The notes under the pieces: model-generated
The model's input: the letters and a program-made list of their open reading frames with translations, nothing else
What the model was told of the DNA's origin: nothing
Database searches by the model: none
Shown here: piece after piece, positions 1 through 43,249 of the stretch
Position numbering within the stretch: position 1 is the stretch's first letter
How the letters are laid out: every line of letters begins with the position of its first letter
Source: a virus
DNA: 43,249 bases
IMG/VR virus record: IMGVR_UViG_3300042939_000283
Span: 1 to 43,249 of that record
Strand: one strand, 5' to 3'
Made by a program: the position numbers and the translations under genes

Positions 1-1026
1 GGTAGCGTTCACCGTTGCGGCTTGCGAGTAAGCCGCTACCGTATTCCCTGAGTCTGCACTATTTCCGAGTGCAACGGTCCATGCAATGGGACCGTTGCTT
101 AATTCAGCAGGTTCAGCAACCGCACCAGTGCCGGAGCACATCGCAATCGCGATCGTTCCTGCTGTCTCTGTCGCAATCGTTGATGGTGGAAAATAAGGCA
201 TTGTAGTGCTTAGGGTGGTGTTTGCGTAAACAACTTCAGTCCATCCCGAAATCCTGTAAGCAATGCACGTGCTTGATTCGCTGATGGACGTTGTGACAGA
301 TACCGTCGTCCCTTCACTTCCTGAGGCTGTCTTTGAAAACAAAATACTCTGATCGGTTGCAGTGATTGTGGAGATAGCAATAGACCAGCCCGATGGCGTT
401 GTAATGGTGCCCGATGTTCCGTCTTTGTTGAACCACAGAAGCAGCAAATCACCCGATGCGATACCCGATGGCAGGTTGACCGTGTGTGTTGTTTGATTGG
501 CTGAGAAGTAGGTTACCGCAACGCCTTCAATCACTGGGGCTCCACTCAGTGTCGGCATTGCATCATATGTGATCTCCAAATATGCGACGTCCACATACAC
601 TTCGCCGTCAGGCGTCGCCCCAGTGTAGGTCAATTCAAACGCTGGTGCTGAACTACTGAGCCCGCCATATTCGCCCGTCACCGTGCAAGATGCCCAACCC
701 CATGCACCTGATGACGGCTTGCCTGTCAGTGTTCCAGACCTCCAAACACCGTTGAGACGGATTCGGACCGCACTAATGTCGCCGTCGCTGTTGCTGTCAA
801 ATTTCAGATACACCCACAGCTTTGCACTAGTAATCAATCCTGTTGCTGTCGGTGATGCACACCCGTACTGCTGAGCACCAGACGAATCACCCGAATAGTA
901 TGCGTAGTCGCTCGTTCCGCCTGCGGTTGGCTGCGTAGTCGCGTCATCGATCAGCGTGAACGGGTTGCTTCCGCCCCAGCCGGAATTGAGTGTCGCGTTC
1001 GGACGTAGTGGTGAAGTCGTCGGCAC
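1..1026 (-). CDS. Putative tail fibre/adhesin, copy 1 (3' end outside window)
   Basis: The frame opens at a GTG (1026-1024) with GGGGAG about eight bases upstream and stays open to base 1, so about 342 codons are present and the C-terminus is off the left edge. The product is rich in Ser, Thr, Gly and Ala, has no enzyme motif and no cysteine-rich domain, and looks like a beta-rich virion surface protein. It is very similar along its whole length to the protein encoded at 42086-43249, differing by scattered substitutions. It starts 4 bases after the stop of the gene at 1030-1632 and would be co-transcribed with it. The fibre role is inferred from composition and from its position next to another fibre-like gene if the ends are joined; no sequence family was recognised. 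Confidence 0.6.
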   Translation of the reverse strand, partial: MPTTSPLRPNATLNSGWGGSNPFTLIDDATTQPTAGGTSDYAYYSGDSSGAQQYGCASPTATGLITSAKLWVYLKFDSNSDGDISAVRIRLNGVWRSGTLTGKPSSGAWGWASCTVTGEYGGLSSSAPAFELTYTGATPDGEVYVDVAYLEITYDAMPTLSGAPVIEGVAVTYFSANQTTHTVNLPSGIASGDLLLLWFNKDGTSGTITTPSGWSIAISTITATDQSILFSKTASGSEGTTVSVTTSISESSTCIAYRISGWTEVVYANTTLSTTMPYFPPSTIATETAGTIAIAMCSGTGAVAEPAELSNGPIAWTVALGNSADSGNTVAAYSQAATVNAT

Positions 1027-1029
1027 TCG

Positions 1030-1632
1030 TTACGCTCCCCACGCTGTTTCTGCGGCTGCTGCGATTGTTATTGGCGTCGATTCTGCCAATCTCGATTCCG
1101 CTTCGGCTGCCTCACGGGCTGCGTTGCATTTCACGATCACGGCTGCGACTGCGGCCTCTTTTTCCGCTGCGGCTTTTTGTGCTGTGTACTCAGCCTCTGT
1201 CAGTGTCGAGAACAACCACCCTCCACCCAAATCAGCGACTGCGTCGAAGTCTGCGAGTGTCGGCATTGTCGCCTGACCAGCAAACGCAGTACGCATTGCC
1301 CAGAACGGAGCAGCGTGAGCAGGCGACGTCGTATCAAATGTGACGTTTCGAGGGTTTGTAATGTGTGATAGCCATCGATCCAAAGCAGCGACGGATTCAG
1401 TTTGATTTGCTGCGACCAGTGCCGCCTTCATCGCCAGCACGGTGCCCGTCCATTTCTCGTCGGTCTGGTTGCTGACGAGTTTCGTGAGCATGCCGCGAAA
1501 ATTCAGCAGGAACAGCAGTTCTGATAATTGAATCGGACGAGCCGTTAAACCGCAAGCCGTTAACTGTGCAACGATTTCCGCATCAGTCCCAGTGAGACCC
1601 AGGGCTTGTGCTTTTTGATAAGCGTTACTCAT
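1030..1632 (-). CDS. Unknown protein, Ala-rich, 200 aa
   Basis: I chose the ATG at 1632 (MSNAYQKAQ) because GAGG lies six bases upstream; ATGs at 1644 and 1656 are also in frame. No family recognised. The N-terminal half is mixed helical; the C-terminal part (AEYTAQKAAAEKEAAVAAV and onward) is an alanine/glutamate-rich helix suited to a coiled coil. It lies immediately upstream of fibre copy 1, with only 3 bases between its stop and that GTG. A role as a virion accessory or fibre-linked protein is inference from position only. Confidence 0.7.
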   Translation of the reverse strand: MSNAYQKAQALGLTGTDAEIVAQLTACGLTARPIQLSELLFLLNFRGMLTKLVSNQTDEKWTGTVLAMKAALVAANQTESVAALDRWLSHITNPRNVTFDTTSPAHAAPFWAMRTAFAGQATMPTLADFDAVADLGGGWLFSTLTEAEYTAQKAAAEKEAAVAAVIVKCNAAREAAEAESRLAESTPITIAAAAETAWGA

Positions 1633-1716
1633 GAGATCCCTCATCTCCTTCCACACCGAAACTCAGATACCAGATCGTTTTGATCACGTTGCACAACAAA
1701 CGGAAAGAGGCTTTGA

Positions 1717-2421
1717 TCAATCTACTGCCACCCACCGAGGTTGGCTTAGGTCCAACCCGTGCAACCGTGCTTCCTGCACTGCCGGTGGTTTACTCAACTG
1801 CACCTCAATCAGTCCCACTTTCTCTGCGATATCCAGAATGTTGTTCACCCCGAATATCGACATGATTACGACCAGCACGGCGAACGCAATTTTTGGGTGT
1901 TTCATACTGACTCTGATCGTCGCATTGATCCAGTTTTCCTCCTCGGTGCGTGTGGTCAATGTGCTGATATGCTGATTCATCTGTGACAATTGTTCCTGTA
2001 TTTTTTCACACCGCTGCATTGCCTCGCCGAAGGCACTGGCGGTCCCGTTTTTTAATGGATTCCAATTACACACAGCGAACTCAAAATTTCCGATAGCTGG
2101 CTTACGCTGCACAAACAATTGGCCCCATTCGGGCTTCCCGCCTTTTGGGACATATTGCTTAGTGATTAAGTATTCCCGGATTCTACCCGCCTTAAGTTCA
2201 CCAGCCGCGTCTATGTCGGCCTGCAGATCCGCTCCCTCTGCACTTAGCTTTTGCCAGCCTGCTTTTTTTAGCTCACTGATTGAGGAATACCCGGTCCATT
2301 GCAGAAATGCTGCGTTAGCCCAGTAGATTTCGCCATCCACACCGGAGATCAAATAGCACGACGGCATCTCCTGTAAAATCTCAACCAGAATACTCACAGG
2401 TTGTTCATCAATATTCCACAT
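1717..2421 (-). CDS. PAS-domain membrane protein
   Basis: A 234-residue protein with a PAS-like sensor domain at about residues 8-110 (CYLISGVDGEIYWANAAFLQ, then WTGYSSISEL and GWQKL, the usual PAS core order). A predicted coiled-coil region follows (about 134-165), then one hydrophobic membrane segment (about 178-196, IAFAVLVVIMSIF), then a short tail. There is no kinase, GGDEF or HTH output domain, so it is not a standard signalling protein. PAS domains bind small ligands or cofactors, or dimerise; which applies here cannot be read from the sequence. It sits between the envelope/lysis genes and the fibre gene, about 150 bases from each neighbour on its 5' side, so it may have its own promoter. 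The start codon is uncertain, because GGAG is about 15 bases from the ATG. Confidence 0.75.
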   Translation of the reverse strand: MWNIDEQPVSILVEILQEMPSCYLISGVDGEIYWANAAFLQWTGYSSISELKKAGWQKLSAEGADLQADIDAAGELKAGRIREYLITKQYVPKGGKPEWGQLFVQRKPAIGNFEFAVCNWNPLKNGTASAFGEAMQRCEKIQEQLSQMNQHISTLTTRTEEENWINATIRVSMKHPKIAFAVLVVIMSIFGVNNILDIAEKVGLIEVQLSKPPAVQEARLHGLDLSQPRWVAVD

Positions 2422-2463
2422 ATTCTTTGTCCGGTCTCCAAGTGTCTCCGCGATTCAGTTACC

Positions 2464-2515
2464 GGAACGTTCCTTGCCTGCGGTATTGTCCTGCCGGACG
2501 CCGCGGGCTTTTTTT
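2464..2515 (+). terminator. Intrinsic terminator, plus orientation, next to a palindrome
   Basis: GCCTGCGG (2476-2483) pairs with CCGCGGGC (2501-2508; one G-U pair), followed by seven T on the plus strand (2509-2515). A 10-bp perfect palindrome, GGAACGTTCC, lies just before it (2464-2473). No plus-strand gene was found upstream, so the terminator would stop antisense transcription running against the minus-strand genes. This 147-base gap between the genes at 1717-2421 and 2569-2886 holds nothing else that I recognise. Confidence 0.55.
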
Positions 2516-2568
2516 ATTTCCACCGTACCATCAGATCGGGATCACCTCCCCTCTATGGTTCCTGATTG

Positions 2569-2886
2569 TTACGCCTGCGTCCTGTCGTAAAGCCAGGCCA
2601 CGATTTGAGCCACAACCGCACGAAACACCATCCACATCAGCAGATATCCAATTCCCTGAGGATAAATCTGATTGATAGCATCCTGTTTCGTGCGAGGTCT
2701 GTTTGGTCCTTCCAATGCCTTTTCAAATTCAGCCAGCGTATCAATGCACAATTGACGTTTTCGGGAACGTTGCTTCGGTTCTTTGCGATTTACCCACGCC
2801 TGTTGCGGTAGCTCTTGACACTTGAACTCACGCAACATGTCTATGACTATTTCGTTGCGGTCTCTGTCGAGAAATATCGCACTCAT
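2569..2886 (-). CDS. Small protein with C-terminal membrane segment
   Basis: A 105-residue protein whose ATG overlaps the TGA of the upstream lipoprotein gene (ATGA), so it is translationally coupled. It has a charged N-terminal part rich in Lys and Arg (NRKEPKQRSRKRQL) and one hydrophobic segment near the C-terminus (GIGYLLMWMVFRAVVAQIVA, about residues 78-97). No family recognised. A role in lysis or envelope modification is possible from the neighbourhood but not shown. Confidence 0.7.
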   Translation of the reverse strand: MSAIFLDRDRNEIVIDMLREFKCQELPQQAWVNRKEPKQRSRKRQLCIDTLAEFEKALEGPNRPRTKQDAINQIYPQGIGYLLMWMVFRAVVAQIVAWLYDRTQA

Positions 2887-3857
2887 TTGAACCTCACAGT
2901 CAAATCAGGAGCACCTGACAACAGCAGCGTGACTGACCGTGCCGCAGAGTCGTACTGAATGCCACGCAATGCCGCAGTCCACTTCGCACGCCATTTCGTC
3001 AGCGTGATTTTGGCCGGTGGATTTAACGTGATTGTTTTCGCCGTGTCGCTGATGGTGCGAGTCGATGCGGACCACTCGAAAGCAATACCGGCTGTCGCGT
3101 TTGCGTATCGGCCCGTTTCGAATATTTCGAATACCGCCGCCGTCGCGACGTCCGGTGCATCGATGTCGATATTGAGCAGGCTTCCGAATGGCTGCTGTGC
3201 TGCCTCATCGCTCAAATGAGCAGTCAGAGCAGCGGCAACAGTGTCAACCGTTACCGCTCCCCCGATCACTTCACACGCAACAGGCGTGCTTCCATCGCGA
3301 AACGTTTTGAGCGTGTTGAACCAGCTTAGCAGCGTCTCGTTTGACTTCGCCCCGGGATAGCTTGCGGATTTGTCGTATGGAATCCATCGCGGCACACCGC
3401 CCATGGCCGCAGCCGTTTCAGCGTTCACTTTCTCGATTGCATACAGATCGAAAGGAATCTTTTCCTGAGAAAGAATTCTTTCTTGTGTGATACAACCACC
3501 GCAGGAAAAAGACCCGTCTGAAGTGTAAAGCGTCGCCACCGGCCCGGACTGCACCGCACGGCTAAAGGTAATCGAAGGCTCGCGAACCGGCTCAATAAAA
3601 TCAGAACCAGCGGGATCTGGAAGCCCGGAGGCAGGTTGCGGTGTGTCCTCCGGCTCAGGTTCAACCGCTGGTTCTGATTCGGAGGGCTCATTGAACTTCG
3701 TTCGAATCGCTTCCAGTGCGATAGTGTTGGGGATTATTGGCTCATCCTCCACGAATACCGATGCGGCGCGAAGTTGTTGCTTCGCTTCTTCGATGCTGGC
3801 CTGCTGCGTTGCATCGACGCAGCCAGTCAGCAGAATGATTGTCATCAGATACCGCAT
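2883..3857 (-). CDS. Lipoprotein with thioredoxin/glutaredoxin-like CGGC motif
   Basis: A 324-residue protein with a short signal peptide ending in a lipobox (LLTGC, lipidated Cys13), then a Pro/Glu-rich spacer (about residues 55-95). A domain with the order YTSDGSFSCGGCITQERIL (C119-x-x-C122) followed by VPRWIPYD resembles a thioredoxin or glutaredoxin fold: CxxC then a 'cis-Pro'-like VP. The C-terminal 150 residues are a separate unrecognised domain. It is predicted to be anchored to a membrane after export. It follows the papain-like protease gene, and a thiol-redox lipoprotein next to a cysteine protease is suggestive, but a functional link is inference. Confidence 0.75.
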   Translation of the reverse strand: MRYLMTIILLTGCVDATQQASIEEAKQQLRAASVFVEDEPIIPNTIALEAIRTKFNEPSESEPAVEPEPEDTPQPASGLPDPAGSDFIEPVREPSITFSRAVQSGPVATLYTSDGSFSCGGCITQERILSQEKIPFDLYAIEKVNAETAAAMGGVPRWIPYDKSASYPGAKSNETLLSWFNTLKTFRDGSTPVACEVIGGAVTVDTVAAALTAHLSDEAAQQPFGSLLNIDIDAPDVATAAVFEIFETGRYANATAGIAFEWSASTRTISDTAKTITLNPPAKITLTKWRAKWTAALRGIQYDSAARSVTLLLSGAPDLTVRFK

Positions 3858-3860
3858 GTG

Positions 3861-4688
3861 TCAGATCCTCAGAGACTTCTTCAGATCCGCCAAAGTGAAC
3901 TCACGTGGTTTGACGTTCGGCATATCAGAAACACCGACAAACACGGACCAACGTGCGCCCAACATTTGTGTGATTGCATTCGGAGACCACTCAGCCCAGC
4001 CTGTATTGCCCCAGCCTTTGCCCCACGAATTCATCATCCAGCAGTACGGCCGACCCTGTGAGTCTTTGCGTTCCGATAGCGAATACAAACTGATGGCATG
4101 CCCGCCACCCTGAGCCCCGCTGTAGTTGTTGACCACCGCAGCATCGACGCTTGCATTCCATGTGATGCCGAGATGCACCGCACCTTGTCCAGATCCCAGA
4201 AATGTGCGAATACCGTCGTAGCTTGTGAGCTTGTATGATTTCCCGATCTTGTAGGTTGCTGCGTCTTTTCGCAGTTCCTCAATCGGTTTCGGCCTGGTCG
4301 GTTCGTATCGTCCGGAGTATGGCCACAGTTCCTCTCGGCAGATTCCAAATTCCGTCGCCAGTCGGATACCGCCTTCGATGGTGCTCCCACGGTCCCCGCT
4401 GATTTGGTCAAGCCGCTGCGTTTCGTAATAACCGTAAGCACGGCTTAGTTGCAGGTCTTCATCGCGTGTTGCGATGACGTAACACCACTCGCATGAGGAG
4501 CTGATGGAATGCCCCTGACAACTTCCAACCGAGCCCTGTTGCTCTACGCGCAAAACTGACCGAGGATCAACGCTGACTTCGTTGTAAGTGCCCCGCATCG
4601 CCAACACTGGATCTTCCGCTGGTAGTGCTGCGAGGACGTCAAAACGTTCGAGGTCAATACGCCAGCCGCCTGTATGGTGTTCGTTCAC
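3861..4688 (-). CDS. Papain-like (C1-type) cysteine protease
   Basis: A 275-residue protein with the full papain signature: oxyanion Gln51 and nucleophile Cys57 in QQGSVGSCQGHS, catalytic His197 in GGGHAISLYS, and Asn220 in MMNSWGKGWGNTGWAEWS. The length fits a mature C1 peptidase core without an inhibitory propeptide or signal peptide. The GTG start (4688) overlaps the upstream TGA (GTGA) and has GGAGGTG just before it. C1 peptidases cut proteins; in a phage the target could be host envelope proteins, a host defence factor or a virion protein. Its place among small membrane and lipoproteins suggests lysis or envelope remodelling, which is inference. No conventional endolysin was seen elsewhere in the window. 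Confidence 0.88.
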   Translation of the reverse strand: MNEHHTGGWRIDLERFDVLAALPAEDPVLAMRGTYNEVSVDPRSVLRVEQQGSVGSCQGHSISSSCEWCYVIATRDEDLQLSRAYGYYETQRLDQISGDRGSTIEGGIRLATEFGICREELWPYSGRYEPTRPKPIEELRKDAATYKIGKSYKLTSYDGIRTFLGSGQGAVHLGITWNASVDAAVVNNYSGAQGGGHAISLYSLSERKDSQGRPYCWMMNSWGKGWGNTGWAEWSPNAITQMLGARWSVFVGVSDMPNVKPREFTLADLKKSLRI

Positions 4689-5065
4689 GGCTTCACCTCC
4701 AGTTTCGCAGCCAGTTCGGCTTCTGTGTTCGTCGCAATGGCTTCTGCAACAACGTCCGTATAGGCTCCGAAATCATCAGCCCGATTGCGAAAACGCTGCC
4801 GAGTAAACCATTCACCAGCCTTCAATCGCCCATCGTCCGTCGTACCATCAAACGGCTGCTGTGCAAGTTCCCGCAAAACGGCAACCTGAGTCTTTCGGTC
4901 AGCGTTGTAGGCATCCTGCAGAACGTCGCTTACAACTGGTGCCGGTGGTTCTGGATTTGGCGTCGGTGCCGCGTCTCGGTTAAAAAACCAGACGCCAGCA
5001 ACTACCAGGATAAACAGCAGCAGCGGATTCGATTCCGGCTGCTCACTTGCTTTTGCTGCTGGCAC
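4685..5065 (-). CDS. Single-pass membrane protein, possible holin/spanin-type
   Basis: I placed the start at GTG 5065 because AAGGGGG lies a few bases upstream; an ATG at 5092 is in frame but overlaps the upstream gene by 50 bases. The 126-residue product has a short polar N-terminus, one membrane segment (NPLLLFILVVAGVWFF, about residues 13-28), a Pro-rich linker (TPNPEPPAPV) and a soluble helical C-terminal domain. No family recognised. It overlaps the lipoprotein gene upstream and the protease gene downstream, so the three are coupled. The lysis role is inferred from topology and neighbours only. Confidence 0.7.
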   Translation of the reverse strand: MPAAKASEQPESNPLLLFILVVAGVWFFNRDAAPTPNPEPPAPVVSDVLQDAYNADRKTQVAVLRELAQQPFDGTTDDGRLKAGEWFTRQRFRNRADDFGAYTDVVAEAIATNTEAELAAKLEVKP

Positions 5066-5456
5066 TTGCCACCCCCTTGACCTCAGGTGCAACGCCGGCA
5101 GCAGTTGATATCAGCCCGAGTATCTGCGCTTTCAATGCGGGATCGCTGGTCTTGCTCAGCAGGTCCGTAAGAATTGCGATGAACTCCGCAATCGTCAGTT
5201 CGTTCGGCGTGTCGTCCGGTGTTGCGGGTTTTCGCAGTATCCCGAGTTTTTGCAGGATGCTGATAATCGGCTGAAGTGCAGTCAGCACCGGTTTGAGCAA
5301 TGACTGGAACGGCGTGAGCAGTGCCGCACCGATAATTGCGACCGTCTGCCAGTTGAGGTTGCTCAGGTCGATTGAAACGCCTGCCTTGTCTTCTGCTGTG
5401 CAGCCTGTCAGGCCGCAGAGAAACCCAGCCATGATAATCCACAAATACCACTTCAT
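5043..5456 (-). CDS. Small lipoprotein
   Basis: A 137-residue product with signal peptide MKWYLWIIMAGFLCGLTGC; the lipobox LTGC predicts lipidation at Cys19. The rest has an amphipathic stretch (AIIGAALLTPFQSLLKPVLT) and a helical domain (TIAEFIAILTDLLSK). GGAGG lies about seven bases before the ATG, and the ATG overlaps the upstream TGA. No family recognised. It could be an outer-membrane spanin-like protein or a superinfection-exclusion lipoprotein; neither can be decided from sequence. Confidence 0.75.
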   Translation of the reverse strand: MKWYLWIIMAGFLCGLTGCTAEDKAGVSIDLSNLNWQTVAIIGAALLTPFQSLLKPVLTALQPIISILQKLGILRKPATPDDTPNELTIAEFIAILTDLLSKTSDPALKAQILGLISTAAGVAPEVKGVASASSKSK

Positions 5457-5644
5457 CGCATTACCTCCCGGAGCGTGAATTTTCGCGGATGTCGATACTG
5501 GCCGCGCTGATCGATGCAGTCTATCGCTGTGCGTTCTTCGTCGATTTGTCGGCGAATCGCTTCTTGTTCGGCCTGCTCTTCAGCGGTCGGGACGTAGTTG
5601 TCCGGTCTTTTGATTACACCGTCTTTGGCTGTGTGTTCTCGCAT
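5453..5644 (-). CDS. Small charged protein, 63 aa
   Basis: A short, strongly charged and probably helical protein (EEQAEQEAIRRQIDEERTAI) with no membrane segment and no recognised family. Its stop overlaps the ATG of the lipoprotein gene, which is the main support for it being real. No convincing ribosome binding site was seen before the ATG at 5644. It would be the first gene of the minus-strand envelope/lysis group. Confidence 0.6.
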   Translation of the reverse strand: MREHTAKDGVIKRPDNYVPTAEEQAEQEAIRRQIDEERTAIDCIDQRGQYRHPRKFTLREVMR

Positions 5645-5666
5645 CGATTACGCAATCAACAAGCGA

Positions 5667-5701
5667 CCCGACACAGTCGGGCTGTTGTTCCATTGATGGA
5701 A
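5667..5701. promoter_or_regulatory. Hairpin and TG-centred palindrome between int and the lysis group
   Basis: CCCGAC-ACA-GTCGGG (5667-5681) forms a tight hairpin, and TTCCAT-TG-ATGGAA (5688-5701) is a perfect palindrome. They lie in the 139-base gap between the int stop (5784) and the first lysis-group gene (5644). The palindrome has the same TG-centred layout as the sites flanking the excisionase-like gene but a different sequence. It may be an operator or the end of the int transcript; there is no strong T-tract. Confidence 0.35.
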
Positions 5702-5783
5702 TTTTGCGTAAGTGCTTAACCGCGCGTCATGAGCGGCTGGCGGGGACTGTACCGCCGGCTGCGTTGATGTCAATAGCAATAAC

Positions 5784-6659
5784 CTATGAGCGGGCCAAAC
5801 GCTCCGTCGTATCGACGATAAGGCCCTGTGCGCTAGGGTCCAAACGCTTAAAGCTTTCAATGAGACGTGCCGTTGAATCTGTTGACGCCTCAAAACACGA
5901 CGGTAGTTTTACTGATGGCCCGACACGCTGCAGTAGCGTCGCTGTGGCTACATAATGCGACATGACCTTTAAGCCACATCCATGCAGCACTGCTCCGGCG
6001 GACGCGTTGGCGATAGTCCATTGAGTGATGCCTTCCTGACGAAAATACTTTGGAAGCACCACAGTCACTGCCGCGTTTTCACACGCATCAGCGATTTCCT
6101 TTCTGATCGCTCGTTTCGCAAAATCTGAAACTGCTCTAAACCGATACGGCCCACGATGCACTATCCTTCGAAGCCATTTTGGCAACGGAATCACGTGCTG
6201 CTTCCCAGTCTTTGAGGCTATCACTGCGAGTGTTTCCGGCCATTCAGTCAGCCGATATCTAAGCAACACCCTCATTGCATCGGACAATCTGAGACCGGTC
6301 CACATCGTCAACGCAATCCATGATTGCAGCCATTCCTGACAATGTGGCCATATCGCGTCAACGATGTCGTGATTCACTCCGACTGGCATAACCTGCCTTT
6401 GTGCAAGCCTTTTCCCAGCACTGATTGAGCTTCCTACGAAATGTCTATGCAGCGTGAGTATGTCGGCAATCGTCGATTCGATTGTGCGCGGCGATAACGC
6501 TCGCCTCAGCAGCTCTGTCCGAATTTGATTTAGGTGTTCCGGGCTCACGTCACCGATTTGAATGTCACCTATTACCGATGCGGCACGGGTGGCAGAATAT
6601 AACGGTTCTCGACGTCGGATGGATTTTGCAGCCAAATACGCTGCGGCTTCGTTAATCAT
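5784..6659 (-). CDS. int: Tyrosine recombinase (phage integrase)
   Basis: A 291-residue integrase. I chose ATG 6659 because AGGAG lies eight bases upstream; an ATG at 6680 is in frame. The C-terminal catalytic domain shows Arg124 in MWTGLRLSDA, a Lys in IASKTGKQHVIPLP (150 or 153), Arg207 in LPKYFRQEG, and the nucleophile Tyr236 in KVMSHYVATA. The His of the HxxR box appears to be Lys204, and the third-box His/Trp appears to be Cys228 (LHGCG). Family knowledge: such enzymes recombine phage attP with a bacterial attB. The adjacent attP carries a tRNA-Val 3' half, which names the likely target. It is not an integron integrase: I see no IntI-specific insertion between the catalytic boxes. Confidence 0.87.
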   Translation of the reverse strand: MINEAAAYLAAKSIRRREPLYSATRAASVIGDIQIGDVSPEHLNQIRTELLRRALSPRTIESTIADILTLHRHFVGSSISAGKRLAQRQVMPVGVNHDIVDAIWPHCQEWLQSWIALTMWTGLRLSDAMRVLLRYRLTEWPETLAVIASKTGKQHVIPLPKWLRRIVHRGPYRFRAVSDFAKRAIRKEIADACENAAVTVVLPKYFRQEGITQWTIANASAGAVLHGCGLKVMSHYVATATLLQRVGPSVKLPSCFEASTDSTARLIESFKRLDPSAQGLIVDTTERLARS

Positions 6660-6754
6660 TGTGGTTGCTCCTGGTGTCATCCGTGCAACCTTATGTCATT
6701 CCGTGAGTCCGGCTGTTTCTTTCTATAAACGGTAGGGTTTTCGATACTAAGGCG

Positions 6755-6802
6755 CTAACGTTGACATCGTGGAGGTCGTTGGTTCGAGTCCAATATCGTC
6801 CA
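6755..6802 (+). other. attP: attP core: 3' half of tRNA-Val(GAC)
   Basis: From the anticodon loop TTGACAT (6761-6767, anticodon GAC) the sequence continues as a tRNA: variable region GGAGGTC, T-stem GTTGG (6778-6782), T-loop TTCGAGT, T-stem CCAAT (6790-6794), acceptor strand ATCGTCC (6795-6801) and discriminator A (6802), with no encoded CCA. It closely resembles the 3' half of bacterial tRNA-Val(GAC). There is no 5' half upstream, so this is not a working tRNA gene. It is the identity segment that would restore the host tRNA after integration. Its position between int and an excisionase-like gene is classical for attP. Confidence 0.9.
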
Positions 6803-6804
6803 TT

Positions 6805-6878
6805 GCCGTAGTTGATGACTTTCGCAAGAAGCCATGCCCGTTGATCGAGTCTCCGGGTTTCAACCAACTACGGCTTTT
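6805..6878 (+). terminator. Long-loop hairpin plus T-tract after the tRNA segment
   Basis: GCCGTAGTTG (6805-6814) is perfectly complementary to CAACTACGGC (6865-6874), followed by TTTT. The loop is about 50 bases. It may be the terminator that would serve the reconstituted host tRNA gene, or an arm structure of attP. The long loop makes ordinary intrinsic termination less certain. Confidence 0.45.
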
Positions 6879-6891
6879 CTATTGCTTCTCG

Positions 6892-6909
6892 GTTTTCAAT
6901 GTCGTAAAT
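6892..6909. promoter_or_regulatory. Candidate operator, imperfect copy
   Basis: GTTTTCAA-TG-TCGTAAAT has the same right half and TG centre as the perfect palindrome at 7130-7147; the left half matches at 5 of 8 positions. It lies just upstream of the excisionase-like HTH gene, where a repressor or the gene's own product would control it. Confidence 0.5.
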
Positions 6910-6918
6910 TGTACGGAT

Positions 6919-7119
6919 ATGAACATGGCAACGCTACAACCATTTTTCACTTCCAAAGAAGCTGGCGACCGTCTCGGCGTAACAGACGCTCGCATCAGGC
7001 AATTGTGTATTGAGTATGAAACTATCGGTAAAAAGCACGGAAACGCATGGATTTTGACCGAGGCGGATTTATTGAAAATCCAAGCTCTTCCGGAATTTCG
7101 AAAAAAATCTGCTTCTTGA
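6919..7119 (+). CDS. Excisionase/MerR-like HTH protein
   Basis: A 66-residue protein starting MNMATLQ. The region FFTSKEAGDRLGVTDARIRQ is a helix-turn-helix of the excisionase/MerR N-terminal type, followed by the short wing GKKHGNAWILTEADLLKIQ. Such proteins bend DNA and direct excision, or repress. The gene is next to attP, is flanked by two copies of a palindrome, and is followed by its own terminator, so it forms a self-contained regulatory unit. An ATG at 6925 is an alternative start, and no strong ribosome binding site is visible. It could be the excisionase, a Cro/Cox-like regulator, or both. Confidence 0.75.
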   Translation: MNMATLQPFFTSKEAGDRLGVTDARIRQLCIEYETIGKKHGNAWILTEADLLKIQALPEFRKKSAS

Positions 7120-7129
7120 TATTGCAATA

Positions 7130-7147
7130 ATTTACGATGTCGTAAAT
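7130..7147. promoter_or_regulatory. Perfect operator palindrome
   Basis: ATTTACGA-TG-TCGTAAAT is an 18-bp perfect inverted repeat with a TG centre, just after the stop of the HTH gene and before its terminator. Half-site TCGTAAAT recurs at 6902-6909. Symmetry and pairing around the gene suggest a dimeric regulator binding both sites. Confidence 0.6.
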
Positions 7148-7154
7148 ACTGCCG

Positions 7155-7189
7155 CCCACACGAGCCGTTGAAAGCTTGTGTGGGTTTTT
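7155..7189 (+). terminator. Intrinsic terminator after the HTH gene
   Basis: CCCACACGAGC (7155-7165) pairs over 11 bp (one G-U) with GCTTGTGTGGG (7174-7184), followed by TTTTT. It separates the HTH gene from the early operon that follows. Confidence 0.8.
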
Positions 7190-7274
7190 GTTTTGAGACT
7201 CGCCTTCAAATCCCTCATTTGTGGATTTGTTGGAACAACAAGTCGCAGCCGCACGGAGGCTGCACGGAGGTCAC

Positions 7275-7451
7275 ATGCACCTATTGCCACCACTGGCAAC
7301 GGTCCGCGCGTCCGTTGTGTACGTCTGGAAATGCCTTGGTTGCGGAACGGTAAACCGACGCGACCCAAAGCATGTGAGCACAGCAGCAGCCTGCACCGAG
7401 TGCGGTTGCTACTGCCAGAAGGCGAACATGCGGAAAGAGGTGACGCGGTGA
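7275..7451 (+). CDS. Small zinc-ribbon protein
   Basis: I chose ATG 7275 (MHLLPPLATV) because GGAGG is four bases upstream; an ATG at 7221 is in frame. The 58-residue product has two Cys pairs, KCLGCGTVN and CTECGCYC, typical of a zinc ribbon. Its TGA overlaps the GTG of the next gene (GTGA). It is the first gene of the early operon. Function unknown. Confidence 0.65.
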   Translation: MHLLPPLATVRASVVYVWKCLGCGTVNRRDPKHVSTAAACTECGCYCQKANMRKEVTR

Positions 7452-8065
7452 GCGTTTCCACACTTTCCACCGAATCGCTTTCTGCGATGGCTCCAGAGCT
7501 GCTTGCAGAACTCGCAAACGATGCCGCAAAGCAGGCCGAACAGCGAGCGAAGACTACAGCAGAAGCCGCCTTACTGGCTGGCAAGGCACTGGCCGCAGCG
7601 AAAGAACAGATTGCCCACGGTCAGTGGGAAGAATGGCTGGACGCAAACTGGAACTACCATCAGTCGCTAGCCCGCCGATACATGCAGATTTCAAAACGCT
7701 ACAGCGGTAGCGTTTTGGAAAACAGGTCAGTTAGATCGCTGCTGGCTGAAATGTCAGAACCGTCTGACGAAGCGACAGACTTACCAAAGAAGCAGCAGTC
7801 GCTGAACGCTGCTGAATCTTACGACGCACCGATTGAGGTGACTGCTCGGGAACCTGAGACGCCGGAAAAACAGCCGTCAGTGAAGGTGAAGGAATCGAAG
7901 CCAAAGCAGAAGGTGACCTCATTCATTTTGGCCGAACGTCTCGACGAAGACCGCTCGAAAATCATGGAACTGGCTGGTGAATACCTGTCTCACCAGAAGC
8001 TGCAGAGTTTTGTTCAGATGCTGCAGTCGCTTCTCGTGGATATTCAGCAGGAGTCTGCAGAATGA
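7448..8065 (+). CDS. DUF3102-type protein
   Basis: The GTG start at 7448 overlaps the previous stop and has GAGG seven bases upstream, so the longer frame from 7178 is not used. The 205-residue product has the DUF3102 pattern: AEAALLAGKALAAAKEQI then GQWEEWLDANWNYHQSLARR, that is, a helix that carries 'aGe.L..aK' followed by 'g.W..wl'. A Lys/Glu-rich linker and a C-terminal helical region follow. Family members occur in phages and mobile elements as putative DNA-binding or regulatory proteins; the molecular role is not established. Confidence 0.75.
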   Translation: MSVSTLSTESLSAMAPELLAELANDAAKQAEQRAKTTAEAALLAGKALAAAKEQIAHGQWEEWLDANWNYHQSLARRYMQISKRYSGSVLENRSVRSLLAEMSEPSDEATDLPKKQQSLNAAESYDAPIEVTAREPETPEKQPSVKVKESKPKQKVTSFILAERLDEDRSKIMELAGEYLSHQKLQSFVQMLQSLLVDIQQESAE

Positions 8066-8394
8066 ATCAGAAAACACTTTTTGACGTCGGACCTGCAGAA
8101 CCACAACACAAACGGTCACGGGACGTCGACCCCGACACAAGCCACATGGCAGCCGCTCAGGTTGCACCAAAGGTCGGACCATCTCAGTCGGCCATGTTGG
8201 ACACGTTAAAACTGTCGGGCTATCCGATGACAGCAGAGGAAATGGCTGCTGAAAGTCAGTCACGTTGCGGCGGCATTTCTGCAACCTATCGCAAGCGTGT
8301 GCATGAGCTTGTGCGAGACGGTCGGATCGTCAGTTGTGGTGTTCGTGTTTGTCGCATCACTGGCTCAAACGCAACTATTTTCAGGAGGGTCTGA
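8062..8394 (+). CDS. Winged-helix-like protein
   Basis: A 110-residue protein with ATGA overlap to the DUF3102 gene. The region AMLDTLKLSGYPMTAEEMAA, then ATYRKRVHELVRDGRIV, has the helix-turn-helix-wing order of small phage winged-helix proteins. A polar N-terminal tail precedes it. It probably binds DNA, possibly in early control or replication; no specific family assigned. Confidence 0.65.
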   Translation: MNQKTLFDVGPAEPQHKRSRDVDPDTSHMAAAQVAPKVGPSQSAMLDTLKLSGYPMTAEEMAAESQSRCGGISATYRKRVHELVRDGRIVSCGVRVCRITGSNATIFRRV

Positions 8395-8395
8395 C

Positions 8396-8581
8396 ATGCT
8401 TCCGATTATTCTAGCAATCGGCTGCGGTTTTGCTGCAGGCCTCTGCGTAGCAGTCGCAGAACAACGCCGACACATCGACACACTGCGGGCACATTATCAG
8501 CAGGTGATGTCGCATCTGACTGGTGAAGACGACCGCGACGACGACGAGGCAGAGTTTTGGAAATTTAAGAACCGCAATTGA
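8396..8581 (+). CDS. Small membrane protein, 61 aa
   Basis: ATG 8396 follows AGGAGGG by six bases; the longer frame from 8297 is not supported. The N-terminal segment MLPIILAIGCGFAAGLCVAV is a membrane helix or uncleaved signal; the rest is polar and acidic (GEDDRDDDEAEF). Function unknown. Confidence 0.65.
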   Translation: MLPIILAIGCGFAAGLCVAVAEQRRHIDTLRAHYQQVMSHLTGEDDRDDDEAEFWKFKNRN

Positions 8582-8590
8582 TCCAGCACC

Positions 8591-8669
8591 GCTGTCTGGG
8601 TGTGTTACCTAGACAGCACCCTCAGGGCCGGTGGCGGTTTCCGAAGGCTAAAGCCGGCTCTGAGTTTTT
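8591..8669 (+). terminator. Hairpin plus intrinsic terminator inside the early operon
   Basis: Two stacked structures are seen. GCTGTCTGGGT (8591-8601) pairs with ACCTAGACAGC (8607-8617). CTCAGGGCCGG (8621-8631) pairs with CCGGCTCTGAG (8654-8664; one G-U) and is followed by TTTTT. The operon continues beyond it, so it acts as an attenuator or requires antitermination. Confidence 0.7.
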
Positions 8670-8686
8670 ACACAGGAAGTAACACC

Positions 8687-8788
8687 ATGGATGACTTCAT
8701 TCCGATTTTGTGCTCTGTCGCTGGTGCAATCCTCGTGTGGGGATTCACCGCAGAGAACCTGTTCTACAAACGCCGCGACCGAGACTGA
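8687..8788 (+). CDS. Very small membrane protein, 33 aa
   Basis: ATG 8687 (MDDFIPILCSVAGAILVWGF) with AGGAAG upstream encodes one membrane helix and a basic C-terminus (YKRRDRD), giving an N-out or N-in single-pass topology. It follows the terminator hairpin directly. Function unknown. Confidence 0.55.
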   Translation: MDDFIPILCSVAGAILVWGFTAENLFYKRRDRD

Positions 8789-8799
8789 GGACGGAACCC

Positions 8800-9066
8800 A
8801 TGTCAGTGACCGTAGACCAATTGCTTCAACGTCTCGAAGCCGGTGAACAGTGCTCACAGCCTATTCGCCGCACGTCTGCAATGCCGACCGTGGAATTGTG
8901 GAACGCAGAACTGTGCTGGCAGCTTGCAGACGGAACGCCAGTCACAAACTACACCGTCAGCAGGCTGCGCAGACGTGGCCTTGTCGCTGTGTCAGAGGGT
9001 GCCGTGTTTCGATACGTGATGTTAATAAGGGAAACAGAGTCCCTGCCGCTGCATGGAAAGCGGTAG
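8800..9066 (+). CDS. Small HTH-like protein, 88 aa
   Basis: ATG 8800 encodes MSVTVDQLLQRLEAGEQCSQ and ends ESLPLHGKR. The pattern VTNYTVSRLRRRGLVAVSEG resembles the recognition helix and wing of a small winged-helix protein, but no family was assigned. Its 3' end overlaps the left arm of the next terminator (9038-9047). Confidence 0.6.
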   Translation: MSVTVDQLLQRLEAGEQCSQPIRRTSAMPTVELWNAELCWQLADGTPVTNYTVSRLRRRGLVAVSEGAVFRYVMLIRETESLPLHGKR

Positions 9067-9113
9067 AGATCCATCAGCGAGCGTGTACCTCGGGATCTGG
9101 TAGGGACTGTTTT
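9038..9113 (+). terminator. Intrinsic terminator before csrA
   Basis: AGTCCCTGCC (9038-9047) pairs with GGTAGGGACT (9099-9108; G-U/T-G near the loop), followed by a T-rich tail. The loop holds further pairing (GATCC/GGATC). It lies between the gene at 8800-9066 and csrA, so csrA needs readthrough or a promoter nearby. The leader contains several GGA triplets of the kind CsrA proteins bind. Confidence 0.65.
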
Positions 9114-9137
9114 TATTTAGTTTGAAAGGGAGTTCAG

Positions 9138-9332
9138 ATGTTAGTGTTGTCACGGAAGTTGAGCGAGTGCATCCAGATCGGTGATGATATTCGCGTCACT
9201 GTCATGCAGATCAAACCCGGTGTTGTGCGTATCGGGATCGATGCTCCTAAGGATGTGATGATCCGACGCACGGAACTTTCCCCGAAGAGTGGGACTGAGT
9301 CCTGTACGATTGCAGGGCTGCGGACGGCATGA
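9138..9332 (+). CDS. csrA: CsrA/RsmA family RNA-binding regulator
   Basis: A 64-residue protein that aligns along its first 47 residues with CsrA: MLVLSRKLSE, then IGDDIRVTVMQI, then VVRIGIDAPKDVMIRR. The RNA-contact residues Leu4, Arg6 and Arg44 are kept; the Glu that usually follows Arg44 is Thr45. The C-terminal tail is unlike that of host CsrA. CsrA dimers bind GGA motifs in mRNA leaders and block or stabilise messages. The gene's own ribosome binding site (AAAGGGAG) contains GGA, so autoregulation is possible. A phage copy could redirect host translation or time its own early genes. Confidence 0.9.
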   Translation: MLVLSRKLSECIQIGDDIRVTVMQIKPGVVRIGIDAPKDVMIRRTELSPKSGTESCTIAGLRTA

Positions 9333-9398
9333 CGGGGAACAAAGGAATTTTCCCGTCTGTCGGTCGTGCAGGGCTCAGTTTATTGAATAGGTGATTCA

Positions 9399-9638
9399 AT
9401 GGATGGTGTTCCCGCTGGTGCTCAGAAGTCGCGAACGTACTACGTTCATCCGACGCACGGGCCGCGACGTTTGCCGATGCGTTGGGAAACGTTTGGGCCT
9501 GTGCTGACAACACCGAACCCGGCAGCAGTGCGGGCACGGGAGTGGTTGAGAGAGTTTAAATACTGGCAAGACATCGCAGAAATGGACGTCCCACGTTCTG
9601 CGTTTAAGGCATTTTTCAAGGAGCTGGCCCGTGGGTGA
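9399..9638 (+). CDS. Unknown protein, 79 aa
   Basis: ATG 9399 has AGGTG six bases upstream. It is a basic, Pro- and aromatic-rich protein (THGPRRLPMRWETFGPVL, then REWLREFKYWQDIAEMDV). Its stop lies 3' of the GTG of the next gene, so the two overlap by 8 bases and are coupled. No family recognised. Confidence 0.6.
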   Translation: MDGVPAGAQKSRTYYVHPTHGPRRLPMRWETFGPVLTTPNPAAVRAREWLREFKYWQDIAEMDVPRSAFKAFFKELARG

Positions 9639-10605
9639 GTTGATTACAGAGGAGCAGGCGATTCAAGCGGGTATCGCACTGCAGACGGCGATGAATGCAC
9701 TGGCTAACACTGCGGGACTGGTAGAGTCTCACGGTGAAGTTGTTTCCAGCCTGGTTCGCATGCAGTCACTGCGGAGTCTCGATGCGGTTCTTGAAAACAA
9801 ACAGATAGCTGCCCTGGTGCTGTCAGGTGCAAACAGTTCATACGAAGTCGCGGAATCGGACAACTTTAAACTGACTGACGCACAGATCATGCAAGGCGTT
9901 CGCATGGCACTGCATAAGCGGTACTTGCTCAGCGACGAACACGGGCCACATTTCACGGTGTTTGCCGGGAAGAAAGGTGCCGTCAGTGTCACGATCAAGG
10001 AACGCGGGCATCGTTACAAACTCAGCAAGGCCGGTTGCTCTAACATTCAGGTGCATGCCATTTCACGAGGCATCCGGCAGCGTGCGAACAACGCAGCAAA
10101 GTATGAAATCGTTTTCGATGGCAAGGCATCGTGTGTGCTGGATGGCCGCACGATTGAGGTCAACCGCACAGGCGATTTCCCGCTTGTGTTGCCGTGCTAC
10201 GAAAGCGACGGCAGCGACGGACACGAAGCAAAGGCACGAAGGCGGCTGTTGTCATCTCTGTGGTCGGTAGTCGCTGGTGAACCTGCTGAGCAGGATGAGG
10301 AAGATGATGCCGCATCGGTGACGGTTGCACCAGTTAAGACTCTTGAGATGCCTGAAACCGTCATGATTACGAATCAGACCAGCGTTGAAAACGTTTGGGC
10401 AAAAGAACGCCAGTTGCTTAAAAGTGATTCCGCTCGCACCGCATGGGACGCCATCGCTGAAAGCAAATCAGCGGCTGATGTCTCGAAGTCAATGGCCAGA
10501 GCATCGGCAAGCGTGAAGGCTGGAACGATAACCGCTCAGGATTTTCAATCTCTCAACCGGCTAGCGGATTCGCGAATCTCTGAACTTGCGGCAGGTGTCG
10601 CATGA
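9631..10605 (+). CDS. Unknown 324-aa protein, possible recombination/annealing protein
   Basis: The GTG start follows AAGGAG by seven bases. The middle domain (about residues 80-215) runs FKLTDAQIMQGVRMALHKRY, then TIKERGHRYKLSKAGC, and ends with EAKARRRLLSSLWSVVAG. The last block loosely recalls the end of RecT/ERF-type single-strand annealing cores, and the position upstream of a nuclease and a replication gene fits. There is no diagnostic motif and I do not assign it firmly. The C-terminal third is helical and acidic. ATGA overlap to the next gene. Confidence 0.6.
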   Translation: MGELITEEQAIQAGIALQTAMNALANTAGLVESHGEVVSSLVRMQSLRSLDAVLENKQIAALVLSGANSSYEVAESDNFKLTDAQIMQGVRMALHKRYLLSDEHGPHFTVFAGKKGAVSVTIKERGHRYKLSKAGCSNIQVHAISRGIRQRANNAAKYEIVFDGKASCVLDGRTIEVNRTGDFPLVLPCYESDGSDGHEAKARRRLLSSLWSVVAGEPAEQDEEDDAASVTVAPVKTLEMPETVMITNQTSVENVWAKERQLLKSDSARTAWDAIAESKSAADVSKSMARASASVKAGTITAQDFQSLNRLADSRISELAAGVA

Positions 10606-10817
10606 TTCTGGAGTGCCGCTACAAGGACGCTGCGGGCGATTGGCTGACTGTCCAGCTGCACAGCGATGTTGTTCCGAATTCTCGTGCAACGGTGTTTGTA
10701 CAGGAGTCCGGGAAGCCGCTGATTGTGCTACGGGTTATTCGCCAAGTGTTTGAGTCAGGACGGCCAGTGCCGTGGATTCGGTGCTGCAAGATTAACGATG
10801 AGGACGGGGACGAATGA
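10602..10817 (+). CDS. Unknown protein, 71 aa
   Basis: Its ATG overlaps the previous stop, and its own TGA overlaps the next ATG, so it is coupled on both sides. It is a small beta-rich protein (MILECRYKDAAGDWLTVQ, then SRATVFVQESGKPLIVLRV) with an acidic tail (NDEDGDE). No family recognised. Confidence 0.65.
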   Translation: MILECRYKDAAGDWLTVQLHSDVVPNSRATVFVQESGKPLIVLRVIRQVFESGRPVPWIRCCKINDEDGDE

Positions 10818-11971
10818 GTATAGAAACATGCACATGCAGCATTTCTGACACGGTAAACATGCTGCTTAATGAAATAGAGATGATGGACATGCCTCAGAAG
10901 GTGGCGGCAATCAATAACGTGAAACGCAAACTGCACGCGATATCGCCGTTTGCAAATGAGCCAGTTGATTGTGTTGTGTGGATTCCAGCCGAGAACGTAA
11001 CTGCAAACGAATACAACCCTAATAAGGTTGCACCGCCGGAAATGGAATTGCTGGAAGTATCTATCGTAAATGACGGTTACACACAACCAATCGTCACGTG
11101 GGCCAAAGACGACGCGCACGAAGTAGTTGACGGATTTCACAGGTCGCGAGTTGGTAAGGAATCACACCTCGTCGCTCAGCGTATTCAAGGCTATTTGCCA
11201 GTCGTAGAAATTCGCAAAGAACAGCAGGGCAAGAATGATCGCATTGCGTCAACGATTCGCCACAACAGGGCACGAGGAAAGCATCAGGTAGACGCTATGT
11301 CAGAAATTGTGCTCGAACTAAAGAATCGCAATTGGACAAACAAGCGGATCGCCAAAGAACTCGGAATGGATGAGGATGAAATTTTGCGTCTCTGTCAAAT
11401 CACAGGACTGGAACACTTGTTTACAGACCATGATTTTTCGCGAGCGTGGGAAGCGTCTGACAGTTCTCCAACGGATGATTTCACCGAATTGACAGATGAC
11501 ATCACTGATGAAATGCGAGCAGCCGTCAGAACAGCCAATACCTCTGACCCCAACAGGGTGTTTCACACACACGATAAATGGGAGTGCGTCAAAGCTGGTT
11601 TTTATTCCTCGACGGTTGATGGGAAGACTAAGGAACAGTGCCAGCATGAATATGCGGCTTTCCTGTCGGACACCCGGCAATTTTCCGACGCACTGGTAAA
11701 GGTCTTTGAGCAATGGCCGCACTCCTGCGAACACTATCTCACAAACGTAGCCATGAACCGGATTGCATGGCTGGGTCAGGCTGCGATGTGCGTTGCTCGT
11801 GGCATTCCCAGTCAGTTTTGCTCTGGTTTTAACTTGCTCACGATCGAACAGCAGGAAGCTGCAAATCAGACTGCGTTAGAAGCGTTAAACAGTTGGCTGC
11901 AAGCTCGAGGAATGGAAACGCTCGACATGCACTCTGCCCTATCCTATGGCAGACAGGTGGAGATTTACTGA
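10814..11971 (+). CDS. ParB/Srx-fold protein, IbrB-like
   Basis: A 385-residue protein with a ParB-like nucleotide/DNA-binding domain at about residues 50-140: VVWIPAENVTANEYNPNKV, EVSIVNDGYTQPIVTW, then VVDGFHRSRVG, which corresponds to the ParB GERR-type box. A predicted HTH follows (WTNKRIAKELGMDEDEILRL). The C-terminal half is unassigned. The adjacent gene is a PAPS-reductase-family protein; the ordered ParB-like/PAPS-reductase-like pair is that of IbrB-IbrA, known in Escherichia as co-regulators of eib genes. Biochemical activity of this pair is not settled. The TGA overlaps the next ATG by one base. Confidence 0.8.
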   Translation: MSIETCTCSISDTVNMLLNEIEMMDMPQKVAAINNVKRKLHAISPFANEPVDCVVWIPAENVTANEYNPNKVAPPEMELLEVSIVNDGYTQPIVTWAKDDAHEVVDGFHRSRVGKESHLVAQRIQGYLPVVEIRKEQQGKNDRIASTIRHNRARGKHQVDAMSEIVLELKNRNWTNKRIAKELGMDEDEILRLCQITGLEHLFTDHDFSRAWEASDSSPTDDFTELTDDITDEMRAAVRTANTSDPNRVFHTHDKWECVKAGFYSSTVDGKTKEQCQHEYAAFLSDTRQFSDALVKVFEQWPHSCEHYLTNVAMNRIAWLGQAAMCVARGIPSQFCSGFNLLTIEQQEAANQTALEALNSWLQARGMETLDMHSALSYGRQVEIY

Positions 11972-13188
11972 TGACAAAAAAGGTGCAACTACTGACCTCC
12001 GTGTTAGACGAAGCTCGCGAGCGAATCGCGAAGTCCTTTGACATGTTCGAACGGCTGTACATTTCCTTTTCCGGTGGTAAGGACAGTTCTGTTATGTTTC
12101 ATCTAGTAATGGATGAAGCAAAACTACGGAATCGCAAGGTCGGCGTTTTGGTAATAGACCTCGAAGCTCAGTATTCCGATACGATCAAACATATCGAGGA
12201 AATGGTAACCCAGTACGCAGAACACATTGAACTTCACTGGGTGTGCGCTGAAATGTTGCTGAGGAACGCCGTTTCAAACTACCAGCCACGATGGATTTGC
12301 TGGGATGAAGACAAGAAGGATATCTGGGTTCGTGAAAAACCTGCACTGGCTGCAGATCTGAGCCAGTACGATTTCTATGTTCCAAAGATGGAATTCGAAG
12401 AATTCATGGTCATTTTTGGTGAGTGGTACGCACAAGGAAGAAAAACTGGTGCATTCATCGGAATTAGGTCTGACGAGTCATTGCATCGATACCGCGCGAT
12501 CGTTTCACGGAAAGATGGGTTGATGGCCAATGGCCACAAGTGGACAACAAAAGTTGCTCGCTGCCTGTACAACATCTACCCGATATACGACTGGCGTGTT
12601 GAAGATATTTGGGTGTACCACGGAAAGAACCCAGACAAACATCACAATCGTATTTACGACCAAATGACAAAGGCTGGCGTACCTCTCAGCCAGCAACGGT
12701 TGTGTCAGCCATATGGCGATGATCAGCGTAAAGGGTTGTGGCTTTATCACATTCTTGAGCCTCAGACATGGTACAAACTTGTCGTCCGCGTGAACGGTGT
12801 TAATAGCGGAGCGTTGTACATTCAAGAGACCGGAAACATGACCGGGTACAACAAGATCTGCAAACCCGATGGGCACACATGGAAATCATTCTGCAATCTG
12901 CTTTTGCGGACCATGCCTGCAAAAACTCGCGCACATTACGTGGCTCGCTTTCAAAAGTTTATCGCTGGATGGCATCATCGAGGATACACGATTATTCCCG
13001 ATGAAGCCCCGCATGAGCTTGAGGTTAAATGCTGGGCACCATCATGGAGACGAATGTGCAAGGTTCTTTTGCGAAATGATTACTGGTGCAAGGGACTGGG
13101 ACAATCACAGCCATTGTCAGACGCATATCAGACATTTAAGGAATTGCGGGCCAAACGCAAACTAGAAAACCGTTTATCACATGACTGA
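11971..13188 (+). CDS. PAPS-reductase-family protein, IbrA-like (DUF3440 type)
   Basis: A 405-residue protein. The PP-loop is clear: YISFSGGKDSSVMFHLVMDE (SGGKDS at 34-39), the ATP-pyrophosphatase motif of PAPS reductases and related adenylyl-transferring enzymes. Further blocks include RSDESLHRYRAI, KVARCLYNIYPIYDWRVEDI and CKPDGHTWKSFC. IbrA-like proteins share this architecture and are always longer than true PAPS reductases. There is no sulfur-assimilation neighbour, so a metabolic role is unlikely. It is coupled to the ParB-like gene, with which it probably forms one functional unit. ATG 11971 has GGTGGAG upstream. Confidence 0.85.
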   Translation: MTKKVQLLTSVLDEARERIAKSFDMFERLYISFSGGKDSSVMFHLVMDEAKLRNRKVGVLVIDLEAQYSDTIKHIEEMVTQYAEHIELHWVCAEMLLRNAVSNYQPRWICWDEDKKDIWVREKPALAADLSQYDFYVPKMEFEEFMVIFGEWYAQGRKTGAFIGIRSDESLHRYRAIVSRKDGLMANGHKWTTKVARCLYNIYPIYDWRVEDIWVYHGKNPDKHHNRIYDQMTKAGVPLSQQRLCQPYGDDQRKGLWLYHILEPQTWYKLVVRVNGVNSGALYIQETGNMTGYNKICKPDGHTWKSFCNLLLRTMPAKTRAHYVARFQKFIAGWHHRGYTIIPDEAPHELEVKCWAPSWRRMCKVLLRNDYWCKGLGQSQPLSDAYQTFKELRAKRKLENRLSHD

Positions 13189-13387
13189 CCGCTCTGGTTC
13201 AATCGCGACGTGGAATGGCCGCATGTGCGACGTTGTGCGACTTCAAAACATCATTAGAGCGTCTAATGAACACCGAGTGTGCTATGTGATTCGAGTGCAT
13301 GGAGTGGAGCAATGGAAAGCTTTACGGTTAGTAGACGCCGAAGATCTCGTGTTCGTGGTCAGTAAGCACAGGAAAGCCGACGGATGA
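13181..13387 (+). CDS. Unknown protein, 68 aa
   Basis: The ATG overlaps the end of the IbrA-like gene by 8 bases, and the stop overlaps the next ATG. A small protein (WNGRMCDVVRLQNIIRASNE, then VEQWKALRLVDAEDLVFVV) with no recognised family. Confidence 0.6.
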   Translation: MTDRSGSIATWNGRMCDVVRLQNIIRASNEHRVCYVIRVHGVEQWKALRLVDAEDLVFVVSKHRKADG

Positions 13388-13707
13388 TCAAATCCTTCGC
13401 GTTGCACGGTGTCCAGATCCTGAACGCTTTTCACCCCGTTCCAGACGGCTGGAAAGCAGAACACAAGTTTGACGACGTTCGCAGATGGAGATTCGACTTT
13501 GCTTCTGTGTCGCTGCGAATCGCCATCGAGGTTGAGGGTGGAGCATACACACATGGCCGTCACACACGTGGAGCTGGATTCGTTGGCGACATGGAGAAAT
13601 ACAATAGGGCGGTGGTGCTCGGCTGGCGAGTCCTGAGATACACACCGACGCAAATGCAGGACGGAGCGTTCGTACCAGATTTAAAGGAGTTGATAAGTGC
13701 TAAATGA
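13384..13707 (+). CDS. PD-(D/E)XK / VSR-like endonuclease
   Basis: A 107-residue protein of the small VSR/MutH-like phage nuclease type: KFDDVRRWRFDFASVSLRIA supplies the Asp, AIEVEGGAYTHGRHTRGAGF the ExE-GG block, and EKYNRAVVLGWRVLRYTPTQ the last beta strand and helix. Such proteins lie in replication or packaging modules of many phages and are thought to resolve or nick DNA. Its ATG overlaps the preceding stop. Confidence 0.82.
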   Translation: MIKSFALHGVQILNAFHPVPDGWKAEHKFDDVRRWRFDFASVSLRIAIEVEGGAYTHGRHTRGAGFVGDMEKYNRAVVLGWRVLRYTPTQMQDGAFVPDLKELISAK

Positions 13708-14002
13708 TTTCTGCGACGAGGATGAATGGATTGAATGCGAGGTGGTCGTGTCAGTTCCGCGCGAGGATTCTGATCGAGGATACCTCTGGAAAGCACTGGC
13801 GAGAATCTTCCACCGAAACTGTGAGGTTGTCGGTGTAATAGAGACGGCTCACGTGCGGCTTCCTGTGGACATGCTGCCTGTTATTACGCAGGAAGACGCA
13901 CAGAACAAAGTGCGGTCAGAGCTGCGGGCACAGGGCATTCGGCTGAATCACATCGTTTCAGTGCGTCCGACTCAGTTCGAGGCGGGATTTTTTAGGCCGT
14001 AG
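13697..14002 (+). CDS. Unknown acidic protein, 101 aa
   Basis: The GTG start (13697) follows AAAGGAG and overlaps the nuclease gene by 11 bases. A mixed alpha/beta protein (ECEVVVSVPREDSDRGYLWK, then VRSELRAQGIRLNHIVSV) with no recognised family. Confidence 0.6.
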   Translation: MLNDFCDEDEWIECEVVVSVPREDSDRGYLWKALARIFHRNCEVVGVIETAHVRLPVDMLPVITQEDAQNKVRSELRAQGIRLNHIVSVRPTQFEAGFFRP

Positions 14003-14028
14003 GGTTTTCACGTAACACGGATGTTTCG

Positions 14029-14775
14029 ATGGCTGGCGATTGGATCAAACTTCAGTGCACAACACCAGACAAGCCAGAAATTGTAAAGATGGCCGAGCTG
14101 CTGAACATCGATCAGGATGCAGTGCTCGGCAAGTGTGCAAGGTTATGGATTTGGGCTGATAGTCAATCTGTCGATGGTAACGCTCTCAGCGTTACAGATT
14201 CGTTTCTAGACCGTCTCACTTACTGCCCCGGTTTCGCTAAGGCGCTCCGTCAAGTTGGCTGGTTGTCAGGCCGCGAAGGCCTCCTGATGATCCCTAACTT
14301 TGGCCGACACAATGGCCAGACCGCAAAAAACAGGGCACTAACGAACGACCGTGTAAAAAAGAATCGCTCTGAATGTAACGCTACCACCGTTACAGAATCG
14401 TTACCAGAGAAGAGAAGAGAAGAGAAGAATATTGTTTCTAACGAAACAATATCTAAGTCGACTCCGTCGCGAGTGCTATTTGTCGCTCCGTCAATTCAGG
14501 ATGTGATTGACTTCGTACTCGAAAAGCACTTGTGCGTTGACGCGGTCGAGTTCTGCAGTTTTTACGGCTCAAAGAATTGGATGGTCGGTAAAACAAAAAT
14601 GAAAGACTGGAGACTGGCCGCCGTTGGCTGGGACTCCCGAAAACGAAAGGATATGGCAAGTGACAGACAGACACATCTCTCAGCAAACCAGAGGCGTGAG
14701 CAAACAACCGCAAACTCTTTCAACAAACTCCTCAGACAAGCATCAGGAGTACCAGTTTCTCCCGGCGGCGATTGA
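14029..14775 (+). CDS. Phage replication initiator-like protein
   Basis: A 248-residue protein whose first 100 residues match the N-terminal winged-helix domain of phage replication proteins: GDWIKLQCTTPDKPEIVKMA, LLNIDQDAVLGKCARLWIWA, then GREGLLMIPNFGRHNGQTAK. A polar linker and a C-terminal domain (WMVGKTKMKDWRLAAVGW) typical of such proteins follow. It probably binds the phage origin and recruits the host replisome. The next gene is likely its partner. The ribosome binding site is weak (CGGATG). Confidence 0.78.
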   Translation: MAGDWIKLQCTTPDKPEIVKMAELLNIDQDAVLGKCARLWIWADSQSVDGNALSVTDSFLDRLTYCPGFAKALRQVGWLSGREGLLMIPNFGRHNGQTAKNRALTNDRVKKNRSECNATTVTESLPEKRREEKNIVSNETISKSTPSRVLFVAPSIQDVIDFVLEKHLCVDAVEFCSFYGSKNWMVGKTKMKDWRLAAVGWDSRKRKDMASDRQTHLSANQRREQTTANSFNKLLRQASGVPVSPGGD

Positions 14776-14782
14776 TGGTGCG

Positions 14783-15076
14783 ATGTTTGTTGAACCACTG
14801 GCCAGACTCGCCAGCTCAAAACGAACACTGGAACTCACAGACCACCAGACTGACACATGGGCCTCGGCGCTTTCGATTTACAAAGACACACCACAAATCG
14901 TGCACCGTGCAATTTTGCAACTGGCGACATCTGACGATCCTTTTCCTGACCTCGGAAAACTTTTGACGCTGTGTGAACGAATTCGTCGGCAACGCGAAAA
15001 GACTATGACTCAAAGCGGTGATGTGACTTTTGACCGAAAGACTGATTTAGCTGCAGCCTGGGGATTGAAGATATGA
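14783..15076 (+). CDS. Probable replication partner protein
   Basis: Best start is ATG 14783 (MFVEPLARLASSKRTLELTD), giving 97 residues; GTG 14696 is an in-frame alternative and no strong ribosome binding site decides it. The protein is helical (WASALSIYKDTPQIVHRAIL, DLGKLLTLCERIRRQREK). Its position just after a replication initiator suggests a helicase-loader or replication accessory role; no loader motif is visible. ATGA overlap to the next gene. Confidence 0.55.
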   Translation: MFVEPLARLASSKRTLELTDHQTDTWASALSIYKDTPQIVHRAILQLATSDDPFPDLGKLLTLCERIRRQREKTMTQSGDVTFDRKTDLAAAWGLKI

Positions 15077-15435
15077 ATGAGCACATTCCACGTTGCCAGA
15101 TGTGCAACGGCACCGGTATCGTATCAGTCGTATTTTTCCGCCAGCGATTCACTGAAGGTGGCTGCCCTCTGGAAGACAACAAAGGACCAGCAGCCTGCAA
15201 ATGCAGTCGAGGTATCTGGCTGAATAAACGCCGCTCAGACCATCCAGAAGGACGCCACTTGCCGCCGTTCGATCAGTCTGAAATGCGGCTGGACATACCC
15301 GAACCGCTGACATTAGAACAACGCGAATTGCTTTTGCGACGACTGAAACACCGCAACCCTTTGTTGCACGCAGTCATCACCAGAACTGACAAACGCATGG
15401 CCGAACAATACGCTGCAGAACAACGCAGTGCGTAA
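15073..15435 (+). CDS. Zinc-finger protein, DnaJ-type CxxCxGxG
   Basis: A 120-residue protein with CQMCNGTGIVSVVF and, 40 residues later, ACKCSRGIW, consistent with one zinc site. The C-terminal half is charged and helical (TLEQRELLLRRLKHRNP). Coupled by ATGA overlap to the replication partner gene. Possibly DNA or protein binding in replication. Confidence 0.65.
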   Translation: MNEHIPRCQMCNGTGIVSVVFFRQRFTEGGCPLEDNKGPAACKCSRGIWLNKRRSDHPEGRHLPPFDQSEMRLDIPEPLTLEQRELLLRRLKHRNPLLHAVITRTDKRMAEQYAAEQRSA

Positions 15436-15496
15436 GGAACACACAAATGACAACACCAACCCCCGCCCAACAACTTCTCGGAAACGCTTTCCAATT

Positions 15497-15560
15497 ATTT
15501 TCGAAAATCTTTTCAATCTGTTTGATTAGCCGTTGACGATTCAGACGAAGTAAGTAATAC
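15497..15560 (+). promoter_or_regulatory. Promoter P1 with TTTTCGAAAA operator
   Basis: A 12-bp palindrome ATTTTCGAAAAT (15497-15508) lies upstream of a sigma70-type promoter: -35 TTGACG (15533-15538), 16-base spacer, -10 TAATAC (15555-15560). The same layout recurs at 19861-19923, which argues that both are functional and controlled alike. It drives the genes at 15607 and 15759. The 170-base gap between 15435 and 15607 contains only this element and a doubtful short ORF. Confidence 0.75.
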
Positions 15561-15606
15561 TTCCCTCAGTCGAACGCAACGCAAACAACCAGCAAGGAAA
15601 AGAACA

Positions 15607-15762
15607 ATGACGACGACCAACGAAGTGCGAAACATGATCAAGCCATGGCTGACCGGAAACGACGAAAAAGACGCGAAGATGCTCAAGAATATGTTTCGAG
15701 GTGTTGGAATGAGCATCAGCGAATGGCGACAGGTTGTCAAAGAAACGAAAGCGGCAGCATGA
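15607..15762 (+). CDS. Small protein, 51 aa, P1 module gene 1
   Basis: ATG 15607 follows AAGGAAA; the product begins MTTTNEVRNMIKPWL and ends VVKETKAAA. No family recognised. Its TGA overlaps the next ATG (ATGA), exactly as in the paralogous module at 19971-20165, although the two first genes do not resemble each other. Confidence 0.65.
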   Translation: MTTTNEVRNMIKPWLTGNDEKDAKMLKNMFRGVGMSISEWRQVVKETKAAA

Positions 15763-15956
15763 GAGGTGGAGCCCGGAAGGGGGCCGGGCGAAAGCCCGGC
15801 CTCGGAGAAACGAAGGTTGACAAGAATATCGCCCTGACGCCCACGCTGTGGGCTTTTCTTATGTCGGGCGGGAATTCGGCTGGCCATGAAATCGAAACTC
15901 GCCTGCGAAAGTCTGCGGCGTTTAAATCGTGGCTGAAGAATCAGGTTTCAGAGTAG
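15759..15956 (+). CDS. GARKGAGRK-motif protein, P1 module gene 2
   Basis: A 65-residue protein with an N-terminal basic Gly-rich motif (RGGARKGAGRKPG) followed by a short domain (NIALTPTLWAFLMSGG, ETRLRKSAAFKSWLK). The paralogue at 20162-20371 has the same motif and the same spacing. Such N-termini are common in small phage and plasmid DNA-binding proteins. Its stop is immediately followed by the R'' box of attC1. Confidence 0.7.
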   Translation: MRGGARKGAGRKPGLGETKVDKNIALTPTLWAFLMSGGNSAGHEIETRLRKSAAFKSWLKNQVSE

Positions 15957-16048
15957 GCAGAACGACGGCATTCACCGGGTGCCGCCGTGAACGATTTCCA
16001 TTTCTAAACCCGCGTTGTCAGCGGCTCCCGTGCAACGCTTTGTTATCT
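15957..16048 (+). repeat. attC: attC1 (family A)
   Basis: R'' GCAGAAC, R' GTTATCT. Left part ACGGCATTCACCGGG pairs with CCCGTGCAACGCT, leaving unpaired bases. Nearly identical to attC8. Its R'' has no matching cassette start upstream, so the first unit of the array has lost its left boundary. Confidence 0.88.
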
Positions 16049-16059
16049 GGAGTTCTGAC

Positions 16060-16296
16060 GTGAGTGATGTATACAAGGTCACGATTGAAATCATCAACGA
16101 TGATGGAAGTACAGCAAAATGCGAAGTGGCAGGAAACCGCAACGAACTTGACGGAACTTTCGTGTTGGGGTCACTGGTCGGTCAAGCCGTTAATGGTGTA
16201 TGGAATCAGGTTGAGTTTTGTGAGGGAGAGAATTTTGCAGAAGGGCTAAATGACTTCCTGCCTGAAGAGTTCAAGGTAGTAGTTCCTTCCAGATAA
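16060..16296 (+). CDS. Cassette A protein, 78 aa
   Basis: The GTG 16060 follows CTGGAG by seven bases. The product begins VSDVYKVTIEIINDDGSTAK and is acidic and beta-rich; no family recognised. The stop TAA lies inside the R'' box (AGATAAC) of attC2, which matches GTTATCT at the cassette's left end. Confidence 0.7.
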   Translation: MSDVYKVTIEIINDDGSTAKCEVAGNRNELDGTFVLGSLVGQAVNGVWNQVEFCEGENFAEGLNDFLPEEFKVVVPSR

Positions 16297-16379
16297 CGAC
16301 GGCATTCACCGGGTTGCGGCCGGTGACTCTATTCTTCAAGAACCGTGAACCGCAACTCCGGTGCAATGCTTTGTTATTT
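16291..16379 (+). repeat. attC: attC2 (family A)
   Basis: R'' AGATAAC, R' GTTATTT. GCATT-CACCGG-GTTGCGG pairs with CCGCAACTCCGGTGCAATGC, leaving an extra T and C unpaired on the right strand, the hallmark of attC extrahelical bases. Confidence 0.92.
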
Positions 16380-16393
16380 GGAGATTGCATCAG

Positions 16394-16597
16394 ATGGATG
16401 CGAAGACTGGGCCAAAAACGGTTGAGGAACTCTATCGGGAACATGTGGGAAGAGTCGTACGCGGTCAAAAAGAAGAGTGGTCCGCCTGGCAATTCGCAAA
16501 AGCGGTTGGCGTAATTCTTGATGGTCCACAGGGATGCATTCAGTCGTTTGATTGCAATGCAGGAGATCACTCAGACGCCTGCCCTTCTTCCAAATAA
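16394..16597 (+). CDS. Cassette B protein, 67 aa
   Basis: ATG 16394 (MDAKTGPKTVEELYREHVGR), with GGAG upstream; an ATG at 16361 lies inside attC2 and is less likely. A small, mostly helical protein (WSAWQFAKAVGVILDG). The TAA is in R'' of attC3 (AAATAAC), matching GTTATTT at the left. No family recognised. Confidence 0.62.
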   Translation: MDAKTGPKTVEELYREHVGRVVRGQKEEWSAWQFAKAVGVILDGPQGCIQSFDCNAGDHSDACPSSK

Positions 16598-16682
16598 CGA
16601 CCAAGATCACAGGGTGCGAAAGGAAGACTATGAGCACACACAACGGCGAGAATGAGCACTCCTGTGCATCGCCTTGTTCGCC
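16592..16682 (+). repeat. attC: attC3 (family B, with start codon in loop)
   Basis: R'' AAATAAC, R' GTTCGCC. The arm ending GATCACAGGGTGC pairs with GCACTCCTGTGCATC. The loop holds AAGGAAG and an ATG (16630) that opens the next cassette's gene. Confidence 0.85.
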
Positions 16683-16905
16683 TGCTGTTCCTGACGCTGT
16701 GGGTGAATGGGAGTTGACCCGACACGATGGTGAGGTCATAACCTTTGAGACATACGAATTACCAACAGGCCAACTGGTTGCGTGGTGCGAAGAGTGCGGG
16801 CTTTCCGGCGGAATAGATCATTCTTTATTCTGGGATGACGATGAATGGGTCGGTCATGTTCCGGTGTGCCTTATGTCTGACTGGGGCGATTTTCGACGAG
16901 TTTAA
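16630..16905 (+). CDS. Cassette C protein, 91 aa, start inside attC3
   Basis: ATG 16630 lies in the attC3 loop after AAGGAAG, and the frame runs through L' and R' (SCASPCSPAVP) into the cassette. The remainder (VGEWELTRHDGEVITFETYE, WCEECGLSGGIDHSLFWDDD) has a CxxC pair and many acidic and aromatic residues. No family recognised. An internal GTG in AVGEWEL could be an alternative start. Confidence 0.65.
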   Translation: MSTHNGENEHSCASPCSPAVPDAVGEWELTRHDGEVITFETYELPTGQLVAWCEECGLSGGIDHSLFWDDDEWVGHVPVCLMSDWGDFRRV

Positions 16906-16912
16906 TGAGTCA

Positions 16913-17004
16913 GGCGAACGCCCGGCGATAACCGGGCCTGAGAGGTAAAACGATGAGTACAGAAAACGCAGAGCCGAAGGCTCCGGTTGATCGCCTTGTT
17001 ATCT
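16913..17004 (+). repeat. attC: attC4 (family B, with start codon in loop)
   Basis: R'' GGCGAAC (pairs with GTTCGCC at the left end of cassette C), R' GTTATCT. Arms CGCCCGGCGATAACCGGG and CTCCGGTTGATCGCC. The loop holds GAGAGG and ATG 16953. Confidence 0.92.
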
Positions 17005-17210
17005 GCAAAGAGTGTGATCTGCTGAATGGTCTGATGTTCGATCTGGAAAATCGTTGCTGTGATTTGCGGTGTCGGAACGTTCCGACTGGTGGTGATGATT
17101 ACGACGTCGAATGGTTCGTGGTTGAGCATTACATGCAGGAACCACGAGAGCGCGAAATCGGCAGTGGGCGAAATGTGATGATGGCTCTCATGGCTGCGTT
17201 TTGCAGATAA
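16953..17210 (+). CDS. Cassette D protein, 85 aa, start inside attC4
   Basis: ATG 16953 in the attC4 loop after GAGAGG. The first 16 residues (MSTENAEPKAPVDRLV) are encoded by the attC site, and almost the same string opens cassette K. The body is cysteine-rich (ICKECDLLNGLMF, CCDLRCRN), suggesting a zinc site. TAA in R'' AGATAAC of attC5. Confidence 0.68.
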   Translation: MSTENAEPKAPVDRLVICKECDLLNGLMFDLENRCCDLRCRNVPTGGDDYDVEWFVVEHYMQEPREREIGSGRNVMMALMAAFCR

Positions 17211-17294
17211 CGACAGCATTCACCGGGTTGCGGCCGGTGACTTTCTTTCTTCGAACACCGTGAACCGCAACTCCGGTGGAATGCTTTGTTATGC
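17205..17294 (+). repeat. attC: attC5 (family A)
   Basis: R'' AGATAAC (GCAGATAAC pairs with GTTATCTGC at the left of cassette D), R' GTTATGC. Arms as in attC2. Confidence 0.92.
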
Positions 17295-17311
17295 TGTTTT
17301 AAGGAGTGTCA

Positions 17312-17539
17312 ATGTCAAGGGTGCAGTACAAATACTGGATGGTTCATTCGCGTGAGGGTGGACCGGCTGCAAAAACGTACGACGACTTCGGCACCGCGTT
17401 ACAGGAGGCTCAACGTCTTGCGTCACAGCAACCGGGCAGGCGATTCGGCGTCATGGAACTTGTCGAATGCTGGGTAGTAGAGCAGCCAGAACCTCATTCA
17501 GTGCGAGTTGAGCACGCACCTCAAGCACAATCAGCATAA
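17312..17539 (+). CDS. Cassette E protein, 75 aa
   Basis: ATG 17312 with AAGGAG just upstream (GTG 17306 is in frame). The product begins MSRVQYKYWMVHSREGGPAA and contains a helix (YDDFGTALQEAQRLASQQ). No family recognised. The TAA is within R'' GCATAAC of attC6. Confidence 0.7.
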   Translation: MSRVQYKYWMVHSREGGPAAKTYDDFGTALQEAQRLASQQPGRRFGVMELVECWVVEQPEPHSVRVEHAPQAQSA

Positions 17540-17624
17540 CGACGGCATTCACCGGGTTGCGGCCGGTGGACTTCATTTTTTTAAAAACCGTGAACCGCAA
17601 CTCCGGTGGAATGCTTTGTTGTGC
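17534..17624 (+). repeat. attC: attC6 (family A)
   Basis: R'' GCATAAC (CAGCATAAC pairs with GTTATGCTG), R' GTTGTGC. Arms as in attC2. Confidence 0.92.
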
Positions 17625-17633
17625 TGCTTTGTA

Positions 17634-17661
17634 TTGACACAGAAGAGCAGCGGTGTGATAC
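17634..17661 (+). promoter_or_regulatory. Cassette-borne sigma70-type promoter
   Basis: TTGACA (17634-17639), a 16-base spacer, TGATAC (17656-17661); TG at 17654-17655 also gives an extended -10. It lies at the left end of cassette F, immediately after attC6, so this cassette brings its own promoter. Confidence 0.75.
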
Positions 17662-17668
17662 TCGTGGA

Positions 17669-17766
17669 ATAAGTCATCTGGCTAGAGATGATTTCAAGTT
17701 GTTCAAGGGCCGCAAGGCCTGAGAAGGAACCCTCCACAGGTCTAGCCGCTTGTGTGAGGGTTTTTT
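17669..17766 (+). ncRNA. Candidate structured small RNA / leader in cassette F
   Basis: Between the promoter and the coding gene lie three hairpins: TCATCT/AGATGA (17674-17691), GGCC-GCAA-GGCC with a GNRA tetraloop (17708-17719), and a terminator stem ACCCTC/GAGGGT with CACA/TGTG, followed by six T (17729-17766). A transcript of about 100 bases ending at the terminator is expected. It could be a free small RNA, or a leader that attenuates the gene at 17782. Not matched to a known RNA family from memory. Confidence 0.6.
17729..17766 (+). terminator. Intrinsic terminator/attenuator upstream of the DGQHR gene
   Basis: ACCCTCCACA (17729-17738) pairs with TGTGTGAGGGT (17751-17761; one bulged T), followed by a T tract. 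It lies between the cassette F promoter and its gene. Confidence 0.8.
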
Positions 17767-17781
17767 CGTAGGAACTTTCTC

Positions 17782-18582
17782 ATGTTAAAGACTATAGCGT
17801 TTTCGGAATTGAATTTAAAAAAGCGGCAGATTGTGAACGTAAATCTGAAGCCTGCTGAAGCCGCAGCATTACTGCAGCACAATACGGACAACCGTCGAAT
17901 CCGCCGCTCACTGGTGAAGTATTTGATTACTCAAATTTCCCAACAGGAATGGCGAGACGACCACCCACAGCCAATCGTGTTTTCGGATTCCCGTTTGATC
18001 GATGGCCAGCACAGATTGACAGCAATTTCTCAATCCGGCTGGGAGGATGGTTGCGTTGTGCGAATCGAAACTATGGCGAGCGACAAAGTGAGAGAATATC
18101 TCGATACTGGCGCTCCGCGTTCGCTGGCAGACCGCGTTTCTGTTGTCGAAAACCGGTCATATAATGAATGGATTATGAGGATCGTAAACGCCGCCACTGA
18201 TGTGAAGTCTGGTGGCGGATCGACAGCAAAGCGACCTACCCCTGAAGATGCACGCGAATACTACGACGTTCACAAAACGGAAATGGATGCCGTGTACAGA
18301 TCGTGGAAGAAAATTCCAGGACTCGGTATTTTTTCTGTCGCCCTTGCCGCAGTGGAATACGCAGCACTGGACACCGAAAAGGCTATCGCATTCTATGACG
18401 ATTTTTTCACGCCTGCGGGGCACATAAATCAAGCGCAGATTTTAAGAGACGCACTGCTGCGCAATGCCGATGGCCATCGCACCGGACGTAAACGCAAAGA
18501 ACTGTATGAGAAATCGGTTTCGTGCATGAAGGCTCACATGGAAGATCGCGAGATTAAGCGAGCTGTGTGTGGCACGTGGTAA
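17782..18582 (+). CDS. Cassette F protein: DGQHR-type ParB-like protein, 266 aa
   Basis: ATG 17782 with AGGA eight bases upstream. The key block is VFSDSRLIDGQHRLTAI, the DGQHR motif shared by ParB-like and DndB-like proteins, after an N-terminal region (NVNLKPAEAAALLQHNTDNR) and before VREYLDTGAPRSLADRVSVV. The C-terminal half is helical. Relatives occur in phages, and DGQHR proteins often act in DNA-modification control. It is the largest cassette protein and the only one with a strongly recognisable domain. Expression probably depends on readthrough of the preceding terminator. Confidence 0.8.
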   Translation: MLKTIAFSELNLKKRQIVNVNLKPAEAAALLQHNTDNRRIRRSLVKYLITQISQQEWRDDHPQPIVFSDSRLIDGQHRLTAISQSGWEDGCVVRIETMASDKVREYLDTGAPRSLADRVSVVENRSYNEWIMRIVNAATDVKSGGGSTAKRPTPEDAREYYDVHKTEMDAVYRSWKKIPGLGIFSVALAAVEYAALDTEKAIAFYDDFFTPAGHINQAQILRDALLRNADGHRTGRKRKELYEKSVSCMKAHMEDREIKRAVCGTW

Positions 18583-18589
18583 GGGTGGC

Positions 18590-18651
18590 GAATGGCTGGC
18601 AGGACGCCAGCCACGTTCGGAGCAGACAGGCAGGCAGGATGCCTTGTTCTG
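18590..18651 (+). repeat. Hairpins after the DGQHR gene
   Basis: TGGCTGGC-AGGAC-GCCAGCCA is a perfect 8-bp stem, followed by a second imperfect stem (GACAGGCAGG with CCTTGTTCTGTC). There is no T-tract. They may stabilise the transcript end. The GCCTTGTTCTG part recalls an attC right arm, but no matching R'' is present. Confidence 0.45.
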
Positions 18652-18654
18652 TCA

Positions 18655-18744
18655 GCACAACGACGGCATTCACCGGGTGCCGCAGCCCGGTGTGGATTTT
18701 TGAAAACGGATGGTGCGGCACTCCGGTGCAATGCTTAGTTATGC
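18655..18744 (+). repeat. attC: attC7 (family A)
   Basis: R'' GCACAAC (CAGCACAAC pairs with GTTGTGCTG at the left of cassette F), R' GTTATGC. Arms GGCATTCACCGGGTGCCGCA and TGCGGCACTCCGGTGCAATG. Confidence 0.92.
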
Positions 18745-18763
18745 CGTTTTTTTTGGAGTGGTG

Positions 18764-19000
18764 ATGAAGATTCAACTAGAGTTTAGCGGAACCAGTAGTA
18801 ATGCGATGGAATGCGTTGAGGAACTGCGATTGGCAGTGAAGGCCACAGGATGGCAACCATCGTGGATAATGCTTGCGATGATTTTGCGTGAACTTGAAGT
18901 GCTTGACGATGAGGACTGGCCGTCGGATGTTGCTGACGAACTACTGGCAATGATTATTGAAAAATTCGCAGATATGGAACGCAACAGTTTGTCCGCATAA
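18764..19000 (+). CDS. Cassette G protein, 78 aa
   Basis: ATG 18764 with GGAG upstream. The product begins MKIQLEFSGTSSNAMECVEE and ends with an acidic helical part (DDEDWPSDVADELLAMIIEK). No family recognised. TAA in R'' GCATAAC of attC8. Confidence 0.7.
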   Translation: MKIQLEFSGTSSNAMECVEELRLAVKATGWQPSWIMLAMILRELEVLDDEDWPSDVADELLAMIIEKFADMERNSLSA

Positions 19001-19084
19001 CGACGGCGTTCACGTGGCCGCCGTGAACGATTTCAATTTCTAAACCCGCGTTGTCGGCGGCTCCCGTGCAACGCTTTGTTAGCA
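18995..19084 (+). repeat. attC: attC8 (family A)
   Basis: R'' GCATAAC (pairs with GTTATGC), R' GTTAGCA. The central part is almost the same as in attC1. Confidence 0.9.
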
Positions 19085-19093
19085 GGTGTTTTT

Positions 19094-19378
19094 ATGTTGC
19101 TGAGACGCGCGATTGATGTGGTAGAGTTTTCAGAGGAACAGGTCGGGACCGCGATTGCAAGGGCCAGCGATGAACAGCAACGATACGTTCTAATCGCAAT
19201 GGCGAACGCTGTCGACCGAATGTCGATTGAGGGTGGGTCGTGGCCGTTTCAGTGCCGGGCTATTGTTGATGGTTCCTGTGGTCCGGGAAGCGGGCTGTCA
19301 GCGAATGACCGTAGCCGTATCGCGTCAATGCTGGATTGTTTACTGGATCATCTGCGGGAACCTGTGTCATCCTGCTAA
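19094..19378 (+). CDS. Cassette H protein, 94 aa
   Basis: ATG 19094 after GCAGGTG; a TTG inside attC8 is a weaker alternative. The product begins MLLRRAIDVVEFSEEQVGTA; helical, with a Gly/Ser/Cys loop (VDGSCGPGSG). No family recognised. TAA in R'' TGCTAAC of attC9. Confidence 0.68.
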   Translation: MLLRRAIDVVEFSEEQVGTAIARASDEQQRYVLIAMANAVDRMSIEGGSWPFQCRAIVDGSCGPGSGLSANDRSRIASMLDCLLDHLREPVSSC

Positions 19379-19508
19379 CGCCCGGCGATAACCGGGCTGA
19401 TTGAATTGAAAGGTGAGCAATGCAACGAGACCACAAAGGACAACCGATGACATACTGGGGTGGAAACCCGGACGGTCAATCAGCTCCGTGTTCATCGCCT
19501 TGTTCACC
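19373..19508 (+). repeat. attC: attC9 (family B, long, with start codon in loop)
   Basis: R'' TGCTAAC (CCTGCTAAC pairs with GTTAGCAGG), R' GTTCACC. The stem is longer than in the others: GCTGATTGA pairs with TCAATCAGC. The loop holds GAAAGGTGAGC and ATG 19420. Confidence 0.9.
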
Positions 19509-19752
19509 GCCGCTTTTCGTCACGCTGGAAGACGTCATACAATCACGGCTGCAATGGCTGAAAGAGTATCAGGGGCCAGTGGTTGCATGGGTGCCAGTTG
19601 GCGATTACCTGTCCGTTTTTTGGGAGGACGCGGCGTATCACGCTGTGCCCGTGAGTAATGATCTGACGTTGTATATGGCTATCGATGACAATCGCGTTGT
19701 TGGATGCAAGGTTCATTGCCTGACGCAGGTGATGTGTAAGTCAGCGCGGTGA
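19420..19752 (+). CDS. Cassette I protein, 110 aa, start inside attC9
   Basis: ATG 19420 in the attC9 loop; the frame runs through the right arm (SAPCSSPCSPP), as in cassette C. The body (TLEDVIQSRLQWLKEYQGPV, VAWVPVGDYLSVFWEDAAY) is a mixed alpha/beta domain with no recognised family. TGA in R'' GGTGAAC of attC10. Confidence 0.66.
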   Translation: MQRDHKGQPMTYWGGNPDGQSAPCSSPCSPPLFVTLEDVIQSRLQWLKEYQGPVVAWVPVGDYLSVFWEDAAYHAVPVSNDLTLYMAIDDNRVVGCKVHCLTQVMCKSAR

Positions 19753-19837
19753 ACGACGGCGTTAACCGGACCGCGAGCGGTTGACGCTGATTCTGAAAAC
19801 GCCTGATTCGCGGTTCCGGTTCAACGCTTTGTTATCG
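19748..19837 (+). repeat. attC: attC10 (family A, divergent)
   Basis: R'' GGTGAAC (GCGGTGAAC pairs with GTTCACCGC), R' GTTATCG. Arms GGCGTTAACCGGACCGCG and CGCGGTTCCGGTTCAACG. Confidence 0.92.
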
Positions 19838-19860
19838 TGCGTTTGTTGGTCTCGGAAATA

Positions 19861-19923
19861 TTTTCGAAAACTTTTCCTGATTGCTTGATTGTGTATTGCA
19901 CATTCATCCGATGATGGTAATAT
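19861..19923 (+). promoter_or_regulatory. Promoter P2 with TTTTCGAAAA operator (paralogue of P1)
   Basis: Palindrome TTTTCGAAAA (19861-19870), -35 TTGCAC (19896-19901), a 16-base spacer starting ATTCA, -10 TAATAT (19918-19923). It matches P1 in order, spacing and in the CTCGGAAA sequence before the palindrome. It drives the three genes of cassette J. Confidence 0.75.
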
Positions 19924-19970
19924 TCCTTCATCAGACGTGCGACGCAAAACGACCAACAAGGAAACGAACA

Positions 19971-20165
19971 ATGACAGAAGTAGCAATGAAATCAGACATC
20001 GTTAAAGAAACCGAAAAAGCTATCTGCATCGACTACGCACGCGAACGACAGATTTGGTTGCCAAAGAGTTGTATTGAAATTGTGGACGGTATTGTGTGGG
20101 CTAAAAAGTGGATTGCAAAGCAAAACGGAATCGGATGCTTTAACCGAAGGACAGTAACAGTATGA
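19971..20165 (+). CDS. Cassette J gene 1, 64 aa
   Basis: ATG 19971 after AAGGAAACG, the same leader as at 15607. The product begins MTEVAMKSDIVKETEKAICI and contains ERQIWLPKSCIEIVDGIVWA, a beta-rich domain. No family recognised. ATGA overlap to the next gene. Confidence 0.68.
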   Translation: MTEVAMKSDIVKETEKAICIDYARERQIWLPKSCIEIVDGIVWAKKWIAKQNGIGCFNRRTVTV

Positions 20166-20371
20166 GTGGCGGACAACGTGAAGGGGCCGGGAGACCGGCC
20201 CCATTGGGGCGCAAGGAGACATGCACGGTTCGCCTGACTCCGGATGTTGTAGAGTTTTGCCGTCAGCATAAAAACGGGTTCCCAGTGCTGGAAGAAAAGC
20301 TACGCAAGTCAAAAGAGTTTCGGGAATGGTTGGCCGCACGCAGTCGCAGTAAGGAATCCGCATGCGAATAG
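20162..20371 (+). CDS. Cassette J gene 2, GQREGAGRP-motif protein
   Basis: A 69-residue protein with SGGQREGAGRPAPLG at the N-terminus, then KETCTVRLTPDVVEFCRQ and LRKSKEFREWLA. It is a paralogue of the P1-module protein at 15759-15956 (same motif, same following segment, same ATGA coupling). Probably a small DNA-binding protein; it may act on the shared TTTTCGAAAA sites, which is inference. Confidence 0.72.
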   Translation: MSGGQREGAGRPAPLGRKETCTVRLTPDVVEFCRQHKNGFPVLEEKLRKSKEFREWLAARSRSKESACE

Positions 20372-20622
20372 TTCAAGCAAACCTTTGTTTAAGGTTTCAC
20401 CCTCGATGCGGATGGACACGTGAGGCAGTCAGGCAGTTGCTGCGTGACGATAAGCGTCTAGAGCGGGTGATGCCGCGATATTTCGACGCGAGAGACAAAG
20501 CCGGACAGGGCAGCAACGAACTCGCAGACGGGTTGCCGCACGATGACTGCGATTACTTCGCAGTCTACGGAGCGTGCGAACCGTTTTCCGCTGCTGCGTT
20601 GGCAGAGCATGAGATTGTGTGA
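20362..20622 (+). CDS. Cassette J gene 3, 86 aa
   Basis: ATG 20362 overlaps the end of gene 2 by 10 bases. The product begins MRIVQANLCLRFHPRCGWTR and contains EAVRQLLRDDKRLERVMPRY, a helical charged region. No family recognised. The cassette's R'' (CGATAAC) follows 7 bases after the stop. Confidence 0.62.
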   Translation: MRIVQANLCLRFHPRCGWTREAVRQLLRDDKRLERVMPRYFDARDKAGQGSNELADGLPHDDCDYFAVYGACEPFSAAALAEHEIV

Positions 20623-20629
20623 TCCGTCA

Positions 20630-20718
20630 CGATAACGCCCGGCGATAACCGGGCGGGGAGTAAAACATGGAAAACCAAAATCAGGCTGATACCGCTCCGG
20701 TTGATCGCCTTGTTATGC
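20630..20718 (+). repeat. attC: attC11 (family B, with start codon in loop)
   Basis: R'' CGATAAC (CACGATAAC pairs with GTTATCGTG at the left of cassette J, 800 bases away), R' GTTATGC. The loop holds GGGGAG and ATG 20667. Confidence 0.93.
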
Positions 20719-21026
20719 CGTGGGATCGGGACGTAAACACACTGACGAAGTTTTGTGAACAGGCTGCTATCGTGCACCTTTTAGACACCGGAACTCACAC
20801 GGCTGCGACTCTAAAGCAGGCGCTGTGGTGGATTCAGTTTCTTGATCAGTTCAGGAAAACGGTTGAGAACGTGCATCAGGCTGTGTCGCAACTGTCACCA
20901 GAACAGCAAGATGTTATTACTGCTGCCTGCCGAAACACTGCGGGTATCTGTTTCTGTGGCAATCATGGATCCTCAGACAGTGGTGTCGATTTCGGTGATG
21001 GTGGTGAGTCAGTGTCATCGGCATAA
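20667..21026 (+). CDS. Cassette K protein, 119 aa, start inside attC11
   Basis: ATG 20667 in the attC11 loop with GGGGAG upstream. MENQNQADTAPVDRLV is encoded by the attC site and resembles the start of cassette D. The body is helical (QFLDQFRKTVENVHQAVSQL). No family recognised. TAA in R'' GCATAAC of attC12. Confidence 0.68.
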   Translation: MENQNQADTAPVDRLVMPWDRDVNTLTKFCEQAAIVHLLDTGTHTAATLKQALWWIQFLDQFRKTVENVHQAVSQLSPEQQDVITAACRNTAGICFCGNHGSSDSGVDFGDGGESVSSA

Positions 21027-21107
21027 CGACCGGCGATAACCGGGCGGACGGTTGATTTTCTACGCGATGACCGGCTGAAGCCGCTCCGGTTGATCGCCTT
21101 GTTATGC
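21021..21107 (+). repeat. attC: attC12 (family B)
   Basis: R'' GCATAAC (CGGCATAAC pairs with GTTATGCCG), R' GTTATGC. An ATG in its loop is followed by a stop after three codons, so it does not supply a useful start. Confidence 0.92.
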
Positions 21108-21127
21108 GGCTTTTGTAAGGGTGACAT

Positions 21128-21448
21128 ATGGATATTCAGCGATTGAGAAATCTGACGACTGGCAAGTTGCATACAAAGATGGGGGACATTTACGAGGATC
21201 TCGGCTTCATTGTCGGCGACGATGGGTTGATGACACACATGCTTCCGCGAGTGATGCGAGCGATTGAGTCATGGTTGCGTGAGCAGGTGACAGACCCTCG
21301 ATTCTGGGACGGTCAGTACGACACGACTCACACAGGGGACTATCCGTTGCGAGCGATGACGCCAGAGGAAAACAAGGCCGCACTGGAGAGATACGCGGCG
21401 ATGCCGAATCCACTGGCGGGCAAGGAAGTGATTGCGGTTCAGGTTTAG
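21128..21448 (+). CDS. Cassette L protein, 106 aa
   Basis: ATG 21128 after AAGGGTG. The product begins MDIQRLRNLTTGKLHTKMGD and contains LPRVMRAIESWLREQVTDPR. No family recognised. CCGCATAAC (21450-21458) just after the stop pairs with GTTATGCGG at the left end, but no attC follows. Confidence 0.7.
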   Translation: MDIQRLRNLTTGKLHTKMGDIYEDLGFIVGDDGLMTHMLPRVMRAIESWLREQVTDPRFWDGQYDTTHTGDYPLRAMTPEENKAALERYAAMPNPLAGKEVIAVQV

Positions 21449-21449
21449 T

Positions 21450-21458
21450 CCGCATAAC
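21450..21458 (+). repeat. Orphan R'' box ending the array
   Basis: CCGCATAAC is the exact complement of the left end of cassette L, but the next bases (TTTGAATTATCAG) do not form an attC. The last site has been lost just after R''. Confidence 0.75.
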
Positions 21459-21493
21459 TTTGAATTATCAGTCCCAGTGATATCCCCATCCGA

Positions 21494-21516
21494 CCCCGCA
21501 AAAACGCGGGGTTTTT
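21494..21516 (+). terminator. Intrinsic terminator after the array
   Basis: CCCCGC-AAAAAC-GCGGGG followed by TTTTT. It ends plus-strand transcription of the early operon and array. From here to 21671 I see no gene, only a Gly/Ala-poor GC-rich stretch with no clear function. Confidence 0.85.
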
Positions 21517-21671
21517 ATTCGGCTCGACCAAATATTACTCGCAGAGTCAGGTACATGATAACGACGTGCGCGTAATACGGGCGGAATATCACTCGCGCAG
21601 GATAAACACAGCGAGCCGCTGCGATTGCTCGCGGCGGCTCTCCCGGTGCTGTGGTGTCGGCCTGCATGCCT

Positions 21672-22250
21672 CTACGACAGTCGGTGCTTTCTTGCAGTAG
21701 ATACGGCTCTTTCAATCGTCCAGCCATACTTGATTCGCTGAGCAATCGTAGTCCTAGAGACTCCGCATGCTTTAGCCCATTGGGTAATATTGCGCGATAC
21801 TCCGTTGATCTGTATAACGGTGCCAGATTTTACCCGTGAAGGTGCTCGCGGAGTCTTTCTTTGAACACGTCGCGAAAGATCATTACGTGATGTCCATCCA
21901 CTATCCAAACGATTTGTCAGCGTTCTACGACTAACGCCAAATTCCTCTGCCCATTCTGATAGATTTTTCGTAACTCCTTCAATCGTAACAGAGCGGCAAT
22001 TGCTTCGATTTCTATTCTGTTGAGTCTTCGTTTCCCATCGACAATTTTCTTTGCAGTAACCTTTATTGTTATCGATTCGTCCGAGAGACATGCCTTCTGG
22101 CCTCGGTCCCATATCACGCACAAAACACTCAAAAGAGAGCCATTCGCTACACACTTTCACACCTTTTGCCCCATATCTCTCATACGCCTGATCGGCCTTG
22201 CTTAGGCATCTTTTTTTCATGCTTATCCATGTGCTGTATTCTCGCCTCAC
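21672..22250 (-). CDS. Homing-endonuclease-like protein with two HTH repeats
   Basis: A 192-residue protein. The N-terminal domain (about residues 1-85) has the order YERYGAKGVKVCSEWLSFE, DMGPRPEGMSLGRIDNNKGY, CRWETKTQQNRNR, which is the conserved block of a large group of free-standing phage endonuclease-like proteins of the His-Me finger type. Two related DNA-binding repeats follow: GVTKNLSEWAEEFGVSRRTL and GVSRNITQWAKACGVSRTTI, each continuing with GWT. This is typical of mobile endonucleases that spread between phages. It lies convergent to the cassette array. Confidence 0.75.
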   Translation of the reverse strand: MRREYSTWISMKKRCLSKADQAYERYGAKGVKVCSEWLSFECFVRDMGPRPEGMSLGRIDNNKGYCKENCRWETKTQQNRNRSNCRSVTIEGVTKNLSEWAEEFGVSRRTLTNRLDSGWTSRNDLSRRVQRKTPRAPSRVKSGTVIQINGVSRNITQWAKACGVSRTTIAQRIKYGWTIERAVSTARKHRLS

Positions 22251-22361
22251 TATCGCTACTCCTGCCGATCGGGTAAAGACGTTTCGAAGGCTTTAGTATA
22301 CCAGCCAGATACACACGGTCCTAAAAGTTTTCATGAAATACTAAGAGACGGTCCGGTGCTT
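22251..22361. other. Short intergenic gap, nothing recognised
   Basis: About 110 bases between the endonuclease-like gene and the end of the late operon. No gene, strong hairpin or operator was found. Confidence 0.5.
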
Positions 22362-23813
22362 TCAGGGTGTGACGACGCTCCACGTTTTATCTAAGGACGC
22401 ATGCTGCGTTACAGTCGCTCCGCTTTTTGTCAATCGTTTACATAACTCCGACACGTCGGGACGTTGTGAATCATCCAGAAACACTGTTCCACCATTTGCG
22501 ATCACGGCAGCCGCGTATTTGTACGCGGGAACTCTTGAGTGATTATGTGGGCCATCGATTAGCAGGACTTTCGGTATATCCTTTTCCCACTGCACGTTTT
22601 GATACCAGCCGTCCTGAATTGGTGTGTGAGTCACGGATTCATGTAAAGTCGCCCATTTAGGGTTTTGTTCGTATGCGACATGCCGTGCGCCGTCAAATGC
22701 GAACGTAGACACTCCAGAGCCGAACTCAGCAGTGGACATATTTGGTGCAATCACAGCCCGAATTGCTTGCCATAAATCTGACGACAACCCAAACGTAGGA
22801 GACATCCCCGCTTTAACGCATTTATTCACGGCATGCTGATACTCCGGTGATTCATTTTTCTTCGGTTGTGGCAATCGCAACTGTTCACGCAGTGGCTTTT
22901 TGAGATCTGCACAATTCTTGCAGTTTCTTTTACCCTTATTTCCGCCATGATTTATCGCGGATGTGGTTGCGATGTGCTGCGCTGGGGAGGGTGTGACAAA
23001 CCACATTTCCTTCCCCATCGCATTCATGATGTGCCCGATCGCCGTATCGCTATTTTGAATCAATGCACGATTCTCTTTGCGCCTAGCCATCACCTCGTGA
23101 CGATTTCTGACTGGAGGAACACCGAGCCATTTCGCTGTCAATTCGTGTTGTAACACATCTATAAGTGTCTGCCGTTGCCACAACATCGCACACGCTCCCC
23201 ACAATGCGCGGGTACGCACGCGATGCAAACCATTAACCTTATTTTTCTGATAGTGCGATGGCGTGTATAAACTAACGAAACCAGTGTTGGATGATGGCCA
23301 CAAATACGGCTCCAATACTCGTTTCGTTTGCGGGTGCAGTGAAACATCGTCCTGCAGCATCAGGATTGTTTCTGCACTCGTGTTTTCTATAGCCCATCGT
23401 GCCGCTTGTCGCCAGTTATCCCACACGCCTTTTCGAGTGTCGTTTTGGATCGTTTGCGCATTGACATGAATCGAATTTGGTTCAGCGAAAATCACTGGTT
23501 CCATATTCATCAATCGCACCGATGCTATCGTGCGTTTGATCGTAGGAATAGGCCGTGGCGCGGTAGTGATCACAACACACCATGTCTTGTCACGCTGACT
23601 GACTGGTGCGGTATCTACTTCCTCGCACACAGAGCACACATCACGTTCAGACATCAACAATGCACACTGCTCGGCGTACCCCAGCACACGGGCGAAAACA
23701 CAGTCCTGACAAATCACCGCCGCGACTGTGCCCGTGTGTTTAATCTGCTTTGTGTTTAGGCAGATCACACGGTCGGGCTGTGTAGATGGCCTTCGAAAGG
23801 AACAAGGTTTCAT
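22362..23813 (-). CDS. Glycosyltransferase-methyltransferase fusion
   Basis: A 483-residue protein. Residues about 75-260 look like a GT-A glycosyltransferase: CVVITTAPRPIPTIKRTIAS, then ETILMLQDDVSLHP with an acidic DDV motif, then GFVSLYTPSHY. Residues about 345-480 look like a class I methyltransferase or a related Rossmann domain: MSTAEFGSGVSTFAF, HVAYEQNPKWATLHES, VLLIDGPHNHSRVPAYKY, GGTVFLDD. The first 60 residues have several Cys (VICQDCVFA, CSVCEE). It is the last gene of the late operon. Modification of a virion protein or a host surface glycan is plausible. ATGA overlap with the upstream poly-Ser protein gene. Confidence 0.72.
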   Translation of the reverse strand: MKPCSFRRPSTQPDRVICLNTKQIKHTGTVAAVICQDCVFARVLGYAEQCALLMSERDVCSVCEEVDTAPVSQRDKTWCVVITTAPRPIPTIKRTIASVRLMNMEPVIFAEPNSIHVNAQTIQNDTRKGVWDNWRQAARWAIENTSAETILMLQDDVSLHPQTKRVLEPYLWPSSNTGFVSLYTPSHYQKNKVNGLHRVRTRALWGACAMLWQRQTLIDVLQHELTAKWLGVPPVRNRHEVMARRKENRALIQNSDTAIGHIMNAMGKEMWFVTPSPAQHIATTSAINHGGNKGKRNCKNCADLKKPLREQLRLPQPKKNESPEYQHAVNKCVKAGMSPTFGLSSDLWQAIRAVIAPNMSTAEFGSGVSTFAFDGARHVAYEQNPKWATLHESVTHTPIQDGWYQNVQWEKDIPKVLLIDGPHNHSRVPAYKYAAAVIANGGTVFLDDSQRPDVSELCKRLTKSGATVTQHASLDKTWSVVTP

Positions 23814-24439
23814 ATTGGGGTCAACGTAACAGGCAGCGTTGTGTTAGTGACTGGCAAAGAACACGAGGCAAAGCCACCCGCAGATAAAACTGCACTGAAA
23901 TCTAAAGTGATTGGCGCGAGGCAATTAAACGCGGTCGGAAAATATTTGCTGTAACGAAACGTCGTGCGACGATCCGCACCGAATGCGTCAATTGAACTCA
24001 TATAAAACTCAATTCGCCATGTTTTGCTAGCGACAACACCACCACCACTAGACATGAACAATTTTACGCGAGGGCCTAACATGTCGGTGCAGGTAGCCAC
24101 GCCATTAACCGGGTGATTTAACCTAATTTGTACCTCACGCTCGGCTGAGGAAAATTCGCAAGGCCCGGTTTCTTCAATAATTAAATCATTGGCAAATGCC
24201 GCTTTCGCACATGCACATTGAGCATTTGTCGCACCTAGTACAGCGTCCCATGTGACGAGATAGCGTTTCGCGTACACGCTATCGATACATTTACCGTCAG
24301 CACAGGCATTGCTGAGAGTGGACAGTAAACTACTGGACGAAGACGAACTGGAACTACTGGACGAAGACGAACTGGAACTGCTGGACGCATCCGAAGAGCT
24401 ACCATCGCGAAGGCATGTACAGCACCAGTTTAGAAACAC
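23810..24439 (-). CDS. Poly-serine virion protein
   Basis: GTG 24439 follows AGGGGG. The 209-residue protein has a Cys-containing N-terminus (MFLNWCCTCLRDG), an uninterrupted run of about 19 Ser after SSSDA, then a beta-rich domain with paired Cys (NACADGKCID, CACAKAAF). The Ser run is encoded by a 24-bp tandem repeat. Poly-Ser linkers are seen in surface proteins. The position at the end of the tail genes suggests a tail-tip or fibre-associated protein, and Ser-rich linkers are good glycosylation targets for the next gene's product; both are inference. Confidence 0.65.
   Translation of the reverse strand: MFLNWCCTCLRDGSSSDASSSSSSSSSSSSSSSSSSSLLSTLSNACADGKCIDSVYAKRYLVTWDAVLGATNAQCACAKAAFANDLIIEETGPCEFSSAEREVQIRLNHPVNGVATCTDMLGPRVKLFMSSGGGVVASKTWRIEFYMSSIDAFGADRRTTFRYSKYFPTAFNCLAPITLDFSAVLSAGGFASCSLPVTNTTLPVTLTPI
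24331..24387. repeat. 24-bp tandem repeat encoding poly-Ser
   Basis: Two perfect copies (24331-24354 and 24355-24378) and a partial third. Each copy encodes 8 Ser on the minus strand. The copy number is likely to vary by slippage without frame change. Confidence 0.85.
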
Positions 24440-24453
24440 ACTGACCCCCTGTG

Positions 24454-24858
24454 TTATGCACCGGAAGAGCTGCTACTTCCGGAACCAGCGGGGCCACAAT
24501 CCCCGAAGAATATCCAGTGACCATCTACCCAGTGCGCAATACCAAATGTATTTGGTTGATATGCGGCATATTCCGAATGATTCCAAACCTTTATTTTTTC
24601 CACCTCATCGGATGCCTCAGTGTACTCCTCTTCCTCCACAGACCAATCGCATCTGGTGGCGAACGTCCATGTTGGACCTGTTAAAGCATGTGTTGCAAGC
24701 GTTAAGGCGTAATCTAAGATAACTGCAATCGGTGGTTGCGTTCCGGTTGGTCGTGGCCCTTTACCAGTGCCACTACTGCCCTGCTGAGTGCGTCTCAGAT
24801 AATCCTGCCACACAAGGCGAGCTTGTTCACCAACTAATGCTGGAATGTTCTCAGCCAA
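24454..24858 (-). CDS. Unknown tail-region protein, 134 aa
   Basis: Begins MAENIPALVGEQARLVWQDY and contains a central domain (ILDYALTLATHALTGPTWTF, HWVDGHWIFFGDCG); ends with a second Ser-rich tail (GSGSSSSSGA). No family recognised. Part of the tail-tip group by position. Confidence 0.65.
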   Translation of the reverse strand: MAENIPALVGEQARLVWQDYLRRTQQGSSGTGKGPRPTGTQPPIAVILDYALTLATHALTGPTWTFATRCDWSVEEEEYTEASDEVEKIKVWNHSEYAAYQPNTFGIAHWVDGHWIFFGDCGPAGSGSSSSSGA

Positions 24859-24863
24859 TTGTA

Positions 24864-25508
24864 TCAGCCTTTGATATCAAGTGCGAAATCAATGTTTCCG
24901 ATTGTTGGTATGACCGCTGAGGCACTTGCTGCGTCTGTACACGCGATCGCGATCCGAACATCAAGAACGTCACCTTTTTCCAATGTCGTCGGCGTGATCG
25001 TAAATGACTTGTCCGCGAACGTCAGACTGTTGATTGACTGTGCCGACGTTGCACACAAATCGGATCCAATCGCTCCGGTTTTGTCGTGTTTAAAACAAAC
25101 TACGTCCACCGTGCACGATGTATCTGCAATCGTCGTTTTCATACCAGCTGACAGCACCAGAGACACCGTTTCGCCGTCGTCGTAACATTCAGGCATGACG
25201 AACGTAAACCGAGCGTATCGTGTAGTGGCTCCCGCTGCTTTTAGGTCACCCGCCTGTACCATTGGATGAGCGGTTCCAAACGTTCCGCCGATTAACGCGA
25301 GATCGTCAGTAGCTGCGGTGCCCGGCAGGCTTGTATGGAACGCATCCCACACGCGCAATTCAGTTAACGCAACAGGACACCTCACTGCGGCATCCTGCTC
25401 CAGCACGGTGCTTCGCGTTTGTGCACTAATACCAGTATTCGGCACTGATAAAGTGCCTCGCACGGTGGCATTGCCAGAAATTGACAACGAGTCTGCGGAT
25501 ATCCCCAT
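24864..25508 (-). CDS. Beta-rich tail protein, 214 aa
   Basis: Begins MGISADSLSISGNATVRGTL; almost wholly beta-strand in character with long alternating hydrophobic patterns (YARFTFVMPECYDDGETVSL). No family recognised; it resembles a fibre or tail-tip structural protein. Follows the gene at 25519-26379 with 10 bases between. Confidence 0.65.
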   Translation of the reverse strand: MGISADSLSISGNATVRGTLSVPNTGISAQTRSTVLEQDAAVRCPVALTELRVWDAFHTSLPGTAATDDLALIGGTFGTAHPMVQAGDLKAAGATTRYARFTFVMPECYDDGETVSLVLSAGMKTTIADTSCTVDVVCFKHDKTGAIGSDLCATSAQSINSLTFADKSFTITPTTLEKGDVLDVRIAIACTDAASASAVIPTIGNIDFALDIKG

Positions 25509-25518
25509 CGTATTGCCT

Positions 25519-26379
25519 TCACACTAAACCTAAATCCGAATAAGGAAGCGAACCGTACACTTGCGTATATTTAAAAAGCGGTGTGTTCACGTTGGTTTCT
25601 AATGTACCATCCGATTTCAACAGAACAGGCTTTGCTGTCTCTACGCTTTGCGCGTCCGTTGCTCTCCGCACATCATTACCGATTTTTACGTAATATCCCT
25701 CATGCGTCCATCGCTTATACCATGCCTGCGCGGCTGTGGCTCCGGCCAGTGGTGCCCTAAACTGAATGCGTGCGGTTACGTCCCATCCGCCCTGTGGAGC
25801 ACCGAAAAAGAATTGGCTTTTCGCGGAAAACCCTACCAGTCGAGCGGTTCCAGGCGGCCAGCCGAGAAAGGTGTCTGAGTTTGTAGAATGCCTGTATGCA
25901 GAGATCGCATAGGTGTTGATATAGTTGAACCGTCGACGAATGACGCATGTTTGATCTGCGAGTTCCATCGTCAAGCCTTCGACCTTTTCGCCATTTGCGG
26001 TGACTATTGCCCGCCCATTAAAATCGCGATCAATTGGTTCCGTAGACGTTACATCTGACCATTCCACATCAACGGCATAGGCTTCACTGTTGTAGCTCGG
26101 ATCTGGAACGCCTTCATAAACTACGGTGACAACCCATAACGTCGGCCCAATTGGTTTCGGTGTGAATATTTTTGCATAAGCAAACACGCCACTTGGATGC
26201 TGTTCCCCGATAGACGGTATGCCGACTGCTGTTAACGGCACCGTGATTCCGTCGCCAATTTCGCACAGCACCTGCCATGCTTCTGTGATTGAGTATTTGG
26301 CGGAATACAATGAGAAATTTTCAGCGTTAAACGTTCCGCTTGTCGTACTCCACATTTTTGTGACGTTAATTACGCTCAT
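25519..26379 (-). CDS. Tail-tip/distal tail protein candidate, 286 aa
   Basis: The gene immediately after the tape measure (ATGA overlap) in the transcription order, where distal tail and tip genes normally lie. Beta-rich with many aromatic residues (WQVLCEIGDGITVPLTAV, FNYINTYAISAYRHSTNSD). No clear family match, so the role is by position. Confidence 0.65.
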   Translation of the reverse strand: MSVINVTKMWSTTSGTFNAENFSLYSAKYSITEAWQVLCEIGDGITVPLTAVGIPSIGEQHPSGVFAYAKIFTPKPIGPTLWVVTVVYEGVPDPSYNSEAYAVDVEWSDVTSTEPIDRDFNGRAIVTANGEKVEGLTMELADQTCVIRRRFNYINTYAISAYRHSTNSDTFLGWPPGTARLVGFSAKSQFFFGAPQGGWDVTARIQFRAPLAGATAAQAWYKRWTHEGYYVKIGNDVRRATDAQSVETAKPVLLKSDGTLETNVNTPLFKYTQVYGSLPYSDLGLV

Positions 26380-28169
26380 GACACGGCCACCAGTTTTGAA
26401 CCTTTGGCTGTGTTCTCAGCAATCTTTTGCTGCAGTTCCAAGTTTTTTGCATGCAGCTTCGCGATTTCTTGTGTGTGCTTCTGGGTTTGGTCGAGAATCT
26501 TGTTCGTCTTGTCCATCGGGTCCGAGCTGCGCCCGCTAGTTAGCAGTCGTGATTCGCTGGCCATCAATGGCCCGGTTTCCTTTGGCTTCTCCATTGGGCC
26601 TTTGTCTTTTTCCAGTGCGGATTCTGCTGCAGCCAGTTTCTTCGCGGTGGCTTCGTCTACGCCCTGATTGATTAACGCCTGAGCCTTTGCTGCTTCCTTG
26701 CCCTGTTCAGCTTCCAGTTTTTTGAGTGCCAGCCGTTCCTGCTCTGCTTTGACGAGGTCAGCAATCCGTTGTTTTTCTTTAGCCGCGTCCTGCGCGTTCG
26801 TCTCTTCGGCTTTCGCTTTATCCTCTTTGGCCTGCAATGCTGATTCAGTAGCCGCGATCTGCTTTGCTGCTGCTTCTTCGACGCCCTGAGCAATCAACGC
26901 CTGCACTTTTGCAGCCTCTTTGCCTTGCTCTAATTCCAGAGCACGCAACGCGAGCCGTTCATGTTCCGTGCGGACGATACCCTCGATTCGATCGCGTTCA
27001 CGTTGTGCGTCCTGAATGGCTTTCTCTGCCGCTTTGGCTCGTTCTTCCTCCGCACGCTTCTGAGCCTCCTCTAGTTCCTTCTGTGCCTCGGCCTTGGCAA
27101 TAATCGCGTCGCGTTCTTTCAGCAGTCGCTCCGCTTCTCCACGATCTTCAATGGTCGTGTTGCGAGCGGCATCGAGCAGCAACTGTTCCTCTTTGGTTGC
27201 TGCGAGGTATTCCACTTCCTGTTTTAGCTGGGCTATGTACGCTTCTGATTTGTCCTTCGCTTCGTTCGCTTTGGCGAGTTCTTCATTTTGCCGAGTACGC
27301 TCCGATGTGATCTTCTGCAGTTCGTCGCGTTCATCACGAAGTGCTGCCAGTCTGGCTTTGTCGTTTTCCAGTTGTTCCTGTGCTTGCTTCGCGTACTCTT
27401 TACGGTTGCCAGTGATCTGCCAGGCGTCCGCCCAATCGTCGACAGCTTTCTGCGACACGGTGACGTTTTTGCTGACTGCGTCAATGTCTTTGTTCAGCGT
27501 GTCCAGTAACGCTTTGTACTCTGCCCGTTTCTTGTCCGGATCGCGAATGAGTTCGATATCCTCTTTCGCGTTCTCCATCATGACGGATCGCGTTTTCTGC
27601 AGCCGGTCTTCGAGTTCCTTAGATGCTTCTTTGGCGCGTTCCAGTTCGCGGGTAAATTTCTTTGTTTCAAAAATCACATCGCCGATTGCTTTTCCGATGG
27701 CTGAACCGATGGTGGCGGCGAGTGCGACCAGCCCGAGCTTAAAGGCGAGTGCCCCGGCTTTGCCAGCCTTCGAGACTTCGCCGAAAGAACTGATCTTTTC
27801 AGTTGCTCCTGCCAACTGCGAAGCAAAATTGCCGAGTTCTGTGTTGCCGGTTAACTGTGCCAGAGTCCCGACTAATTCGGTCGTTTTCTTCGCGTTGCCG
27901 CCCACGTCCTTCATGGCTGCGCCGGTGTTGTTCATCTTGGCGCTGATTTTGTCCTGAGCTGCGGCAAACTGTTCTGCTGACAACGCACCATCGCGGTGCA
28001 ACTGGTTGAGTTCTTCCAGTTGTTTTGCGTACCTGTCGGCAGGTTCTTCGAGACCGGACAAAATTTGACTCACTCGCTTGAGTGACTTGTCCATATTCTC
28101 CGCGGTTGTGGCAAACTTCTGCGAAGCCTGGTCGTCAGCTTTGATAAGTATTTCGACTGCTTCGCTCAT
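26376..28169 (-). CDS. Tail tape-measure protein
   Basis: A 597-residue protein with long coiled coils and one hydrophobic segment (about residues 140-170, AGALAFKLGLVALAATIGSA), the usual tape-measure layout, in the right place after the tail chaperones. It contains a duplicated segment of about 63 residues (about 392-455 and 464-525: ERLALRALELEQGKEAAK and ERLALKKLEAEQGKEAAK). Tape-measure length sets tail length, so the protein predicts a short to medium non-contractile tail. The duplication would lengthen the tail. Confidence 0.85.
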   Translation of the reverse strand: MSEAVEILIKADDQASQKFATTAENMDKSLKRVSQILSGLEEPADRYAKQLEELNQLHRDGALSAEQFAAAQDKISAKMNNTGAAMKDVGGNAKKTTELVGTLAQLTGNTELGNFASQLAGATEKISSFGEVSKAGKAGALAFKLGLVALAATIGSAIGKAIGDVIFETKKFTRELERAKEASKELEDRLQKTRSVMMENAKEDIELIRDPDKKRAEYKALLDTLNKDIDAVSKNVTVSQKAVDDWADAWQITGNRKEYAKQAQEQLENDKARLAALRDERDELQKITSERTRQNEELAKANEAKDKSEAYIAQLKQEVEYLAATKEEQLLLDAARNTTIEDRGEAERLLKERDAIIAKAEAQKELEEAQKRAEEERAKAAEKAIQDAQRERDRIEGIVRTEHERLALRALELEQGKEAAKVQALIAQGVEEAAAKQIAATESALQAKEDKAKAEETNAQDAAKEKQRIADLVKAEQERLALKKLEAEQGKEAAKAQALINQGVDEATAKKLAAAESALEKDKGPMEKPKETGPLMASESRLLTSGRSSDPMDKTNKILDQTQKHTQEIAKLHAKNLELQQKIAENTAKGSKLVAVS

Positions 28170-28461
28170 TCGCTACTTTTCTTTCTTCCGACTCGAAGAA
28201 CTGAACAGCGTCGATAAAACTTGCTGACTGATCTAACACGCCGCCATTTATTGGCGGCATCCCTTTCCCGAACAGGTCAATCAGGTCAATTGACGTCACA
28301 ATCGACCGACAATAACCGTTCGGGCATCCTTCAACAGTAAACACACCGTCCTGACAATCTTCGCACCCGCCACCGTTGCATGACGGGCATTCGATTTCCA
28401 GCAGGTTTGGTTTTTCGCTGACGTCTCGACACTGACCACGGGTGCAACTTCTACAGATCAT
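28135..28461 (-). CDS. Tail assembly chaperone, downstream (frameshift) part, zinc finger
   Basis: A 108-residue frame with many Cys pairs (ICRSCTRGQC, IECPSCNGGGCEDCQDGV), a DnaJ-like zinc finger. It can be read as the C-terminal extension of the 28482-28841 protein by a -1 shift in an A9 run, with no stop between. The position between the tail tube and the tape measure is that of the lambda G/GT chaperone pair. An ATG at 28461 would also allow separate translation. Confidence 0.7.
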   Translation of the reverse strand: MICRSCTRGQCRDVSEKPNLLEIECPSCNGGGCEDCQDGVFTVEGCPNGYCRSIVTSIDLIDLFGKGMPPINGGVLDQSASFIDAVQFFESEERKVANERSSRNTYQS

Positions 28462-28481
28462 TCCGCCCCGTATCAGCGCCG

Positions 28482-28841
28482 CTACTCTGTACTTTTTTTT
28501 TCGTCCTGTGTGATATGCTGGTTATACATCGCCTTTCGAAGTACTTCCCGAGCCTCGCTATATGTCAACACGTCCCGCAATGCGTCTGGAGTAAATTCCA
28601 TTCCGTTCATGTGCTTCCAACCGACAACAACCGTGGACAACACTTTGCACGTTTCGTCGAACAGATCAGAGATTGAAACGTCATCATCTTTTGTCCACAG
28701 TTCCAACACAGTCCCGATGGACTGCTGACCTCGCATAGACTGCGACCGCGCAAAGAACGTCGGCCTGCTTTCTGCTGGCTTATCTTTGTCAGTGTCCAGA
28801 ACGATTGGGTATTGCTGACCCGGTTCGAATGAAATCGGCAT
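28482..28841 (-). CDS. Tail assembly chaperone, upstream part (G-like)
   Basis: A 119-residue protein beginning MPISFEPGQQYPIVLDTDKD and ending TQDEKKSTE, at the position of lambda gpG-type chaperones. Its last codons contain A9 (28493-28501), where a -1 slip would fuse it to the zinc-finger frame at 28461. The zero frame stops a few codons later. These chaperones hold the tape measure during tail assembly. Confidence 0.72.
   Translation of the reverse strand: MPISFEPGQQYPIVLDTDKDKPAESRPTFFARSQSMRGQQSIGTVLELWTKDDDVSISDLFDETCKVLSTVVVGWKHMNGMEFTPDALRDVLTYSEAREVLRKAMYNQHITQDEKKSTE
28493..28501 (-). promoter_or_regulatory. Candidate programmed -1 frameshift site (A9)
   Basis: On the minus strand the sequence is GACG-A9-GTAC. 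Zero frame: GAA AAA AAA AGT ACA GAG TAG. A -1 slip reads AAG TAC AGA GTA GCG GCG CTG ATA CGG GGC GGA and then ATG of the 28461 frame, without a stop. Slippery A runs at this gene position are the standard tail-chaperone frameshift. Confidence 0.75.
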
Positions 28842-28850
28842 ACGTTTCCA

Positions 28851-29777
28851 TCAGTCAAAAGTAATTGTGAGTTCTGTATCCGCACTGCTGCCCTGAGTCG
28901 CCAACCATGTCAGGTTGTCGATCATCATGTCCGAGCGGTTGCCCTGCTGCTTGTTTTCCAGCTGGGCTTTCGGTGCTGCGATCGTGATGGATGTTCCGGT
29001 CGTGCCGACTCGCATTGAGAATGCCTGAGCGGATGACGTGAGCCACAGTGCATCACGGTCCTGAGTCGCTACCAGTTCCGACTCTGGATCTGCAGTGATT
29101 ACTGGTGCCCTGTTCGTAACCAACGCAGACACGTATCCAGAACGGTCGGTAGCGTTGACACATTCCCGCATGATGACGCTGTTGCCTGCGTCTACTTCGA
29201 CGTTCGACGTGCACAGGTTAACGCTGTTCCACGTCAGAGCACCGGCAGCGAATCGCAGCGGCGAAACTGTCGGATAGGTCGGAGCAATGAGGGCTGTGTC
29301 TGTTTCGTTGCTGGAGTATTTGCCCGTGAAGGTAAACTCAATGTAAGCAACCTTGCCAGTCGGACAGACGATCTTCCACGTGCCCATTGCACCGGACAAC
29401 AGCGTGCGTTTGCCGTCTTTGTAGTGGCCGATGGTCAAGGTTTTAACGTCGGTGCCCGGTCCCACAGACTTTGGCGAGAACACGCCCGCCGTTTCGACCC
29501 ACCCGCACGCTGGCAGCAGGACACTGGCCCAATTCGGAATGTCAGTGCCGTTGTAAGTGAGATCGTGAATGATGGTGCAGGTGCCCGTCATGCCTTCAGC
29601 AATGCTAGTCAGGTAGTTAAACCCACCCTGACCTTCACGGCGAGTAAATGCGACGTTTGGCTGAATCATGAAGTCGCGAGCGTTGTAAACGCCTTCAGCA
29701 CCGGTCAATGATTCGGCTGTTCCAATCGTCGTTTCCGTCTTTGCAGCGAATACCGCGCGACGTCGTAGCAATGGCAT
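28851..29777 (-). CDS. Major tail (tube) protein
   Basis: A 308-residue protein directly upstream of the chaperones. Begins MPLLRRRAVFAAKTETTIGT, a typical start for long-tail tube proteins, and contains YNARDFMIQPNVAFTRREGQ, AYIEFTFTGKYS and a C-terminal immunoglobulin-like region (ITADPESELVATQDRDALWL). Beta-rich. It polymerises into the tail tube. Confidence 0.8.
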   Translation of the reverse strand: MPLLRRRAVFAAKTETTIGTAESLTGAEGVYNARDFMIQPNVAFTRREGQGGFNYLTSIAEGMTGTCTIIHDLTYNGTDIPNWASVLLPACGWVETAGVFSPKSVGPGTDVKTLTIGHYKDGKRTLLSGAMGTWKIVCPTGKVAYIEFTFTGKYSSNETDTALIAPTYPTVSPLRFAAGALTWNSVNLCTSNVEVDAGNSVIMRECVNATDRSGYVSALVTNRAPVITADPESELVATQDRDALWLTSSAQAFSMRVGTTGTSITIAAPKAQLENKQQGNRSDMMIDNLTWLATQGSSADTELTITFD

Positions 29778-29789
29778 GAGTTCTTTCCC

Positions 29790-30374
29790 TTATGTTTTGA
29801 CGAGACCACTCGCGCGGAGTACGTTCAGGTTAATTCGACGATCGATCTGCTTGCGGAGTTCCGCTTCAACTGCTTTGGCTTGTGGTGCCGCTAAACTGTT
29901 CTTGACGTATGCGCCCCACGCTGACACGCCTTTGATCTGTATAATCGGTAGACGTTTTTTGCCGACCCGCTTAAATGCGTTGCCTCTCCAACTGGTTTTG
30001 ACTGCTCCTGGTTTCGGCCCTAAAAAAGCACCGCTCACGCTTCCTCTGCCGCCTCGCTTACTGATATTAAATGTCACTCCGGTCTTGTTCTGTTTCGCTC
30101 CGAAGTGCCGCAGACCGAGTCGCGAAGTCTTCTTTAACGACACAACCGCAGACAAGTTTTGCTCTGTTGCACTCGCTCGAATGCTCAACGGCTTTTCTGA
30201 TTCCTCTTTTTTCAAGTTAACCGTAGCCCGAATGCCGCGACCCATTTCCAGCTTCGTCTTTTTGCTTACCTGATTGATTGCAGCAGCCAGTTCCTTCTTC
30301 ATCTTCTTGCCCACGCTGGCCGATGCCGTCGCGAGCTTCTGCAGTTGGTTCTGATCGATTTCAATTGCCAGCAT
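29790..30374 (-). CDS. Minor tail protein Z-like
   Basis: A 194-residue basic protein (KMKKELAAAINQVSKKTKLE, GIRATVNLKKEESEKPLSIR) with the composition and position of lambda gpZ-type proteins, which join head to tail and help DNA leave the capsid. The last base of its upstream neighbour's stop overlaps its start. Confidence 0.72.
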   Translation of the reverse strand: MLAIEIDQNQLQKLATASASVGKKMKKELAAAINQVSKKTKLEMGRGIRATVNLKKEESEKPLSIRASATEQNLSAVVSLKKTSRLGLRHFGAKQNKTGVTFNISKRGGRGSVSGAFLGPKPGAVKTSWRGNAFKRVGKKRLPIIQIKGVSAWGAYVKNSLAAPQAKAVEAELRKQIDRRINLNVLRASGLVKT

Positions 30375-30871
30375 CAGTTGCGTACCGTGTACGGATCACC
30401 CTCGGAAACTCGAAACGTCACAATGACCGGAACTGCGATTCCATCATATCCACCGTCAGACGTTGCTGTGATTTGCGGCCCAAAGTCTGCATTGATCGCG
30501 TTGCCGTCGAACGTGTGCCATGTGCCTGATGTTCTGATCGCCTTGTGAATCGCCGCTTCTGCGACATCCTCATATAGCTCCACTGGTGTCGGGTCTTTTT
30601 CGCTCGGAGCGATATGCACCCGCACCAGAAACGTTTGCTGATATGCGATCGCTGGAGGATTGCCGGGGCAGTCCAGGTCATTGACTCGTGTGATTTCTCC
30701 ACGAGTCAACACAATCAAACCGTGTGCCGGTGTGTACGTTGCAATCTTTGTCGGACGCACCACGTTCGTGAACGTAAATGCGTCGTTCGGTTCTGTGATC
30801 AATGCTTCCAACCGTGTAAAAATCTCATCGGAGATTTTTGTGACGATTGGTTTTTCAGTGATCACCGACAT
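30374..30871 (-). CDS. Tail terminator/completion-type protein, 165 aa
   Basis: Between the head-tail attachment gene and the Z-like gene, the usual site of a tail completion protein. Contains EIFTRLEALI, TYTPAHGLIVLTRGEITRV and a last strand block (GIAVPVIVTFRVSEGDPYTV). The family is inferred from position. Confidence 0.65.
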   Translation of the reverse strand: MSVITEKPIVTKISDEIFTRLEALITEPNDAFTFTNVVRPTKIATYTPAHGLIVLTRGEITRVNDLDCPGNPPAIAYQQTFLVRVHIAPSEKDPTPVELYEDVAEAAIHKAIRTSGTWHTFDGNAINADFGPQITATSDGGYDGIAVPVIVTFRVSEGDPYTVRN

Positions 30872-31224
30872 ATCAGCACCAGCATTCCCTCGTCGTGCTC
30901 AGTCAGCATCTGCACCGATACTTTCCGAGCTGTTTCGCCGATACGTGGTGCAAGTTCAATTTGATCACCACCAGTATCGAGTTCTGCACTGGTGATTCCA
31001 GTGGTGACGTTATTTGCTACTCGCACCTCAAATTCAGTCAGAATCTGCTCGTCCGGATTGAACGTAGCCACCTGATTGCGGATGACGACAGCCTTGATTG
31101 TTCGTGGCTGTCGCACCGCAGCAGTGTGGAATCGATGCGGGTGGTATGTCACTGTTTCAGCAAAATGATCGCTGTTGAGAAACACCGTTCCCGCATCAGT
31201 TACAATCCGGCCTGCAAGACTCAT
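30862..31224 (-). CDS. Head-tail attachment protein candidate, 120 aa
   Basis: Begins MSLAGRIVTDAGTVFLNSDH, with a beta-barrel pattern (VTYHPHRFHTAAVRQPRTIK) like the FII-type attachment proteins. Overlaps the following gene by 10 bases. Role inferred from size, order and fold pattern. Confidence 0.65.
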   Translation of the reverse strand: MSLAGRIVTDAGTVFLNSDHFAETVTYHPHRFHTAAVRQPRTIKAVVIRNQVATFNPDEQILTEFEVRVANNVTTGITSAELDTGGDQIELAPRIGETARKVSVQMLTEHDEGMLVLICR

Positions 31225-31871
31225 CGACGTGACACAATCTTCACATAGTCGACCGTCAACGCGTCAGTGTTGCTGTCGCTGGTCTTCTGAATCTGAAAGA
31301 TTGGCTGCAGCCCGGATGAATACGCTGACATCGTGAACGTTTCAGTGCCGACCTTCACACCGTCAATGTAAAACTTGACGTCAGACTTGCCGCCGCTGAA
31401 ATCGATCACGAATCGTTTGTAGGTCGAACTGAGCGACACGCCTGTTGAGTTATCGTCATTGTCCGTTGTTCCATCGTCGGTTTCGACAACGACTGCATTG
31501 CTGCCAACCAGTTTAAAAAACGCATTTGCCGCGACTGCGTCAGGATCGTCCGCACGAGCCGACCCAAGGCCCATCACAATCGTTGTTGCACTGTCGAGAG
31601 TGGCGGTGACCTTTGCCCGGAATTCCATACGAATGATGGAATCGATATCAAAGTCCAGAGCGTCGTTAAAATGCAAGCAGACGTTTTCAACTTCCGTCGT
31701 GGATGCCAGCGTCAGTGTCGCCTCACTGGTGCCCTTTGTATAGGTCGGAGCACCGGAGCTTGATGTGTCATCTACCAGCCACGCTGTGGCTGGATCCGCT
31801 GACGTCGGGAAGGCCGCCACTGCCCCGTTGAAATCATCATAGAATTCCTGAAAATCCTGAATACCAGCCAT
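31221..31871 (-). CDS. LamG/concanavalin-like virion protein, 216 aa
   Basis: A beta-sandwich pattern with blocks typical of LamG/ConA-like domains: IIRMEFRAKVTATLDSATTI, STYKRFVIDFSGGKSDVKFY, then IDGVKVGTETF. It lies between the capsid gene and the head-tail genes, which suggests a capsid decoration protein, possibly sugar-binding. ATGA overlap to the next gene. Confidence 0.65.
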   Translation of the reverse strand: MAGIQDFQEFYDDFNGAVAAFPTSADPATAWLVDDTSSSGAPTYTKGTSEATLTLASTTEVENVCLHFNDALDFDIDSIIRMEFRAKVTATLDSATTIVMGLGSARADDPDAVAANAFFKLVGSNAVVVETDDGTTDNDDNSTGVSLSSTYKRFVIDFSGGKSDVKFYIDGVKVGTETFTMSAYSSGLQPIFQIQKTSDSNTDALTVDYVKIVSRR

Positions 31872-31930
31872 CGGCTTTTACCTTTCAAACAACGGTTGTC
31901 GCATTCCGCTACGTTGTGGAGATGCTTTTT

Positions 31931-31964
31931 CAAAATGCCCGGCTGACTACACAGCCAGCCGGGC
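31931..31964 (-). terminator. Terminator after the capsid gene
   Basis: GCCCGGCTG (31937-31945) and CAGCCGGGC (31956-31964) form a 9-bp stem with a short T-rich tail on the minus strand. It lies between the capsid gene and the downstream head-tail genes, so it would let capsid mRNA outnumber the rest. Confidence 0.7.
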
Positions 31965-31983
31965 GAGATCATTCACCCGTCGA

Positions 31984-34218
31984 TCATGCACCGTTGTGCT
32001 TGTACAGACCACGGTAATCAATCGCAGCAACACCGAACGTCTGACGAACCTTGTTCTTGTAGACGTCCTTGTCGAAGTCCCATTCAGATTCAAGAACTGG
32101 AGACTGTTCGCCTTCCAAAAAGGTAATTTCCACGGTGTCGACCTGGCTGTTGTTCGCTGCCAGGTACCATGCCGTTGAACTGTTGGCGTCGAGCAGTGGC
32201 TCAACGATAACTTTCAGCGGTCGGTCTCCGTTTGGTCCGTAGATGTTCTTCGTGTTGCTGTTACCAGCGGCAGAACCACCAACAGACGGATCCGCAATAG
32301 ATCCCAGCAATTGCAGTGCAGTTGCGCTGATAGCCGCTGGCACAATCAGAAATGCAGGCTGAATGTTCAGAATGACGTCTGAACGCAGCCCCTTCTTCGT
32401 CATCATGCTGATGTACGCAGTGTTCAGAGTGGAAACACTCGGAGCACCGGCACCAGTCGCATAGTTAGCGTGACCGCCTGTAGTGGTTTGTGCTGTCGCA
32501 TTGAACAGCAACCCGGCATCGGCCATTGCTGCATTGGCAGTCAATACACCATATACCGCCTGATTCTGCAGACGTCGGCAGGCGGCTCCCTGCATTGCAG
32601 GGATACGGCTGATCGCGTCCAGATCATCATTCACAACGGTTTCCCATGTGATCGTGAACATGTTGCCGTATTTGTTGACTTTGTAGGATTCCTTTGCATC
32701 GCTCATCGCTGCGTCGGGATATTCCTTGCCTTCCGGAACCATTTCCGGTGTGCCCATTTCACTGAAGCGAATTCGATTCAGTGTCTTGAAGTCGCTGGTA
32801 GTTCCCGCATCACGTGCCCACATCGACCAGGTATAGGGAGCTTCCTCGTATCCAGCCAGAAGGGTCTTGTTTGCCGCATCCAGCAGCAGGTTCGCGAAAC
32901 TGCCGGTCGTGTGGTACGCATCACGCTGGATTCGGAACCGGTTCATCGACCCCGGGTGACCCATTGCCACAAGTGCGATGTCTTTCGGAGCCATCCGGCG
33001 AACATCGCAACCCATCTTTTCAGCGTACATTTCAGCCATGCGGCTGAGCTTCATGTTTACGAAGTCCTGATGTCCTTCAGCCGGTTTTGTTACTGCGGCA
33101 CTGCGAATGCCGCCCTGTCGGAACGTTCGCATGATCAGGCCATCTCTGGCCGCTGCAAATAACTTGTCGTCAGCAGATTCGGTTAATGCCACTCTGTCGG
33201 AACTCTGTCCAATCGGTGTTGTTGCCATTTTTTGTAGGATCCTTGCTCGTGCTGTGTTGAGGTCAATGCCTTCATCGCAGAGCGAGTCGGCAAACGATCG
33301 TTCGATTTTGTGCTGAGAACACAACGCCTGAATTTCTTTGCGCCGGGTCTGGTCTGCTTTCGCGTAAGCTTGAATGGCTCGTGCGATGGACTTTTCCACA
33401 GTCTTTGGATCCTCTTCAGTTGCAGCAACTGGTGCGGCTTCGCTCGCTGGTGCTGCTGCTGAATCGGCTGCCATCACCTTCTTTGCGGGATCTTCCGTCA
33501 TGGAGTTTTCCACCATGTCTTCTGCCTCTGGCTCGGTGTCTGGCTTCATCTTGCCGACAACCCAGGAGAGAATCTGATTCGGATCGACCATGCCTTCAGG
33601 AAGTCCCATTGCCGTAAGCTGGCTCAACAGTGCCTCGTCCATTCTCTCAACCTTTCTTTCGAGGTCTGTATACGACCTGCGTACTGTGGAAAGTTCGTCC
33701 GCACCAGTGGCACAGATCGAAGCGTTATGCGGCTGCCATCGCGTGTGGATAACTGCCGGACCATCGATGACAGCCCCGCGACTTGTCGTGAACGACTTGC
33801 CGTGAGGAATGAACAGTGATTCAAGAGGCAGAGCGGTGATTGAAAAGTCAGTGATGTGCCCTTCATTCATTCGCTGGCAGATCAACTGAGCTTCCGGATC
33901 ACTCGCAAAACTGGGAGTTCCGTGTAACTCGCCATTGACTACCTGCAAACTGCGGACGCTTCCAAAAATGTTCCGCACCGTCGAATCATCGTGAGAATCG
34001 ACAATCGGAATCTGAGCTTGATTCGTGCGGAGAACAACGCCTTCCATCAGCAGTACTTCGCTGATTACATAGCCACGCTCTTCGTCGTAACGCCGTACCG
34101 GGGTCTCTGTGGCGATCACCACATCAGATACACCGTTTCCGTACCCGACCGAGCGCAGAACAACGCTTGTGCGTTTCGCTTTCGGTATCGTCGGAAGTTT
34201 TCCCGGCTTACGTGGCAT
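31984..34218 (-). CDS. Prohead protease-major capsid fusion, 744 aa
   Basis: The N-terminal about 180 residues are an HK97-type prohead protease: His76 in PIVDSHDDSTVRNIFGSV and Ser126 in GHITDFSITALPLESL. A Lys/Glu/Ala-rich scaffold-like linker follows (about 180-350, e.g. EEDPKTVEKSIARAIQAYAK). From about 355 the HK97-fold capsid begins (LTESADDKLFAAARDGLIMR, SMWARDAGTTSDFKTLNRI, TITWETVVNDDLDAISRIPA). In most HK97-type phages the protease is a separate gene; here all three parts are one chain, presumably self-processed. Confidence 0.85.
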   Translation of the reverse strand: MPRKPGKLPTIPKAKRTSVVLRSVGYGNGVSDVVIATETPVRRYDEERGYVISEVLLMEGVVLRTNQAQIPIVDSHDDSTVRNIFGSVRSLQVVNGELHGTPSFASDPEAQLICQRMNEGHITDFSITALPLESLFIPHGKSFTTSRGAVIDGPAVIHTRWQPHNASICATGADELSTVRRSYTDLERKVERMDEALLSQLTAMGLPEGMVDPNQILSWVVGKMKPDTEPEAEDMVENSMTEDPAKKVMAADSAAAPASEAAPVAATEEDPKTVEKSIARAIQAYAKADQTRRKEIQALCSQHKIERSFADSLCDEGIDLNTARARILQKMATTPIGQSSDRVALTESADDKLFAAARDGLIMRTFRQGGIRSAAVTKPAEGHQDFVNMKLSRMAEMYAEKMGCDVRRMAPKDIALVAMGHPGSMNRFRIQRDAYHTTGSFANLLLDAANKTLLAGYEEAPYTWSMWARDAGTTSDFKTLNRIRFSEMGTPEMVPEGKEYPDAAMSDAKESYKVNKYGNMFTITWETVVNDDLDAISRIPAMQGAACRRLQNQAVYGVLTANAAMADAGLLFNATAQTTTGGHANYATGAGAPSVSTLNTAYISMMTKKGLRSDVILNIQPAFLIVPAAISATALQLLGSIADPSVGGSAAGNSNTKNIYGPNGDRPLKVIVEPLLDANSSTAWYLAANNSQVDTVEITFLEGEQSPVLESEWDFDKDVYKNKVRQTFGVAAIDYRGLYKHNGA

Positions 34219-36037
34219 CCGCTGCCATCTCCGTTTCAGGAACCTGAGTCATGTCTGTGTCAACAGTTCCATCCAGTGCATCAGTAATCAGGGCACTCGC
34301 AGTCGCTTCTGTCAGCCCCAGTGTCTGTAAAAACACTCGTGCTTTGGTCTCAGTTGCAGTGCCTGCGATCAGCTCAGCAAGGATGTCTTCAATCGCTTTA
34401 CGATTTCTACCCCACTGCAGCCGCGACATGTCAGACATTTCGCCGGTCGGTTGATTCGCTGTGGTATCTGCAATGGCTGCAGCACCGGTGGCCGATAACT
34501 GCTGAGCCTCTGCCTGAGCGGCTTCCACGTTCGCCATGTCGGCGGTAACCAGTCCCAGAGATCGCTTCAGTTTTTCTTCTTTGGCTCGCTGGTAGAACAC
34601 GTTTCGCCAGTTCTTGCCACGCTGCCCGAGTTCGTCTTGATATGTGCTCTGGAATGACGTCAGTGCGGAATCCGATGCAGATTGCTCGCTTTGTGGGTCG
34701 ACCCATTCCCATGCTGGCGTCTGCCACTCGACAGCGGTTGACGTTCTGCGATCGGCGAGAATGTCCGTCATCGAGGCAAATCCATCCACGCCAGCCGTTG
34801 CAGCCTGATCATTGAACCGGTCCCAAACCGGCTGGCAGCAATGCTGCACCATATATTTCTGCCATCGGCGAAAACGTCGACGGTCTTCAAGCATGCTCGT
34901 TCGGCTGCTGCTGTAACTGGTGCCGCTGTAGTTGCGGGAGACGACTTCGTAACTCAGCCCCGTGCCGACGCTGATTCCTCGCAGCATGAGGTTAATCCAC
35001 GGCTCAGATGCGGAGTTCGGTCGACCGGGATTGATTGACTCGATGGATTCACCTTCGTTCAAATAGGTGACCATCGCCGGTTCGAGATACTCCAGCCGGT
35101 TGCCGTTCACGTCGGTTGACTCTGAATCAGTCGACGGCATCAGCCCCGCACCGGGACGGCCATTTGTTTTGATGGCGATACCGAAACAAGAGGCGACTGC
35201 GGAAGCCTGAATTTCGTTATCGACGTATACGCCGAGATCCCGCAGCCATGACATGACAGGAGCAAACCACGACACGCCGCGAGTCTGCCCGATACGATCC
35301 ATCCGGTACAAATGCAGAATGTCTTTTGCGTCGATGCGTTCTGGTTCTTGACGTCCGGTGGTATATGGCCCGTTTGGATGCTCAGGATAAATCCAGTATG
35401 CGAGCGGTTTCCCGAGTTCGTCCAGCTCCACGCCGCGTGTGATGCGGTTTCCGTCTGTGCTGCGGACCTTGTATGTGTCTTTCTCAGTCGCGAGCCTGTC
35501 GGCTTCAATCAATTCGATCGCAAGGGGCACCGGGCGATAAATCCCGCGATATTTAAGCGATGGCGTTTTGACCAAATGAATCAGCACTTCACCGGCCTCG
35601 ACCATCTCACGCTGTGCGAGCTGCTGGATCTCTGCAAAATTCAACCGTCCGTTGACGTCGCAGACCTCGCACCATTCCGACCAAACCTTGTCGCGTGATT
35701 CGTTTACGTCTTCAATGTCGGTTCCTTCAGGCGTTTCTACCTGAGATTGAGCAGTGATACCGCAACCGACCACTGAACTGACGATGGTATCAACCACGCC
35801 CCAGGCATAAGCGTTGTCACGGACCAGAGCACGAGACCACGCCCGCAGTGCGTCTGCCCCGAACGGCCCGAGTAGCTCGCTATCTGCTGACTGGTTGCGG
35901 GGCTTTTTGTTGTTTGTCAGCCGATTGGCTTCCGCCCCCGCATACATGCGTTCAAGCGTGCGCCGCTGCATTGTGCGTCTTACACCGGCTGCCGGTGACA
36001 GCATGCCCACAATGCGATCGATGGTGGAACCAATCAT
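34208..36037 (-). CDS. Portal protein, lambda type
   Basis: A 609-residue protein with the blocks of the lambda-type portal family: NAYAWGVVDTIVSSVVGCGI, WSEWCEVCDVNGRLNFAEIQ, REMVEAGEVLIHL, RIGQTRGVSWFAPVMSWLRD and YSGTSYSSSRTSML. It forms the dodecameric DNA channel in the capsid vertex. It overlaps the capsid gene by 11 bases and the connector gene by 4. Confidence 0.9.
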   Translation of the reverse strand: MIGSTIDRIVGMLSPAAGVRRTMQRRTLERMYAGAEANRLTNNKKPRNQSADSELLGPFGADALRAWSRALVRDNAYAWGVVDTIVSSVVGCGITAQSQVETPEGTDIEDVNESRDKVWSEWCEVCDVNGRLNFAEIQQLAQREMVEAGEVLIHLVKTPSLKYRGIYRPVPLAIELIEADRLATEKDTYKVRSTDGNRITRGVELDELGKPLAYWIYPEHPNGPYTTGRQEPERIDAKDILHLYRMDRIGQTRGVSWFAPVMSWLRDLGVYVDNEIQASAVASCFGIAIKTNGRPGAGLMPSTDSESTDVNGNRLEYLEPAMVTYLNEGESIESINPGRPNSASEPWINLMLRGISVGTGLSYEVVSRNYSGTSYSSSRTSMLEDRRRFRRWQKYMVQHCCQPVWDRFNDQAATAGVDGFASMTDILADRRTSTAVEWQTPAWEWVDPQSEQSASDSALTSFQSTYQDELGQRGKNWRNVFYQRAKEEKLKRSLGLVTADMANVEAAQAEAQQLSATGAAAIADTTANQPTGEMSDMSRLQWGRNRKAIEDILAELIAGTATETKARVFLQTLGLTEATASALITDALDGTVDTDMTQVPETEMAADAT

Positions 36038-36249
36038 CGACTGGTCCTCTGCATCTTGGCAAGGCGAAACATTCCGCCGCCCGATTCGCGGTCGACCTGC
36101 GTCTGCAACATGTTTCGCTGTTCGAACAGCGTCGACAGGTCGAGTGCAGTTACCGTGCGCGATCCGATCGAGTACGATGAGGCACCGCCGGTCAGCAGTG
36201 CTTCAATCGCTGCGTCAATCTGTGCCAGCAGTGATGCGGGTGTTGCCAT
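36034..36249 (-). CDS. gpW-like head-tail joining protein
   Basis: ATG 36249 gives 71 residues (MATPASLLAQIDAAIEALLT, then SYSIGSRTVTALDLSTLFEQ), matching the size and pattern of gpW. An upstream TTG at 36285 is in frame but unlikely. A perfect stem CCGCAGTG/CACTGCGG lies just upstream (36252-36273). Confidence 0.8.
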   Translation of the reverse strand: MATPASLLAQIDAAIEALLTGGASSYSIGSRTVTALDLSTLFEQRNMLQTQVDRESGGGMFRLAKMQRTSR

Positions 36250-36278
36250 GCCCGCAGTGTCGTTCCACTGCGGTGAAA

Positions 36279-36307
36279 TTGGCAAAGATTACTGGCGGTG
36301 ATATGCT
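36279..36307 (+). promoter_or_regulatory. Moron promoter
   Basis: TTGGCA (36279-36284), a 17-base spacer, TATGCT (36302-36307) on the plus strand, just before two small plus-strand genes that run against the surrounding late operon. Confidence 0.65.
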
Positions 36308-36348
36308 ATGGTGTGGTAACGTGTCGGCACACTTTTAGGAGAGTGGTC

Positions 36349-36558
36349 ATGAGTAAAACAGCAGCTGGCGTGATTTTGGTGGCAGGTCCAATTGTCGCGT
36401 TGCTGGGTGGCGATATTTCAGCCACTGCGAATAACCAGCCGTCAACACCTGATACGGACTGGTACTATTCAATGATCAACGGATTCGGCATCCTGCTGAT
36501 TCTGACCGGGCTGGGAATGTTCTTCTATGGGGCGATGCGGTTCGCTAAGAGCAAATGA
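36349..36558 (+). CDS. Moron protein 1, two-pass membrane protein, 69 aa
   Basis: ATG 36349 after TAGGAGAG. Two membrane helices (AAGVILVAGPIVALLGG and GFGILLILTGLGMFFYGAMR) joined by a polar loop. Expressed from its own promoter against the late operon, so it may act in the lysogen, for example in superinfection exclusion; inference. Confidence 0.72.
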   Translation: MSKTAAGVILVAGPIVALLGGDISATANNQPSTPDTDWYYSMINGFGILLILTGLGMFFYGAMRFAKSK

Positions 36559-36564
36559 CACAGA

Positions 36565-36580
36565 TTTTACTGCAGTAAAA
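36565..36580. promoter_or_regulatory. 16-bp perfect palindrome between moron genes
   Basis: TTTTACTGCAGTAAAA lies between the stop of moron gene 1 and the ribosome binding site of gene 2. A palindrome of this size suggests a repressor site; it could also be a weak hairpin. Confidence 0.5.
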
Positions 36581-36590
36581 GGTGCCCATT

Positions 36591-36812
36591 ATGCCTATTC
36601 GCATGTTTGGCGACGATACCCCAGTATTACGGCTGGCCTTTGATCATCAGGACGCTATTTCCCAGTCTCCACCACTGGGTACGCAACGTGTAACAGTGGT
36701 TGATGGCGAATCGATTACGGAACAGCTTGTGAGTGTTTCGGCACAATCTATGACACCCGGAGTGTATCAGATAACATTACGATGGGAACCTGTTACGCCT
36801 GCAATTCCTTGA
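36591..36812 (+). CDS. Moron protein 2, 73 aa
   Basis: ATG 36591 (MPIRMFGDDTPVLRLAFDHQ) with AAAGGTG upstream; GTG 36582 is an alternative. A beta-rich small protein ending TLRWEPVTPAIP. No family recognised. Confidence 0.6.
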   Translation: MPIRMFGDDTPVLRLAFDHQDAISQSPPLGTQRVTVVDGESITEQLVSVSAQSMTPGVYQITLRWEPVTPAIP

Positions 36813-36825
36813 GGTAGTCGCGCCA

Positions 36826-37110
36826 TCACTCTACCTCTTTCCACGTCGCCCCGCAAAACCCACACTTGCAATACCGTGTGCGGCCCTGCGTACTGTATAC
36901 CCGAGAACATGACCGCCCGTCAATCTTGGCGTCCAGATCACGCAACGCCTGACACGTGGAGCATGGCTGCGGGACAAACTCCGTCACCCGCGCCTTCGGT
37001 GCCTTAACGTTTTCGCAGGCTGTTGACCCATCCACCGGTTCGGCGTTTTGGGACTCCGTGCCGCTGGCCTGCAGGTTTCCCTGACGGTGGTTTCTGTTGT
37101 GCTTGCTCAT
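36826..37110 (-). CDS. Zinc-ribbon protein overlapping terL, 94 aa
   Basis: ATG 37110 (MSKHNRNHRQGNL) gives a basic N-terminus then CSTCQALRDLDAKI and YCKCGFCGATWKEV, two Cys pairs of a zinc ribbon. It overlaps the 3' end of terL by 107 bases in another frame. A GTG-type start nearer the zinc ribbon is possible. Its position by the terminase suggests a packaging or regulatory role. Confidence 0.6.
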   Translation of the reverse strand: MSKHNRNHRQGNLQASGTESQNAEPVDGSTACENVKAPKARVTEFVPQPCSTCQALRDLDAKIDGRSCSRVYSTQGRTRYCKCGFCGATWKEVE

Positions 37111-39238
37111 TTGGGTTCTTCTGCCTTGCAGTAACTGAGGGGCCATCCGGGTTTTCCGCTGTTGGTGACAATAGATAAATGCCGCGAGCACTTGCCGCAG
37201 CCGCTGACATGTACAGTGCGTCCAGCCAGTGATTGTTTTCGCTGACCTTGTTCCAGTACGTCTTCGTTCCTTTGCCTTCCTTGAACTCGCTGACCAATTC
37301 TTCCGCGACGATATGCTGTGCGAAGCTTGTATGCTTCCGGTCGTTTGGCTGCACGAACAGCGACAACGCACCACGCCTCAGAAAGTTTTGCTCGTCGAAG
37401 GTCGGAGTCAGGAACCGCTCATGCACGAATTGTTTCCAGAAGTCTGTATCCAGTTCGTATAACCACAACCCCTGTGCTTCCTGGTATGATGCGTGAAAAT
37501 GGTTTCCGGGCTTTATTTTGTCGGTGGCTGTCGTCTTGTCCCGGTAGTTACCGATACCCTTGGTCACGTAGAACGGTGAACCCTGTACATCTCGCACGAA
37601 CTGATACGCTGCATCGGTAAACGTGCCCGAGTCGATAAATACCGCATCCACCTTTCTTGGTGATCCGGATGCGTCGACGTATTTCTTCTGAAGTAACTCA
37701 TCACGCCAGTTCAGCAACGCTCTGTGAATCATCGGCTCGCTGGCTTCGTTGTTCATGGCACGGTCAGTGCCAGTCACTTCGGCTCTTCCATAGTCGATCA
37801 CACACCCGCCAGCACCCTTCCACCATGCGACCACGACCCAATGACAGAGATATTTTCCGAGGTCTATCGCCGCTGTGATGCAGGACGCATTTGCTGGTAA
37901 TTGGCCGCGATCCAGTCCGCTCAAACGACCTGCTACGGTATGCCATGTGAGACCGCTCCCCTGTGGTCCGACTTCTTCCGGTGGATCGTTATCGATTTCA
38001 GTGGCGACTGCCTTTTCGCCCAGGTCTGCAACTTTGTTGTAGTACGACTGGATCGCTGACAGTTCCAGCGGTTCGCCGTCTTCATGCAGTTTCTTACTGT
38101 GGCTTTGTGGGTTGCTGATGATGCAATCACGCTCGATCTCTGCTTGATTGTCACGCCAGAAACGAAACGCTACCCGTGCGTCGGGATCTGTTTCCTCCGT
38201 CTCAATTCGCAGTCGCAGATATTCCTGCACCAGATCCATTCGATCCGGCTGCTTAATCATCTTGCGATATCGCTTACCCTTCCAAGATGGTTTCTGTTTC
38301 GGATCGGTGAACTTGAACGCTACAGACTTGCGATTCTGGATTGTGCAGAGAAACACACGCGCGACACGTTCTGCCGACGATGCCAGCCCCCCAATATCCT
38401 GCTCGATAATCTCCTCATTCTTTTCAATCAGTGCATCGGATTCGGCTGCCTGTCGGTCCTCAATGTCGTCAATGATTGCGATATCCGGACGCACGTCTCG
38501 ATAGTTCGTACCACGGATGCCGCCATCAATACCGATGCTCGAAATAATCTGGCCACGGCTGACTGATTCCAAATCGTCCGGCCAGTCGTCCGGTAACTGA
38601 TGCCGTCCGATGGTCGGGAAGATAATGTGATCCGCTGCCAATTCCGCATTGGTGAATTCACCCTCTACCGTCTGCATGCGTGCTCGTGATGACCAGCCGC
38701 CGATCGCTTGCAACGGTCTACACAACTCAGGAAAGTCCTGCAGCAGCAATTCTGATTGCTGCAGCTTTTCGCGGACCGTCCTCAGTTCTGATTCGCTCTT
38801 TCGTTGGTTCTTCCCGATGACGATCGGGAATCGCGATAGCCCGGTCAGCACCAAAAACAGAGCGGTATAAATCGCCAGTTTCGTTTTGCCTTCTCCGCGA
38901 GTACCTGCGATTGCCTGATCCCCTCCATATCGTGCAGCCCGAATGATAGATGTGTGCATGTCGCGACGGTCTGCGGTGAACGGTTCAAAGAACACATCAG
39001 GGAAATATGTCCGCAGAAATAACTCCCCATCCTGCATGGTTGCCCGTCTGCGGTCAGCGTTTACAGGGCAGGGAATTTGCAGGTCACGTTCAGACGCTCG
39101 TGATTTAGCTTTACGAACACGGTCCCTCGTGCGCTCGTCACTTGTCAGCATCTCCTTCGCCTGCGGATGTGAGCTTAGCAAGCTCTCCAGGCGGCAGACG
39201 TCCAAGGATGTCAAGTAATCTAAGACGCTTGTTGTCAT
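37004..39238 (-). CDS. terL: Terminase large subunit
   Basis: A 744-residue protein with Walker A GTRGEGKT (112-119) and Walker B DIAIIDDIED (252-261), followed by a C-terminal nuclease-like region with acidic residues (VDAVFIDSGTFTDAAYQF). It cuts and pumps DNA into the prohead. ATG 39238 has AGGA upstream; ATG 39151 is an in-frame alternative that overlaps terS less. Proteins of this length with an N-terminal extension fit large cos/pac motors. Confidence 0.88.
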   Translation of the reverse strand: MTTSVLDYLTSLDVCRLESLLSSHPQAKEMLTSDERTRDRVRKAKSRASERDLQIPCPVNADRRRATMQDGELFLRTYFPDVFFEPFTADRRDMHTSIIRAARYGGDQAIAGTRGEGKTKLAIYTALFLVLTGLSRFPIVIGKNQRKSESELRTVREKLQQSELLLQDFPELCRPLQAIGGWSSRARMQTVEGEFTNAELAADHIIFPTIGRHQLPDDWPDDLESVSRGQIISSIGIDGGIRGTNYRDVRPDIAIIDDIEDRQAAESDALIEKNEEIIEQDIGGLASSAERVARVFLCTIQNRKSVAFKFTDPKQKPSWKGKRYRKMIKQPDRMDLVQEYLRLRIETEETDPDARVAFRFWRDNQAEIERDCIISNPQSHSKKLHEDGEPLELSAIQSYYNKVADLGEKAVATEIDNDPPEEVGPQGSGLTWHTVAGRLSGLDRGQLPANASCITAAIDLGKYLCHWVVVAWWKGAGGCVIDYGRAEVTGTDRAMNNEASEPMIHRALLNWRDELLQKKYVDASGSPRKVDAVFIDSGTFTDAAYQFVRDVQGSPFYVTKGIGNYRDKTTATDKIKPGNHFHASYQEAQGLWLYELDTDFWKQFVHERFLTPTFDEQNFLRRGALSLFVQPNDRKHTSFAQHIVAEELVSEFKEGKGTKTYWNKVSENNHWLDALYMSAAAASARGIYLLSPTAENPDGPSVTARQKNPNEQAQQKPPSGKPAGQRHGVPKRRTGGWVNSLRKR

Positions 39239-39482
39239 CGGCTTCCTGTTTTTTTAGTTCCAGTTCTTCGCGTTTCAGGTCTGCCTGATCTGCTTTCACC
39301 AGTGCTTCAAATGCCTGCCGTTTTAATTCCGGATCTGGATTGTTTTCGACAACGTTCAGCAGTTCTTCAACCGCTCTTCTACGTCTGTCTTCAAGTCCTG
39401 TGAGCCATCCAGCCACTAAGGCACGTCCAGTCAGTTTGATGTCTGCGATCGTCTCCAGAGGCACGCCAGCCCCTTTCCCCAC
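39138..39482 (-). CDS. Terminase small subunit candidate, 114 aa
   Basis: Immediately upstream of terL with a large overlap. A basic helical protein (DRRRRAVEELLNVVENNPD, KADQADLKREELELKKQEA) of the size of small terminases; the DNA-binding domain at the start (GVPLETIADIKLTGRALVAG) fits a weak HTH. Assignment mainly by position. Confidence 0.65.
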   Translation of the reverse strand: MGKGAGVPLETIADIKLTGRALVAGWLTGLEDRRRRAVEELLNVVENNPDPELKRQAFEALVKADQADLKREELELKKQEADDNKRLRLLDILGRLPPGELAKLTSAGEGDADK

Positions 39483-39577
39483 ATGGCTATCAGGACGGAC
39501 GGAGTTTCATTTAAGAAATCGGGGCTTTCTCGATCGCAGTGTATAGTTGAAAGCTAAAAGATCGTTTAGCAAAAACC

Positions 39578-39997
39578 TCAGCTTTGGTACGCTGCGACCT
39601 TTCTACACATCGCAATAAACTGGTCTTGTGCCATCGTGGCCTTAGCCGTGTTGGCGTCGATGTGCAACCATTGCAAGTTCTCAATGATATCTGTGCCGCC
39701 TTTTGACACCGGAACAATATGATCTAACCGTGCTGTTTGTGGTGTTAACTCAATGCCGGTGAGAGCACATCGAAACCCTTGCGTTTTTAATAATTGCATC
39801 AACTCATTTGCGGTCGCGTGGTTTTTCTTCTTCTTCTTCTCTTTGCTAACGAACTCACAGCATTCAGTACCTTGCGATCCCACGGATCGCGTGAGTTTTT
39901 CCTTATTGTGGCGATCATCTGTTTCATTTGCCCTGCTATCAAACCACTCCATTTGCTGCACTTCTCCCTCCGTGTTACATGAATCATGGGTTCGCAC
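39578..39997 (-). CDS. HNH endonuclease, C-terminal part of a split gene
   Basis: The clear HNH block is FRCALTGIELTPQTARLDHI, VPVSKGGTDIIENLQWLHID, then AKATMAQDQFIAMCRKV. HNH proteins next to terminase are needed for packaging in several phages. Its useful N-terminus is missing from this frame: the first 60 residues are the shadow of the other frame. It is best read as the second half of the protein that starts at 40695, joined by a -1 shift near 39822-39850. Confidence 0.75.
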   Translation of the reverse strand: MRTHDSCNTEGEVQQMEWFDSRANETDDRHNKEKLTRSVGSQGTECCEFVSKEKKKKKNHATANELMQLLKTQGFRCALTGIELTPQTARLDHIVPVSKGGTDIIENLQWLHIDANTAKATMAQDQFIAMCRKVAAYQS

Positions 39998-40695
39998 CTA
40001 CTAACTAAACACACCACTGCAGCGTTGCAACGTTTCTTCCATTCAGTTTGTTTTGCTGCAGATACACTGTTGCGTTGCGTGACACATATCTGCACCCATT
40101 GATTCGCATTTCTTCTTTCCTGCGAGCGATCCCTATACCATCGCTGCTTCACCTGCGACACATGTTGCTTCCAACGCCGCTCCTGCCCGTCCATGTGTTG
40201 TTGGCTCGCAGCCCATGTTCGCTGACACGTAATAGAGCATGCAGCATTTGTTGTCGTGTCATACCGCCTTAAAGGATTTCCACATATAACACATGACATG
40301 ATTTTTGTGGTTCGCGATCTTCCCTTATGCCCACATTCTTTGGAACAAACGACTTGGCGTTTATCCATTGTGTTTAAAGGCTTGCCACACACTTTGCATG
40401 GTCGGTTTTTGAGTGCTTCTCTCCCTACTTGTCGTCGTTTTAAACCGCACTCTTTGCAGTCGCATTTATTCCAGTGAAACTCCTTGCCCGCTTTACCAGT
40501 TTTTCCACACGAACTACATGTTCTTATCGCTCGTTGTGCAATTGGCAGTGTTGGCCACACCTCAGCAGATCGGTTTTGAGCTTCCTCTAATGTCCTGAAT
40601 TGGCCGAACTGTTTTTGCTTTCCGTTGACACGAAACACAACACGCCATCGCTGTTGCTGTTCGTTCCAGTGACAACCACGATGCCTTCCAGTCAT
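39799..40695 (-). CDS. AP2-like/zinc-finger N-terminal part of the HNH gene
   Basis: A 298-residue frame that begins with an AP2-like DNA-binding domain (RHRGCHWNEQQQRWRVVFRV, FGQFRTLEEAQNR), then three zinc-finger-like Cys clusters (CSSCGKTGKAGKEF, PCKVCGKPLN, SCVICGNPL). After WDRKVLNAVSSLAKRRRR it runs out of frame; the HNH domain continues in the -1 frame. So this is either a frameshifted gene or a programmed shift at the GAA-repeat/A-rich site. Confidence 0.7.
   Translation of the reverse strand: MTGRHRGCHWNEQQQRWRVVFRVNGKQKQFGQFRTLEEAQNRSAEVWPTLPIAQRAIRTCSSCGKTGKAGKEFHWNKCDCKECGLKRRQVGREALKNRPCKVCGKPLNTMDKRQVVCSKECGHKGRSRTTKIMSCVICGNPLRRYDTTTNAACSITCQRTWAASQQHMDGQERRWKQHVSQVKQRWYRDRSQERRNANQWVQICVTQRNSVSAAKQTEWKKRCNAAVVCLVSRCEPMIHVTRREKCSKWSGLIAGQMKQMIATIRKNSRDPWDRKVLNAVSSLAKRRRRRKTTRPQMS
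39822..39850 (-). promoter_or_regulatory. Frameshift point in the HNH gene
   Basis: On the minus strand the sequence runs AGA AGA AGA AAA ACC in the upstream frame and AAA AAC CAC in the HNH frame, one base back. A repeat of GAA units and five A make both mutation and ribosomal slippage plausible. Confidence 0.55.
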
Positions 40696-42089
40696 ATTTC
40701 CACCGTATAGGTTCCCGCATCCGGAATCGTCACGTCAACCCGGCGTGTATATGGTGCGTTGCCGTACACAATTCTGTAGACCGCCTCGCGAAACAGATTG
40801 ACGCTCACTAATCCATCAGCATCGGTGGTCTGCACAGGCGGCACTGACAGAACTGGCGGTGTATCAGCCGCTGTGGTGTCCCATTTTACAAATGTAATTT
40901 CCACAGGCTGACCAGACATGTCAGCCCCGTATTGATCGAACACATGGATAGTGACGGCACACAATGCCGGATCATCTGGAGGAGTCACGCTGACAACTGT
41001 CATTGAATAGGTTCGCGTTTCCGTACCGTCGACAATCAGTAACGTGCCTGCGTAGGTGTAACCTGACTTAGTGATTGACACGGTATATGTGGCATCGTCG
41101 AGATTAAACACCACCACCCCTGATGCGTTCGTCAGTCCGGTGTACGTGTTGACTCCCTCCACAACCCGCACACGGGCATTCTGCAGAACAGTGGCTCCAT
41201 CGTTCACCGTGATCGTCACAGTACGTGCTCCCGTGCCCGTGCCTGCTGATATCCCATCAATCTGATCACTGAGCGATTTCAGTGTATCGTTGTCTGTGCC
41301 ACGAATCGCCGCAGCTGCTGCTGTGATAGCAGCCTCAACGGCAGACTGATCAGCAGGGTCTGTTGGAAGGTTGTCCGTTCTCGCCTTAATCGCAGCGATT
41401 TCGGTATCAAGGTATCCGGCTATCGTAGCCAGCGTTGTGTTCACCGTGCTAAACGCTGCAGCAATATCCGATGCGTCTGCTGGATCTGCCGGTATATTCC
41501 CTGTTTTGTCTGTGATTGACGTTGCCCAACTTCCGGTTCCCAATGCACTCAGCACAGCAGCACCGATTTCCGTTCCTGCGTCTGATGCCATTGATGCTGC
41601 CGTGATCGCATTATTCGCAATCGACGCAACCCTCACCTCTGGAATACCTGCCGCTGCAGTAATGTTCGTTCCCCCGAACTGCGTCACGTTTACCCCAGTC
41701 GCAAGAGCCGCAGAATCAGTCCCTCTCATGTACTCCGACTGTATACCGAACGATCCGCGAGGCACCGAGCGACCGTCGATCGATTTCGAGTCAACGGTTT
41801 TCGCGGTATTAAATTTGACCTGATACCGTGCCCCTGTAGTCCAAAAACCTGCATCTCCTGTGTCGTTACTGGTATCGATAATCAGAAGATGGCAGCCCGT
41901 TTCTGAGTTGAACGGACTCGTCACAGTTAGCCCGTTTGTAGTTGCTTTAGCTGTTGCAGATCCGTTTTTGTAGATTGCAAAATCACTAGTCGTAAACGCC
42001 GACGATGGTGCGACCGGTGCCCCTGTCGATGCGAACGTCTCGAAATAGATTTCAATCGTCGCGTCTTCCGCGAGGTTTCTGAACATCAA
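40692..42089 (-). CDS. Tail fibre protein with carboxypeptidase-regulatory-like domain
   Basis: A 465-residue protein. The middle is an Ala/Ile/Asp-rich helical region with repeats (GNIPADPADASDIAAAF, DNLPTDPADQSAVEAAI), suited to a trimeric fibre stalk. Residues about 300-380 form a CarboxypepD_reg-like beta domain (VTITVNDGATVLQNARVRVV, GLTNASGVVVFNLDDATYTV). ATGA overlaps on both sides link it to fibre copy 2 and the HNH gene. Probably virion fibre or baseplate attachment. Confidence 0.7.
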   Translation of the reverse strand: MMFRNLAEDATIEIYFETFASTGAPVAPSSAFTTSDFAIYKNGSATAKATTNGLTVTSPFNSETGCHLLIIDTSNDTGDAGFWTTGARYQVKFNTAKTVDSKSIDGRSVPRGSFGIQSEYMRGTDSAALATGVNVTQFGGTNITAAAGIPEVRVASIANNAITAASMASDAGTEIGAAVLSALGTGSWATSITDKTGNIPADPADASDIAAAFSTVNTTLATIAGYLDTEIAAIKARTDNLPTDPADQSAVEAAITAAAAAIRGTDNDTLKSLSDQIDGISAGTGTGARTVTITVNDGATVLQNARVRVVEGVNTYTGLTNASGVVVFNLDDATYTVSITKSGYTYAGTLLIVDGTETRTYSMTVVSVTPPDDPALCAVTIHVFDQYGADMSGQPVEITFVKWDTTAADTPPVLSVPPVQTTDADGLVSVNLFREAVYRIVYGNAPYTRRVDVTIPDAGTYTVEI

Positions 42090-43249
42090 AGCACCAGCCC
42101 CGCGAAAAGAGGATCACTTACACCACTGCCACCGCTTGCTGCAGTCCCGTGTACTGCTATTGAGACCAATCGCCCGGAAGTATTGGCTGAGTATCGCCAC
42201 GGAAAGCTATACACCTCATATCCTTCCGTAGCGTTTACCGTCGCGGCTTGCGCATAGGCGGCCACCGTGTTTCCTGAGTCTGAACTATTCCCAAGTGCCA
42301 CAGTCCATGCAATGGGACCGTTACTTAGCTCAGCCGGCTCAGCGACCGCACCCTGCCCCGAGAACATCGTGATAGCAATTGTGCCTGCAGTTTCAGTTGC
42401 GACTGTTGCTGGTGGAAAATACGGCATCGTCGAACTGACAGTCGTGTTTGCGTAAACAACTTCAGTCCATCCCGAGATTCTGTAAGCGATGCACGTGCTT
42501 GATTCGCTGATGGACGTCGTAACGGAAACTGTTGTTCCTTCGCTGCCTGATGCTGTTTTGGAGTACAGAATACTCTGGTCAGTCGCGGTGATCGTGCTGA
42601 CTGCGATTGACCAGCCCGATGGCGTCGTGATCGTTCCGGTCGTACCATCTTTGTTGAACCACAAAAGCAGTAAGTCCCCTGATGCGATCCCAGATGGTAG
42701 GTTCACGGTGTGCGTTGTTTGATTCGCTGAAAAGTATGTAACTGCCACACCTTCAATGACTGGTGCTCCGCTCAGTGTCGGCATTGCATCATACGTGATC
42801 TCCAGATAGGCAACGTCGACGTAGGCTTCACCGTCAATCGTCGCTCCGGAATAAGTCAACTCAAATGCTGGCGATGAACTGCTGAGCCCGCCATATTCGC
42901 CCGTCACAGTGCAAGAGGCCCAGCCCCATGCACCTGATGACGGCTTGCCCGTCAATGTTCCAGACCGCCAAACACCGTTCAGACGGATTCGGACCGCACT
43001 GATGTCACCGTCTGAGTTGCTGTCGAATTTGAGATACACCCAGAGCTTCGCACTGGTGATTAGCCCTGTTACTGTCGGTGACGCACACCCGTACTGCTGA
43101 GCACCAGACGAATCACCCGAGTAGTATGCGTAGTCACTCGTGCCGCCAGCTGTGGGCTGTGTCGTAGCGTCATCAATCAGCGTGAACGGGTTGCTTCCGC
43201 CCCAGCCGGAATTGAGTGTCGCGTTCGGACGTAGTGGTGAGGTCGTCGG
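42086..43249 (-). CDS. Putative tail fibre/adhesin, copy 2 (start just outside window)
   Basis: Open from the right edge (first codon present is CCG at 43249) to its stop at 42086, 387 residues. The product matches copy 1 (1-1026) nearly throughout; the GTG would be at the first base beyond the window. It ends SGVSDPLFAGLVL and overlaps the ATG of the next gene. A Met at 43039 (MYLKFDSNSDGD) is in frame but internal to the conserved region, so it is not the start. Confidence 0.65.
   Translation of the reverse strand, partial: PTTSPLRPNATLNSGWGGSNPFTLIDDATTQPTAGGTSDYAYYSGDSSGAQQYGCASPTVTGLITSAKLWVYLKFDSNSDGDISAVRIRLNGVWRSGTLTGKPSSGAWGWASCTVTGEYGGLSSSSPAFELTYSGATIDGEAYVDVAYLEITYDAMPTLSGAPVIEGVAVTYFSANQTTHTVNLPSGIASGDLLLLWFNKDGTTGTITTPSGWSIAVSTITATDQSILYSKTASGSEGTTVSVTTSISESSTCIAYRISGWTEVVYANTTVSSTMPYFPPATVATETAGTIAITMFSGQGAVAEPAELSNGPIAWTVALGNSSDSGNTVAAYAQAATVNATEGYEVYSFPWRYSANTSGRLVSIAVHGTAASGGSGVSDPLFAGLVL

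Follow-up and report, generated by a model that had tools for sequence, protein, structure and literature searches.

The stretch of DNA that we analyzed, hereafter the window, is all 43,249 nt of the metagenomic contig IMGVR_UViG_3300042939_000283 (positions 1 to 43,249), and its source is a virus of planctomycete bacteria. It very probably carries a phage-integron cassette array that occupies a fixed place in a lineage of planctomycete phages, has genes that are inverted relative to their attC sites, and would be served by an integron integrase (IntI) supplied in trans. The window may be short of some bases (IMG/VR does not class ends, and no end type is given).

The array covers 15957-21458 on the plus strand, with 12 attC sites and 12 cassettes. 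A preliminary description, made from the letters of the window, had proposed twelve attC-type sites between small genes, and all 12 are real, as judged by covariance-model matches and by covariation in the stem. The model, R1, was built from 11 of the window's sites, with S9 left out, and it also recovers S9 as the twelfth (E = 7e-10, 42.6 bits). Elsewhere in the window, R1 scores nothing besides two reverse-strand echoes, and over 782 kb from 80 phage loci, its matches were confined to the arrays of three contigs. In the stem, 94.6% of cells are paired and 10 pairs changed on both sides; none of 500 shuffles reached the covariation score. The sites have R and L boxes, imperfect inverted repeats, and extrahelical bases. 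Bottom-strand folding, which the preliminary description had put forward as a check along with the covariance model, also supports attC (z = -6.0 for the minus-strand DNA of S2). The sites are:

15957..16048, + (gene-sense; true attC polarity minus), attC S1, R1 80.5 bits (E = 1.2e-20), distal end of the array
16291..16379, +, attC S2, 91.4 bits, part of cassette 2
16592..16682, +, attC S3, 69.5 bits, RBS and ATG (16630) of gene 3 inside
16913..17004, +, attC S4, 79.2 bits, RBS and ATG (16953) of gene 4 inside
17205..17294, +, attC S5, 92.5 bits, common to contig G006 along with gene 5
17534..17624, +, attC S6, 93.8 bits
18655..18744, +, attC S7, 86.7 bits
18995..19084, +, attC S8, 91 bits
19373..19508, +, attC S9, 42.6 bits, long loop, ATG (19420) of gene 9 inside
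19748..19837, +, attC S10, 85.2 bits
20630..20718, +, attC S11, 70.2 bits, RBS and ATG (20667) of gene 11 inside
21021..21107, +, attC S12, 70 bits

The ends of the cassettes are complementary, as the preliminary description had noticed. This is true of all 12 cassettes in the window, over 7-12 bases, and the four pairs that it quoted are correct. Across the phage arrays (leaving out the near-duplicate contig G008), 62 of 66 cassettes pair over at least 7 bases; when the partners were shuffled 2000 times, the number averaged 7 and never exceeded 16. Most of the cassette genes have no known family, again as described. The cassettes are:

15480..15956, +, truncated thirteenth cassette without its own attC, two small genes (start 15607; 15759-15956)
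16042..16297, +, cassette 1 body, 10-bp pairing ends
16373..16598, +, cassette 2 body, 10-bp pairing ends
16676..16919, +, cassette 3 body, 9-bp pairing ends, gene 16630-16905
16998..17211, +, cassette 4 body, 12-bp pairing ends, gene 16953-17210
17288..17540, +, cassette 5 body, 98.8% identical to a cassette of G006
17618..18661, +, cassette 6, 9-bp pairing, gene 17782-18582 (phrog_5931, unknown function)
18738..19001, +, cassette 7 body, 7-bp pairing
19078..19379, +, cassette 8 body, 9-bp pairing
19502..19754, +, cassette 9 body, 9-bp pairing, gene 19420-19752
19831..20636, +, cassette 10, 9-bp pairing, three small genes (19971-20165, 20162-20371, 20362-20622)
20712..21027, +, cassette 11 body, 9-bp pairing, gene 20667-21026
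21101..21458, +, cassette 12, adjoining attI, 9-bp pairing, gene 21128-21448 (DUF7736; PF24875, 58 bits)

The thirteenth type is intact in two other contigs, G005 and G007. The leader of cassette 10 resembles the leader of the truncated cassette.

As read from sequence, the mobile unit is attC followed by the gene, and the genes point toward attI. This follows from the extrahelical bases, the position of attI, and two cassettes that are shared together with their left attC. In a model-free stem scan of the array-bearing phages, single-base bulges were all in the gene-sense right half of the site and none were in the left half. In aadA1 of R100, the bulges sit in the half of attC that adjoins the gene's stop, and their spacing (6 bases) is the same as in the phage sites; a T-N6-G rule for the extrahelical bases of attC has been reported (PMC3053210). 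The preliminary description had the polarity backwards, so the crossover box is the box that it called R'', and each gene belongs to the attC on its left. We had also considered that genes 3, 4, 9, and 11 span two cassettes, as they start in what seemed to be the preceding attC, but given the reversed polarity, that attC is their own.

Phage cassettes do not follow the canonical gene-then-attC order. Genes were inverted in 53 phage cassettes and canonical in 5, versus 3 and 20 in arrays from bacterial metagenome-assembled genomes (MAGs) (P = 1.6e-11, Fisher exact test); these counts are from simple ORF calls, a longer ORF lies antisense in five of the phage cassettes, and the MAG arrays are few, were located with the phage-built model, and include one array (L122) of mixed orientation.

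At the right end of the array is a putative attI, whose identity is suggested by its position and its conservation in phages that have no resident integrase:

21450..21470, minus strand, attI-like site, GATAATTCAAAG^TTATGCGG
21492..21520, +, intrinsic-terminator-like hairpin just past attI, 8 pairs (6 GC), T tail

The box at 21450-21458, which the preliminary description took for the end of the last cassette, is not half of an attC; it is the cassette end joined to the conserved attI-like sequence (AAC joined to TTTGAATTATC). A decayed attC at this end was ruled out because the same junction recurs in nine other contigs. The attI-like sequence AACTTTGAATTAT is kept in 10 contigs (from 9 distinct phages), and the last cassette differs in every one of them. 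The terminator-like sequence recurs after attI in G010. We found no case for a Pc promoter that drives the cassettes from attI: the genes face attI and the terminator-like hairpin follows. Predicted promoters in the window were not above chance (5 found versus 6.2 expected).

About 12 distinct phages have such arrays (the window phage and at least ten relatives), and some of them share cassettes. A cassette in G005 and G010 is 100% identical over attC and gene. The identity extends from the AAC in the left attC to the AAC that precedes attI (in G005) or an unrelated attC (in G010). Another cassette is shared by G006 and G010 at 99%, with 99% identity for the left attC and 69% for the right attC (the background is 64%). 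The window's cassette 5 and S5 are common to G006. Cassettes thus appear to move whole, bounded by the core site at either end, judging from three shared cassettes (three close pairs), two of which were compared base by base. The preliminary description saw the array as a vehicle for moving cassettes between hosts; exchange between phages is supported by these shared cassettes, while the host-to-host part is not. The relatives' cassettes include DNA methyltransferases, which plausibly act against restriction.

We did not find an IntI in the window: there is no match to Phage_integrase, and the tyrosine recombinase P0001 scores 23 bits against the TIGR02249 cut-off of 265. With at least two attC sites and no intI, the window is a CALIN as the term is used by IntegronFinder and by Qi et al. 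However, two relatives, G016 and G023 (capsid 76% identical; terminase 42%), have intI, attI, and cassettes with the same inversion. Their IntI proteins are above the TIGR02249 cut-off (320 and 310 versus 265 bits), and the order is intI-attI-attC, with intI starting at attI and running away from it. Their attI sequences differ from the conserved attI-like site. R1 finds no attC in G016, where reading the sequence does, so the lack of an R1 hit in other relatives does not mean that there is no array. In a tree, the IntIs of the phages cluster with one from a planctomycete (support 98/97), although the bootstrap had not settled, the branch of G023 is long, and some rows of the outgroup cannot be relied on. 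Of 118 genomes from the host order, 20 have an IntI above the cut-off.

Could the array be an ordinary CALIN, that is, a piece of a planctomycete chromosomal integron that was picked up by a phage and is now inert? In favor of this, no IntI was found in the window, long arrays of the same attC family occur in planctomycete MAGs, and Vibrio phages are known to acquire pieces of host integrons (PMC9892861). But the genes in the host arrays are oppositely oriented, the attI-like site is conserved in 10 contigs despite different cassettes, otherwise-diverged phages share identical cassettes with exact ends, and two relatives have complete integrons with the same inverted layout. We consider an inert fragment to be improbable.

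The preliminary description placed the cassettes inside a tailed-phage genome, and the rest of the window bears this out:

31984..34218, minus strand, capsid/protease protein
34208..36037, minus strand, portal protein
37004..39238, minus strand, terminase large subunit

All of the contigs are metagenomic with undefined ends, so they might in principle be pieces of bacterial chromosome, or chimeric assemblies, with an array that is not phage-borne. This is very hard to believe, as array, portal, capsid, and terminase share a contig, in the same relative position, in many separate metagenomes, and in G023, intI and the final gene of the late region share 4 bases. Within the lineage, the array keeps to one fixed place, where the rightward early genes have their 3' end. 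An Rfam scan of the whole window had no match, and neither did the late half of the genome when annotated phages were searched for near matches. The label "temperate" has indirect support, from a divergent tyrosine recombinase and from a planctomycete chromosome (G278) in which a related phage is present as two prophages. In the stretches of these prophages that we searched, there was no R1 site and no homolog of IntI or P0001.

The recombinase is P0001:

5784..6680, minus strand, divergent tyrosine recombinase P0001 (298 aa), phrog_1 31.5 bits

A search for close proteins found no relatives; its 14 homologs are from an alignment search, and the R/K/R/H/Y residues are invariant across them. 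The AF2 model (pLDDT 87) has a tyrosine-recombinase fold and matches lambda Int, Xer, and IntI4 in Foldseek. Besides being far below the TIGR02249 cut-off, P0001 lacks the additional domain of IntI. Promoter-like sites adjoin the recombinase in G010 and G007, which is at most suggestive. P0001 might nevertheless be the array's dedicated integrase and a new kind of attC recombinase: in G007, G009, and G010, its gene immediately precedes the array, its sole NCBIfam match is the integron-integrase model (weakly), and it keeps the catalytic set and the fold. We think this is unlikely. P0001 is missing an insertion that IntI proteins typically have, and in the window, G001, and G044, its gene and the array are far apart. 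It has homologs in phages without recognizable attC, Foldseek places it equally near lambda Int and Xer, and an ordinary lysogeny integrase would account for it equally well. We are similarly doubtful of a broader proposal, that the lineage has its own type of integron, in which attC-first, gene-second cassettes enter the 3' end of an early operon before the terminator, attC provides the RBS and the N-terminal coding region, cassettes are exchanged from phage to phage, and P0001 is a second, IntI-independent enzyme.

With IntI in trans, our preferred explanation, the array would work as follows. From the attI-like site at 21458 (minus-strand polarity), it runs leftward across 12 attC-plus-gene units. 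Since each gene lies downstream of its own attC, the genes would be read toward attI: transcription would enter from the phage early genes and end at the terminator past attI. Integration of a new cassette at attI would add it to the operon as the last gene. Each attC is part of its gene's leader, and about one site in four also contains the RBS, start codon, and first codons (22 of 68 sites contain a Shine-Dalgarno sequence and start codon; 17 have ATG). IntI would act on the minus strand in its folded form, with recombination at the G^TT in the left box (gene-sense). As the window has no IntI, the catalyst, if the array is active in this phage, would probably come from the planctomycete host or a co-infecting phage.

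In the usual view, integrons are devices with which bacteria capture genes, and phages acquire them by accident; the order of gene and attC in a cassette is often taken as fixed. This phage lineage seems to run an integron as its own platform for accessory genes, with cassettes swapped between diverged phages, and the inverted cassette indicates that the order is not fixed. The inverted layout also makes expression testable, as attC turns into the leader and start codon. Similarly, with an attC family that is common to host and phage, one could test directly whether cassettes pass between planctomycetes and their viruses.

Integrons and CALINs in phages have already been reported: Qi et al. 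(2023; PMC9892861) found 3 complete integrons and 17 CALINs among 10,705 phages, and IntI1 recombined phage attC sites in their assay. An integron or CALIN in a phage is therefore of a known kind. Like the window's lineage, those phages are tailed and have attC sites and cassettes, mostly without IntI, including DNA methyltransferase cassettes. Tetrasphaera phage TJE1 has 3 attC sites, and the site that could be scanned has the canonical polarity (gene-then-attC). Compared to TJE1, the window's lineage has longer arrays, a fixed attI-like site, inverted genes, and two relatives with their own IntI. Chromosomal integrons of planctomycetes, found with the phage attC pattern and model, have the same attC family, but their genes are canonical (20 of 23 called in the bacterial MAG arrays, which are mostly planctomycete), while the phage genes are inverted. 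The integrons of Treponema (PMC3607928) are likewise unusual in direction, as intI and the cassette genes are co-directional; there, intI is transcribed toward attI, whereas in G016 and G023 the reversal affects the cassette genes. The class 1 integron of R100 (intI1-attI1-aadA1) shares the two single-base bulges with the phage sites and the intI-attI-attC order with G016 and G023; it differs in that the phage order of gene and attC is reversed and the window has no IntI. Overall, the preliminary description's "rare or undescribed" is too strong for phage integrons and CALINs but fits this layout, which is absent from the literature that we searched, and the lineage-wide inverted cassette architecture appears to be new.

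The 12 attC-type sites reported in the preliminary description are a genuine attC array. The whole record is 43,249 bases, and its portal, capsid/protease and terminase genes are all on the minus strand. The features are:

5784-6680, divergent tyrosine recombinase P0001 (from motif, profile, AlphaFold model and Foldseek)
15957-21458, array of 12 attC-type sites (S1-S12), genes on the plus strand
21492-21520, terminator-like hairpin after an attI-like site

We built a covariance model (R1) from 11 of the window's sites, with 21 pairs; S9 was left out of the building. A search of the window with R1 recovered all 12 sites, including S9, and nothing further of note, and the stem of the R1 alignment shows strong covariation. 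When the minus strand was folded, most sites beat their shuffles (z to -6.7) and several formed attC hairpins; the folds were weaker for S1, S3 and the sites that carry a local hairpin in their left half. The ends of each cassette are complementary over 7-12 bases, and pairing that far between the two boxes of one same site is rare (7 of 68).

The sites had been read with the same polarity as the plus-strand genes, and this did not hold up. In the aadA1 attC of R100, the half that adjoins the gene's stop carries both single-base bulges (GTT[C]AAGCCG[A]CGCCGC), and their six-base spacing is the one that integrases use best (PMC3053210). On the minus strand, the phage sites show the pattern GCATT[G]CACCGG[A]GTTGCGG. 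With a model-free scan, such sites came out in a single polarity per array, and the phage genes point the opposite way. Gene orientation and the sharing of a left attC along with its gene agree.

We sought relatives in IMG/VR with capsid and terminase searches and two attC patterns, and then scanned whole records. Arrays were found in contigs G001, G002, G003, G004, G005, G006, G007, G008, G009, G010 and G023. Arrays or cassettes are also present in G044 and in G016 (found by reading the sequence), while G025 has a single attC site, at which the contig ends. If near-identical contigs are counted once (G001/G008, G003/G004 and G007/G009) and the window is added, the number of distinct phages with attC arrays or cassettes comes to about 12. 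In most carriers, whole-contig comparisons put the array at a common position: it adjoins the late genes and the right flank (21446-21691) or a relative of that flank.

A 216-base cassette is identical between G005 and G010, including the left attC. The match opens with the AAC of the left attC. In G005 it ends at the AAC that precedes attI, and in G010 at the AAC in front of a different attC. Another cassette is 99% identical between G006 and G010 (left attC 99%, right attC 69%), and the window's cassette 5 is 98.8% identical to one in G006 (84% and 71%). The median identity of unrelated attC pairs is 64%. The three shared cassettes establish the left attC with its gene as the mobile unit. 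As far as sequence comparison goes, such near-identical cassettes in phages with much more divergent backbones indicate recent exchange. Furthermore, 22 of 68 sites contain a ribosome binding site and a start codon (ATG in 17), and the reading frame continues across the right arm and on into the cassette; the resulting N-termini include ...APVDRLV... and ...SCASPCSP.... In G002, the attC-encoded MKAENGMTATPVEPIVS opens two different methyltransferase cassettes. With the corrected polarity, the left attC belongs to the gene, so the start and the gene move together.

At the right end, AACTTTGAATTATC directly follows the last cassette in ten contigs. That cassette varies between phages, and in each its end is still complementary to the cassette's left box. 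The minus strand of the attI-like sequence reads TTCAAAG^TT and resembles the core of a known attI, attI1. The terminator-like hairpin at 21492-21520 comes next, and G010 has it too.

We found no integron integrase (IntI) in the window. G016, whose capsid is 76% identical to the window's, and G023 (44 kb; late genes, intI, array, early genes) both encode an IntI above the TIGR02249 cut-off. Each intI lies just past the attI end, where the last cassette pairs over 8-9 bases. These IntIs cluster with one planctomycete IntI (bootstrap values are rough). Upstream of the G016 integron, a tRNA-like sequence, ggtgctgtagtctaattggcaagac..., was seen by eye (L161, about 11480-11550, minus strand). In G007, G009 and G010 the P0001 gene immediately precedes the array, but it is also present in phages with no recognizable attC; P0001 may simply be the phage's integrase.

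The hosts are likely planctomycetes, because 7 of the 9 genome contigs that matched a phage attC pattern are planctomycete MAGs and because G278, a single-contig genome from the same order, carries a pair of near-identical prophages whose capsid proteins are full-length homologs (52% identity). In that order, 20 of 118 genomes have an IntI over the cut-off. The prophages (G278:C1, about 539800-573800 and 4866800-4898600) are in opposite orientations and about 99% identical in most blocks. The wider phage family thus includes temperate members, and the window phage may be one of them.

As expected from the preliminary description, most cassette genes had no match to a known family. The exceptions are phrog_5931 (cassette 6) and DUF7736 (cassette 12). 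Cassettes of relatives encode three N6/N4 methylases and one C5 methylase, and the product of a G003 cassette weakly matches PAPS-reductase. The window's early region encodes a PAPS-reductase-like protein with DUF3440 (11893-13188, plus strand) and a ParB-like protein (10814-11971, plus strand; phrog_2159, 238 bits). By eye, the phrog_5931 protein (17782-18582, plus strand) also looks ParB-like. Cassette 10 (19840-20371) and a truncated cassette beside the array (15480-15964) have similar leaders, and their second genes have similar N-termini (MRGGARKGAGR.. and MSGGQREGAGR..); G005 and G007 have cassettes of this type with a different first gene. Another phage gene (3861-4688, minus strand) has a papain-family cysteine protease domain (36 bits).

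In the preliminary description, a long cassette array in a temperate tailed phage was called rare or undescribed. Phage integrons are already known (PMC9892861); in the literature we searched, mostly without subscription papers and preprints, there was neither a lineage-wide phage integron nor an array with every gene inverted in its cassette. Relative to the R1 model strand, gene orientations are 53:5 in the phages but 3:20 in bacterial MAG arrays, the majority of them planctomycete; in the arrays at L117, L118 and L120, genes end at their own attC. Similarly, the scannable site in the published CALIN (attC sites without intI) of the Tetrasphaera phage TJE1 has the canonical polarity, unlike the inverted genes of the phage arrays described here.

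Follow-up and report, generated by a model that had tools for sequence, protein, structure and literature searches.

A structured leader RNA with covarying hairpin loops precedes unrelated accessory genes in uncultured phages, and one copy has likely been captured in an integron-type cassette

In one gene cassette of an uncultured phage, a promoter is followed by three RNA hairpins, the last of them an intrinsic terminator, and only then by the gene. A gene cut off from its own promoter by a terminator implies either that read-through is controlled or that the short RNA is itself useful. The DNA analyzed (the window) is an IMG/VR record of 43,249 bases, the whole of that virus record, and carries tailed-phage genes for a head protease/capsid fusion, portal, large terminase, and tape measure. 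The record has a 300-bp direct repeat (81% identity) close to its two termini (2-301 and 42228-42527). At 10814-13188, a gene for a ParB_N-domain protein adjoins a PAPS-reductase/DUF3440 gene, a pair that is IbrB/IbrA-like with weak DndC similarity.

Between about 15.95 and 21.1 kb (15950-21110), short genes stand in a row, separated by related attC-like repeats, and constitute a phage-borne array. The cassette of interest, cassette F (17619-18738, plus strand), measures 1120 bp from the G^TT of one flanking attC site to the G^TT of the other, as delimited by attC folds, repeats, and sequence. Both the upstream site (17534-17624, plus strand; R'' GCATAAC, R' GTTGTGC; folding z -5.3) and the site belonging to cassette F (18655-18744, plus strand; R'' GCACAAC, R' GTTATGC; folding z -4.1) fold on the bottom strand in an attC-like manner, with complementary R''/R' cores, an unpaired central spacer, and extrahelical bases, the features by which an attC-bounded integron gene cassette is recognized. 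No IntI integrase was recognized among the window ORFs scanned, which include one phage-type tyrosine recombinase (5784-6680). In having an attC array without a recognized integron integrase, the record resembles the CALINs of phages, which are attC/cassette clusters in phage genomes lacking such an integrase (PMC9892861); it differs in that the array resides in an unclassified IMG/VR phage and includes one cassette with a structured leader. Near-identical attC sequence occurs in eight other viral contigs (L002-L009), several of which have the same flanks around different cassettes. In addition, two cassette regions (15480-15610 and 19840-19970) have upstream stretches in common that contain palindromes (TCGGAAA/TTTTCGAAAA) and a site resembling a promoter (TTGACG-17-AATACT in the 15480-15610 stretch, which is 93% identical in L005), suggesting a common operator.

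All elements of cassette F lie on the plus strand. The sigma-70 promoter (17634-17662; 10/12 matches) consists of a -35 hexamer TTGACA (17634-17639), a spacer of 17 nt, and a -10 hexamer GATACT (17657-17662) with an upstream TG. A reading of the sequence alone (hereafter the sequence-only reading) had located this site correctly but set its spacing one base off, as TTGACA-16-TGATAC. Taken singly, the promoter does not rise above chance (5 found vs 4.8 expected in a 7 kb region), and therefore conservation had to decide. Downstream, SL1 (17673-17692) has 7 bp and the loop GGCTAG (17680-17685), SL2 (17707-17720) has 5 bp and a GCAA tetraloop (GGGCC-GCAA-GGCCT), and SL3, the intrinsic terminator (hairpin 17728-17762, loop CTAGCC at 17742-17747), is followed by a U-tract of six T that ends at 17766. 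This predicted RNA of about 95 nt folds with a z of -5.6 (0/200 shuffles). Its SL1 and terminator loops are exact complements of each other, a match that the sequence-only reading had missed. The two leader hairpins noted in that reading, including the GCAA stem, and its terminator are all found. Its folding ensemble is dominated by the three hairpins, and no competing, mutually exclusive antiterminator stem appears in that ensemble. A Shine-Dalgarno sequence AGGAA (17770-17774) stands immediately 3' of the U-tract. A comparable arrangement, with a cassette-borne promoter and a regulatory leader preceding the gene, is that of the cmlA integron cassette, whose leader peptide mediates translation attenuation by Shine-Dalgarno sequestration (PMC8876359); unlike cmlA, cassette F has an intrinsic terminator and a free Shine-Dalgarno sequence.

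Relatives of the leader were first sought with a gapped pattern based on the complementarity of the SL1 and terminator loops. This yielded L010/L011, a phage with different neighbors in which the RNA is flanked by a Clp-protease gene on one side and a capsid gene on the other. Its RNA aligns with that of cassette F over 102 nt without a gap, and its SL2 keeps the GCAA loop, while in four of the five base pairs both bases differ. A covariance model (R1) built from these two RNAs matched further viral contigs (E about 1e-5 to 1e-21), and a second pattern, comprising only the terminator stem and a CTNNCC loop with SL1 unconstrained, added more copies. The leader unit was thereby found in about 27 other uncultured-virus contigs, with 18 distinct sequences besides cassette F; the family alignment (A7) holds these 19. 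Four pattern matches (L012, L013, L145, and L240) were discarded as chance, being coding or generic terminator sequence without SL1. A further candidate from a PVC bacterium (L014) contains GGCTAGA..GGTCTAGCC but is not matched by the covariance model, and 288 genomes of its phylum, a set with no known positive, gave no matches.

Neither the plasmid nor the phage reference collections contained a significant nucleotide match to the leader RNA. In Rfam 15, the cassette F window had no match at the gathering score (the best was a miRNA-type chance match, E 0.86, far below that score), L147 had none at E<=1, and six member loci had none at the gathering score. Together, these results suggest that the leader is likely a previously undescribed RNA family, carried on single accessory (moron-type) phage genes and captured here in an integron-type cassette. 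The known repertoire thereby gains a structured, strongly covarying RNA family that Rfam 15 lacks and that is tied to many genes of unknown function in uncultured phages.

Base pairs were counted over the 19 distinct sequences, with the kissing helix treated as a pseudoknot. Pairing was retained in 98.8% of pair cells, and 23 of 31 pairs exhibited double changes. Because the copies are related, shuffle controls overstate significance somewhat and permutation counts are not exact probabilities; so read, the 108 double-change cells observed compare with 30.0±4.7 in shuffled alignments (0/500) and 4-16 with slid partners, and the 18 in the loop-loop helix alone with 6.1±2.6. SL1 is paired in 100% of cells, with double changes in six of its seven pairs, and SL2 covaries in 5/5 pairs. 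Conservation of the hairpins in relatives, on which the sequence-only reading had staked its proposal, is thus borne out with covariation in 19 copies.

The two 6-nt loops follow the forms GGNNAG (SL1) and CTN'N'CC (terminator) and occur in five pairs: GGCTAG/CTAGCC, GGTCAG/CTGACC, GGTTAG/CTAACC, GGCGAG/CTCGCC, and GGCAAG/CTTGCC. They are perfectly complementary in 18 of the 19 distinct rows (0 of 100,000 permutations were as good), and this covarying complementarity of two hairpin loops is that of a kissing-loop RNA. As SL1 was unconstrained in the second-pattern searches, the loop matching in L138, L139, L146-L148, and L239 is not circular. On any tree, the five loop types would require at least four separate compensated changes. 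The exception, L140, combines GGCTAG with CTGACC, has a deleted SL1 arm, and has lost the promoter; its mismatch is possibly what would be expected of a decayed or recombinant copy, or it may represent a new hybrid. This mismatched, promoterless copy precedes a YdaS-like/sigma-70 region 4 protein (L140:4271-5122).

The loops bear on two alternative explanations. First, the element might be a plain constitutive terminator or insulator joined to a promoter, with loops that have no regulatory role. A strong terminator is indeed present in every copy; however, covarying loop complementarity would then serve no purpose, and a terminator in that place would do nothing but silence the gene it precedes; we regard this explanation as very improbable. 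Second, covarying interlocking loops are a hallmark of the phi29 pRNA, and the complementarity in 18/19 sequences would suit a multimerizing structural RNA of that kind, in which SL1 pairs with SL3 of the next molecule. Yet in every copy the element leads into a gene and has a terminator at its end, and its position in the genome varies (head module, accessory region, or cassette array), making a pRNA-like role exceedingly improbable.

The surroundings of the RNA are conserved on its 5' side. Of 20 copies, 18-19 keep the promoter at a fixed distance, its hexamers lying 16-17 nt apart and ending 4-8 nt before the RNA (individual shuffle p 0 to 0.1, and 0.37 for L229; L140 has none), and at this fixed distance the transcript should begin at or just 5' of SL1. 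A Shine-Dalgarno sequence and start codon follow shortly 3' of the U-tract in nearly every copy. The conserved order on one strand (promoter, structured leader, intrinsic terminator, Shine-Dalgarno sequence, and ORF) is the architecture of an attenuator. "A small RNA unit or an attenuator", as the sequence-only reading put it, is still the right pair of alternatives for a structured RNA that precedes a gene and is equipped with a promoter and a terminator of its own.

The genes on the 3' side belong to at least eight unrelated types, encoding DGQHR proteins (in the window and L212/L229/L241), ParB-like proteins (L007, L138), phrog_4652 proteins (L018, with close homologs in L115 and L146-L149, and L239 by its start sequence), an HNH endonuclease (L073/L022), DUF7352 (L008), a 63-aa cysteine-rich membrane-type protein (L137/L142), a sigma-70 region 4 protein (L140), and unknown products (L010, L095, L139). 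The phrog_4652 family is associated with three loop types. Since the downstream genes are unrelated, the leader, and not the gene, is the conserved unit; a constant promoter, RNA, and terminator before a variable gene look like a portable expression-control module. Cassette F would accordingly be a self-promoted, apparently regulated gene unit within a phage cassette array, and the leader RNA flags phage accessory genes that are worth study.

The gene in cassette F (ORF 17782-18582, plus strand, ATG at 17782) encodes a 266-aa DGQHR protein (P0001, phrog_5931) that contains LIDGQHRL, part of the conserved motif N..NR..W..LIDGQHRL..D..R. Its AlphaFold2 model is confident (pLDDT 91) and has weak fold matches in the PDB, the best to ParB N-domains (E 0.07) and to PadC (E 0.63), at TM values of about 0.2-0.4. 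Pfam gave no DndB or ParB match at E<=1, and only GmrSD_N at E 0.15, below cutoff. Hence, of the earlier description "ParB/DndB-like", DndB lacks Pfam support and ParB is reduced to a weak fold match. Nor is a specific pairing of the RNA with DGQHR genes supported: it precedes other gene types, and the closest DGQHR homologs, L158 (45%) and L159 (40%), are without it. The sequence-only reading had proposed a search for copies near other DGQHR genes, and a protein-alignment search that returned 80 DGQHR loci identified two in which the RNA lies directly upstream of a distant DGQHR gene; most have none. Phages and plasmids commonly carry relatives of P0001, most of which lack the leader RNA, and the homologs of the DGQHR and phrog_4652 proteins from reference phages and one plasmid lack it. 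The suggested likeness to type III toxin-antitoxin modules also fails: the leader has no tandem repeats of the antitoxin kind, the protein belongs to no toxin family and gave no hit in PADLOC, and the partner gene is not constant.

In the absence of a competing antiterminator, and with the SL1 loop-terminator loop contact as the sole conserved long-range contact, we take kissing to be the likeliest regulator. We therefore propose, with moderate confidence, that the leader is a cis-acting premature-termination leader (attenuator) in which termination is regulated by this contact. RNA polymerase would start at the cassette's own promoter, which would put SL1 essentially at the 5' end, and would produce SL1 and SL2 before reaching SL3, the hexanucleotide loop of which would kiss the SL1 loop. 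By default, transcription would stop at the U-tract to give the RNA of about 95 nt, and the gene would be expressed from read-through transcripts only; the termination decision would be set or gated by the kissing contact, whose conservation is the most specific of any feature. Both the termination and its modulation by kissing are what we infer from the conserved sequence. With the folding ensemble dominated by the three hairpins, the OFF state appears constitutive. The proposed attenuator would offer a compact model of communication between a 5' hairpin and a terminator hairpin by way of a kissing contact of six base pairs. The specificity of this contact evolves freely at two positions, such that two-base swaps on each side would give a direct test of mechanism and orthogonality.

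Loop-loop contacts also organize known riboswitches, and the leader could be read as a ligand-sensing one, with SL1/SL2 and the kissing contact as aptamer and the terminator as expression platform. However, outside the helices and paired loops almost nothing is invariant (the SL2 stem, the linkers, and even the SL2 loop vary), which leaves few invariant unpaired bases, and the downstream genes share no pathway. We consider a riboswitch improbable; given such diverse genes, the trigger of the attenuator would be a phage or host state rather than a metabolite.

The main rival to the cis attenuator is a dual sRNA/mRNA leader, in which the terminated RNA would accumulate and act in trans, its loops pairing with the leader of a second copy while that leader is being transcribed. 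It would serve as a loop-typed RNA for feedback or superinfection immunity, with the loop pair as specificity group. We hold this to be possible, if on the doubtful side. Consistent with it, the RNA is predicted to be stable and has its own promoter and terminator, exactly one leader copy was present in each of 25/25 viral records searched whole (most of these contigs being fragments), and of the five distinct loop pairs (predicted duplex energies -5.7 to -9.5 kcal/mol) most cross-pair poorly. On the other hand, the contact could equally be made in cis, at a far higher local concentration, two of the SL1 loops (GGTTAG and GGCGAG) do cross-pair with other loop types, and the downstream genes are accessory rather than for replication or immunity. 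A broader version, in which one phage's RNA of about 95 nt recognizes, through its loops, the nascent leader of any phage with a matching loop type and governs termination of that leader, seems unlikely. Were it true, phages that share a host would fall into compatibility groups set by their loop pairs, and the element would move from one accessory gene to another unrelated one, in the present case even into an integron-type cassette.

In control RNAs of the pT181/ColE1/IncI type, kissing hairpin loops decide expression or termination, and loop identity is specificity. In those plasmids the partner is a distinct antisense RNA transcribed from the other strand, whereas no such RNA is known for the cassette F family. 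The put RNA of HK022 likewise places hairpins at the extreme 5' end of a phage transcript and acts on termination, but it makes polymerase read through distant terminators; in cassette F the terminator is within the element and would pair with hairpin 1. As short phage-borne RNAs with predicted premature termination, the leaders resemble IsrK of the Gifsy-1 prophage and P4 CI/SeqA, which are ended by premature termination and in which RNA-RNA pairing controls expression; IsrK has an intrinsic terminator before genes that are reached by read-through (PMC4825925). These RNAs are also the precedent for action in trans (PMC4825925). Unlike them, the cassette F family carries both pairing partners within a single RNA, in the loops of SL1 and of the terminator itself, precedes many different genes, and has no Rfam match. 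We rate these literature systems as close relations rather than the same element, which appears to be a new RNA family working as a premature-termination-type leader. In one relative, a second terminator hairpin follows the DGQHR gene and is itself directly followed by a Shine-Dalgarno sequence and start codon (L212:3805-3860), and perhaps precedes a second attenuated gene.
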